Of a stretch of 42,266 bases of DNA, positions 1 to 42,266 are shown piece by piece. The position numbers were made by a program, and so were the translations under genes. This DNA comes from Novosphingobium sp. GTDB lineage: Bacteria > Pseudomonadota > Alphaproteobacteria > Sphingomonadales > Sphingomonadaceae. The stretch spans positions 1 to 42,266 of the forward strand of contig JAPLPG010000244.1 of the NCBI GenBank assembly GCA_026400375.1, written 5' to 3'. The number at the start of each line of letters is the position of its first letter. Within the stretch, counting starts at the first letter, position 1. A model generated the notes under the pieces. The model was not told the DNA's origin and did no database searches. It worked only from the letters and a program-made list of their open reading frames with translations.

Positions 1-311
1 CGAGCCTGCCCGGCATCACCCGCTCCAGCCTGCTGACGCTGGCTGCCGAAGAAGGCCTGACCGTGCGCGAAGGCCGCTACAGCCTGGACCAGTGGCAAGC
101 CGATGCCGCCTCGGGCAGGCTGATTGAAACCTTTGCCTGCGGCACCGCGGCGGTCGTGACTCCGGTGGGCAAGGTTGCCAGCCACGCGGGCGAATTCACC
201 ATCGGATCGGGCGGCCCCGGCCAGTTGACGCAAAGCTTGCGCAACAAGCTGGTGGGCATCCAGCGCGGCGAGATTGCCGACACGCATGGTTGGGTCAGCC
301 GCATCGCCTGA
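1..311 (+). CDS. ilvE: Branched-chain amino acid aminotransferase, C-terminal fragment
   Basis: Only the last ~103 residues are present; the reading frame is open from base 3 and the start lies left of the window. The fragment begins SLPGITRSSLLTLA and contains ETFACGTAAVVTPVG, the C-terminal signature of fold-type IV PLP aminotransferases of the IlvE group, followed by an FTIGSGGPGQLTQSLR segment typical of the long IlvE type. The enzyme interconverts Val, Leu and Ile with their 2-oxo acids in the cytoplasm. The catalytic lysine is not in the window. It converges with the porin gene on the other strand. D-amino acid transaminase or aminodeoxychorismate lyase is less likely, given the GTAAVVTPVG motif. 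Confidence 0.85.
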   Translation, partial: SLPGITRSSLLTLAAEEGLTVREGRYSLDQWQADAASGRLIETFACGTAAVVTPVGKVASHAGEFTIGSGGPGQLTQSLRNKLVGIQRGEIADTHGWVSRIA

Positions 312-333
312 TCCCTGCGCAAGCCACCTTTCA

Positions 334-406
334 CCCCCGCGCAGGCGGGGGCCTCGGGGTTGTTACGGAACACTTGGCTGCACCCTGCGGCCCGCCTGCG
401 CAGGGG
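334..406. repeat. Inverted pair of GC-rich palindromes between convergent genes
   Basis: At 334-351 a perfect 7-bp stem (CCCCCGC/GCGGGGG) closes a GCAG tetraloop. A related copy in opposite orientation lies at about 391-406. The same family recurs between serC and serA at 9323-9401. The position between the converging ilvE and porin genes would suit a bidirectional terminator, but there is no U-tract, so this may simply be a dispersed REP-like element. Confidence 0.7.
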
Positions 407-418
407 CAAGGCACGCAA

Positions 419-1873
419 TCAGAAATCGAACTGCGCGCGCAGGCCCACGACATCGGCGCCATAGTTGCGGTCCGTCCCCGCCGCGACCGCGGCATCCTTC
501 AGCCAGAGATGGCCATAGTCGAGGATGAAGCGGACATAGTCGGTCGGCACCCACAGCAGCGAGGCCCCGGCCAGCTGCTGCCGCCCGCCAATCACGCCTC
601 CACCGGCGCCGTCCACGTCGTTGAGATCGAGCCAGTCGTAGCGCGCATTCACCTGCACCGCGCCGATGCCGCCCTTGTCGAGGCCGTTCTTCGGCTTGAT
701 CCGGGTCCAGGTGCCCTCGCTCGCCTTGTAGGGCAGGGTATCGCCCTTGGTCAGGAACACCCCTGCTTCGACATACCCGCCGTTGAACGTGGGATCGGCA
801 AGGGCGCCGGGGCGGTCCACCCGCATCCACTGCGATTCCGCCGTGAAATGCACCGGCCCGCGCGTCCAGCCCAGTTCCACGCCATAATTGGTTTCCGAAA
901 CCGCGCTGATCGCCTTGGTATCGACAAAGCGCAGATCGGTGGTGTGGGTAAAGGGTCGCGCGCGATACCGCACCGTGGCCGCACCGTCGTTCAGGTCGTG
1001 ATAGTGCGCCGATCCGCCAATATGCGCCTGCCCGCCCGCCACCATGGGCTGCAGGGCAAGGCGTCCGTCGATCGAATAGCTGTTGTCGGTATCGGCGTTG
1101 AGGTCGGTCACGTTGTCGGTGAACACGCCGACCTGGGCCAGCACCATGCCCTTCTGATACTGCGCCGAAAGCCCCAGCCGCCGCTCGAACCCGAACGCGG
1201 TGTTGAACGAGGCGCGCTCGATGAAGCTGGTGAACAGGTCCGACTCGGTGTCTTCCATCGATTCGAACGGCTTGTGCTGGCCCAGGGTCAGCGTCAGGTT
1301 CCTGATGCCGGTATAGGTCAGGTAGATGTCGGTCGGATCGATGCTGCTGTTGGCGATGTCCGCCTCGATGCGGTAGCCGAAGTTGCCGGGGATCGTGCCA
1401 TCGAAGCCGAAGTAGGCACGGCGGAATTCGGTGGCCAGGCCAAGGCTCTTGCTGCCGATGGCCGATGGTGCCGAAACCGTTGCCGTATCGATCTGCAAGC
1501 GCCCGCGCGGCTTGAAGCTCCACTTGCCGGCAGCGGGATTCTTCGGGTCCACCGCCGCTTCGATGCGCGGCGCGCCATCCCAGGTGATGCTCACCGGCGG
1601 CTTGCCGGTCACGGTCGGCGCGGGGATCGCAGCCACGGCGGTGGCAGTCGCAGCAGTCTGCGCCTTGGCTTCTGCCAGCTGGCCCTGCAGCGTTGCGATC
1701 TGCCGCTGCATCGCGGTCATCGCATCCATCTGGCTTTGCATCTGCGCCTGCATCTGGCGAAGCTGGGCCTGCATCGCGGCAAGGTCGGCGTCGGCGCTCG
1801 CCGCCTCGGCCGGGACGGCCCATCCTGCGGCACAGGCCAGGGCAGTGATCGAGACACGCGCGACGAGCTTCAT
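419..1873 (-). CDS. OprO/OprP-family outer membrane porin
   Basis: A 484-residue protein. The start at 1873 was chosen because it gives a signal peptide (MKLVARVSITALACAAGWA, cleavage near AEA-AS) and follows an AAGGAA ribosome site; a longer open frame upstream lacks both. After the signal, residues ~30-72 form a Met/Gln-rich coiled coil (repeated MQAQM/LRQMQ), as in trimeric OprP-type porins. The rest alternates short beta strands and ends in Phe (AQFDF), the usual outer-membrane assembly signal. OprP/OprO proteins pass phosphate, polyphosphate or other anions; substrate cannot be read from this sequence. It is divergent from the SDR gene at 2059, and a weak Pho-box-like sequence lies upstream. 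Confidence 0.85.
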   Translation of the reverse strand: MKLVARVSITALACAAGWAVPAEAASADADLAAMQAQLRQMQAQMQSQMDAMTAMQRQIATLQGQLAEAKAQTAATATAVAAIPAPTVTGKPPVSITWDGAPRIEAAVDPKNPAAGKWSFKPRGRLQIDTATVSAPSAIGSKSLGLATEFRRAYFGFDGTIPGNFGYRIEADIANSSIDPTDIYLTYTGIRNLTLTLGQHKPFESMEDTESDLFTSFIERASFNTAFGFERRLGLSAQYQKGMVLAQVGVFTDNVTDLNADTDNSYSIDGRLALQPMVAGGQAHIGGSAHYHDLNDGAATVRYRARPFTHTTDLRFVDTKAISAVSETNYGVELGWTRGPVHFTAESQWMRVDRPGALADPTFNGGYVEAGVFLTKGDTLPYKASEGTWTRIKPKNGLDKGGIGAVQVNARYDWLDLNDVDGAGGGVIGGRQQLAGASLLWVPTDYVRFILDYGHLWLKDAAVAAGTDRNYGADVVGLRAQFDF

Positions 1874-1919
1874 GACAATTCCTTGGCCAGATCGATGTGC
1901 GGCCGAATATGTCTGTTGT

Positions 1920-1937
1920 GTTACATTTTGTTGACTG
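1920..1937 (-). promoter_or_regulatory. Possible Pho-box-like direct repeat upstream of the porin
   Basis: Read on the minus strand, this site has AGTCA and TGTAAC half-sites whose GT dinucleotides are 11 bp apart, the spacing of PhoB direct repeats. About 12 of 18 positions agree with the enterobacterial consensus as recalled. It lies 47 bp upstream of the porin start. The match is weak and is offered mainly because the gene product belongs to a phosphate-porin family. Confidence 0.25.
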
Positions 1938-2058
1938 TTTCTTGGCGAATTTATCACCAACGCCGTAAACCGGCTGAGCCGTTGCCTTCCCGCGCCCGCC
2001 ATGGCATCGCTGCCCATCGGTTAAGCGTCCGATTAGGGCGGAGCGTGGAGTGTCTGGC

Positions 2059-2964
2059 ATGAGCATTTCGTTCGAAGGCCGCGTGGCCATCGTCACCGGC
2101 GCGGGCGGCGGATTGGGCCGCGCCTATGCGCTCGAACTTGCCCGTCGCGGTGCCAAGGTCGTGGTCAACGATCTGGGCGGATCGCGCGATGGCACCGGCC
2201 ATTCCGACGCCGCGCTCAAGGTGGTCAAGGAAATCGAGGCGGCGGGCGGCGAGGCGATGTCGAACGGCGGCTCGGTCAGCGAATACGACCAGATGGTCGA
2301 AATGGTCGCCAGGGCCCGTGAGCGCTGGGGCGGCGTCCACGTGCTGATCAACAACGCCGGCATCCTGCGCGACAAAAGCTTCACCAAGATGGAGCCTGCC
2401 GATTTCGAGATGGTGGTAAAGGTCCACCTGATCGGCTCGGCCTTCGCCACCAAGGCCTGCTGGGACCTGATGCGCGAACAGAACTACGGCCGCATCCTGA
2501 TGACCGCCTCGTCCTCCGGCCTGTTCGGCAACTTCGGCCAGGCCAACTACGGCGCGGCCAAGCTCGGCGTCGCCGGCCTGACCAAGACGCTCTACCTCGA
2601 AGGCGCAAAGAACAACATCAAGGTCAACACCCTCGCCCCCGTCGCCGCCACGCGGATGACCGAGGACATCTTCCCCGAAGAGGCCTTTGCCCTGTTCAAT
2701 CCCGAATCCGTCGTCCCCGCCGCGCTCTATCTGGTGTCGGAGAACGCCCCCACCAACGCCATCGTCGGCGCAGGCGCAGGCGGCTACCACTCGGCTTGGG
2801 TCACCATGAACAAGGGCGTCCTCCTGCCCCCCGCCGAACAAACCGTCGAAGGCTTCGCCGCCAACTGGGCCAAGATCAGCGACCGCGCCGGCGATTTCGT
2901 GCCGCGGTCAGGGCCGGAACAGGCGCACGTGATCATTGGGCAATTGCAAGCGGCGAAGGGGTGA
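2059..2964 (+). CDS. SDR-family oxidoreductase, MFE-2/HSD17B4-like
   Basis: A 301-residue classical short-chain dehydrogenase. It has the Rossmann glycine motif GAGGGLG (residues ~14-20), the NNAG motif (98-101), a serine-rich catalytic segment (TASSSG, ~149-154) and YGAAK with Tyr164 and Lys168. The sequence VVNDLGGSRDGTGHS is typical of the (3R)-hydroxyacyl-CoA dehydrogenase domain of peroxisomal multifunctional enzyme type 2 and its bacterial homologues, so a role in beta-oxidation of fatty or steroid acyl-CoA is likely. ATG 2059 is preferred over GTG 2050 because GGAG sits 8 bases before it. It is divergent from the porin and followed by an inverted repeat. Confidence 0.85.
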   Translation: MSISFEGRVAIVTGAGGGLGRAYALELARRGAKVVVNDLGGSRDGTGHSDAALKVVKEIEAAGGEAMSNGGSVSEYDQMVEMVARARERWGGVHVLINNAGILRDKSFTKMEPADFEMVVKVHLIGSAFATKACWDLMREQNYGRILMTASSSGLFGNFGQANYGAAKLGVAGLTKTLYLEGAKNNIKVNTLAPVAATRMTEDIFPEEAFALFNPESVVPAALYLVSENAPTNAIVGAGAGGYHSAWVTMNKGVLLPPAEQTVEGFAANWAKISDRAGDFVPRSGPEQAHVIIGQLQAAKG

Positions 2965-3006
2965 GGCGGCCTGGATTCACAGAGCGCATCACTTTGAATA
3001 TCCGTC

Positions 3007-3102
3007 GCCCCGGACTTGATCCGGGGCTGGGCTACCTTTTCAACCTCGCCGGTGGATGAAGCGTCGGAAAAGACAAGCCGGGTCCCGGATCAAGTCCGGG
3101 AC
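3007..3102. repeat. Inverted pair of CCCGGAC-TTGAT-CCGGG palindromic repeats
   Basis: Two nearly identical 21-bp palindromic sequences (3007-3027 and 3082-3102) lie in opposite orientation between the convergent SDR and siroheme-type genes. The core is CCGGACTTGATCCGG. From general knowledge this is a common dispersed repeat of sphingomonad and related genomes. The pair could fold as two short hairpins or one long one and might act as a bidirectional transcription end. Confidence 0.75.
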
Positions 3103-3125
3103 GGTGTGGGTGGGCTGAAGTTAAG

Positions 3126-3905
3126 TCACCCCAACCTCAGGACCACCACAATCCCACCCTCAGGCACCAGCCCCCCCGCCAGCACCCGCACCGCATCGGC
3201 CCGTGCGCGTGACAGCACTTCCAGCGCAACGCCGGCATCATGCACCACCACGTCCGCCTGCCCCAGCAAGCGCGCCGCGCGCAGGGTGAGGTCTTCGGGG
3301 TCGTTCGACGTCAGCACGATCTCGAACCGCCCGGACTGTCCCTCCGCGCCCGAAGCCAGCCATGCGCCAACCCGCGCCTCGCTCCCCGCGCGAAACAGGT
3401 CCAACTCCCCGCCTTCATCCAACGCCGCATCCAGCGCACGCCGCCGATCCGCGACCGAGGACCAGCGCTTGCGCATGCCCTCGCGCGCGTCCTCCAGCGC
3501 TCGGGCCAGCGCGCCCAGCCCTTGCGGCAGCAGCCGCTCCAGCCGCAGGCGCAGGATCTTGGCCAGGCCCGCCGAGGCCCCGCCAGTGCCCACCGCGATC
3601 AGCACCGGGTCACGATCGAGGATCGAAGGCGTGGTGAAATCGCACAGTTCGGGCCGGTCGACCACGTTGACCAGCAGCCCGGCACAGCGCAGCCGGATCG
3701 CATCGCCCTGCGCCATGTCGGGATTGTCGTGCGCGATGAAGGCCAGCCGCGCGCCGTCGTCGATCCCGGCACTGATCTCGCGATAGATCACCCCGCCCGC
3801 GCGCTCGATCAGGCGCTGCTTGGCGGCGGCGGCATCCCCCTCGCCCAGCAGGATCACCGGCTGGCCCGCGATGCGATGGAACAGGGGGAGGCTGTGCAGG
3901 GTCAT
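3126..3905 (-). CDS. Precorrin-2 dehydrogenase/ferrochelatase (CysG N-domain) with truncated methyltransferase stub
   Basis: A 259-residue protein. Residues 1-~190 match the Met8/CysG-N fold that oxidises precorrin-2 to sirohydrochlorin and inserts iron to give siroheme: LPLFHRIAGQPVILLGEGDAA (nucleotide loop ~20-25), NVVDRPELCDFTTPSI and AVGTGGASAGLAKILR. The last ~65 residues (from FEIVLTSNDPEDLTLRAARL) resemble the beginning of a uroporphyrinogen-III methyltransferase domain, including QADVVVHD, but stop after GGIVVVLRLG, where that domain would continue to its active site. The SAM loop GAGPG is also absent. Start 3905 is chosen because the longer frame runs through a dispersed repeat. It lies downstream of lysA on the same strand. 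Confidence 0.8.
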   Translation of the reverse strand: MTLHSLPLFHRIAGQPVILLGEGDAAAAKQRLIERAGGVIYREISAGIDDGARLAFIAHDNPDMAQGDAIRLRCAGLLVNVVDRPELCDFTTPSILDRDPVLIAVGTGGASAGLAKILRLRLERLLPQGLGALARALEDAREGMRKRWSSVADRRRALDAALDEGGELDLFRAGSEARVGAWLASGAEGQSGRFEIVLTSNDPEDLTLRAARLLGQADVVVHDAGVALEVLSRARADAVRVLAGGLVPEGGIVVVLRLG

Positions 3906-3922
3906 GGGTTTGCGCGTGCGTC

Positions 3923-3997
3923 CTTCGACAGGCTCAGGACGAACGGGGGTTGGCGGGATATATTCTCCCACGTCCGTTCATGCCGAGCTTGTCGAAG
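3923..3997. repeat. Inverted pair of TTCGACA-GCTCAGGACGAACGG repeats
   Basis: Two 24-bp arms (3923-3946 and 3974-3997) are near reverse complements: CTTCGACAGGCTCAGG on the left, and CCGAGCTTGTCGAAG on the right. They fill the gap between the lysA stop and the siroheme-type gene start. From general knowledge this is one of the commonest dispersed palindromes in sphingomonads. The resulting long hairpin would sit in any lysA read-through transcript. Confidence 0.75.
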
Positions 3998-3999
3998 CA

Positions 4000-5259
4000 T
4001 CACGCAAGCCATTCCGGCACGCGCTCTGCCGCCAGGATCGTGGCGGGATCGATGCGGTCGGCCACCACGGCCCACTTGTCACCATCCACCATCACCTCGG
4101 GTACCAGCGGCCGCGAGTTGTAGGTGTTGGCCATCGTCGCGCCATAGGCCCCCGCCGTGCGGAACACCGCCAGATCGCCGCGCACCACCGTGTCGATGGT
4201 GCGCGCCATGGCAAAGGTGTCGGAACTTTCGCAGATCGGGCCGACGATGTTGGCCTCGAACGTCTCGCCCTTCGGCTCCACCGCCACGAAATCGTGCCAC
4301 GCATCATAAAGCGCCGGCCGCGCCAGATCGTTCATCGCGGCATCGACCACGACCCACGGGTTGCCCGCCCCTTCCTTCACCCGGATCACCTGCGTCACCA
4401 GCACGCCGGTGTTGCCGGTGATCACGCGGCCCGGTTCGAACATCAGCGTCACGCCCCAGTTGCCGGTCACACGCGCCACCATCGCGGCGTATTCCTCGGG
4501 CTGCGGGAACACCTCGCCCGCCTTGTAGGGCACGCCGATCCCGCCGCCCAGGTCCATGTGGGTGACGGTGTGGCCGCCTGCGCGGATCTCTTCCATCAAG
4601 CCGCCGACCTTGGTGAAGGCAGCTTCCAGCGGCTCCAGCTTCGACAGCTGGCTGCCGATGTGCAGCGTAAGGCCCCGCATGTTCAGCCCCGGCGTCCCCG
4701 CCAGCCGCGCATAGATCGCCGCCGCCCGGTCAAACGGCACGCCGAACTTGTTCTCGGCCTTGCCGGTGGAGATCTTGCCGTGCGTCCCGGCATCCACATC
4801 CGGATTCACGCGCAGCGCGGCAGAGGCAACCCTGCCCATCGAGGCGGCGATTTCCGCCAGTTCCAGCCCTTCTTCCTCGCTTTCAAGGTTGAACTGGCCG
4901 ATCCCCGCCTCGATCCCCCGGCGCATTTCCGCCGCGGTCTTGCCAACGCCCGAAAACACGATGCCGTCGGGCGCCATGCCCGCCGCCAGCGCCCGCTCCA
5001 TCTCGCCGCCCGAGACGACATCGGCGCCATAGCCCTCTGCCGCCAGCACCTTCAGCACCGACAGGTTGGGGTTGGATTTCACCGCAAAGGCGATCCGGGC
5101 ATTGCGCAGCACGCCCAGCGCATCGCGGAACACGCGGGCATGGCGCGTCAGCGTGGCGCGCGAATAGACATAGACGGGCGTGCCCACTTGCGCCGCAATC
5201 ACCGGCAGCGGCACATCTTCGGCATGCAGCACGCCGTTCTTCAGTTCAAAATGATCCAT
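4000..5259 (-). CDS. lysA: Diaminopimelate decarboxylase
   Basis: A 419-residue PLP enzyme catalysing the last step of lysine synthesis, meso-diaminopimelate to L-lysine plus CO2, in the cytoplasm. Visible landmarks are AFAVKSNPNLSVLKVLA with the PLP-binding Lys61, LHIGSQLSKLEPL, the phosphate-binding DLGGGIGVPY, FEPGRVITGNTG, and the C-terminal CESSDTFA and GAYGATMANTYNSRP segments that complete the active site across the dimer. Length is normal for the family. It lies 9 bp downstream of the LptM-like gene in an argH-lptM-lysA operon. No good Shine-Dalgarno precedes the ATG, so translation may be coupled to the gene before it. Confidence 0.96.
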   Translation of the reverse strand: MDHFELKNGVLHAEDVPLPVIAAQVGTPVYVYSRATLTRHARVFRDALGVLRNARIAFAVKSNPNLSVLKVLAAEGYGADVVSGGEMERALAAGMAPDGIVFSGVGKTAAEMRRGIEAGIGQFNLESEEEGLELAEIAASMGRVASAALRVNPDVDAGTHGKISTGKAENKFGVPFDRAAAIYARLAGTPGLNMRGLTLHIGSQLSKLEPLEAAFTKVGGLMEEIRAGGHTVTHMDLGGGIGVPYKAGEVFPQPEEYAAMVARVTGNWGVTLMFEPGRVITGNTGVLVTQVIRVKEGAGNPWVVVDAAMNDLARPALYDAWHDFVAVEPKGETFEANIVGPICESSDTFAMARTIDTVVRGDLAVFRTAGAYGATMANTYNSRPLVPEVMVDGDKWAVVADRIDPATILAAERVPEWLA

Positions 5260-5268
5260 CGGAGAAAC

Positions 5269-5520
5269 TCAGCCTTCGGGTGGCAGATCAAAAGGATCGT
5301 CCTCACGATCCTGCGAGCGGCGACGCGGCTCGACATTGCGCGCAGGGGCTGCCTGCGCGGGAGGTTTGAGCAGATCGTCCGCGCCCGGCTGCACTTCGCG
5401 GCCATAGGGGATCGGCGGCGAAGTCTGATCGGGCGCCAGCTTCAGCTCAGCCCGGTTGCCACAGCCCGCAAGAGCGAGCGCGCCAAGGCCGACCAGCAGG
5501 ATATTGCGCGAAACGCTCAA
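5269..5520 (-). CDS. lptM: Small LptM-like lipoprotein
   Basis: An 83-residue predicted lipoprotein. The N-terminus [20 protein letters not shown] has a lipobox with Cys20, followed by [11 protein letters not shown], resembling the short conserved N-terminus of LptM/YifL proteins, then a Pro-rich, charged tail without recognised domains. In E. coli, LptM helps mature the LptD/LptE translocon; that role here is inferred from family only. The start is TTG 5520, overlapping the argH stop (TTGA) and preceded by GGAGGA; no ATG or GTG fits. The argH-lptM-lysA order is common in alphaproteobacteria. A generic operon lipoprotein is the alternative. Confidence 0.75.
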
Positions 5521-6926
5521 GCCGATTCCTCCAGCCCCAGCGCCACGCGCGCCTCGGCTACCCGCTTCCTTACCTCGTCCGGCGCGGTTCCGCCATGGCT
5601 GCAACGCGCCGCCACGCTCGCCTCGACCGAAAGCGCGGCATAGACGCGATCGTCGATGCGCTCGTCGATCGCCGTCAGGTCCTCGATCGAAAGCTGGTCC
5701 AGCGCCACGCCCCGGCTTTCCGCCAGCTTCACCGCGCTGCCGGTGATGTGGTGCGCTTCGCGGAACGGAATGTTGGCCTGCCGCACCAGCCAGTCGGCAA
5801 GATCGGTCGCCGTGGCATAGCCCAGCTCTGCCGCCGCGCGCATCCGCTGCTCACGGAACTTCGCCTCCGCCACCATCCCGGTCATCGCCGCAATCGACAG
5901 GGCGAGCAGGCTGGCGGCTTCGAAGACCGGCGGCTTGTCGTCCTGCATGTCCTTCGAATAGGCCAGCGGCAGGCCCTTCATGGTGATCATCAGCGCGGTC
6001 AGGCACCCCACGATCCGCCCCGAATGGCCACGCACCAGTTCGGCGGCATCGGGGTTCTTCTTCTGCGGCATGATGCTGCTGCCGGTCGAAAGGCTGTCGG
6101 GCAGCGTCACGAAGCCGAAGGGCTGGCTTGCCCAGATGATGAACTCTTCGGCCAGCCGCGAAAGGTGCAGCGAACACTGCGCCGCGGCCATCAGGTAATC
6201 GAGCGCAAAATCGCGGTCGGACACCGAATCGAGGCTGTTGTCGGTCGGACCGTCAAAACCCAGCGCCTGCGCCGTGCGAAAGCGGTCGATGGGAAAGCCG
6301 GTGCCCGCCAGCGCCGCTGCACCCAGCGGGCTGCGGTTCATCCGCACCCGCGCATCGGCGAAGCGCGAACGATCGCGGCCGATCATTTCGTAATAGGCCA
6401 TCAGGTGATGCCCCAGCGTCACCGGTTGCGCGGTCTGCAGGTGGGTGAAGCCGGGCATGATCGACCCGGCGTGTTCGCCAGCGCGGCTCACCAGCGCCAC
6501 CTGCAACTGCTTCAGCCCATGCTCGGCCTGGTCCATCGCATCGCGCACCCACAGGCGGAAGTCGGTTGCCACCTGGTCGTTGCGGCTGCGCGCGGTGTGC
6601 AGGCGCCCCGCCGCCGGGCCGATCAGTTCGGCAAGGCGGCTCTCGGTGGTCATGTGGATGTCTTCGAGGTCCCAGTTCTCGGGCACGCCGCTGGCTTCGT
6701 ACTCTGCCGCAACCTGATCCAGCCCACCGGCAATCAGCGCCGCATCCTCGGCCGAAACGATGCCCTGCGCGCCCAGCATGTCCACATGGGCCTTTGACGC
6801 GGCGATGTCCTGCCGCCACAAGGCCTTGTCGAAGGGAATCGAGGCATTGATCTCGCGCATGATCGCCGAGGGACCGCCTGCGAAGCGCCCGCCCCACATC
6901 TGGTTGGAGCCTGAATTGTCGCCCAT
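5517..6926 (-). CDS. argH: Argininosuccinate lyase
   Basis: A 469-residue member of the fumarase/aspartase superfamily that splits argininosuccinate into arginine and fumarate. It begins with [20 protein letters not shown] a few residues after the start, then has [36 protein letters not shown] and the superfamily signature [12 protein letters not shown] on the catalytic mobile loop. Length is normal. ATG 6926 is the simplest start and overlaps the ATG of the divergent thioredoxin gene by two bases; GTG 6944 is an alternative. Its stop overlaps the TTG start of the LptM-like gene, so the two are translationally coupled. Confidence 0.95.
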
Positions 6927-7509
6927 GTCCGTCCGTTCACTCACAGTGCTGATGCTGGTCCCGGCGCTTGCCGTCGCGGGGTGCGATAGGCAAGCCGCGC
7001 CCGACTCGCAACCGCAGAGCAGTGCAGCGCCAACGGAAAGCGCCGCAAAGTCCGAATTCAACGGCACGCTCGACATCACCAATCGCGGCAAGGACATGCC
7101 CGATTTCACCGTGACCGACCCTGCAGGCAAGGCGCTGAAGCTGCGCGAGCTCAAGGGAACGCCGGTTCTCGTCAACGTCTGGGCCACCTGGTGCGGCCCC
7201 TGCAAGCTGGAAATGCCCGAACTGGACAAGCTGGCGGCGGACAAGACCGGCGCCTTGCGCGTCCTCACCGTCTCGCAGGATATCGATGGCGCAGCCAAGG
7301 TCGCGCCCTATTACGCGGAAAACAGGTTCGCGAAGCTGGAACCGTGGCTCGATCCTGAAAACAACCTCGGATTCTTCTATGAAACCGGGATGCTGCCCAC
7401 CACCGTGCTCTACGACAAGCAAGGCAAGGAAGTGTGGCGCATGATCGGCGCACACGATTGGTCCGGCCCGCGCACCGCCGCAATGCTGGCGGAGACTTTG
7501 GGGAAGTAA
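6925..7509 (+). CDS. TlpA-like thiol:disulfide oxidoreductase lipoprotein
   Basis: A 194-residue protein. A signal segment [16 protein letters not shown] has a lipobox Cys20, then a ~25-residue Ser/Ala/Gln linker and a thioredoxin fold of the TlpA/ResA type: [38 protein letters not shown] with the redox pair in WCGPC (89-93), and [15 protein letters not shown] carrying the cis-proline. It should be anchored in the periplasm and reduce disulfides, for example in cytochrome c maturation; the partner is unknown. Its ATG shares two bases with the argH ATG on the other strand, so each promoter must lie inside the other gene unless the starts are placed differently. Confidence 0.88.
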
Positions 7510-7550
7510 CCCACCACTCTCCTCATTCCGCCAAAATTCGTCCCAAATTT

Positions 7551-7930
7551 GTCATTGCGAGGAGCGCAGCGACGAAGCAATCCAGCGGGACGAAGCGCAA
7601 TTTCCAGCCTGCGGTCTATATGTTGGCGTCCCGGCGCAACGGGACTCTTTACGTCGGCGTGACCAGCAATCTGCCGAAACGCACATGGCAACACCGTGAG
7701 GGCGTGGTTGACGGTTTCACCGCCAGGCACGGCTGCAAGTTGCTCGTTTGGTTCGAAGTCCACGCGACAATGGAATATGCGATTGCGCGTGAAAAGCAGA
7801 TCAAGGGCGGATCAAGGAAACGGAAACTGGCGTTGATCGAGGCGATGAACCCGCTTTGGCGTGACCTTTTTGCCGAGATTTGTGCGTAGCGCTGACCGGC
7901 TCTGGATTGCTTCGCTACGCTCGCAATGAC
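7551..7930. mobile_element. GIY-YIG gene framed by inverted palindromic repeats
   Basis: The left arm (7551-7585) starts GTCATTGCGAGGAGCG and ends GAAGCAATCCAG. The right arm (7902-7930) is its reverse complement at both ends (CTGGATTGCTTCGC ... CTCGCAATGAC) but differs in the centre. Between them lies one small GIY-YIG gene. A second unit, with the same 35-bp left arm but no gene, follows at 7962-8048. The arrangement looks like a gene-bearing and an empty version of one mobile palindromic element. No target-site duplication was identified, so mobility is an inference. Confidence 0.55.
7620..7889 (+). CDS. Small GIY-YIG nuclease-family protein
   Basis: An 89-residue protein of the short UvrC-like GIY-YIG group. 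It contains TLYVGVTSNLPKR (the second half of the GIY-YIG signature with the catalytic Arg region), FTARHGCKLLVWFE with the metal-ligand Glu, and EYAIAREKQIKGGSRKRKLALI followed by NPLWRDL, which is the standard end of these proteins. Homologues usually begin just before QPAVY. Here the frame continues open upstream through a dispersed repeat, no Shine-Dalgarno precedes ATG 7620, and the native start may have been lost or replaced. The biological role of this family is unknown; nuclease activity is predicted from the fold. Confidence 0.8.
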   Translation: MLASRRNGTLYVGVTSNLPKRTWQHREGVVDGFTARHGCKLLVWFEVHATMEYAIAREKQIKGGSRKRKLALIEAMNPLWRDLFAEICA

Positions 7931-7961
7931 GAAAAAATGGAAAATGCAAGCTATAGGCTTC

Positions 7962-8048
7962 GTCATTGCGAGGAGCGCAGCGACGAAGCAATCCAGAGCC
8001 GCACAGGCACGCTGTGGATTGCCGCGCCCTTCGGCCGCTCGCAATGAC
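7962..8048. repeat. Gene-less copy of the GTCATTGCGAG palindromic repeat
   Basis: The left arm 7962-7996 is identical over 35 bases to the left arm at 7551-7585. The right arm 8012-8048 is its inverted partner (CTGTGGATTGC ... GCTCGCAATGAC), separated by 15 bases. The unit is 87 bp, typical of REP/REPIN-type or MITE-like elements. It lies directly upstream of the serC promoter. Confidence 0.75.
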
Positions 8049-8082
8049 GACAGGGGCGCACCAAAGACCACCCAACAACAGT

Positions 8083-8110
8083 TTGACAAATCCCCGCGCG
8101 CCACTAGGGC
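8083..8110 (+). promoter_or_regulatory. Predicted serC promoter
   Basis: A perfect -35 hexamer TTGACA at 8083-8088 is followed after 16 bases by TAGGGC at 8105-8110 as a poor -10 candidate. Transcription would start close to the first hairpin of the serC leader at 8114. The -35 is clear; the -10 assignment is tentative. Confidence 0.5.
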
Positions 8111-8113
8111 GGT

Positions 8114-8161
8114 CGGCGGGCCACGCGGTCCCAACGCCGCGCGTGCTCTCTGTAAGGAGAG
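8114..8161 (+). promoter_or_regulatory. serC leader RNA with ribosome-site hairpin
   Basis: Two hairpins precede serC. The first is CGGC-GGGCC (8114-8122), loop ACGC, GGTCC, bulge CAAC, GCCG (to 8139). The second pairs CTCTC (8146-8150) with GAGAG (8157-8161) around TGTAAG, so the AAGGAGAG ribosome site is partly sequestered. Position, shape and lineage agree with the serC leader motif described in alphaproteobacteria (Rfam). Its ligand is unknown; control of serC-serA translation is the inferred job. A covariance search with the Rfam serC model would be decisive. Confidence 0.6.
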
Positions 8162-8166
8162 ACTAC

Positions 8167-9306
8167 ATGTCTGCTACGATTCCGGCTCGCAAGCCTGCGC
8201 GCCCCTATTTCTCGTCCGGTCCCTGCGCCAAGCCGCCCGGATACTCCCCCGAAAAACTCGCTACCGAATCGCTGGGCCGGTCACACCGCGCCAAGATCGG
8301 CAAGACGCGCCTTCAGTACTGCATCGACCTGATGCGCGAAGTGCTGGAGCTGCCCGATACGCACCGCATCGGTATCGTCCCGGGGTCCGATACCGGCGCT
8401 TTCGAAATGGCGATGTGGACGATGCTCGGCGCTCGCCCCGTCACCACGCTGGCCTGGGAATCGTTCGGTGAAGGTTGGGTCACCGATGCCGCCAAGCAGC
8501 TCAAGATCGATCCCACGATCCTGCGCGCCGATTATGGCCAGATCCCCGATCTGAACGCGATCGACTGGTCGAACGACGTGCTGTTCACCTGGAACGGCAC
8601 CACCTCGGGCGTGCGCGTGCCGAACGCGGATTTCATCCCGGCAAATCGCGAAGGCCTGTCCTTTGCAGACTCCACCTCGGCGGTCTTCGCCTACGACATC
8701 GACTGGTCGAAGATCGACGTTGCCACCTTCTCGTGGCAGAAGGTCCTTGGCGGCGAAGGCGGCCACGGCGTGCTGATCCTCGGCCCCCGCGCGGTCGAGC
8801 GGCTTGAAACCTACACCCCTGCCTGGCCGCTGCCAAAGGTGTTCCGCCTTGTTTCCAAGGGCAAGCTTGCCGAAGGCGTGTTCAAGGGCGAGACGATCAA
8901 CACCCCCTCGATGCTCGCCGTCGAAGACGCGATCTTCGCGCTCGAATGGGCCAAGGATCTGGGTGGTCTCGAAGGCCTCAAGGCCCGCAGCGACGCCAAT
9001 GCCGCCGCGCTCGACAAGATCGTGCAGGAGCGTTCGTGGCTCTCGCACCTTTGCGCCGACGAAGCGACCCGGTCCAAGACCTCGGTCTGCCTGTCGGTCG
9101 AAGGCGCGGACGCAGACTTCATCAAGAAGTTCGCGAGCCTGCTCGAAAAGCACGATGCCGCCTATGACATCGCCGGCTACCGCGATGCCCCGGCGGGCCT
9201 GCGCATCTGGTGCGGCGCAACCGTCAACGCCGAAGATATCGCCGATCTCGGCCCGTGGCTCGACTGGGCCTATGAAGCGACCAAGGCGGAACTCGCCGCG
9301 GCCTGA
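8167..9306 (+). CDS. serC: Phosphoserine aminotransferase
   Basis: A 379-residue class V PLP aminotransferase converting 3-phosphohydroxypyruvate and glutamate to phosphoserine, the second step of serine synthesis. It has the long alphaproteobacterial form: PYFSSGPCAKPPGYSP at the start, SLGRSHRAKIGKTRL, the substrate and cofactor segment GIVPGSDTGAFEMAMW, FADSTSAVFAYDIDW, and VATFSWQKVLGGEGGHG with the PLP lysine. The ATG follows AAGGAGAG in the leader hairpin. serA follows 114 bp later and the two very likely form one operon. Confidence 0.95.
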   Translation: MSATIPARKPARPYFSSGPCAKPPGYSPEKLATESLGRSHRAKIGKTRLQYCIDLMREVLELPDTHRIGIVPGSDTGAFEMAMWTMLGARPVTTLAWESFGEGWVTDAAKQLKIDPTILRADYGQIPDLNAIDWSNDVLFTWNGTTSGVRVPNADFIPANREGLSFADSTSAVFAYDIDWSKIDVATFSWQKVLGGEGGHGVLILGPRAVERLETYTPAWPLPKVFRLVSKGKLAEGVFKGETINTPSMLAVEDAIFALEWAKDLGGLEGLKARSDANAAALDKIVQERSWLSHLCADEATRSKTSVCLSVEGADADFIKKFASLLEKHDAAYDIAGYRDAPAGLRIWCGATVNAEDIADLGPWLDWAYEATKAELAAA

Positions 9307-9322
9307 GCAATAGCAGGCTGCG

Positions 9323-9401
9323 CCCCCGCGAAGGCGGGGGCCTCCCTCGGCACGCAACCACCCCCGCGTAACAACAACAAGGTCCCCGCCTTCGCGGGGA
9401 C
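9323..9401. repeat. Inverted palindrome pair between serC and serA
   Basis: At 9323-9340 CCCCCGC and GCGGGGG close a GAAG tetraloop. At 9382-9401 GTCCCCGCC-TTCG-CGGGGAC is the related inverted copy. The family is the same as at 334-406. Sitting inside a presumed operon, the hairpins could attenuate or stabilise the serC-serA message; nothing in the sequence proves either. Confidence 0.7.
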
Positions 9402-9420
9402 GCACGGATTGGATCGAAAC

Positions 9421-11019
9421 ATGACCCAGACCACCCCCAAGCCCAAAGTCCTCATTTCCGACAAGATGGACCCGAACGCCGCCCGTATCTTCACCGAGAT
9501 GGGCTGCGACGTCGACGTCATCACCGGCGAAACGCCCGAACAGCTGATCGCCCGCATCGCCGAATACGATGGCCTGGCCATCCGTTCCTCGACCAAGGTG
9601 ACCAAGGCGATCCTTGATGCCGCCACCAACCTCAAGGTCATCGGCCGCGCCGGCATCGGCGTCGACAACGTCGATATCCCCTATGCCTCGGGCAAGGGCG
9701 TGGTGGTGATGAACACCCCGTTCGGCAACTCGATCACCACCGCCGAACACGCCATCGCCATGATGTTCGCGCTCGCCCGCCAGATCCCCGAAGCCAACGC
9801 GCAGACCCAGGCCGGCACGTGGCCCAAGAACGGCTTCATGGGCATCGAGGTTACCGGCAAGACGCTGGGCCTGATCGGCGCGGGCAACATCGGCTCGATC
9901 GTCGCCAGCCGCGCGCTCGGCCTGAAGATGAAGGTCGTCGCCTTCGATCCGTTCCTGACGCCGGAACGCGCCGTGGAAATGGGCGTGGAAAAGGCCGATC
10001 TCGATACGCTGCTGGCCAAGGCGGACTTCATCACCCTGCACACCCCGCTGACCGACCAGACGCGCAACATCCTGTCGGCTGAAAACATCGCCAAGTGCAA
10101 GAAGGGCGTGCGCATCATCAACTGCGCGCGTGGCGGTCTGATCGATGAGGCCGCGCTCAAGGCTGCGCTCGATTCGGGCCAGGTTGCCGGCGCCGCGCTC
10201 GACGTGTTCGAGACCGAACCTGCCAAGGAATCGCCGCTGTTCGGCACGCCGAATTTCATCTGCACCCCGCATCTGGGTGCCAGCACCACCGAAGCGCAAG
10301 TCAACGTCGCGCTGCAGGTGGCCGAACAGATGGCCGATTTCCTCGTCACCGGCGGCGTTACCAACGCGCTCAACATGCCCTCGCTCTCGGCCGAAGAAGC
10401 GCCGAAGCTCAAGCCCTACATGGCGCTCGCCGAAAAGCTCGGCAAGCTGGTGGGTCAGCTGGCGCACGACAACCTGACCAAGATCGCCATCGAGGTCGAA
10501 GGCGCCGCCGCGCAGCTCAACCAGAAGCCGATCACCGCGGCCGTGCTGGCGGGCCTGATGAGCCAGTATTCGCAGACCGTGAACATGGTCAACGCGCCGT
10601 TCCTCGCCAAGGAGCGCGGGCTTGACGTGCGCGAAGTGCGCCATGATCGCGAAGGCGTCTACCACACGCTGGTGCGCGTCACGGTCAGCACCGACCAGGG
10701 CGAACGCTCGATTGCGGGCACGCTGTTCGGCAACGGCCAGCCGCGCCTCGTCGAGATCTTCGGCATCGGCATCGAGGCCGATCTCGACGGCGACATGCTC
10801 TACATCGTCAACTCCGACGCGCCGGGCTTCATCGGCCGCATCGGCACGCTGCTGGGCGAAAACGGCATCAACATCGGCACCTTCCACCTTGGCCGCCGCG
10901 AAGCCGGTGGCGAGGCGGTGCTGCTGCTCTCGCTCGACAACCCGGTCCCGCAGGACGTGCTCAAGCAAGCCTGCGCCATCCAGGGCGTGCGCACGGTCAA
11001 GGCGCTGAAGTTCGTCTGA
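9421..11019 (+). CDS. serA: D-3-phosphoglycerate dehydrogenase, long ACT-domain form
   Basis: A 532-residue enzyme that oxidises 3-phosphoglycerate in the first step of serine synthesis. It has an N-terminal substrate domain (IRSSTKVTKAIL), a Rossmann domain with GLIGAGNIGSIVA, catalytic Arg/Glu/His regions (NCARGGLIDEAAL, TPHLGASTTEAQ), an intervening ASB-type domain, and a C-terminal ACT domain (VNSDAPGFIGRIGTLLGE, INIGTFHLGR). This is the long form, in which ACT and ASB domains can give serine feedback control. ATG 9421 is preferred to TTG 9409; neither has a strong ribosome site. It is transcribed with serC and followed by hisZ. Confidence 0.95.
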   Translation: MTQTTPKPKVLISDKMDPNAARIFTEMGCDVDVITGETPEQLIARIAEYDGLAIRSSTKVTKAILDAATNLKVIGRAGIGVDNVDIPYASGKGVVVMNTPFGNSITTAEHAIAMMFALARQIPEANAQTQAGTWPKNGFMGIEVTGKTLGLIGAGNIGSIVASRALGLKMKVVAFDPFLTPERAVEMGVEKADLDTLLAKADFITLHTPLTDQTRNILSAENIAKCKKGVRIINCARGGLIDEAALKAALDSGQVAGAALDVFETEPAKESPLFGTPNFICTPHLGASTTEAQVNVALQVAEQMADFLVTGGVTNALNMPSLSAEEAPKLKPYMALAEKLGKLVGQLAHDNLTKIAIEVEGAAAQLNQKPITAAVLAGLMSQYSQTVNMVNAPFLAKERGLDVREVRHDREGVYHTLVRVTVSTDQGERSIAGTLFGNGQPRLVEIFGIGIEADLDGDMLYIVNSDAPGFIGRIGTLLGENGINIGTFHLGRREAGGEAVLLLSLDNPVPQDVLKQACAIQGVRTVKALKFV

Positions 11020-11103
11020 TCCGGAGTTCGCGTGAAATCGAGGGGCGGGTGCAGAAATGCGCCCGCCTTTAGGTTTTCCGGCGTGGTGCTGCGTGGCTTT
11101 CTG

Positions 11104-11293
<190 letters not shown>

Positions 11294-11352
11294 CACATTC
11301 AAGCGCAACCACGGGTTCGACATTTCCCATCCATCCCGCTAAGCGCGGCCCC

Positions 11353-12474
11353 ATGACCGACGTCGATTCCAGCTTGCTGCCCGAGGGGCTTGAGGACCGC
11401 CTGCCTGCCGAGGCGGCAACCACCACGCGCGTGATGCGCAGCCTGCAGGACGTGATGCACAGCCACGGCTATCACCGCGTGCTGCCGCCGATGATCGAGT
11501 TCGAAAAGAGCCTCGCCACGCGCATGGCTGGCATTCAATCCCGGCGCATGTTCCGCTTCACCGATCCATCGAGCCTGCGCATGATGGCCCTGCGATCGGA
11601 CCACACCCCGCAGATCGGCCGCATCGCGCAGACCCGCCTCGCTGAAGCCGCGCGCCCGTTGCGCCTGATGTATGCCGGCCAGGTCCTCACCATCAAGAGC
11701 GACGGCCTCGATCCCGCGCGTGAAAAGCTGCAGTGCGGCGCCGAACTGATCGGCGCGGACAATGTCGCCGCCGCCACCGAAATCGTCGCGCTCGCGGTCG
11801 AAGCGCTGCAGGCCACCGGCGCCAGCGGCATCAGCGTCGATTTCACCCTGCCCGATCTGGTCGATACGCTGGCCGCCAAGGCCTTCCCGCTCGACCCTGC
11901 CCGGATCGAGGCGGTCCGCCGCGAACTCGACACCAAGGACGCCGGCGGCCTGCGCGATGTCGGCGGCGAGGCCTATGTGCCCCTCCTCTACGCCACCGGC
12001 GAATTCGACAGCGCCATCGAAAAGCTCTTCGCCATCGATGCAGGCGGTGCCCTCGCCAGCCGCATCACCGCGCTCCGGCAGATCGCCGCCAGCCTGAACG
12101 GCCAGGCGCGGCTGACGCTCGACCCCAGCGAACGCCACGGCTTCGAATACCAGACCTGGTTCGGCTTCACCCTCTACGCCGAAGGCGCGCGCGGCCCGGT
12201 CGGCCGCGGCGGCACCTATCGCATTGCGGGCAACGGTCAGGACGAGCCCGCCACCGGCTTCTCGCTCTACCCCGACGCGCTGATCGACTTGCTTTCGGCC
12301 AGCGAAACCCCGGAGGACCGCGTGTTCCTTCCGTTGGGGCATGATCGTGACGAGGCGGCGCGGTTGCGCTCGATTGGCTGGCGTACCGTGGCGGCGCTCA
12401 GCGATGCGGACAGTGCGCAGGCGCTGGCATGCACGCATGTGCTTGGTGCAAACGGACCCGAGAAGCTGGGCTGA
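11353..12474 (+). CDS. hisZ: ATP phosphoribosyltransferase regulatory subunit
   Basis: A 373-residue paralogue of histidyl-tRNA synthetase that activates the short HisG in the first step of histidine synthesis. It starts LLPEGLEDRLPAEAATTTRV, has the class II synthetase-like motif RMFRFTDPSSLRMMALRSDHT and QCGAELIGADN, and ends the catalytic-like domain with YRIAGNGQDEPATGFSLYPDAL. It lacks an anticodon-binding domain and is short, as expected for HisZ. No hisG is in the window. ATG 11353 is chosen because the longer open frame upstream runs through the inverted repeat. It converges with the TonB receptor, 9 bp away. Confidence 0.9.
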   Translation: MTDVDSSLLPEGLEDRLPAEAATTTRVMRSLQDVMHSHGYHRVLPPMIEFEKSLATRMAGIQSRRMFRFTDPSSLRMMALRSDHTPQIGRIAQTRLAEAARPLRLMYAGQVLTIKSDGLDPAREKLQCGAELIGADNVAAATEIVALAVEALQATGASGISVDFTLPDLVDTLAAKAFPLDPARIEAVRRELDTKDAGGLRDVGGEAYVPLLYATGEFDSAIEKLFAIDAGGALASRITALRQIAASLNGQARLTLDPSERHGFEYQTWFGFTLYAEGARGPVGRGGTYRIAGNGQDEPATGFSLYPDALIDLLSASETPEDRVFLPLGHDRDEAARLRSIGWRTVAALSDADSAQALACTHVLGANGPEKLG

Positions 12475-12483
12475 CCGCCCGGT

Positions 12484-14634
12484 TCAGAAACTCACCCTCG
12501 CACTCACACGTATGTCGCGGCCTGCCAGCGGCGCAAAATCCTTGAGGAACGAGGCATGGCGCCGCGCGTCGACATCGAAGATGTTGTTGGCCGATAGCGC
12601 GAACGACAGCGGGCGATCGTTGCCCCACGGGCGGACGTTGACCTCGGCGTTGACCATGGTGAAGCTGGCCGTCGGCGTCTCGAAACCGGCAAGGCGCGGC
12701 TGGCTGTCGCTCCATTCCACCTCGCCGCGCAGGTCCACCTTCTCGCCCTTCAGGCCCAGCCCGCCAAGCAGGCGCAAGGGCGGAATGCGTGGCGCCGGGC
12801 CAACCCCCACGATCTGCGCATGGACATAATCGGCCACGCCATCGGCCACCAGATCGAAGCTGCCAAGCCGGGCCAGCGTCGCCGTGCCCTGCAATTCAAA
12901 GCCGTAATAGCGCGCGCTGGTCTGGTTGAACTGGAACACCGGCAATCCGTCTTCCACCGCGCCGGTCAGGCTCTCGTAGATGAAGTTGTCGAACCAGTTG
13001 TGATAGACCGAGGCTTCGAGCGTGTAGCCAGGGCCAGCCCCGCGCAGCACCCCTTCCAGGCCCCAGGCGCGCTCTGTCCGGAAGTCGGGATTGCCCACCT
13101 CGAACGCCTGCGTGCCGGCATGCGGCCCGTTGGCAAACAGCTCCTCGGCCGATGGCGCACGCACCGTGCGGCTGAGGTTGACGCCGAGGCGCCAGCCCGG
13201 TGCCAGGCCATAGGACGCACCCGCCGAGCCGGAGAAGGTGTCGAACGTGCGCTTGCCTGCAAAGAATTGCGGCTGGTCGCCGAGCGGCTTGCCCTCGAGC
13301 ACGGTGTGTTCGTATCGCGCCCCGCCCTCCAGCTTCAGCGCGCCCAGATCCAGCTGCTGCAGGGTAAACACGCCAAGCTGCTGGGTGGAGTTCTTCGGCA
13401 GGAAGGCTTCATCGCCGATCACGTTGAAATCGCGCACGAAGTACTGGACCCCGCTGGCACCCTTCCACGCCCCGCGATCCGCCTGGACCAGTTCCACGCG
13501 GCCTTCGATGCCCTTGTTGTAGAACGCCGTGCCGATGCCGCCATCGGGCTCAAGCTCGAAGTGGCGATAGGAGGCAAATCCCGCCCGTGCCTTGATCGAC
13601 TTGAGCAGGCCGCCCCCGGTTTCCACTTCGGTGCGCAGGTCTACCCGATCCTGCGCCACGTCCAGTCGGGGCGATTCCTGCTCCTCGCCGGGGCGGATCG
13701 CATAGCGGGTGGGGATGCCGTAAAGGCTGTCGTAATGGCTGTAGGACACGCCAAGATTGCCGGTGTCGGTAATCAGCGCCGCGCCCACGCCTGCGGTCCA
13801 GGTTTCCGCCGCCGAATTGGGCAAGCGGCCCCGCAGCGCCGCATTATCGGCGAAGCTCACGCCCTCGTCGATCTGCTCGGCGGTCTCGCGCCCGGCATTG
13901 GCCTGGGCCACTGCCTTGGCAGAAGGGGCCAGCGCGAAGTCACCGATGCGCAGATTGCCGGTTTTCAGATAGCTGCCATCGGCATGGACGACGAACCTGT
14001 CGCCCACCGGCACGTCCACCGCACCGCCGATATTGCGCTCGTTCGCTGCTGAACCATACGTGGCAAGGGCATCGACATGCGCCGCTTCAGTGGGAATGCT
14101 GCGCGGAATGCGCTTGTCGATCACGTTGACGACACCGCCGATAGCGGCCGATCCATAAAGCAGCGTGGCCGGGCCGCGCAGCACCTCGATGCGCTCGGCC
14201 AGCAGCGGATCGATCACCACGGCGTGATCGGCGCTGGTGTTCGATACGTCGAAGGCGCCGATGCCGTCGGTCAGGATGCGCACCCGCTCACCCTGCAATC
14301 CGCGCAGGACCGGGCGCGAGGCATTGGGACCGAACGACGTGGCCGAAACGCCCGGCAGCCGGTCCAGCGTCTCGCCGATCGTCGGCCGCAGAACCTGGGT
14401 CAGTTCCTGCCCCTGCAACACCGAAACGCCCGAAATGACATCCTGCCGTTCGCGCTGGAACGGTGCTGTCACCACGATCTGCGTCGAAGGCGGGGCATGA
14501 TCGTCACCATTGTCCGCCACTTGCGAAGCGGCCCCGGCTGCCTCGCTCGCCGCAGGCGCAGCGGCGGCCATGGCAACCGGAACCAGAGCCATGCTGCCGA
14601 TGGCGGTGCCGGCGAGAAGTGCGATGAGACGCAT
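12484..14634 (-). CDS. TonB-dependent receptor, ZnuD-like (probable zinc uptake)
   Basis: A 716-residue outer-membrane receptor. Signal peptide ~1-25, a TonB-box-like STQIVVTAP, then a plug domain with LDRLPGVSATSFGPNASRPV and DHAVVIDPLLAERIEVLRGP followed by LYGSAAIGGVVNVIDKRIP. That run closely resembles ZnuD, the zinc receptor of Neisseria and Acinetobacter. The beta-barrel follows and ends SARVSF with a terminal Phe. Start 14634 follows AGGA and gives the signal peptide. A Zur-box-like palindrome overlaps the predicted promoter, which supports zinc rather than iron or vitamin transport. Heme uptake is an alternative, since ZnuD relatives include heme receptors. Confidence 0.85.
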   Translation of the reverse strand: MRLIALLAGTAIGSMALVPVAMAAAAPAASEAAGAASQVADNGDDHAPPSTQIVVTAPFQRERQDVISGVSVLQGQELTQVLRPTIGETLDRLPGVSATSFGPNASRPVLRGLQGERVRILTDGIGAFDVSNTSADHAVVIDPLLAERIEVLRGPATLLYGSAAIGGVVNVIDKRIPRSIPTEAAHVDALATYGSAANERNIGGAVDVPVGDRFVVHADGSYLKTGNLRIGDFALAPSAKAVAQANAGRETAEQIDEGVSFADNAALRGRLPNSAAETWTAGVGAALITDTGNLGVSYSHYDSLYGIPTRYAIRPGEEQESPRLDVAQDRVDLRTEVETGGGLLKSIKARAGFASYRHFELEPDGGIGTAFYNKGIEGRVELVQADRGAWKGASGVQYFVRDFNVIGDEAFLPKNSTQQLGVFTLQQLDLGALKLEGGARYEHTVLEGKPLGDQPQFFAGKRTFDTFSGSAGASYGLAPGWRLGVNLSRTVRAPSAEELFANGPHAGTQAFEVGNPDFRTERAWGLEGVLRGAGPGYTLEASVYHNWFDNFIYESLTGAVEDGLPVFQFNQTSARYYGFELQGTATLARLGSFDLVADGVADYVHAQIVGVGPAPRIPPLRLLGGLGLKGEKVDLRGEVEWSDSQPRLAGFETPTASFTMVNAEVNVRPWGNDRPLSFALSANNIFDVDARRHASFLKDFAPLAGRDIRVSARVSF

Positions 14635-14720
14635 GGAATCCTGTCCTTTTGCAAGCAATGCCCGAAGCGCCGCGCCTGCCAGCCCGGCGATCCGCGGCCG
14701 CCATTAGCGCAGCGCCATGG

Positions 14721-14752
14721 ATGTTACAAGATAACATTACGTCTGTTGGCAA
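14721..14752 (-). promoter_or_regulatory. Zur-box-like operator over the TonB-receptor promoter
   Basis: ATGTTA-CAAGA-TAACAT (14721-14737) is a perfect 6-bp inverted repeat with 5-bp spacing, the same arms and spacing as the core of the enterobacterial Zur consensus. On the minus strand a TTGCCA -35 (14747-14752) and a TTGTAA -10 (14724-14729) with a 17-bp spacer overlap it, so bound repressor would block RNA polymerase. The site is 87 bp upstream of the receptor start. Assignment to Zur rather than Fur rests on the arm sequence and the ZnuD-like product. Confidence 0.6.
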
Positions 14753-14841
14753 AAAGGGTGGCGCTTGGCTGGCAAGTGGCTGATCCGCGCGATGTCCGCC
14801 CGCTTTGGCAACGGTGCCCCGGCACCTGCGAACGCCGGTCT

Positions 14842-15873
14842 TCAGTCAACCGGCGCGCGCCGGCCCACCGGTTTCCACGGCTGGCCGATCCGTGTTTCCA
14901 GCCGGTCGCGCAGGGCCCACACCCAGCCGACGCGGCGCTCGGCAAGGCCAGGCAGGCTGAGCAAGTCGCCGCCGAGCCAGGGCAGGAAGGGATTGCGCCG
15001 GGCATAGGACCAGATTTCCACGCGTTCACCCGATTGCATGGCCATGCCACGGGCATGAAAGCCGACGGTATCGGCCACCACCAGCGTATTGCCGGGAACG
15101 GCCAGCCCTTCGGCGGCGGGGAGCTTCATCGCCGCCAGATCGGCCGCGTCAACGCGCGGCGATCCCCGCGCCGACAGGCGATCGATCGCCTTGGGATCGG
15201 CCAGACTGCGCTGGCGCTCCCACGCCAGTCGCTCGGGCGTGAAGCGATGTGATCCGCGCACATAGGTGAACGGACCCTGGTCTGCCGCCACGGGATTGAG
15301 GAACAGCCAGGATTTCAGCGACGAATGAAACGTGTCGGCGTGCAGCGCTTCCTGCGGATCAGGCTCGTTGCCATCCACATGGCTCACGATCGTCTGGACA
15401 TAGTGCAGCGGGGTCGTGCGAAAGCTGGCGACATAGTGGAGCAGCGCCACGATATCGCGCCGCGCCAACAGGTGGCGCAAGGCGGGGATGCGTTGCAGCA
15501 TCGGCGCGTCGATGGCGATCCTGCGGGTGATCGCATCGCCTTGCCGCATCTCGCGCGCGGGGGCCTGATAGGACAGGATCGCCGCGCGCAACGCCGGGAA
15601 TTCCGCCTCGGGCACGATATCGGGAATGACCACGAAGCCATCGCGGTCAAACGCGGCGCGCCACTCGGGCCGGACATGGCGTGCCAGCCGCCGCCTGCGC
15701 CAGGTGCACAGCGCTGCCGCCAGCCGCACCCGGCCAAGATGCAGCCCGCGCCGGTTGAGCGCCGCCGACCCGATCAGCGGATTGTCGAGAAAGCTCTTGG
15801 CACCGGTGAGCAGCTGGAGCGCCCAGACGATCCCCCGGGCCGGGGCCAGCATTGTCTTGCCGATCATGCGCAT
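14842..15873 (-). CDS. Phytanoyl-CoA dioxygenase (PhyH)-family Fe(II)/2-oxoglutarate enzyme
   Basis: A 343-residue protein. A basic N-terminus precedes a double-stranded beta-helix core starting at FDRDGFVVIPDIVPE (~76-90). The iron-binding triad is visible: HAD with His178 and Asp180, and GFHARG with His273; Arg284 is placed to hold 2-oxoglutarate. GPFTYVRGSHRFTPERLAWE is typical of PhyH proteins. It would hydroxylate an organic substrate using O2. It lies 45 bp downstream of kdsA on the same strand, so capsule sugar or lipid tailoring is a reasonable guess, but the substrate is unknown. It does not obviously match the dedicated Kdo 3-hydroxylase family (KdoO). Confidence 0.8.
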   Translation of the reverse strand: MRMIGKTMLAPARGIVWALQLLTGAKSFLDNPLIGSAALNRRGLHLGRVRLAAALCTWRRRRLARHVRPEWRAAFDRDGFVVIPDIVPEAEFPALRAAILSYQAPAREMRQGDAITRRIAIDAPMLQRIPALRHLLARRDIVALLHYVASFRTTPLHYVQTIVSHVDGNEPDPQEALHADTFHSSLKSWLFLNPVAADQGPFTYVRGSHRFTPERLAWERQRSLADPKAIDRLSARGSPRVDAADLAAMKLPAAEGLAVPGNTLVVADTVGFHARGMAMQSGERVEIWSYARRNPFLPWLGGDLLSLPGLAERRVGWVWALRDRLETRIGQPWKPVGRRAPVD

Positions 15874-15918
15874 GGCAATGGACTTCTCTTGCTAAACCAC
15901 GCCCGCCTGCCCTTGCGC

Positions 15919-16749
15919 CTAATCCTGCTTCACCACCGCGTCAATTGCCAGCAATCGCTGCACCAGCGGCTCGAAGTCCGCCAGGGGCAGGGCATTGGGG
16001 CCATCGGACAGCGCCGCATCGGGATCGGGATGCGTCTCCATGAACACGCCCGCCACGCCTGCCGCCACGGCGGCGCGGGCCAGCAGCGGCACATGTTCGC
16101 GCTGCCCGCCGGACCGCTCTCCCAACCCGCCGGGCTGTTGCACCGAATGGGTCGCATCGAACACCACCGGGCACCCTGTTTCGGCCATGATCGCCAGCCC
16201 GCGCATGTCGGTCACCAGCGTGTTGTAGCCGAACGATGCCCCGCGCTCGCACAGCATGAAGGCATCGGGGTCCTTGCCCGCCGCACTGGCGGCATTGCGC
16301 GCCTTGGCGGCAACCTGGCGCATGTCGGCCGGGGCCATGAATTGCGCCTTCTTGATGTTTACCGGCTTGCCCGAAGCTGCCACCGCGGCAATGAAATCCG
16401 TCTGTCGCGCGAGGAAAGCCGGCGTCTGCAACACGTCGACCACGTCGGCCACGGCCTGCACCTGTTCACGCTCGTGCACATCGGTCAGCACCGGCAGGCC
16501 GGTTTCGCTGCGGACTTTCTCCAGGATACGCAAACCTTCGTATATTCCCGGCCCGCGGAACGATTTGTCCGATGAACGGTTCGCTTTGTCGAACGAACTC
16601 TTGAACACCAGCATCAAGCCTAGTCTGTCGGCAGTCTTGGCAAGATGCTCGGCGACCGAGAGTGTGTGTTGTTCACTTTCAATGACGCAGGGGCCCGCAA
16701 TGACAAACAATGGAGCTTTCCCGCCGATTTCTCGACCAAATAGGAGCAT
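15919..16749 (-). CDS. kdsA: 3-deoxy-8-phosphooctulonate (Kdo-8-P) synthase
   Basis: A 276-residue aldolase that condenses arabinose-5-phosphate with phosphoenolpyruvate to Kdo-8-phosphate. Motifs in order: [71 protein letters not shown] and [12 protein letters not shown]. Cys21 in AGPC is the metal-ligand cysteine of the metal-dependent class; the E. coli enzyme has Asn there. An AAAGAG ribosome site precedes the ATG. It is divergent from kpsF with a 190-bp shared upstream region, and the PhyH gene follows. It supplies Kdo for the capsule linker, and possibly also lipid A-type glycolipids if the organism makes them. Confidence 0.95.
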
Positions 16750-16939
16750 TCTCTTTCCAACTTTGGTTAGGGCCCGACTATCGAGCGATCAGCGCTGAAA
16801 CACAGCCAGTCGGCCCAAGTGATGCAGTGCACATACTCACTCGCATAGTCGTTGTATCGGGCCACCTGCAATCACGAAGCGAGAACTCTGTTCCTGTCGG
16901 CATCCTGCGCCGAACCGTAGTAAGTGGAAATCGTGTTCT
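16750..16939. other. Divergent intergenic region kdsA/kpsF
   Basis: 190 bp, less GC-rich than the genes, must hold the promoters for both kdsA (left) and the kpsF-kdsB-kpsC-GT operon (right). No convincing -35/-10 pair or operator palindrome was recognised. Confidence 0.5.
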
Positions 16940-17947
16940 ATGGCTGCTACCAGATCCCAGATGCGATCCAGCAATCTCCCACAAAGCTACGCGCCATCGG
17001 CGCTGAAGACTCTCGAAACCGAAATACAAGGCCTGCAGTCGCTCAAGGCAATTCTTGAAACGCCATCCTTCCGCAGCGCGCTCGATCGCGCGATCATTGC
17101 CATGGCGCGCACCGAAGGCCGCATCATCGTCAGCGGAATGGGAAAAAGCGGCCATGTCGGCCGGAAGATTGCCGCCACCTTGCGCTCCACCGGCACCCCG
17201 GCGCTGTTCCTGCATCCGGGCGAAGCCAGCCACGGAGACCTCGGGCTGATTTCCGACAAGGACGTCGTCTTTGCGATCACCTGGTCGGGTGAAACCAGCG
17301 AACTCACGGATATCTACGACTATTGCAACCGTTTCGGTGTAACTTTGATCGTGGCGACGGCATGGCCCGAAAGCACGGCCGCGCAGGCCGCCGACATCTG
17401 CTTGAACCTGCCGCTGGTGCGCGAAGCCTGCCCGAACGATCTTGCGCCGACTACCTCGACCACGCTCCAGATCGTGCTGGGCGATGTGCTGGCCGTCGCC
17501 CTGATCGAGGCACGCGGCTTCTCGCCTTCGGATTTCCGGGTGTTTCATCCCGGCGGCAATCTCGGGGCAAAGCTGGTCATCGTCGATCAGATCATGGGCA
17601 CGGATGCCGCGATCCCCAAGGTCGGCCGCACGGCCACGCTCAGCATGGCCACCATCGAGATGAGCAGGAAGCGCTATGGCGCCACCGCCGTCGTCGATGA
17701 TGGCGACAAGCTCGTCGGCGTGTTCACCGATGGCGATCTGCGCCGCTGCATCGCCGTGCACGATCTGGGTGACGCCATCGAACTGCACATGTCGCCCAAT
17801 CCGGTCTCCGTCCCGCCCGGCACCCTGTGCAGCGAAGCCCTGCGCATCATGAACGAAAACGCCGTGTCGGTGCTCTTCGTCGAAGACAAGGGCAAGGTCG
17901 TCGGCGTGGTGCACATGCACGATGTGGTCAGGACCGGCATTGTGTGA
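16940..17947 (+). CDS. kpsF: Arabinose-5-phosphate isomerase, KpsF/KdsD type
   Basis: A 335-residue enzyme that isomerises ribulose-5-phosphate to arabinose-5-phosphate, the substrate of KdsA. A SIS domain spans ~45-190 with SGMGKSGHVGRKIAATL, HPGEASHGDLG (active-site His98) and TWSGETSELTD; FHPGGNLGAKL carries the second conserved His203. Two CBS domains follow (~215-270 and ~283-335; DQIMGTDAAIP, VVDDGDKLVGVFTDGDLRR, HMHDVV). It is the first gene of an operon with kdsB, a histidine phosphatase, kpsC and a glycosyltransferase. Its stop codon overlaps the start region of kdsB. Confidence 0.93.
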   Translation: MAATRSQMRSSNLPQSYAPSALKTLETEIQGLQSLKAILETPSFRSALDRAIIAMARTEGRIIVSGMGKSGHVGRKIAATLRSTGTPALFLHPGEASHGDLGLISDKDVVFAITWSGETSELTDIYDYCNRFGVTLIVATAWPESTAAQAADICLNLPLVREACPNDLAPTTSTTLQIVLGDVLAVALIEARGFSPSDFRVFHPGGNLGAKLVIVDQIMGTDAAIPKVGRTATLSMATIEMSRKRYGATAVVDDGDKLVGVFTDGDLRRCIAVHDLGDAIELHMSPNPVSVPPGTLCSEALRIMNENAVSVLFVEDKGKVVGVVHMHDVVRTGIV

Positions 17948-18776
17948 AGCCGCAGGCGGACCCCCGGTCCCCGACCTGATCGTCGTTCCCGCGCGCTACG
18001 GATCAAGCCGCCTGCCCGGCAAGCCGCTGCTCCCCATAGCCGGCCGCACCCTGCTCGAACGCGTCGTCGCCATCGCCCGCGCAGCCGCAGACCTCGCCGG
18101 GAACTGCGCCGTGCTGGTCGCCACCGATGACCAGCGCATCGCCGATCACGCGCGCGCGCTCGGCGTCGCCTGCGCCATGACCGCGCCCGATCTCGATTCC
18201 GGCACCGTCCGCGCCCACGCCGCCGCCCGCCAGCAAGCGTCGCCGCCTCTGCGCGTCATCAACCTCCAGGGCGATGCCCCGTTCATCCCCCCCGCCATCG
18301 TCGCCAACCTCCTGCAAACCCTGCGCAGCGGCAGCGCAGACGTCGCCACCCCTGTCTTCGCGCTCGACTGGCCCCGCCTCGATCGCCTGCGCGCGCACAA
18401 GCAGGCCGCCCCGTTCAGCGGCACCACCTGCATCCGCGCCGCCGACGGCCGGGCGCTGTGGTTTTCCAAGGCGATCATCCCCGCCCTGCGCAACGAGGCA
18501 GACTTGCGCGCCGCCGCCCCGCTCTCGCCGGTATGGCAGCATCTCGGGCTCTACGGCTACACCCTGCCTGCGCTGGACTGGTTCGCCGCCGCCCCGCCCG
18601 GCGCCTATGAAGCCCTCGAAGGCCTTGAACAGCTTCGCTTTCTCGAAGGCGGGCTGCGGGTCGATACCGTCCCGGTCGAAGTCCCCGCCCACCTGCTGTC
18701 GGGGATCGATACCCCGCAGGACCTTGCCAGCGCCGAGGAATCGATTACCCGCTACGGCGATCCCTTCCCGGCCTGA
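17940..18776 (+). CDS. kdsB: CMP-Kdo synthetase (3-deoxy-manno-octulosonate cytidylyltransferase), divergent
   Basis: A ~278-residue nucleotidyltransferase that would activate Kdo with CTP for KpsC and KpsS. It has LIVVPARYGSSRLPGKPL, ATDDQRIADHARALG, LQGDAPFIPP, HLGLYGY, ALEGLEQLRFLEGG and SGIDTPQDL. Several normally fixed residues differ: QGDEP is QGDAP (110-114), SGTER is SGTVR, and FSRA is FSKA (175-178). TTG 17940 is preferred because AGGA lies 7 bases before it and the overlap with kpsF is short; ATG 17922 is the alternative. The family is clear, but the exact ulosonic acid used is less certain because of these changes. Confidence 0.85.
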   Translation: MCEAAGGPPVPDLIVVPARYGSSRLPGKPLLPIAGRTLLERVVAIARAAADLAGNCAVLVATDDQRIADHARALGVACAMTAPDLDSGTVRAHAAARQQASPPLRVINLQGDAPFIPPAIVANLLQTLRSGSADVATPVFALDWPRLDRLRAHKQAAPFSGTTCIRAADGRALWFSKAIIPALRNEADLRAAAPLSPVWQHLGLYGYTLPALDWFAAAPPGAYEALEGLEQLRFLEGGLRVDTVPVEVPAHLLSGIDTPQDLASAEESITRYGDPFPA

Positions 18777-18788
18777 GCCTTCCTGTTC

Positions 18789-19385
18789 ATGTTAGTCATC
18801 GTCCGCCACGGCAACACCTTCACCGCCGGGGAGCCGCCCCGCCGCATCGGCGCACGCACCGACCTGCCGCTGACGGCGCAAGGCATCACCCAGGCCGAGG
18901 CGCTTGGCGCACACTTCGCCAAACTGGGCTGGCACTTTGCCCGCGCCCTCGTCTCCCCGCTCCTGCGCACGCGCCAGACGGCCGAAGCCATCCTCGCCGC
19001 CCAACCCGCGCCGCCTCCCGTACAAAGCGCCGATTTCCTGCGCGAGATCGATCACGGCCCTGACGAGAACCGCACCGAGGCCGAAGTCCTCGCCCGCATC
19101 GGCCAACCCGCCCTCGCCGCATGGGACGAACGCGCCATCGCCCCGCCCGGCTGGACAGTGGGCGCCGACGAACGCCTCGCCGCCTGGCGCGCCTTGATCG
19201 AAGCGCTCGCCCCCGATCAGCCGCCGACCCTCCTCGTCACCAGCAACGGCGCCGCCCGCTTCGCGCTCATCGCCCTGCCCGCGCCCCCTGCGCACACCCT
19301 GAAGCTGCGCACCGGCAGCTATGGCATCATCCGGTGCGACGCGGCGGGATCGCCCGTTGTCGCAGCATGGGACCAGCGCCCGTGA
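18789..19385 (+). CDS. Histidine phosphatase-family protein, atypical second catalytic motif
   Basis: A 198-residue member of the phosphoglycerate-mutase-like superfamily. The phosphohistidine motif VRHGNT is intact (His7), as is Arg60 in SPLLRTRQTAEAI. The second catalytic His, normally in a (V/T)HGG stretch, is replaced: TLLVTSNGAARF has Asn153. It sits 12 bp after kdsB and its stop overlaps the GTG of kpsC (GTGA), so it belongs to the Kdo/capsule operon. Because no kdsC is in the locus, it may dephosphorylate Kdo-8-phosphate, but this is a guess. Alternatives are another sugar phosphatase or a non-catalytic protein. Confidence 0.8.
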   Translation: MLVIVRHGNTFTAGEPPRRIGARTDLPLTAQGITQAEALGAHFAKLGWHFARALVSPLLRTRQTAEAILAAQPAPPPVQSADFLREIDHGPDENRTEAEVLARIGQPALAAWDERAIAPPGWTVGADERLAAWRALIEALAPDQPPTLLVTSNGAARFALIALPAPPAHTLKLRTGSYGIIRCDAAGSPVVAAWDQRP

Positions 19386-20866
19386 CCCCGCCCCCCTTCC
19401 TGCGCGCGCCCCCCTTCCCGCAGCACAATGCCGTCATCACCGCGCCCGCCCAAGGCCGCAGCACCGTGCCGCCCGATGCCATCGCCCTGCTGCGCAGCGC
19501 ACGCGTCGGTGGCGCGTTCTGGGAAAGCGACGACCCCTGGGCCGCCATTGAAAGCGCAGGCAGCGTCACCGCCCACGGCGATGACGAACGGATCGCCATC
19601 GCCACCGTGCTCGGCGCGGCGGTCACCGTCCTGTCCCCGGGGCGATACGGCGCGCCCGGCGATGAACCCGAAGCCCTGCGCACGCGCCTTGCCATAGCGC
19701 TGGCCGCCTGCGACTGCCTTGATCCGTTCACCGGCAAGGCCACCACCTTTGCCGCCACGGTAGACCTGCTGGCGCAGTGGCGGCGCGAGATTGCGGCCAA
19801 TCGCGCCATCGTTGCCGCCAGTGGGATGGCCTGGTGGAAACGGCGCGAAATCCGGCGCTTCCTGTGGGTGCCCGAACGCCGCCTGCACATCGTGCGCAGC
19901 GCCGCCAGCGCCCTGCGCATTGCCCGGCGCCTGGGCGGCAGCGTGGCCGTCTGGCCCTCACGCGTCTCGCCGCAACTGCTGGCCGATGCCGCGGCGCAGC
20001 ACACCGGCATCGTGCGGGTAGAGGATGGCTTCGTCCGCTCGGTCGGGCTGGGCAGCAATCTGGTGCCGCCGTCCTCGGTGGTGGTCGATGCGCGCGGCAT
20101 TCATTTCGATCCGGCCACGCCCAGCGATCTTGAACATATCCTTGCTACCACCCCCTTCGCCCCGGCGCTCACCGCCCGCGCCAGGGCCCTGCGCCAGACC
20201 ATCGTGGCCGCCGGGATCAGCAAGTATGCCGCAGGCCCCGCCGCCGCGCTGCCGCCGCGCCAGCCCGGCCGCAAGCTGGTTCTGGTCCCGGCGCAAGTCG
20301 AAGACGACATGTCGGTCCTTGCCGGCGGCGGCGGCCTCACCTCCAATCTGGAACTGCTGCGCCGCGTCCGGGCGCTGGAACCCGATGCGGAAATCTGGTT
20401 CCGCCCGCACCCCGATGTCGATGCTGGCCATCGCAAGGGCGCGGTTCCCGATGATCAGGCCCTGCGCCACGCCGATCGCATCGTGCGCGGCGGTGGCATG
20501 GCGCCGCTGCTCGATGTGGTCGATGCCGTCCACGTGCTCACCTCGCTGACCGGGTTCGAAGCCCTGATGCGCGGGCGTGCGGTCACCTGCCACGGCACGC
20601 CGTTCTATGCCGGTTGGGGCCTGACGCAGGATCTGGTTCCCCCGCCACCCGGGCGAGGGCGGCAGCTCTCGCTCGATGAACTCGTCGCCGGCGTGCTGAT
20701 CCTCTACCCGCGCTACCTCGATCCGGTCACCGGCCTGCCCTGCCCGCCAGAGGTGCTGGTTGCCCGCATGGCAGGCGCGCAGGCAACGAATCGGCTGGGA
20801 TGGGTGGCGCCCTTGCGCCGCTGGCAGGGCCGGTTCATGGCCAAGGTCAGGGCACGCCTGCGATGA
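19382..20866 (+). CDS. kpsC: KpsC-like Kdo transferase with a single full module
   Basis: A 494-residue protein. Canonical KpsC carries two glycosyltransferase modules that add alternating beta-Kdo residues to the capsule lipid anchor. Here only one is complete (~170-440): VRVEDGFVRSVGLGS (EDG 214-216), VVVDARGIHFDPATPSDLE, LVPAQVEDDMSV, SNLELLRRVRALEPDAEIWF, HPDVDAG (343-349), SLTGFEALMRG and TPFYAGWGLT. It looks most like the C-terminal module of KpsC. The first ~165 residues contain DPFTG (114-118) and WWKRREIRRFL, the linker that normally joins the two modules, preceded by what may be an eroded end of module one. GTG 19382 overlaps the previous stop. It acts at the inner membrane. Confidence 0.85.
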   Translation: MTPPPFLRAPPFPQHNAVITAPAQGRSTVPPDAIALLRSARVGGAFWESDDPWAAIESAGSVTAHGDDERIAIATVLGAAVTVLSPGRYGAPGDEPEALRTRLAIALAACDCLDPFTGKATTFAATVDLLAQWRREIAANRAIVAASGMAWWKRREIRRFLWVPERRLHIVRSAASALRIARRLGGSVAVWPSRVSPQLLADAAAQHTGIVRVEDGFVRSVGLGSNLVPPSSVVVDARGIHFDPATPSDLEHILATTPFAPALTARARALRQTIVAAGISKYAAGPAAALPPRQPGRKLVLVPAQVEDDMSVLAGGGGLTSNLELLRRVRALEPDAEIWFRPHPDVDAGHRKGAVPDDQALRHADRIVRGGGMAPLLDVVDAVHVLTSLTGFEALMRGRAVTCHGTPFYAGWGLTQDLVPPPPGRGRQLSLDELVAGVLILYPRYLDPVTGLPCPPEVLVARMAGAQATNRLGWVAPLRRWQGRFMAKVRARLR

Positions 20867-22086
20867 ATTCGGTCATCCTCGATATCTCGCGCCTGATTTC
20901 GCGCGTGCGGCACGCAACGCCTTCGGGGGTTGACCGGGTCGAAATGGCCTATGCCCGTGGCCTGCTCGGGATCTATGGCGATGATCTGGCCTTTGCCGCG
21001 GTCCACCCCACCGGGCGCTACGGCAGGATCGGAAACGAAGCCGCGCTCGCCTATCTGGCAGAACTCGAACGCCGCTGGTCGCAGGAAAGCGGCGGCCGGA
21101 GCCAGCGCTCCATCATGCAGGTGCTGCCGTGGATGATGCGCTTGCTGCCGCGCACGCCACCCCGACTGCTGGCCCGCACGCTGCCCGGCACTGGCGTACA
21201 AAGGCCGGTCTATGTGCAGGTCTCCCCGCATCACCTGACCGACCGCCATAAGGTCAGCGGCATCCTTCGCACCGAAAACGCCCGCTTCGTGTGCATGATC
21301 CATGATCTGATCCCGATCGAATATCCCGAATATGCGCGGCCCACGGGCGCTGCGCTGCACCGCCGGCGCATGGATACGGTTGCGGCCTGTGCCGATGCCG
21401 TCATCGTCAATTCGGCCGCCACCGGCCGTTCGTTCCAGCCGTGGATTGCCAGCAGCGGCCGCAGCATTGCCACGCACGTTGCCTTGCTGGGGACAGAGCC
21501 GCTGCCCCCGGCGGCAGACACCCCGCCGCCCGCCCGGCCCTATTTCGTCTGCCTTGGCACGATCGAGCCGCGCAAGAATCACCTCGCCCTGCTCAATCTG
21601 TGGCGCACCTTCGCTGAAACGCTGCCCGCGGCACAGATTCCGCGGCTGGTGGTGATCGGCCGTCGCGGGTGGGAAAACGAACAGGTGCTCGACATGCTCG
21701 ACCGCTGCCCGGCGCTGCAGCCCCATGTCGAAGAGCTTTCGGGCTGTCCGGACTGGCAACTGGCCACCTTGCTGCGCGGCGCCAACGCGCTGCTGATGCC
21801 CTCGTTCGCCGAAGGCTTCGGCATGCCCGTGGCCGAAGCGCTGTCTGTCGGCGTTCCGGTGATCTGCAGCGATATTCCGGCCCATCACGAAGTCGGCAAT
21901 GCTGCGCCCGATTATGTCGATCCGCTCGATGGGCCGGGCTGGAAAGCCCTCATCCTCGATTACGCCGGCAAGGGGCCGCGCTGGTCTGCGCAGATGGCGC
22001 GGCTTGCCCGGTGGCAGGCCCCGACATGGCAGGATCACATGGCCATCGTGGCAGCAGCCATTCAGGATCTGCAACGCCGCGCGTGA
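20863..22086 (+). CDS. Glycosyltransferase, GT4-type
   Basis: A 407-residue GT-B enzyme. The N-terminal half has ILDISRLISRVRHATPSGVD and CMIHDLIPIEYPEYARPTG. The C-terminal nucleotide-sugar half has CLGTIEPRKNHLALL, LVVIGRRGWENEQVLDML and the catalytic EGFGMPVAEALSVGVPVI segment (EX7E). The ATG overlaps the kpsC stop (ATGA), making it the last gene of the kpsF operon. It shares the D-I/V-S-R-L and T-G/S-x-x-R-V-E/V opening with the GTs at 31072 and 36021, so the three are probably related. It may add the first sugar after the Kdo linker or a chain sugar; the sequence does not tell. Confidence 0.88.
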   Translation: MNSVILDISRLISRVRHATPSGVDRVEMAYARGLLGIYGDDLAFAAVHPTGRYGRIGNEAALAYLAELERRWSQESGGRSQRSIMQVLPWMMRLLPRTPPRLLARTLPGTGVQRPVYVQVSPHHLTDRHKVSGILRTENARFVCMIHDLIPIEYPEYARPTGAALHRRRMDTVAACADAVIVNSAATGRSFQPWIASSGRSIATHVALLGTEPLPPAADTPPPARPYFVCLGTIEPRKNHLALLNLWRTFAETLPAAQIPRLVVIGRRGWENEQVLDMLDRCPALQPHVEELSGCPDWQLATLLRGANALLMPSFAEGFGMPVAEALSVGVPVICSDIPAHHEVGNAAPDYVDPLDGPGWKALILDYAGKGPRWSAQMARLARWQAPTWQDHMAIVAAAIQDLQRRA

Positions 22087-22102
22087 TCGCGCGGCCGGCC
22101 CG

Positions 22103-22720
22103 TTACCGCTCGGCCTTGAGCGACTCGACCCGCGATCCCATCACCCGGTCCAGGAACAGCGCGGTAATCGCGTAATTTCCTTCATTTGCGCCAAAGTGAT
22201 GGCGCATGTGATGCTTCTTGAACGGCAGCCACAACCGGCTTTTCATCGGCCACTGGTGGCAGGCATAATGCAGCATGTCGTACACGATATAGCCGACCAG
22301 GAAGCCGATGAAGGCCCAGGTGCTGACGAACCCGAACAGCGCGATGAACAGCAGCCACACCGAACCGGTGATCGGAATGCTGGCAATCGGCGGCATCAGA
22401 TTGCGCAGGGGATCATTCGGCACATCATGATGGTTGCCGTGCATGATATAGACAAAGCTTTGAAACAGCTTGCTCTTCGGCTTCCAATGGAAGGAATACC
22501 GATGAATCACGTATTCGAAGATTCCCCAGAACATCAGGCCGGCCAGGCCCAGCACAGCCGCTTGCAGCACGTTGGCCGATCCCCAGGCCAGCCAGACCAG
22601 CAACGGCATCAGGATAGCCCACGTGATCGCAAAGCCCACCGGCGTAATCACCGTGAGTCGCTCCAGCCACGCATGGCGGAAAAGCTGAACTTGCTGCGCT
22701 TGCGAAGTAGACTCTGCCAT
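22103..22720 (-). CDS. Fatty acid hydroxylase/sterol desaturase-family membrane protein
   Basis: A 205-residue integral membrane di-iron enzyme with four or so hydrophobic segments. The histidine clusters are complete: HRYSFH (73-78), HGNHHDVPND (94-103), HYACHQWP (151-158) and HHMRHH (170-175). HGNHHDVPND with NLMPP resembles the FA2H/Scs7 group, which 2-hydroxylates fatty acyl chains of ceramides. Sphingomonads are known for 2-hydroxymyristate in glycosphingolipids, so such a role is plausible, though carotenoid or other lipid hydroxylation cannot be excluded. ATG 22720 is preferred to GTG 22762. It converges with the GT gene, 16 bp away, and is divergent from the SDR at 22951. Confidence 0.85.
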   Translation of the reverse strand: MAESTSQAQQVQLFRHAWLERLTVITPVGFAITWAILMPLLVWLAWGSANVLQAAVLGLAGLMFWGIFEYVIHRYSFHWKPKSKLFQSFVYIMHGNHHDVPNDPLRNLMPPIASIPITGSVWLLFIALFGFVSTWAFIGFLVGYIVYDMLHYACHQWPMKSRLWLPFKKHHMRHHFGANEGNYAITALFLDRVMGSRVESLKAER

Positions 22721-22950
22721 TAGCGTCTTTCTGGACCTCACGGGACGGTTTCTGTCAATCACAATTCAGTCCGAATGCGCCCTCTTGCCTCAAAGTTTGG
22801 CCAATCGCTCAACAACATGGGCGAACAACAAATCCATTCACCAAAGCTTTCCCGAACTTTGCGCAACGCAGCAATGATTGACTTTGTTCCTGATTGTCGT
22901 GATCGATCTTTACGCACATTGAACGAACTTGGTCGCAGCGGGGATCGGGA

Positions 22951-23742
22951 ATGCTCCAGTTCGGAACTATGCCACCCGGTTTCCGCGTGCTGATCGTTGG
23001 TGCGTCAGGCGAATTGGGTGGCGCACTCGCCGCTGCCTGCGCCCGCGCCGGGGCCAGCCTCTCCTTGTGGGGGCGCGATTCGCAAAAACTCGAACGCGCC
23101 AGCGCACAATGCCTTGCCGCCGGGGCTCGCGCCGTCTCCATCCGATCGCTTGACCTGCGCGATCTCGACGCAGCCTTGCGCGCCATCGCCGCAGAGGACG
23201 ATGAAAGCCCTTTCGACATGGCCGTGTTTGCCGCAGGCCTGGGCGACATTCGCGGCGCGGGACAATCGTTCGAAAACCCGCAGCTTGTCGCCCGGCTGGT
23301 CTCGGTCAACTTCCTTGCACCCTCCGCGCTGGCTTCCGCGCTGGCGCAGCGCATGGCCGGGCGCAGGCACGGGCGGATTGGCTTGATAGGTTCAGCCGCC
23401 AGTTTCCACGCCCTGCCCTTCGCCGCCACCTATGCCAGCTCCAAGGCCGGTCTTGCCCGTTTTGCCGATGCCCTGCGCATCGCCATGCGTCCGCACGGCG
23501 TCAGCGTCACCCTCGTGTCGCCCGGCTTCATCGATACCGCTGCCGCGCACCGCGTGCCGGGGCCAAAGCCCTTCATGCTGTCGCCGGACCGGGCGGCACG
23601 CGCGGTGCTGGCCGCAACATTGCGCGGCAAGGGCCACGCCATCGTGCCCTGGCCGTTTGCCATCCTGCGCCTGATCGTGGCGGCGCTTCCGCGCGTGCTG
23701 CGCGATCCCCTGCTGCGGTCGCTGGCGCCGCCTGGTATCTGA
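22951..23742 (+). CDS. SDR-family oxidoreductase within the capsule locus
   Basis: A 263-residue classical short-chain dehydrogenase. It has VLIVGASGELGGALA (nucleotide loop, ~14-25), FAAGLGDI in place of the usual NNAG, a catalytic Ser148 region (LIGSAAS) and TYASSKAGLARF with Tyr161 and Lys165, then LVSPGFIDT. The C-terminus after ~225 is hydrophobic (FAILRLIVAALPRVL), suggesting membrane association, as in SDRs acting on lipids such as 3-ketosphinganine reductases. Its position next to a fatty-acid hydroxylase fits lipid modification; the substrate is unknown. It has its own 230-bp upstream region, shared divergently with the hydroxylase, in which no sure promoter was seen. Confidence 0.8.
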   Translation: MLQFGTMPPGFRVLIVGASGELGGALAAACARAGASLSLWGRDSQKLERASAQCLAAGARAVSIRSLDLRDLDAALRAIAAEDDESPFDMAVFAAGLGDIRGAGQSFENPQLVARLVSVNFLAPSALASALAQRMAGRRHGRIGLIGSAASFHALPFAATYASSKAGLARFADALRIAMRPHGVSVTLVSPGFIDTAAAHRVPGPKPFMLSPDRAARAVLAATLRGKGHAIVPWPFAILRLIVAALPRVLRDPLLRSLAPPGI

Positions 23743-23770
23743 CCGCCGGTCGCGCAGGTCACGAAACGGT

Positions 23771-25240
23771 TCAATCGTTGCCCAGCAGCACGTCCAGGAT
23801 CAGTTGGTGCAGCCCCGCCGGCGTCACCGCCGCGTCTCGGCTGGCGCCTTCGCGTCTGATCGGCTGACCGTTGCGGTCCAGGCGCAGCATCACATAAGGC
23901 GTATCGCGCGCGCCATCGGGGCTGGTGTGGCCGGGAATGCTGGGCCGGTGATCGCCGAAGAACACCAGCGTGGCCGGGCGCTTCAGCTGCGCCAGTCCTT
24001 CGGCCAGCGTGGCCAGCATCGCATCGCCCTTGCCCAGCAGGCGCAGATACCCGGCGCGCAAGTCTGCATCGTGCGGGCCCGATGTCCAGGGGCCGTGGTT
24101 CTCGATCGTCACCGCATAGATCATCGTCGGCCCGGTTGCCGCCTGCGCCAGCGACAGGATCTCGGCTGCCATCGCCGCATCGGTCACGTATCGGCCCTCT
24201 TCGGGCCGCGGCGGGGCAAAGCGCTCCTCGCCGACCAGTTCGGCAAAGCCGGCTGCGGTCATGATCGCCTGCCGGTTATAGAACCGCATGTCGTGGGGAT
24301 GGACGAACAGGCTGCGCCACCCCGATGGTGCGATCCGCTGCGGCAGGGCGTAACTCGCCTCGCCCAGCGCCGTCAGGAAGGGGTCGAACCGGCGAAAGCC
24401 CAGCGCTTCCTGGCTCCTGCCGAACACCACGCCATATTCAGTGCGCATCGTATAGGCACCAAAGCCATGAACGCAGAGCGTGCCGCTCGCCCATGCCATG
24501 TCCCGCGCCGCGACAAGTCCCGGCAGCATGATCGCCGCATCGCCGAACAGTTGGGCCGGATCGGCAAACGATTCGCACTGGATGATTATCGCCAGCTCGT
24601 CCGGTTGCGGCGGGCGTCCGGCGATTGCGGGCAGCGGCACCGGGTCTTTCGTCTTGCGCCAGCGCCACCAGTGCAGGGCCACGGTCGGGATCAGGCCGTG
24701 CCGCTGCACGTCTGCCTCGCTGTCGGGCACCGCGGCAAGCCTCGTCCACGGCGGCATGGTCATGGTCGGGGCCAGCAGTGCTGCGGCCCCCACCAGCAGC
24801 GCAATGCCGGTCAGGTGGGCAATGGCATCCGGCACGAAGACCCACCACAGCAGGGCGGGCACGATCGGCGCGGCGCAGGCCAGCAGCGCCTTTTGCGTGG
24901 CCGACAGCGCAGAGAAGTAGAACTGCGGGTGCCGGAACACCGCGCCCAGCAGCGCCAGGTCCGAAAACACCAGCGCCTCGCCCAGCATGGCCCGCTTGGC
25001 GTTCGATATCATCGTGAACAGGCCGACCAGCGCCAGCGCCAGCCCTGTCGATACCGCCAGGTTTCCGCTGATGGTCAGGAACACGCCCAGCGGCAGCAGC
25101 GCGATCAGGCCCAGCAGCCACGCTCCCGCCAGCGAACGCGGCCACGGCACGGCGCGCGCTCTCGGGCGGGCCAGGGCATCGAGCATCGCGGACCCGGCCA
25201 TCAGTGCAATAATCGCAAACACTCCCGCGCGCCTTATCAA
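23771..25240 (-). CDS. LtaS-like sulfatase/phosphotransferase-family membrane protein
   Basis: A 489-residue protein. The first ~165 residues hold four or five transmembrane segments; the rest is an alkaline-phosphatase-superfamily domain facing the periplasm. Metal and catalytic positions of the LtaS/MdoB type can be seen: IIIQCESF (Glu223), GAYTMRTEYGVVFG (Thr264 as likely nucleophile), VTIENHGPW and FFGDHRPSIPG. Such enzymes transfer or hydrolyse phosphoglycerol or phosphoethanolamine groups, and relatives are frequent in alphaproteobacterial capsule loci. Decoration of the capsule or membrane glycans is inferred. The start is uncertain: TTG 25240 or GTG 25222. It is convergent with the SDR and divergent from kpsS. 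Confidence 0.75.
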   Translation of the reverse strand: MIRRAGVFAIIALMAGSAMLDALARPRARAVPWPRSLAGAWLLGLIALLPLGVFLTISGNLAVSTGLALALVGLFTMISNAKRAMLGEALVFSDLALLGAVFRHPQFYFSALSATQKALLACAAPIVPALLWWVFVPDAIAHLTGIALLVGAAALLAPTMTMPPWTRLAAVPDSEADVQRHGLIPTVALHWWRWRKTKDPVPLPAIAGRPPQPDELAIIIQCESFADPAQLFGDAAIMLPGLVAARDMAWASGTLCVHGFGAYTMRTEYGVVFGRSQEALGFRRFDPFLTALGEASYALPQRIAPSGWRSLFVHPHDMRFYNRQAIMTAAGFAELVGEERFAPPRPEEGRYVTDAAMAAEILSLAQAATGPTMIYAVTIENHGPWTSGPHDADLRAGYLRLLGKGDAMLATLAEGLAQLKRPATLVFFGDHRPSIPGHTSPDGARDTPYVMLRLDRNGQPIRREGASRDAAVTPAGLHQLILDVLLGND

Positions 25241-25349
25241 CCGCGCCGGTCGATGTCACCGGCCCCGGCCACCCGGGCGGATGCAATTGCTGTTGGAAAT
25301 CTCCAACACGGCCATCGACCCGGCCGATCCTTGGCGTTAGAGCCGCCCC

Positions 25350-26588
25350 ATGCCTGTCCCAAGCCGCCCCCAGCGCCGCGTCCTCATGCTGCAGGGCCTC
25401 ATGGGCCCCCTCTTCCGCCGCCTCGGCCAGGGTTTGTCAAAAGCCGGCCACAGCGTGTACAAGATCAACTTCAACGGCGGCGACCGCCTCTTCTGGCGCC
25501 TCCCCGGCGGCATCGATTATCGCGGCACACTGGATGAATGGCCGGATGCGCTCGCACGAATCCTTGCGGAAAAGCAGATCACCGACGTCATCCTGTTCGG
25601 CGATTGCCGCGATCACCACATGATCGCGACGAAGGTCTGCCGGGAGTGCGGCATTCCGGTGCACGTCTTTGAAGAGGGTTATATCCGGCCCGATTGGGTG
25701 ACGTTCGAACAGGGCGGCGTCAACGGCCATTCGTCGCTCCCGCGCGATCCTGATTGGTATCGCGCCGAAGCGGCGAAGCTGCCTCCGGCGCCGGAGCACA
25801 AACAGGTGCCATCATCCTTCCGCCGCCGCGCGACCGAGGGGCTGGTCTACAACCTGGCCGACGTGCTGACCCGCTGGCATTATTCCAACTGGAACAACCA
25901 CCGCCCCTGGCACCCGCTGGTCGAAGGCATGGGCTGGTGGCGCAAGCTGCGGCAGCGCAAGGAGCGGGACGCGCAAGCGGGCAGGCTGCTGGTCCGGCTC
26001 GAACAATCGGGACAGCCGTACTTCCTCTTCCCGTTGCAGCTGGATTCGGACGCCCAGATCCGCCTCCACTCCCCGTTCGCCGGCATTGCCGAGGCGATGA
26101 AGGTGGTGATCGGGTCCTTTGCGGCCCACGCCCCGGCAGACACGCGCCTGGTGATCAAGGAGCACCCCCTCGACAACGGCGTGCGCGACTGGGAGCAGAT
26201 CTCCCGCGATCTGGCCACCCGGTTCGATGTTGCCGATCGCATCGATTACCTGCCCAGCGGCGACATCGTGCCGGTGGCGGCACGCTCGCTCGGCATGGTC
26301 ACCATCAACAGCACCAGCGGAACGCTGGGCCTTTCCATGGGCATTCCGGCCGTTGTGCTTGGCACGGCCATCTACGACGTGCCGGGCATTACCGCTCAGG
26401 ACGGGCTGGACGCATTCTGGCGAGCGCCGCCGCAGCCCGACGCGGCAACGTTCGATGCCTTCCGCCGCGTACTCATCGACCGCTGCCTGATCCCGGGCGG
26501 GTTCTTTTCGGAAGAAGCGCTCGATCTGGTCGTCCACGGCGCGATTGCCCGGTTCCAGACCGGGAACCATGGTCAGGCAGGGACGTGA
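25350..26588 (+). CDS. kpsS: KpsS-like capsule Kdo transferase
   Basis: A 412-residue protein of the capsule synthesis/export family shared by KpsS and KpsC. KpsS adds the first Kdo to lyso-phosphatidylglycerol in group 2 capsules. Visible: RRVLMLQGLMGPLFRRLG, DVILFGDCRDHH, VFEEGYIRPDWVTFE (equivalent to the EDG motif of KpsC), FPLQLDSDAQIR, LVIKEHPLDNG and TINSTSGTLGLSMGIPAVVLG. It stands alone on the plus strand and converges with the GT at 26609 (20-bp gap). Together with the one-module KpsC it would build the Kdo linker. Confidence 0.9.
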   Translation: MPVPSRPQRRVLMLQGLMGPLFRRLGQGLSKAGHSVYKINFNGGDRLFWRLPGGIDYRGTLDEWPDALARILAEKQITDVILFGDCRDHHMIATKVCRECGIPVHVFEEGYIRPDWVTFEQGGVNGHSSLPRDPDWYRAEAAKLPPAPEHKQVPSSFRRRATEGLVYNLADVLTRWHYSNWNNHRPWHPLVEGMGWWRKLRQRKERDAQAGRLLVRLEQSGQPYFLFPLQLDSDAQIRLHSPFAGIAEAMKVVIGSFAAHAPADTRLVIKEHPLDNGVRDWEQISRDLATRFDVADRIDYLPSGDIVPVAARSLGMVTINSTSGTLGLSMGIPAVVLGTAIYDVPGITAQDGLDAFWRAPPQPDAATFDAFRRVLIDRCLIPGGFFSEEALDLVVHGAIARFQTGNHGQAGT

Positions 26589-26608
26589 CACCGGACCGAA
26601 ACTTGCGG

Positions 26609-27736
26609 TCAGGTCAGGCCCGCTGCGAGCTTCTGATAGACACCTACGGTTTCGGTCACGCATTTTGCCCAGGTATAGGACCCCGCAACCGCCTGGCCTG
26701 ATGCTGCATAGGCCCGCCGCAACGGCTCGTCTTCGAGCATTTCATGCACTGCCTGGGCAAACTGGTCGGCATCCTCGACGTTGACCACGCGGGCCGCGCC
26801 CTTGGTCACCTCGATCAGGGTCTGCGCATCACCGACGATGGTGGGAATGCCGAACGCCATCGCTTCGAGCGGGGGCAAGCCAAACCCTTCGTAAAGCGAC
26901 GGATAGACGAAGAGGCGCGCGCCGCGATACAACGCATCCCGCTCATGATCTGCGACATAGTGCAGAGACCTCAGCCAGCCTGCCTGCCCGGCCTGCGCGA
27001 TCGCTGCATCGAGAGCTTCGGATTTCCACCCCCTGGCCCCGGCGAGAACAAGAGGGATGTTGCGCCGAACCGGTTCGGGCAGCCGGCCATAGGCCGCAAT
27101 CAGCTTGTCGATGCGCTTGCGCGGCTCAAGCGTGCTGACGCACAGGGTGTAATGCCCGGCAGCCAGATCAAGGCCGCCTAGTGTCTCCGACATGCCGGAA
27201 TCGTCGCCGGTTGCCAACGCTCCGGCCGGAGGATTTACGCCAAGTGGAACGTGAAAGACGTGGTCATCCCTGATGCCGAGGACATCGATCACTTCGCGCC
27301 GCACGGTCTCGCTGTCGGTGATCACGCATTGTGCGCGGTCGAGCGAGCTGCGAAAGCGCAATTCGAAATCCCTCACCCGCTCGATCGGATGGGTTTCGGG
27401 GTAGAGCAGCACCGACAGGTCATGCACGGTGATGACGCCCCCCTTGGCCCAGTCGGGGAGGAAGTAGTTCGGCCCGTGCACAATGGCGTTGCGGGCGGTC
27501 AGACGCCCCCGCAGGGAGCTTGCCGCGCGCAGAAACTTGCCGCGCCGATCCTGCCAGCCCGGGGCCAGCATAGGTTCGAAGTCATCGATCCACTGGTTAC
27601 CCCGGAAATATGAAACACGCCCGACCAGATCGATCCGCTGCAGACCGCGCGCCAGTTCTAGGGCGTACCGCCCGATGCCGGTAAGCTGCGGTCCCAGGGC
27701 ATCGACGGAAAACGCGACGTCGAATTGCTCAGGCAT
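26609..27736 (-). CDS. Glycosyltransferase, GT4-type (last gene of the kps operon)
   Basis: A 375-residue GT-B enzyme. It has FSVDALGPQLTGIGRYALEL at the acceptor side, TVHDLSVLLYPETHP, and the donor domain CVSTLEPRKRIDKLIAAYGR, LVLAGARGWKSEALDA and SLYEGFGLPPLEAMAFGIPT with the EX7E motif. The TGIGRYALEL opening is typical of mannosyl/rhamnosyl transferases such as WbpY/WbpZ-type and WbaZ-type enzymes. It overlaps the end of rmd by 8 bp (ATG 27736), which supports use of GDP-rhamnose or GDP-mannose; this is inference from context. Confidence 0.9.
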   Translation of the reverse strand: MPEQFDVAFSVDALGPQLTGIGRYALELARGLQRIDLVGRVSYFRGNQWIDDFEPMLAPGWQDRRGKFLRAASSLRGRLTARNAIVHGPNYFLPDWAKGGVITVHDLSVLLYPETHPIERVRDFELRFRSSLDRAQCVITDSETVRREVIDVLGIRDDHVFHVPLGVNPPAGALATGDDSGMSETLGGLDLAAGHYTLCVSTLEPRKRIDKLIAAYGRLPEPVRRNIPLVLAGARGWKSEALDAAIAQAGQAGWLRSLHYVADHERDALYRGARLFVYPSLYEGFGLPPLEAMAFGIPTIVGDAQTLIEVTKGAARVVNVEDADQFAQAVHEMLEDEPLRRAYAASGQAVAGSYTWAKCVTETVGVYQKLAAGLT

Positions 27737-28628
27737 CCAGCATCCAGGCAAGCGTTTGCGACAGATCGGTCATCACGACGGGGCCGATCACGCTTTCCAC
27801 CCGTGCCTTGCTGCCGGACAGGGTGCGCACTTCGTCCGAACGCACGAATGCCGGATTGACCTGCACCTTCATTTCGTGCCCCGAGATGCGGCCTGCGAGG
27901 TCCAGCACCTCGGCCAGGGTCCGTGCCTCACCGGAACAGATGTTGAAGACGCCGCCGACCGCTTCGGGCGCAGACAACAACCGCGCATACGAATCGACCA
28001 CGTTGCGCACGTCCGAGAAATCGCGGGCAACATCGATGTTGCCAAGCTCGATCACCTCTGCCTTGCGCCGAAGGTGGCCGATGATCTTCGGGATCAGGAA
28101 GTTTTCCGATTGCCCCCGGCCGGTGTAGTTGAACGGCCGCACCGTGATGATCGGCAAGCGATCCGCATAGACCCCGGCCAGCACTTCGCCCGCCACTTTC
28201 GAGACGCCATAGTCGTTGGCCGGCGCCGGCTCCATGTCCTCGGTCAACACGCCCGCGCGCCGGTTGCCATAGACGTTGGCGCTGCTGGCGATCATCACCT
28301 TTGCCGGACTGCCTCCCTGACGCGACAGCGCGTGCAGCAGATTGCGCGTACCGACCACGTTGGACGAATAGAGGTCCGACACATCGCCGTGTGCCACGTT
28401 GGCGATGGCCGCCAGATGCACGACGATTTCCGGCTGCAGATCGGCAACGATTCGCTCCACCGCCGAATGGTCGCGCAGATCCGCGACAACCCGCCCTGCC
28501 AGCGAGTCCGCCGCACCTCCATCGTCGCTGTGGACAAGTCCGAACAGTTCGTGATCGTCCTGCACCAGGCGATCGACGAGGTATCTTCCGGTAAAGCCGT
28601 TCGCGCCGGTAACGAGTACGCGTGCCAT
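27729..28628 (-). CDS. rmd: GDP-6-deoxy-D-mannose (GDP-4-keto-6-deoxymannose) reductase
   Basis: A 299-residue extended SDR. It begins VLVTGANGFTGRYLVDRL, has SSANVYG and the catalytic YGVSK, then RPFNYTGRGQSENFLIPKII, a phrase characteristic of Rmd-type reductases that make GDP-D-rhamnose from the product of Gmd. GDP-L-fucose synthase would be longer and epimerise as well; GDP-6-deoxy-D-talose synthase is a closer alternative that sequence alone cannot fully exclude. It lies directly downstream of gmd (6-bp gap) and overlaps the next glycosyltransferase. The Pseudomonas A-band pathway uses the same gmd-rmd pair. Confidence 0.85.
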   Translation of the reverse strand: MARVLVTGANGFTGRYLVDRLVQDDHELFGLVHSDDGGAADSLAGRVVADLRDHSAVERIVADLQPEIVVHLAAIANVAHGDVSDLYSSNVVGTRNLLHALSRQGGSPAKVMIASSANVYGNRRAGVLTEDMEPAPANDYGVSKVAGEVLAGVYADRLPIITVRPFNYTGRGQSENFLIPKIIGHLRRKAEVIELGNIDVARDFSDVRNVVDSYARLLSAPEAVGGVFNICSGEARTLAEVLDLAGRISGHEMKVQVNPAFVRSDEVRTLSGSKARVESVIGPVVMTDLSQTLAWMLDA

Positions 28629-28634
28629 GGCCGA

Positions 28635-29687
<1,053 letters not shown>

Positions 29688-29702
29688 TCAGTTGCGCTGC
29701 TT

Positions 29703-31031
29703 TCAGATAGAAAAAGGGGTGACCTTTATGATATGAATCTCTCGCATCTCGAAACTCGCCCCCCCTTTCGTGAATATCCTAACTTCTAAATCTGTAACAA
29801 AAAAAGGCAAGCTAAACTGGCGCCTAAAGCTTTCGTGTTCAACCACTTTAACATCGTCAAAAATTGCTAAATCCTTAGCGCCGACATTGCTGGTTACTTC
29901 TATGCGTACTTCACCTTGACACGACGGATAGCCGCTAAATTCGATTACCAACTCATAATTTCCAGGCGGAAACGGGCGATACGGTCCAAAGCATGCAAAA
30001 CCGGTATCATGCGCCGCAATCGATAGAGTTCCGTCACTGACGAATCCACATGCGTTGCGCAGATCGCCTTCGCTGAACGTAAATGTGCCTGCAGACTGAG
30101 ACTGCGAAAATTCAGAGGCTCGCCGAGCGATCAGGACATGAGACGCGGGGCTATCAAGCCCCCTCTTTTCCTCGCACCTAAAGCCTGACCGACTGAGTGC
30201 CTCAGTAAAGTATCTCACATTAAAGCCAAGTTCGAGCCAGCCATTCTTGCGGATAGCCCATAAGGACTGACCATCCATTCGCAACCCCCACGGGATTGGA
30301 AAATGCTCATTTATCGGTTCCGCAGCGAAACAAATCATCCCCTCCGGATTGAGGATCCTCTCACAGCCTTCGATTAAGCTAATATGATCAGCACAATGAT
30401 GAAAGCATTCGAAGAAAAGAATCGCGTCGTATTTCTCATTAAGCGACTGAATTGAAGTAAAATCCCCAAGTATTAAATCAATGCTAAGCTGTTCCATTTC
30501 AGCGCGACGCCGTATCAGATTTATGAAGTCCTCCTCTACATCGATCGCGGTAACTGAGTGCCCCATTTTCGCTAGTGCAAGAGTTATATTCCCCCACCCC
30601 GGCCCAAACTCGAGGATGCGAGAGCCTTGCGGCAAGTTCATCGCCTTGATCGCGAAACCAATCGCCATAAGATGATCGCCTACAAGACCGCTCGATCCGT
30701 GTAGATATGGGAACGGCCTCTGGGCCAACTGAGTAACGTCAAACTTGGTCACTTCGTTGCTAGGCGAATAAACTTTTCCGGCGAGTTGCTCATAAATTTC
30801 GAATTGAAAACGACGATATTCACACGAAAATGGATCGGATGGAACATCCAACTCATATTTTTCGCTAAAGGTTTCGAAAAATTGACGCATTTCCTCGTCA
30901 TCCTTGGCACCTTCTAACCGTGTCAAAAAAGCGTCAATCTCTGCAATGAAGTTCGCGTCGAGTGTGGGCATTGCCGCTTCCGGTGATGAGGGAGTGGCCT
31001 GATGTACTTCTACCCGTTTACCCACAAGCAT
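29703..31031 (-). CDS. Class I SAM-dependent methyltransferase with C-terminal beta-rich domain
   Basis: A 442-residue protein. A helical N-terminal region (~20-110) leads into a Rossmann methyltransferase with ILEFGPGWGNITLALAKMG (139-157), AIDVEEDF, LILGDF and an ECFHHCADHISLIEG stretch. From ~320 the chain changes to a beta-rich segment (GFVSDGTLSIAAHDTGFACF, GPYRPFPPGNYELVIEF) resembling a carbohydrate-binding sandwich. Together these suggest O-methylation of the growing or finished polysaccharide. Base composition is much more AT-rich than the flanking genes, a sign of separate acquisition. ATG 31031 (after GGAG) or 30971 (after GGAAG) could be the start. Confidence 0.82.
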   Translation of the reverse strand: MLVGKRVEVHQATPSSPEAAMPTLDANFIAEIDAFLTRLEGAKDDEEMRQFFETFSEKYELDVPSDPFSCEYRRFQFEIYEQLAGKVYSPSNEVTKFDVTQLAQRPFPYLHGSSGLVGDHLMAIGFAIKAMNLPQGSRILEFGPGWGNITLALAKMGHSVTAIDVEEDFINLIRRRAEMEQLSIDLILGDFTSIQSLNEKYDAILFFECFHHCADHISLIEGCERILNPEGMICFAAEPINEHFPIPWGLRMDGQSLWAIRKNGWLELGFNVRYFTEALSRSGFRCEEKRGLDSPASHVLIARRASEFSQSQSAGTFTFSEGDLRNACGFVSDGTLSIAAHDTGFACFGPYRPFPPGNYELVIEFSGYPSCQGEVRIEVTSNVGAKDLAIFDDVKVVEHESFRRQFSLPFFVTDLEVRIFTKGGASFEMREIHIIKVTPFSI

Positions 31032-31071
31032 GGCTGAAATCTCCGAAATTGATTTAGCAAAAATCCAGCAC

Positions 31072-33582
31072 TTAAAATATTGTACTTGACCAACGATTTT
31101 CGCAGATGACTTTCGCTATGCTATTAGCTGCGTCTGACCACGTAAAGTCAATTTCTTTCTCTATTCTACTTGCCATTTTCTTATTATTGTTCAACCACTG
31201 ATCTAAACAATCGGATAATTCACTCCCAGAGAAACCTGTGAAATATACAGCATCATCACCTGCAACCTCGCGAAAGACCGGCAGATCTCTTGCGATGATA
31301 GGCACGCCAAGGCGCTGGGCTTCCACAAGCGGCAACCCAAACCCTTCTCCTTCGGACGCAGCGACGAGAGCGTCAGCTGATCGCAGGACTGCAAGTAAGT
31401 CTGCATCGGTCGCTCCTTCAAGCCAAAGCAACCGTCTTCCAAACTCATTATGAGACCTGATTGACTCGACAAGATCATCGCACTGCCAGCCGACTTTGCC
31501 GATGATGACAAGCGAAACGTCATCGCGGCCTTTCCACAGGTTGTTCATCGCATCCACAATCTGATCGTGCCGCTTTCTGGGCTCAATTGTGCCGATCGTC
31601 ACGAACACTCGAGATTTTCGTCGTTTCTCGAGCCACTCGACAATTGCCCTATTCGGCGCTTCTTCAACTTCGCTTTCAATATCAGCGCCAAGCCTGAAAT
31701 GGCCTAGGCGCAGCGGGCGACGCAAAGGCAACTTCGTTTTCTCAGCCCACGCCTGAATATCCATCATTACCGATCGCGAAATTGCAACAAGGCCATCGCT
31801 TCGGGCTACTGTATTGAGCCAGCCGTTGAAATTGCGCGAGACTGCATCTGGAAAATACTCGCGTAACTTCAAAGGAAGCATATCGTAGACGACAAAGTAG
31901 CAAAGAATGCCGGATTCATGCAGCTTTTCGAAGAAATCCGCCCGATGTGGCACCAGAACATCCTGAAGATCCAACCCTAGGAACACATCGCCCCGACGGA
32001 AATTCGGCACGGGGTTTGCAATTGGCGCAAAGTTTGAGATCAATTGAAGTCCAACCTTGTTTGACACACGGTACTCTGTAGTCAAATCCGTTGCCACCGG
32101 CACCACGGCGTATTTCTTGCCCGCTGCCTCCTGCAGGTGCGCAAGTATGTTCCGAACAACGCGCTGAATACCGGTCTTAGAATCGCGCGCGTGAAGTTCC
32201 GAAACGTCCACAAATATCTGGATCGGCTGAGCGTCTTGCGGTAGTGATCTTTCGATTGGACCTATGATGTCTTTGGGCGGCATCAAAGCCGCATCCGGCC
32301 CCAAAAGATCTAAGATATGCTGGACGTGGCGCGCGTGCGCTTGCGCATCACGCGCTCGGCGCGAGCGCGGTCTGATACCTTCGATGACGTCCAGCGCAGC
32401 TTGCGCGGTTCGCTGCCAGGAAAATGCCTGACGGCGGTCTTCTGAATTGGCAATCAGCCGGTCGCGCAAACCCCGATCCAGAAGAGCGGATTCAATCTTG
32501 TCCGCAATGGCATGCGTATCCATCGGATCGAACAGCGCTTCTTCGAGTTTTACGACTTCAGGTATGCTTGAAACGTTGGCAGCAATGACCGGTATGCCGT
32601 AATTCATTGCCTCCAAGATGGGGAGGCCGAACCCCTCGTGAAATGATGGGAACACGAACAGAGTCGCACTTGCATAAATCGCTGCGAGTTCGTCATCACT
32701 GACCCAGCCTGTAAAAATGACCTGCTCGTCATTCAGTCCCACGCTTCGGCTGACAGTGCGTAGCTGGTCGATATGCACTTGTGGCATGCCTCCGGCCAAG
32801 ACAAGCTGGTAAGTCGCCTGAAGGTCAGGCGAGAGCACAGAAAACGCCTCAATAAGCCGTGGCAAATTCTTGCGAGCATCCGACGCCCCGCTATAGAGCA
32901 AATAATTGCTGCCTATAGAAAGCCGATTCAGCACGTTGGCGCATTGCTTTGCGGTTCTAGCGCTCGCACAGAAATCATCACTGACCGCCGTCGAGATGTT
33001 GGTGACAACGCTCTCACTAATATTGAAATATTCTATCGCTTCCGTCTTGGAAGACTCAGAAATCGAAAAAATTGCGTTTGCACGCTTAAGCTGTTCAATC
33101 TTTTCGTAGTACCATTCATGGCTGCGTGCGTCGGCCAGATATTCTTTTTCATATATTGCCGGAATTGCGTCGTAAAAGATCGCACTGGTGAACACATCGT
33201 CGAAGTGCTTGTTGATCGTGATTACTGTCGCGTCATCGCAGCCTTCAACAGCGCTGCTGACCAGCAAAATGTCGGGCTGGATTTCGTGGATCACAGCTTC
33301 TCGAAGATATTCGGAAGCCTTGCGACGGAGATTGTTGCCGACCCAGCGAAATGAAGGATCGCCGAAAGGATACCAGACATGCACGTCTGCTTCGTGGACG
33401 TAGCCAGCGAACATCTTTTTCAAGTCGTCGACATTGTCAAACGCGCCGTTCGCCAGCAGCGAGATGCGGTGACGACCAAGGCTCAATCGGCTCAACTGGT
33501 TTACCAACGCCCGGGTATATCGGCCAATTCCGCGATGTCGGCTGCCATTCTGCGCGCCTTGAATGTCTATAAGGATGTGCAT
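31072..33582 (-). CDS. Glycosyltransferase with two GT4 domains
   Basis: An 836-residue protein made of two GT-B glycosyltransferases. Module one (~1-400) starts ILIDIQGAQNGSRHRGIGRY and has SGASDARKNLPRLIEAF and FHEGFGLPILEAMNYGIPVI. Module two (~445-836) starts IFVDVSELHARDSKTGIQR and has GDVFLGLDL, TIGTIEPRKRHDQIVDAM and EGEGFGLPLVEAQRLGVPII. Both modules keep the EX7E donor motif, so both are probably active, giving two linkages or polymerisation of a repeat. Module two is closely related to the separate GT at 36021. The gene is AT-richer than its neighbours. Its ATG directly follows the stop of the FkbM gene. Confidence 0.9.
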   Translation of the reverse strand: MHILIDIQGAQNGSRHRGIGRYTRALVNQLSRLSLGRHRISLLANGAFDNVDDLKKMFAGYVHEADVHVWYPFGDPSFRWVGNNLRRKASEYLREAVIHEIQPDILLVSSAVEGCDDATVITINKHFDDVFTSAIFYDAIPAIYEKEYLADARSHEWYYEKIEQLKRANAIFSISESSKTEAIEYFNISESVVTNISTAVSDDFCASARTAKQCANVLNRLSIGSNYLLYSGASDARKNLPRLIEAFSVLSPDLQATYQLVLAGGMPQVHIDQLRTVSRSVGLNDEQVIFTGWVSDDELAAIYASATLFVFPSFHEGFGLPILEAMNYGIPVIAANVSSIPEVVKLEEALFDPMDTHAIADKIESALLDRGLRDRLIANSEDRRQAFSWQRTAQAALDVIEGIRPRSRRARDAQAHARHVQHILDLLGPDAALMPPKDIIGPIERSLPQDAQPIQIFVDVSELHARDSKTGIQRVVRNILAHLQEAAGKKYAVVPVATDLTTEYRVSNKVGLQLISNFAPIANPVPNFRRGDVFLGLDLQDVLVPHRADFFEKLHESGILCYFVVYDMLPLKLREYFPDAVSRNFNGWLNTVARSDGLVAISRSVMMDIQAWAEKTKLPLRRPLRLGHFRLGADIESEVEEAPNRAIVEWLEKRRKSRVFVTIGTIEPRKRHDQIVDAMNNLWKGRDDVSLVIIGKVGWQCDDLVESIRSHNEFGRRLLWLEGATDADLLAVLRSADALVAASEGEGFGLPLVEAQRLGVPIIARDLPVFREVAGDDAVYFTGFSGSELSDCLDQWLNNNKKMASRIEKEIDFTWSDAANSIAKVICENRWSSTIF

Positions 33583-36021
33583 TCAACGCCTCGCAAGATA
33601 ATCGGTAACCAGATGTCCGATCTTTGACTGATGATCAGATACCTTTTGGTGGAGATCATTTCCGCCCACGGCGGAATTGCCGAAGTCGGCCCCGCTGATT
33701 TCGGCAGTCCCAACTCTCGCTGCGGCCATCGTCGCTGCCGTAGTCAGCAAGGCTTGCTGACCAGTCGCGATTTGATCCAGCCGCGCGCCAATTTCACGTG
33801 TTGCTCCATAAATCGATGTCTGCATGCTGTTGGCGCGGCCAAGCTCGTTAACGACCATTCGCAATTGTCGTTCCTGAGGGGAATCTCCATCATGGCTGGA
33901 AAAGAGCCGGAGGACCGAGCCGATGATTGGCGTCTTAGCCAGCCTGAAACGGCGGATCGCCCGGTCTAGACCGGCCACACCTGGCACAAAGTTCTGCCCT
34001 TCGTTCGAACGCCGAAGCTGCTTCAGGATTTCCAGCTTGTGCGTGCCCGTGCGCAGGCGCGCAAGGTAATAGGCCCGCCCCTCGGGGTCGGGTTCCCGTC
34101 CCAACACCGCCTGATAGGCGATCTCGATGAATTCGGCATCGTGTGGCGCAAGAAGCGCTGGTACTGTCGTTATCGCACCGTGATCCGCGGCCATCTCAAA
34201 ACCCTTGTCGTTGCTATTCCCCTCTGCCGTCAATCCGGCATCAGCAAGGGGCAATTCCGTCCATTCTGGCGCCAGCGGTGCCGGTGCCGACAGCCCGAGG
34301 CGCCATGCGGTTATGGCTTCGTCGTGCGCCCGCAGGGCCTCTTCAGGCCTGCGCCCGGCCATGCGGGCCAGCGTCGTCGCCAGTTTGCGCGGCCAGCCTG
34401 CCAGCCCGTCCGGCGGCCCCTCAAGCAGTTGCGCGGCGGTTGCCAGCCGGGTTTCGGCGATGACGATCTGCTCGCGAAGTCGATCCGTTTCGGCCTGAAA
34501 CGCCAGGGCCTGCGCCTCGCCTTCAGCAAGAGCCGCCGCGCGCGCCGCATCGGCAGCGGCCCAGGCCTCCTCGCGCCGGGCAACCTCCGTCCGGATCTGC
34601 GCGATCGTGGCGTTAAGCCCGCCGATCTGCGCCTCCCCTTCAGCAAGGGCCGCCCCCCGCGCCGCATCGGCAGCGGCCCAGGCCTCCTCGCGCCGGGCAG
34701 CCTCCGCCCGGATCTGCGCGACCGTGGCGGTCAGACCGGCGATCTGCATGTCGCGGTCGCGAAGTGTCGCGCCAAGCTCCGCCTCGGCGGCCAGCCACGC
34801 GGCGTGGCGCGCTGCCATGTCCGAGCGGGCTTGCGCAATCTCCCCGGTCAGCGCGGTCACGCGGGCCTGCAGCGCTTCGCTCGTCCATTCGGCCTGCGCC
34901 AGTGCGAGGGCATGTTCGCCCGAAAGTGTTGCGGTCTGCACCCGCACATCGGCAAGGCTAGCGCGGGCGGCATCGCGCGCCTCTTCGGCAACGGTGATCC
35001 GGTCTTGCAGTTCGCGGCGCTGGGCAGCCGCGGTCAGCGCCTGGGCCGCAAGATATTCCGCCTGCGCGGCAAGCTGGTCCTCCATCCGGGCCGCGTCGCG
35101 CGACAAGGCGCGTAACTCTTCCAGGCCGGCCTGCTCTGCTGCAGTCGCCTTGGCCAGAGCGACTTCGCGCGCAGCAAGCCTGCCTTCCAGATCGGTGCGG
35201 AGCGCAGCCTCCTGTGCTTCGGCCCGGGCCTGTTGATCGGCAAGGGCCGTCTCAAGCTGCGCTGCCCCCTGCCGGCGGGTCTCTTCGACCTCCGCCACCT
35301 TTTCGGCAGCAACCCTGCCGGCCGAGAAGTGCGAGATCGCCACCTGGAAGCCATCGAAGACGTTGGGCGCGAGCGCCAGCGCCTCACCCCGCCCGGCGTG
35401 CGCCTCGTGAATGAAGTATCGGCTCAGTCCGTCGAACAGCACGTCCCGATAGCCGCGTGACAGCACCAGATCGTACCACGCATGATGCGCAGGGATCTGG
35501 GTCGAAGGGGCGGTCGCCTCGATCACCAGCGCGGCAGGCCGCGCCGGATGATCGCCCCAGCTTCGCAGGACGTCGGCTTCCATGCCTTCGACGTCAACCT
35601 TCAGCCAGTGGATCGGATCCTTGCCGGCCATGTCGAGAACGGCTGCCAAAGTGACGGTCGGCACCCAAATTTCCTGATGCTGCCAGCCGCTTTCCTTGTG
35701 GCGATCAGCCAGTTGGGTGACGCCCGTGGACAGGCCCGTCCCGGAAATCTCGAAGAACGAGATCGGCCCAGGGTCGGTCGAGACCGCGGCCTGTATCACG
35801 ATTTCGTCGGGACGCGCCTCGCGCAGAGCCTCGGCATAGGTCGGCGTGGCTTCAACGTGGACGCCGCGCCATCCGGCCCGGTAAAACGCAAGGCTTACCG
35901 AATCCTGCACCGGGTCCTGTGCGCCGATGTCGATATAGCGGCCTTGCGCGATGTCCGAAAATGCACGCCACAGCCTGACATCCTCGAAATTCTGCGCAAA
36001 GCTGACAAAGGGCTCGTTCAT
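33583..36021 (-). CDS. FkbM methyltransferase-coiled coil-DUF4214 protein (possible chain capper/ruler)
   Basis: An 812-residue protein with three parts. Residues ~1-215 are an FkbM-family SAM methyltransferase (YIDIGAQDP 29-37, VHVEATP, KVDVEGMEADVLRSWG 141-156). Residues ~236-530 are a long Ala/Glu/Arg/Gln-rich coiled coil including two 39-residue tandem repeats. Residues ~628-680 match DUF4214 (FIEIAYQAVLGREPDPEGR, YYLARLRTG), found in many surface-glycan proteins. The ~100-residue tail has another amphipathic stretch. A methyltransferase tied to a long coiled coil, next to kpsMT, recalls WbdD, which caps and measures an O-antigen chain; WbdD's methyltransferase and kinase are different, so this is analogy only. 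ATG overlaps the stop of the preceding GT. Confidence 0.85.
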   Translation of the reverse strand: MNEPFVSFAQNFEDVRLWRAFSDIAQGRYIDIGAQDPVQDSVSLAFYRAGWRGVHVEATPTYAEALREARPDEIVIQAAVSTDPGPISFFEISGTGLSTGVTQLADRHKESGWQHQEIWVPTVTLAAVLDMAGKDPIHWLKVDVEGMEADVLRSWGDHPARPAALVIEATAPSTQIPAHHAWYDLVLSRGYRDVLFDGLSRYFIHEAHAGRGEALALAPNVFDGFQVAISHFSAGRVAAEKVAEVEETRRQGAAQLETALADQQARAEAQEAALRTDLEGRLAAREVALAKATAAEQAGLEELRALSRDAARMEDQLAAQAEYLAAQALTAAAQRRELQDRITVAEEARDAARASLADVRVQTATLSGEHALALAQAEWTSEALQARVTALTGEIAQARSDMAARHAAWLAAEAELGATLRDRDMQIAGLTATVAQIRAEAARREEAWAAADAARGAALAEGEAQIGGLNATIAQIRTEVARREEAWAAADAARAAALAEGEAQALAFQAETDRLREQIVIAETRLATAAQLLEGPPDGLAGWPRKLATTLARMAGRRPEEALRAHDEAITAWRLGLSAPAPLAPEWTELPLADAGLTAEGNSNDKGFEMAADHGAITTVPALLAPHDAEFIEIAYQAVLGREPDPEGRAYYLARLRTGTHKLEILKQLRRSNEGQNFVPGVAGLDRAIRRFRLAKTPIIGSVLRLFSSHDGDSPQERQLRMVVNELGRANSMQTSIYGATREIGARLDQIATGQQALLTTAATMAAARVGTAEISGADFGNSAVGGNDLHQKVSDHQSKIGHLVTDYLARR
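34510..34743 (-). repeat. Two tandem 117-bp repeats encoding 39-residue coiled-coil units
   Basis: The two copies encode residues 427-465 and 466-504 of the FkbM/coiled-coil protein. They share AARREEAWAAADAARGAALA or near-identical residues and differ at only a handful of positions. The period is 117 bp (for example GGCCTCCTCGCG at 34564 and 34681). An in-frame repeat like this can expand or contract by recombination without breaking the frame. Confidence 0.85.
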
Positions 36022-37289
36022 CAGGAGGCATTCCGTGGATCGGGTTCGAGACCGAGATGGGCCAGGATCATTGCACCACTGGTTTCCCAGCGAGGCAACG
36101 TGGAAATCATCTCACTGGTCGGAATCCGCGGATTTGCCAGCCATTGGCGGACCGATTGGCCAAGAGCAGCCGGTGCATCGTCATCGAAGTAATCAAACAG
36201 GTCTCCGCCAACTTCGCGGAAGACAGGAATGTCACGCGCAAGAACCGGCATGCCGTGCGCCAGCGCTTCGATCAGCGGCAGCCCGAAACCCTCGGCAAGC
36301 GAGGCACCGACAAGACCTGCACACTCGCGATAAAGCCCGGACAGGACATCGTCGCTGGCCTGCTCGATCCACATCAGTCGTTTGCCGAATTCGGGATGCG
36401 TCCGGATCTGCTGCTGCAGCGACTCGGTCTTCCAGCCCGCACGCCCGACGATGACCAGGGCGATGTTTCCGTCGGGTTCGGCCTGCCACAAGTGGTCGAA
36501 CGCGGCCAGCAGGTGGTCATGGCCCTTGCGCGGCTCGATCGTGCCGACGGCAAGCGCCGTGCGCCACCCGCGAACCCAGGCGATCAGATCGGGGAAATCG
36601 CCCGGGACGCCCTTGCTGGGAAAACTCGCAGCCAGATCCGCCCCGAGTGGCGTGGTCACGATTGCCGGCGGCGACTTCGCCCCGAAAGCATCGAGATGCC
36701 GTGCCAGGTCCTGCGCTGTTGCATTGGAAATGCACAGGCAGCGATCGGCCCGACGCGCGAGTACCCTGAACCAGCGCCGGAAATTCCGGCCGAGCCGCCG
36801 GGAGAACCAGGCGGGATGGCTCAACGGGAGGAGATCATAGACCATGATGTTGATCGAGACGCCCGCCCGTTGCCATTGGCGCAGGCGACCTTCGAGCAGG
36901 GGCAGCGTGTGGGCGGCCAGATCGAGACCGAGAAACACATCGCCTTGCGCCACCGCGACGGGCTGCAACCCGTCCTTGCGGCTGGCCGCATTGATGACAC
37001 GTCCATCGGGGGTAAACGCTGCCTTGCAGAAACCATGATTGCGCGTGGCAAACACCGGCTGCACGATCACGCCGGCAAGTCTCTCTGCAACCAGTTGCCC
37101 CAGGATCGCGCGGACCACCCGCTGTATCCCGGTGCGGACATCGGCCCTGACGATCGTCGACACGTCTACCAGCAGCTGGCGCCTGCCGGGATGGTCGGTA
37201 CGTTCGAAATGGTACTTGTGCGAATGCAGCCGGCGGCGCAGCGATCCTGTCAACGAGGCTGGTGAGGGCGGCAACACGGCGGCCGTCAC
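36021..37289 (-). CDS. Glycosyltransferase, GT4-type, related to the second module of the 31072 gene
   Basis: A 422-residue GT-B enzyme. It has LLVDVSTIVRADVRTGIQR, GDVFLGLDLAAHTLPLLEG and MVYDLLPLSHPAWFSRR on the acceptor side, then AVGTIEPRKGHDHLLAAFDH, LVIVGRAGWKTESLQQQI and SLAEGFGLPLIEALAHGMPV on the donor side (EX7E intact). Shared phrases (TGIQRVVR, GDVFLGLDL, YDxLPL, GTIEPRK) show close kinship with residues ~445-836 of the tandem enzyme. The GTG start overlaps the kpsT stop, so translation is coupled to the transporter. It is probably a chain-extending or adaptor transferase. Confidence 0.9.
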   Translation of the reverse strand: MTAAVLPPSPASLTGSLRRRLHSHKYHFERTDHPGRRQLLVDVSTIVRADVRTGIQRVVRAILGQLVAERLAGVIVQPVFATRNHGFCKAAFTPDGRVINAASRKDGLQPVAVAQGDVFLGLDLAAHTLPLLEGRLRQWQRAGVSINIMVYDLLPLSHPAWFSRRLGRNFRRWFRVLARRADRCLCISNATAQDLARHLDAFGAKSPPAIVTTPLGADLAASFPSKGVPGDFPDLIAWVRGWRTALAVGTIEPRKGHDHLLAAFDHLWQAEPDGNIALVIVGRAGWKTESLQQQIRTHPEFGKRLMWIEQASDDVLSGLYRECAGLVGASLAEGFGLPLIEALAHGMPVLARDIPVFREVGGDLFDYFDDDAPAALGQSVRQWLANPRIPTSEMISTLPRWETSGAMILAHLGLEPDPRNAS

Positions 37290-37939
37290 TTCATCGATGC
37301 GGAATAGACGTCGTAGGCTTCATCGACTGAATCGAAATGCCAGAGCACGCCCTTGAGCAGCACGGCGGCGCGCTGGCAATGCTCGCGGATGTAGCCTGCA
37401 TCGTGGGAAACGATGATCTTGGCTCTGTCGGACCGCTTTTCGAACAATTCCTCGTGGCACTTTGTCTGAAAGCGGCTGTCCCCGACGGCCACGATCTCGT
37501 CGATGAGATAGCAATCGAATTCGACCACCATCGAGCTGGCAAAGGCAAGCCGGGCGCGCATGCCGGAAGAATAGGTGCGCACAGGCTCGTGCAGGTATTT
37601 GCCCAGTTCGGTGAATGCCTCGACGTAGGGCATGCTCGCGTCAGGATCGACACCGTAGATGCGGCAGATGAAGCGGACATTGTCTGCCCCGGTCAGGGCC
37701 GACTGGAAGCCGCCCGCAAAGGCGAGAGGCCATGAAATGCTCATGGTCTGCGTGACGGTGCCCTGGTCCGGCTGCTCCACCCCGCCGATGATACGCAGCA
37801 GCGTGGATTTGCCAGCACCGTTGCGCCCGAGTATCCCGATGGAATCGCCGCGATCGACTTTCAGATCGACGTTTTCGAGGATCTGGCTTGGCCCGGACGA
37901 CGTGGCGTAGGCTTTGCGGACCCCTTGGAGCGCGATCAT
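37286..37939 (-). CDS. kpsT: Capsule ABC transporter ATP-binding protein
   Basis: A 217-residue ATPase, the normal KpsT length. Walker A is GRNGAGKST (38-46), the signature is YSSGMRARLAFA (123-134), Walker B CYLIDE (143-148) and the switch His is in VSHD (177-180). There is no extra C-terminal domain of the Wzt carbohydrate-binding kind, so export should not depend on transporter recognition of a chain cap, unlike E. coli O9a. The ATG overlaps the kpsM stop (ATGA). With KpsM it moves the lipid-linked polysaccharide across the inner membrane. Confidence 0.94.
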   Translation of the reverse strand: MIALQGVRKAYATSSGPSQILENVDLKVDRGDSIGILGRNGAGKSTLLRIIGGVEQPDQGTVTQTMSISWPLAFAGGFQSALTGADNVRFICRIYGVDPDASMPYVEAFTELGKYLHEPVRTYSSGMRARLAFASSMVVEFDCYLIDEIVAVGDSRFQTKCHEELFEKRSDRAKIIVSHDAGYIREHCQRAAVLLKGVLWHFDSVDEAYDVYSASMK

Positions 37940-38724
37940 TCGGGGCGCACTTCGCGCGATACGACGCGCAGCCGGAGCAGGCCGGCCACGGTAAGACCGG
38001 CGTTCCATAAAGCCATGTAGCCAATGTCGTAATGGGCGCGGATGGCGGAGCCGAAATATCCCTCGCGCAGCAATTCCACGCCGTGGACCATTGGGAGAAA
38101 CAACGCATATTCCTGTGCAGCGGTCGGCAGACCATCGACCAGGAACGCTGCGCCCGACAGGGGAAACAGGATGTAGGCAGCAGGGTGCCAGAACTTTTCG
38201 ACGAGTTCGCTGCTGGCTGACAGCGCCCCGAGAAAGATCGCCAGCGAAGCGCCGAACCACGACAGCATGACCCATCCAAGCGCCACTTTCACGGCGTCTT
38301 CAGGGGGTTTGAGCCATTCGAGACCCCAGAAGAACAGGACCAGGACAACGAACGAGATCGTCGTGCCGACCGCTTCGAGCAGGATGCGCGACAGGAACAC
38401 GTCGATCAGGCGGACATTGCGGTGATGCAGCAGCGGCAGGTTCGGCTCTATCGCCGAAATGCAGCGGGACGGCATCGAACGCCACAGCAGCACGCTGGAA
38501 TACCCGGTGATGGCAAAGGCCACGATCGGTATGGCAGACAGGTGATGCGCGCCCGACAGCGACCACAACGTGGTAACGCCCAGCGTGAACAGCATCGGCT
38601 CGGCGAAAAGCCACAGGAAGCCGATGTTGTGGCGGCCATAGCGGGTGAGGATTTCGCGCATCAACAATGCGCCGATCACGCGGCGCTGGATTATCCAGGA
38701 GTTGGCGAGCGAGTCTTGCATCAT
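37936..38724 (-). CDS. kpsM: Capsule ABC transporter permease
   Basis: A ~262-residue ABC-2-type permease with about six membrane spans. The N-terminal SWIIQRRVIGALLMREILTR with RYGRHNIGFLWLFAEPMLF is typical of KpsM/Wzm proteins, followed by FAITGYSSVLLWRS, SFVVLVLFFWGLEWL and HPAAYILFPLSGAAFLVDGLP. The start is one of two adjacent ATGs (38724 or 38721); 38724 overlaps the kpsE stop in an ATGA. It is the membrane partner of KpsT. Confidence 0.94.
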   Translation of the reverse strand: MMQDSLANSWIIQRRVIGALLMREILTRYGRHNIGFLWLFAEPMLFTLGVTTLWSLSGAHHLSAIPIVAFAITGYSSVLLWRSMPSRCISAIEPNLPLLHHRNVRLIDVFLSRILLEAVGTTISFVVLVLFFWGLEWLKPPEDAVKVALGWVMLSWFGASLAIFLGALSASSELVEKFWHPAAYILFPLSGAAFLVDGLPTAAQEYALFLPMVHGVELLREGYFGSAIRAHYDIGYMALWNAGLTVAGLLRLRVVSREVRPE

Positions 38725-39920
38725 CAGGCGCGGTGTTCGCGTACGCCTGCCAGCAGCATCACCAGAATGGCCCATGCCACAAGGCTGACGACGAGCGTGG
38801 CCAGCACGCCGCGCAGCCGCCGCGGCTCCATCGCCTTGTCCGGCTTGCTGGGTTCGGCAATGCGTTCGACATAGGCGCGCTGACGGCGGGCTTCATTCTT
38901 GGCGTCCTGCAACGCGGCGAGCGACGCGCCCAGCTGCTTGTCGGAAAATTCGCGCTGCAGCTGCAGGCGCTGGAACTTTACCGCCGTCGCCGAAAGCGAA
39001 CGCGAGTTGCCGGCGACCTCGCCAAGCTGTTCGTCGATCGCCTTCTTCAGCCCATCGATGCGGAGGCGGAGCGTGGGGATCTGCGGGTTCTGCCCACCGA
39101 TGGCCGACATCTGCAGCAGTTGCATGCGGGCGCCGATCAGTTCGTCCTGCAGCTTGGAGATCATCTGCAACTGCACCGTCGCCTGACGCTCGGGATCGAT
39201 CACGCCCACCTGGTTGCGATAGGCAGCGAGCGCCTCGGCGGCAGCGCGCGACTGGACCTGTGCCTCGTCCACTTCGCGCTGGGCGTTGCGCACCATGTCG
39301 GACTGGCCACGGTCGTTCAGCTGGTTGACGAGGCCTTCGGCCTGTTCGAGCAGGCGGCGGTTGATCTGCTGCGAAGCCTGGGGATCGAACGCCTTGACGG
39401 TCAAGGTCGTGATGCCGGTTTCGCTGTCGAACTTAATCGCGACCTTTTCCTCGTAATAGCGGTACAGCTCTTCGAACGATCCCGACCAGCCCATCGGATC
39501 GAAGCGATTGAAGATCGAAATCGAAGGCGCGCTCCACGCGCGGCGGGCAAAGCCATCGCGGTCGAGCGATTGGAGGGCATCGCGTGACTGGATGTACCCC
39601 TGTGCAGCGCGAACCTCGTCGCTGGCGGTGCTGAATCCGGCCGAGGCGAGGACAACGCCAAGGCCCGTCCGTGCCGGACGATCGGGGCTGCGGACGACGA
39701 AGCGGCTTTCCGAAATGTAGACGTCGGACACCAGGATGCCGAAATAGACCGTGCTGATTGCCGTGGGCAGGAGGACCACGAACCAGAACAACGGCCCGAG
39801 CTTGCGCAGCTTGCGGGCCATGGCGGCAAACACCCCTGCGGGCCGAGCCGACGAGGACGACAGCGGATCGTTCAGGATCACCTGGTCCGTATGGTGAACT
39901 GCTTCAATTCCTTGCGACAC
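38724..39920 (-). CDS. kpsE: Capsule export inner-membrane protein, KpsE/PCP-3 family
   Basis: A 398-residue polysaccharide co-polymerase-like protein. One membrane helix near the N-terminus (LFWFVVLLPTAISTVYFGIL, ~44-63) and one near the C-terminus (LATLVVSLVAWAILVMLLAG) enclose a large periplasmic region with coiled coils. YISESRFVVRSPDRP just after the first helix and NPQIPTLRLRIDGLKKAI are typical of KpsE/CtrB/BexC. It bridges KpsMT and KpsD across the periplasm. The start is GTG 39920, with no obvious ribosome site. The 169-bp gap to kpsD upstream holds no recognised gene; an internal promoter is possible. Confidence 0.92.
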   Translation of the reverse strand: MSQGIEAVHHTDQVILNDPLSSSSARPAGVFAAMARKLRKLGPLFWFVVLLPTAISTVYFGILVSDVYISESRFVVRSPDRPARTGLGVVLASAGFSTASDEVRAAQGYIQSRDALQSLDRDGFARRAWSAPSISIFNRFDPMGWSGSFEELYRYYEEKVAIKFDSETGITTLTVKAFDPQASQQINRRLLEQAEGLVNQLNDRGQSDMVRNAQREVDEAQVQSRAAAEALAAYRNQVGVIDPERQATVQLQMISKLQDELIGARMQLLQMSAIGGQNPQIPTLRLRIDGLKKAIDEQLGEVAGNSRSLSATAVKFQRLQLQREFSDKQLGASLAALQDAKNEARRQRAYVERIAEPSKPDKAMEPRRLRGVLATLVVSLVAWAILVMLLAGVREHRA

Positions 39921-40089
39921 GGATAACTATCCTAACGAGACCAGAGCGCCGACGGTTTCAGACCGGAAACCACCGCGTACCTTGCCATTGCCATTCCGAC
40001 CGGGCGTCTTATCAACGCTCAACCATTCCATGACGGAAAATTCAACTGCAGACCGGACCAAACGTCGCGATCCATTCCGGAGCACTTCG

Positions 40090-41265
40090 TCAATTCTGCT
40101 GGATGACGGAGGTCACCGTGGCGACCGGCAGAATGGTCTGCGACACAATCCCGACAAAGCGTTGCAGTTCCGCCGTCGGCGAATTGGTGACGTAGATGAT
40201 GTCCCGGTCGCTCATCCTGAACTGTTGCGCCAGGAAATAGACCGCCGGATCCTTCAGGTCGAAGCTGTAGATGACCGGAACGCGCGGGCCGCCGGGAACT
40301 TCGGGATCTTCCCAGCGAAACAGGAACACGCCGCGCGGATTGGCCCGGCCATCCTGCAGGCCGCCGAACCGGCCGAGGGCCTGGGCCAGGGTGATGCCGA
40401 AAGCTTCGAACCGGATTTCGTCATTGCGCCCGGCAGCGCCGAGCACGGTGAAGCTGTAGGGCTGGTACAGCGCGGTGACGACATCGTCGCTGGCGAGGAC
40501 GACATTGTTTTCGGTACGTTCGATGATGTCCGACATCGCCATGCGATAGCTGCGGCCGCCGCGCGTGACCTGGATCGTCGTCAGGTTCACCGGAGCCTTC
40601 ACCCCGCCGACTTGCGCCAGCGCATCCAGCAGCCGTTCGCCGCGAGGGCTGAGCGGCAACCGCGCCGACTGATTGACTTCGCCGACCACGGTCACCGTCG
40701 ACGTGGCGTTGCGCACGAGACGTGCCGTTACCTGCGGGGCATTGGCCCGCCCGCGCAGACGGCGCGTGATGTCTGCCTCGATCTCGCGCAGGGAGCGGCC
40801 GGTGGCCGGCACCAGCCCGGCAAACGGCACCGGAATGACGCCGTCCTTGCCGACGAGCAATTCGGGAAGCGTGGTCGGCCGCGCCGTGCTGATGGCCGAA
40901 CCGATGCGGGTATCGGCTGCACCGGCGCCGAACAGGATCGCAGGCGGCGCCTCCCAGATCGTCACTTCAAGCGCATCGCCCGTGCCGACGACCGTGCCCA
41001 CCGGCCTTGCACCTGACAGGACATCGGCAAAGGCGGGCCAGGGTTCCGGCGTCTTCAGCTTCGTGGCCATGGCACCGCTGACTTCGACGACCTTGATGCT
41101 GCTGGCCGGCTGATCCGGCCCTGCCGGGACCGCTCCGGCATTGAGTATCGCGTTCCTGCCAGGCCCGTAGGGGTTGCACGCTGCCAACATGACCATTCCG
41201 GCGAGCGGCAGCACGCGGATTGAACGGAAGCGCAACCGCTGCGCGGGGGATCGGCAATCAGACAT
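40090..41265 (-). CDS. kpsD: Outer-membrane polysaccharide export lipoprotein, KpsD/Wza-like
   Basis: A 391-residue protein. The start at 41265 gives a lipoprotein signal with VLPLAGMVMLAAC (Cys30). The Poly_export domain has VVGTGDALEVTIWEAPP, LLVGKDGVIPVPFAGLVPA and SLREIEADITRRL; SLBB-like segments follow (VTVVGEVNQSARLPLSPRGE, SFTVLGAAGRNDEIRF, LAQALGRFGGLQDGRANPRG). It should form the outer-membrane outlet of the capsule machine. It is the first gene after a strong promoter at 41351-41379 and probably heads the ~14.7-kb operon ending at 26609. Confidence 0.92.
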   Translation of the reverse strand: MSDCRSPAQRLRFRSIRVLPLAGMVMLAACNPYGPGRNAILNAGAVPAGPDQPASSIKVVEVSGAMATKLKTPEPWPAFADVLSGARPVGTVVGTGDALEVTIWEAPPAILFGAGAADTRIGSAISTARPTTLPELLVGKDGVIPVPFAGLVPATGRSLREIEADITRRLRGRANAPQVTARLVRNATSTVTVVGEVNQSARLPLSPRGERLLDALAQVGGVKAPVNLTTIQVTRGGRSYRMAMSDIIERTENNVVLASDDVVTALYQPYSFTVLGAAGRNDEIRFEAFGITLAQALGRFGGLQDGRANPRGVFLFRWEDPEVPGGPRVPVIYSFDLKDPAVYFLAQQFRMSDRDIIYVTNSPTAELQRFVGIVSQTILPVATVTSVIQQN

Positions 41266-41350
41266 AGAGGGGCTTCTTATACAATCTCGGGCAAGCGCCC
41301 GCAGCGACACAACGCACAAAAGGCAGCGACCGGGCCGGTAACGGTGGCGC

Positions 41351-41379
41351 TGTTAGCGTGCCCTGTCCCGTCTTGTCAA
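41351..41379 (-). promoter_or_regulatory. Predicted promoter of the kpsD operon
   Basis: On the minus strand TTGACA (41379-41374) and CTAACA (41356-41351) are 17 bp apart. The expected start of transcription is near 41344, leaving a ~79-base leader to kpsD. This is the best -35/-10 pair seen in the capsule locus. Confidence 0.6.
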
Positions 41380-41524
41380 AACGAGTCACGCAGCAACATC
41401 CGTCAGAATCGACCAATTGCCGGCATCGATGTGTGACATACCGCACAGGGAACGGCCCGGTGCAGATATGCCATGGCAGGGCACCAAACGAGCAGAGGCC
41501 GGGCGATTGGCCTGGATCAGCTTC

Positions 41525-42266
41525 TCAGCCCTCATCCCGGATAGGCGGGCAGACCAGGATTGCATGACTTTGCTTGCCTCCGCGCAGGTTTCCGGATTGC
41601 CGGATGACGGCTGCCGTGCCCGCCGCGGCATTAATCCCCGCTGTATCGAACGCCCCGCTGATCGGGATCAGCAGAGCGGGACGGTCCGGCAGAGGCCAGC
41701 CCGCTGGCTCCACGCCGCCTGTTACGAGATAGGCCGAGAAGTACGGTCCCTGCACCAGTGGGGCGGCGCCATGATCGGGCCAGTCGATCCTTTTTCCGCC
41801 TTGATAAGGCGCAGAGCTTGCAACCTGCATGCCCTTGTCCAGATGCAGCTCCCTCGGGCGGCCGTAATCGTAAAGGCGGTAGGTAATGTCGCTGTTCTGC
41901 TGGATTTCGATCAGCGTGATGCCCGCCCCGATCGCGTGAACGGTGTTGGCGGGAATGTAGAAGAAATCCCCCGGCTTGACCGGGTGCCACGCCATCATAT
42001 CCTCGATGCTGCCGTCGACCGCCGCACGGCGCATGGTTTCCGCATCGATCGGCTGCTTGAACCCGATGCCCAGTTTCGCGCCGGGTTCCGCTGCGATGAC
42101 CAGCCAGCACTCCTCCTTGCCGCGATCGGCCTCGCCCAGTTCGGCGGCCTGCGCGTCGCTGGGGTGAACCTGAACCGACAGCTTCTCGCTAGTGAAGATG
42201 TACTTGACCAGCGTATCGGGCATTTCCGCCGGCGGTTCGAACCACACTTCGCCGATGCGCTTGCCC
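41525..42266 (-). CDS. manA: Mannose-6-phosphate isomerase, class I, N-terminus outside the window
   Basis: The last ~247 residues are present; the frame is open to the right edge (begins GKRIGEVWFEPP). Zinc and active-site motifs are visible: LSVQVHPSDAQA, GKEECWLVIAAEPGA, PANTVHAIGAGITLIEIQQN and YDYGRPRELHL. The enzyme interconverts fructose-6- and mannose-6-phosphate, feeding GDP-mannose and then Gmd/Rmd. It has no fused pyrophosphorylase at the C-terminus. It is on the same strand as and upstream of kpsD, with a 259-bp gap containing the kpsD promoter. Confidence 0.92.
   Translation of the reverse strand, partial: GKRIGEVWFEPPAEMPDTLVKYIFTSEKLSVQVHPSDAQAAELGEADRGKEECWLVIAAEPGAKLGIGFKQPIDAETMRRAAVDGSIEDMMAWHPVKPGDFFYIPANTVHAIGAGITLIEIQQNSDITYRLYDYGRPRELHLDKGMQVASSAPYQGGKRIDWPDHGAAPLVQGPYFSAYLVTGGVEPAGWPLPDRPALLIPISGAFDTAGINAAAGTAAVIRQSGNLRGGKQSHAILVCPPIRDEG

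Follow-up and report, generated by a model that had tools for sequence, protein, structure and literature searches.

A candidate chain terminator with a built-in ruler: an FkbM methyltransferase on a long predicted coiled coil in a Novosphingobium capsule locus

Chain terminators built on a coiled coil have been described for several ABC-exported glycans. WbdD, found in Escherichia coli O9a and O8 and in Klebsiella O3 and O5, consists of an N-terminal methyltransferase, a long coiled coil and a C-terminal region, and its locus holds a large polymerase gene (PMC3482155, PMC5082667, PMC11231755); the coiled coil spans about 20 nm (PMC5082667). In WbbB of Klebsiella O12, ORF6-O7 and ORF7-O4, the terminating enzyme likewise sits at the distal end of the coiled coil; it is a Kdo transferase in O12 and O4 and a methyltransferase-kinase with a CBM-like domain in O7, and the O12 and O7 proteins carry their polymerase modules C-terminally in the same chain. 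As far as that account describes them, none of these three is an FkbM protein and none has DUF4214 (PMC11231755). The O antigen of Aquifex aeolicus, a D-rhamnose/mannose polymer, bears 3-O-methyl caps that are read by the C-terminal domain of Wzt (PMC9445017).

The window analysed here, a stretch of 42,266 nucleotides from Novosphingobium sp., encodes a protein, P0001, that shares with WbdD the order of methyltransferase, long coiled coil and C-terminal region, in a locus that also combines a large polymerase gene with an ABC-exported glycan. By analogy, P0001 would work in a WbdD-like manner without being a WbdD: its head belongs to another methyltransferase family (FkbM), Pfam finds no kinase, the rod is about twice as long, the C-terminal part contains DUF4214, and the locus is of the Kdo-linked capsule type with an exporter that lacks a domain to bind and read a cap.

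Domain anatomy of P0001

The protein and its parts lie as follows:

33583..36021, minus strand: P0001, FkbM - coiled coil - DUF4214 protein of 812 aa, proposed chain terminator with ruler (ORF, Pfam, NCBIfam, AlphaFold2)
35332..36021, minus strand: FkbM methyltransferase head, residues 1-230 (Pfam PF05050, 9.3e-23; high pLDDT)
34423..35328, minus strand: predicted coiled-coil rod, residues 232-533 (AlphaFold2 helices; 3.56-residue periodicity of large hydrophobics)
34510..34747, minus strand: in-frame tandem duplication of 117 bp (39 residues) within the rod (TRF: 2.0 copies, 90% match, 0% indels)
33991..34164, minus strand: DUF4214 domain, about residues 620-677 (Pfam 3.2e-11; helical in the model)
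33586..33951, minus strand: C-terminal tail, residues 691-812 (codon use from about residue 710 like that of P0002 and P0005)

The first-pass annotation had read the order FkbM, coiled coil, DUF4214 from this minus-strand frame, and Pfam, NCBIfam and AlphaFold2 bear it out. Pfam places Methyltransf_21/FkbM at residues 31-192 (E 9.3e-23) and DUF4214 at residues 627-677 (E 3.2e-11); the FkbM assignment exceeds the curated cut-offs of both PF05050 (81.6 bits vs 22.7) and TIGR01444 (57.3 vs 37.7), and apart from fkbM_fam NCBIfam returns just SMC-like coiled coil (224-526 and 242-533). The catalytic domain is thus the one shared with short FkbM methyltransferases (PF05050), which agrees with the earlier view that the family is not that of WbdD; P0001 has no match among PDB sequences at E up to 1, and a Foldseek search with its model gave 0 matches at E <=0.001, the best listed being mostly class I methyltransferases. 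Eight other FkbM matches in the search of the order lie in open frames of 238-323 aa, too short for a rod and DUF4214 of the P0001 type.

In the AlphaFold2 model, a monomer computed from an 18-sequence alignment, the FkbM domain (about 5-230) is confidently modelled and is followed by two rod helices, 232-365 and 371-533; 297 of the 302 residues from 232 to 533 are helical, and the pLDDT of the rod is only about 56-78 per block. A poorly ordered linker leads to the helical DUF4214 domain at about 620-677, C-terminal of which are predicted helices at 685-695, 698-707, 715-771 and 787-811. Residues 226-535 form the longest proline-free stretch beyond residue 225, and the large hydrophobics (ILMVFYW) of residues 232-533 recur with a period of 3.56 residues, a signal equalled in 0 of 200 shuffles and present at p <=0.05 in all 20 DUF4214 members. 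This periodicity disappears once alanine, which makes up 29% of residues 216-560, joins the hydrophobic set (overall p 0.66; coiled-coil band p 0.94), and a further heptad test with alanine counted is not significant either (p 0.80). The rod-end motif is absent from P0001. A membrane helix following DUF4214 was sought by hydrophobic moment, which reached p <=0.05 in 2 of 20 proteins and p 0.12 in P0001. The tail resembles the polymerase gene in codon use and divergence.

An α-helix rises 0.15 nm per residue, which puts the rod at an estimated length of about 45 nm. The coiled coil had been expected at residues 215-560 and to be comparable to that of WbdD: an extended helical rod is indeed predicted, in a slightly narrower range (232-533), and "comparable" was an understatement next to the about 20 nm of WbdD (PMC5082667).

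The surrounding capsule locus

The following genes surround P0001:

31072..33582, minus strand: P0002, 836 aa, two GT4 domains, presumed polymerase; its first base directly follows the stop codon of P0001
36021..37289, minus strand: P0003, GT4
37286..37939, minus strand: KpsT-like ATPase, 217 aa (start at 37939), without C-terminal cap-binding domain
37936..38775, minus strand: KpsM-like permease (PF01061 7.1e-14; NF050053 8.7e-30, under curated cut-off)
38724..39920, minus strand: protein in the KpsE position (named by position; 66-67% identity to the counterparts in loci L046 and L048, the latter from Sandarakinorhabdus cyanobacteriorum TH057; no Pfam family over cut-off)
40090..41319, minus strand: outer-membrane export protein of KpsD/Wza type (Poly_export and SLBB domains)
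29703..31031, minus strand: P0005, class I methyltransferase with beta-rich C-terminal part
28635..29687, minus strand: gmd, GDP-mannose 4,6-dehydratase (TIGR01472 1e-140, over cut-off)
27729..28628, minus strand: rmd-type epimerase/reductase (PF01370 5.7e-44; name from gene order and inference)
26609..27751, minus strand: GT4 (PF00534 1.3e-28)
25350..26588, plus strand: KpsS-like Kdo transferase (PF05159 9.8e-79; NF050054 1.9e-82, under its cut-off)
19121..20866, plus strand: KpsC-like protein with two Capsule_synth stretches (PF05159 2.2e-40)
17922..18776, plus strand: kdsB-type cytidylyltransferase (PF02348 5.3e-33)
16940..17947, plus strand: kdsD-type SIS-CBS protein (PF01380 4e-24 and PF00571)

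Permease, ATPase, Capsule_synth (in two genes), SIS/CBS, CTP_transf_3 and Poly_export all score over their Pfam cut-offs, as in a Kdo-linked, ABC-exported capsule locus of group 2 type, and D-rhamnose as well as Kdo-linker genes are included. An ABC-exported polysaccharide operon with rhamnose genes had been proposed at first pass, and KpsM/KpsT, gmd (1e-140) and an epimerase of the 4-reductase type confirm it. The same holds for the KpsT said to lack a cap-binding domain: the protein ends at 217 aa with no C-terminal extension, and Wzt_C has no match among the window proteins scanned.

The P0001 gene stands between KpsM/KpsT plus a GT4 on the upstream side and the two-domain GT4 polymerase P0002 directly downstream. 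Together with an extended predicted coiled coil and an enzyme head at one end, for which a terminating role is proposed, this is the arrangement of a coiled-coil chain terminator. P0005 lies in a low-GC segment and its C-terminal part is poorly modelled (mean pLDDT 54); the idea that this part is a Wzt_C-like domain acting as a substitute cap reader was rejected, hhalign giving a probability of 1.3% (0.5% in a second comparison).

Relatives of P0001 and the length of their rods

P0001 was compared with its 80 closest named relatives (FkbM protein counts are out of 81), of which 19 are DUF4214 fusions and 61 lack a fused DUF4214. The fusions are spread over Alpha-, Beta- and Gammaproteobacteria, with a single one in a myxobacterial MAG. 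In keeping with the expectation that polysaccharide loci are their home, 18 of the 19 loci have a glycosyltransferase (GT) neighbour and 15 have gmd and rmd. The pairing with large GTs is conserved: a GT starts less than 600 bp downstream in 15 of the 19 and a GT lies in the same chain in 3 of the 19. In an alignment of 18 fusions, nearly all of the 55 invariant columns fall within FkbM, and in five loci DUF4214 is a separate ORF beside FkbM. The idea that the DUF4214 architecture arose only once was rejected, as the FkbM tree (80 of 84 rows; four without the start motif used for trimming were left out) requires 12 label changes, 3 of them forced by starred branches; twelve is an overestimate, because some rows scored as lacking DUF4214 are contig-cut or have split genes.

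Among the 61 relatives without fused DUF4214, 19 directly follow a Wzt with at least 100 residues beyond the ATPase domain, and 17 of these 19 have a GT directly downstream; Pfam recognises Wzt_C in seven of the eight long Wzts tested. Many FkbM-rod relatives thus stand beside the exporter type of Aquifex, Wzm/Wzt (PMC9445017), whereas the KpsT of the window has no reader. In each of the ten DUF4214-type loci that could be scored, KpsT has no C-terminal extension. The median rod, by a proxy measure, is 279 residues in the DUF4214 type vs 97 in relatives without DUF4214, and rod length does not differ with exporter type as such (p 0.25); exporter type goes with DUF4214, not with rod length alone.

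Eleven of the 81 FkbM proteins carry a GT in the same chain, always C-terminally, in the order known from the O12 and O7 terminators (PMC11231755); the GT begins beyond the longest proline-free stretch in ten of them and overlaps it in L125. A second class I methyltransferase, sought with a local profile, was not detected in 13 of the 19 Wzt-linked and 14 of the 19 DUF4214 loci; another methyltransferase is present in 6/19 and 5/19, respectively, and P0005 is one in the window.

Tandem units of 7, 11, 14, 21, 22, 28, 39, 90 and 117 residues occur in 23 of the 81 genes. Of seven pairs with at least 88% FkbM identity, five differ internally by rod indels only (7, 7, 14, 22 and 14+14 residues); in two further close pairs the rod is unchanged. 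The rod lengthens and shortens between close relatives in steps that preserve helical register. Natural pairs in which the rod is the sole internal length difference exist in the wider family, among them Hyphomonas L074/L095 (28 residues) and Advenella L078/L084 (14 residues).

A proposed capping ruler and its rivals

We put at roughly 60% the probability that P0001 ends chain growth and acts as the length ruler for a capsule that contains D-rhamnose, is Kdo-linked and leaves the cell by an ABC exporter, a reading that draws its support from context. We infer that DUF4214 and the tail would anchor the protein to the membrane and dock it on the GT4 polymerase P0002, while the rod would keep the FkbM head tens of nanometres off, so that only a sufficiently long chain would reach it; FkbM would then methylate the non-reducing terminal sugar, chain growth would end and length would be set. 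With a KpsT that lacks any domain to read it, the cap would serve to restrict length rather than to license export. Capping gains weight because relatives are found immediately after a Wzt that has a cap-binding-type domain and because single chains of FkbM, rod and GT exist. A wider proposal, to which we would give slightly less than even odds, is that KpsM/KpsT capsules free of cap recognition also have a dedicated length ruler: a rod, varying by register-keeping units (7, 11, 14, 22, 28, 39 residues), that would bear a methyl-capping FkbM head and be docked by DUF4214 and a polymerase-matched tail.

Several observations count against a capping ruler. The H. influenzae b capsule is ABC-exported with no terminator (PMC11231755), and a KpsT unable to read a cap leaves the O9a-type link to export missing. 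Other methyltransferases in some loci, the hydrophobic-moment result, the missing rod-end motif, the alanine-sensitive periodicity, the two close pairs without rod change and the short rods of most relatives without DUF4214 point the same way. The main rival, an unlikely one in our estimate, has FkbM methylating rhamnose along the growing chain, with rod and DUF4214 merely tethering it to the polymerase complex and length set elsewhere. In a rhamno-mannan of B. multivorans, half of the 2-linked rhamnose carries internal 3-O-methyl, so that a methyl group on polymers of this sort is not necessarily a cap (PMC8481691), and the reader-less KpsT, like the 10/10 pairing of DUF4214-type proteins with exporters needing no cap, fits decoration. 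The closest relatives outside the DUF4214 type, however, have as their immediate upstream neighbour a Wzt with a cap-binding-type domain, and a tether has no obvious need for 150-519 rod residues or for length changes that keep register.

It is considerably less probable that rod and DUF4214 are a scaffold that assembles and oligomerises the glycosyltransferase complex, methyltransferase activity being secondary or lost: coiled-coil proteins of Klebsiella have been described as scaffolds at the membrane on which complexes assemble (PMC11231755) and the five loci with a separate DUF4214 ORF would suit this role, yet it is the FkbM residues that are strongly conserved over the 18 fusions and the rod that is free to vary. 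Slightly less probable again is that P0005, a class I methyltransferase of the same operon with a beta-rich C-terminal part, makes the terminal methyl while P0001 modifies something else; its gene type is rare (3 matches among the ORFs of 80 loci; at 1e-20, matches in 5 of 296 genomes from the order, its own included), the protein lacks a rod and shows no match to Wzt_C in its C-terminal part, and the gene lies in the low-GC segment.

Our literature search, of a corpus that lacked most subscription journals, found no paper on an FkbM-coiled-coil terminator, nothing on DUF4214 together with FkbM, a single paper that mentions DUF4214 along with polysaccharide, and no polymer structure or enzyme test for any family member. 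In the portions available of the literature on O-antigen, rhamnose and ABC transporter, FkbM appears in gene lists, and it is absent among the matches listed for coiled-coil, glycosyltransferase and chain length. A tie of the family to B. multivorans C1576 or to Bep was considered and rejected: B. multivorans ATCC 17616 is reported, in the text available, with one GMD gene only, the water-insoluble polysaccharide of H111 consists of Gal, Glc and Man, and the Bep cluster paper mentions neither FkbM nor a methyltransferase.

P0001 belongs to a large FkbM-rod family, which offers a concrete candidate in the open question of capsule chain length. If the wider proposal on KpsM/KpsT capsules is true, such a ruler would be a "yet-to-be identified factor" for capsule length, and the ruler law could be tested directly on sister species that have no difference but their rod units. 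The ruler idea thereby becomes testable beyond the O antigens of E. coli and Klebsiella, and DUF4214 gains a testable role.

P0001 and its capsule locus

P0001, the FkbM methyltransferase-coiled-coil rod-DUF4214 protein proposed as a chain terminator with a ruler, is encoded on the minus strand of the window, together with the export machinery:

40090-41319, minus strand: export protein, first in transcription order of the minus-strand genes
33583-36021, minus strand: P0001 ORF, 812 residues

The minus-strand order runs from the export protein through a KpsE-position protein, KpsM, KpsT and the GT4 P0003 to P0001, and continues with the two-domain GT4 P0002 (the presumed polymerase), the methyltransferase P0005, gmd, an rmd-type gene and a GT4; kdsD-, kdsB-, KpsC- and KpsS-like genes lie on the plus strand. 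Its gene content makes it a Kdo-linked, ABC-exported capsule locus with GDP-D-rhamnose synthesis. Its KpsT (217 aa) stops where the ATPase domain ends. The host genome assembly (338 contigs, 80.67% complete) holds one FkbM match and one DUF4214 match, both carried by the P0001 gene. P0005 (29703-31031) has a beta-rich C-terminal part with no Pfam family over cut-off and a poor structure model.

Pfam places FkbM at residues 31-192 of P0001 and DUF4214 at 627-677. In an AlphaFold2 model built on an alignment of 18 sequences, the head is a confident methyltransferase fold, and the rod forms, at modest confidence, two near-continuous helices (232-365 and 371-533). After the rod come a loose linker, DUF4214 as a compact domain, and more helices. 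With a helix rise of 0.15 nm per residue, the modelled rod would be ~45 nm long; for WbdD, the coiled-coil chain terminator of E. coli O9a, a rod of ~20 nm is reported (PMC5082667). Large hydrophobics recur every 3.56 residues across 232-533, a period between heptad (3.50) and hendecad (3.67) that none of 200 shuffles matched in strength and that vanishes once alanine (29% of 216-560) counts as hydrophobic. All 20 DUF4214 members show such periodicity at p ≤0.05, again with large hydrophobics only.

Of 296 genomes of the order, 24 match P0001 at E 0.001; by the frames read among these, the FkbM-rod-DUF4214 fusion occurs in six, its own included. In the GTDB contig collection the best 80 of 539 relative-encoding stretches were analysed, so that the following counts describe the closest 80 and not the family at large. 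A fused DUF4214 is present in 19 of the 80 (by Pfam, 19 of 76 scanned), and in five more loci (L049, L061, L071, L076, L077) a separate DUF4214 ORF begins either within the last part of the FkbM ORF or at most ~135 bases beyond it; these may be true split genes, frameshifts or errors. Proline-free stretches are short in four of the five (L049, L071, L076, L077). The fusion loci have a GT neighbour in 18/19 cases, within 600 bp downstream in 15/19 and in the same chain in 3/19, a KpsM-KpsT pair in 10/19, a KpsT-like protein in 13/19 and gmd plus rmd in 15/19; absences are soft, because several loci are cut by contig ends. GT domains occur in 11/81 FkbM proteins, always C-terminal to FkbM, and begin beyond the longest proline-free stretch in 10/11, with overlap in L125.

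Exporter type and the candidate methyl cap

A Wzt or KpsT could be scored in 57 of the 80 loci; the rest were left out, five because a contig edge truncates the gene and 18 because they have none. Fewer than 60 residues follow the ATPase domain in 10/10 scorable DUF4214 loci, versus at least 100 in 34/47 loci without fused DUF4214 (Fisher p 2.6e-5, with loci taken as independent and kinship ignored); of the 13 non-long loci, five (L047, L049, L071, L076, L081) either are truncated by a contig end or carry DUF4214 as an ORF of its own. Pfam called Wzt_C, the cap-binding-type domain, in 7/8 long Wzts tested and in 0/2 KpsT. Rods, taken as the longest proline-free stretch after residue 215, have a median of 279 (151-519, n=19) in DUF4214 members versus 97 (16-385, n=61) in the others (p 1.9e-9); exporter type as such makes no difference to this length (p 0.25). 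One DUF4214-type capsule locus encodes a 552-aa protein (L087:15330-16988) with Wzt_C (5.9e-10) and no ABC ATPase domain, possibly a separate cap reader.

In 19 of the 61 loci that lack a fused DUF4214, the FkbM gene comes immediately after a long Wzt (gap -53 to +16 bases), and a GT lies directly downstream of FkbM in 17 of these. In Aquifex, whose O antigen is of D-rhamnose/mannose, the Wzt C-terminal domain reads a 3-O-methyl cap, and elongation is described as ending upon cap attachment; the same source says that the D-rhamnose polymer of Campylobacter fetus B is capped in a comparable way, with 3-O-methyl (PMC9445017). A methyltransferase gene enclosed by a cap-reading-type Wzt and a large GT is the natural candidate for the cap-maker. 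A local class I methyltransferase profile picks up a further methyltransferase in 6/19 long-Wzt-linked and 5/19 DUF4214 loci. Among the 78 other ORFs of seven Wzt-linked loci, it picks one (L083:19297-20031), and the 25 commonest of their 77 Pfam families include no methyltransferase.

The DUF4214-tail part, the putative docking part, seems to carry different heads. Plasmids of Pseudomonas and Pseudorhizobium encode proteins with a DUF4214-tail-like region on the N-terminal side of another class I methyltransferase; an ABC ATPase is encoded nearby and in L126 has Wzt_C; DUF4214 itself is matched by Pfam in P0010 and, at 1e-5, not in P0009, both among these plasmid proteins:

L126:8998-10452: DUF4214-tail-like N-terminus with the other class I methyltransferase, plasmid-borne
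L127:8893-10284: the same arrangement, plasmid-borne
L129:6938-8434: the same arrangement, plasmid-borne

The P0001 tail and its polymerase

GC content is 0.516 in P0002 and 0.476 in P0005, versus 0.60-0.72 in 16 other locus genes measured; the low-GC segment spans 29703-33900, its border apparently inside the C-terminal part of P0001. From about residue 710, P0001 codon use becomes P0002-like (suffix LLR 16.7, shuffle p 0.0015; among 12 control genes the highest value is 6.4, for P0003). Against the related loci L046 and L048, P0001 is 68-74% identical in FkbM and 68-73% in DUF4214, falling to 34-40% over residues 691-740, and its tail (736-812) has no match in either. For P0002 the best match there covers part of the protein at 39-40% identity, and in L048 this match is to something other than the adjacent polymerase; neither locus has a full-length P0005 counterpart, and gmd is 87-88% identical. 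Tail and polymerase seem to travel together, and the simplest reading is a cassette exchange with its border inside the ruler's C-terminus, the tail having arrived with its polymerase. The alternative is a loose tail evolving fast.

In-register rod length changes and the proposed ruler

Tandem Repeats Finder (unit filter ≥18 bp) detects tandem arrays in 23/81 FkbM-rod genes, with 0% indels except in L091 (1%) and L096 (4%). Units of 7, 11, 14, 21, 22, 28, 39 and 90 residues, and 117 as a multiple of 39, can all be composed from heptads and hendecads (39 = 28+11), trivially so for 90 and 117. The P0001 array is 39 x 2.0. The distant L072 (L072:9998-11821, Rhizobiales) has 39 residues x 5.0-5.9, the unit length of the P0001 duplication, and the Methylobacter rod L056:9992-13066 a 90-residue unit x 4.3.

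With end gaps free, rod indels are the sole internal difference in 5/7 pairs with at least 88% FkbM identity: 14 residues in L078/L084, 7 in L093/L102, 22 in L103/L111, 7 in L113/L116 and 14+14 in L074/L095. In L097/L122 the one-residue difference falls near 359, beyond the main rod, and the contig-cut pair L046/L047 has no indel. Searches in two genera added two more indel-free pairs, L143/L144 and L149/L150 (L149 cut), the near-identical L111/L139, also free of indels, and L103/L139, which repeats the 22-residue case. At 79% identity, L091/L147 differ by 22, 16 and 17, and more distant pairs have many indels of all sizes, their rod alignments being unreliable. A rod-end motif, ~[ST]x[ST]W[RK][ILV][TS]xPxR, is present in 42 of the 4751 six-frame ORFs of ≥80 aa in the 80 loci, all 42 FkbM-rod proteins, and is absent from P0001; an instance like SxSWRxTxPLR lies near residue 370 of L103:9992-11461.

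In all likelihood, P0001 terminates chains and measures their length in the manner of WbdD, but it is not itself a WbdD. Where the methyl sits and what rod length does are the weakest steps of this reading. Of the new points, the most useful is that rod units alone already distinguish close relatives, so that the ruler idea can be tested without building anything.
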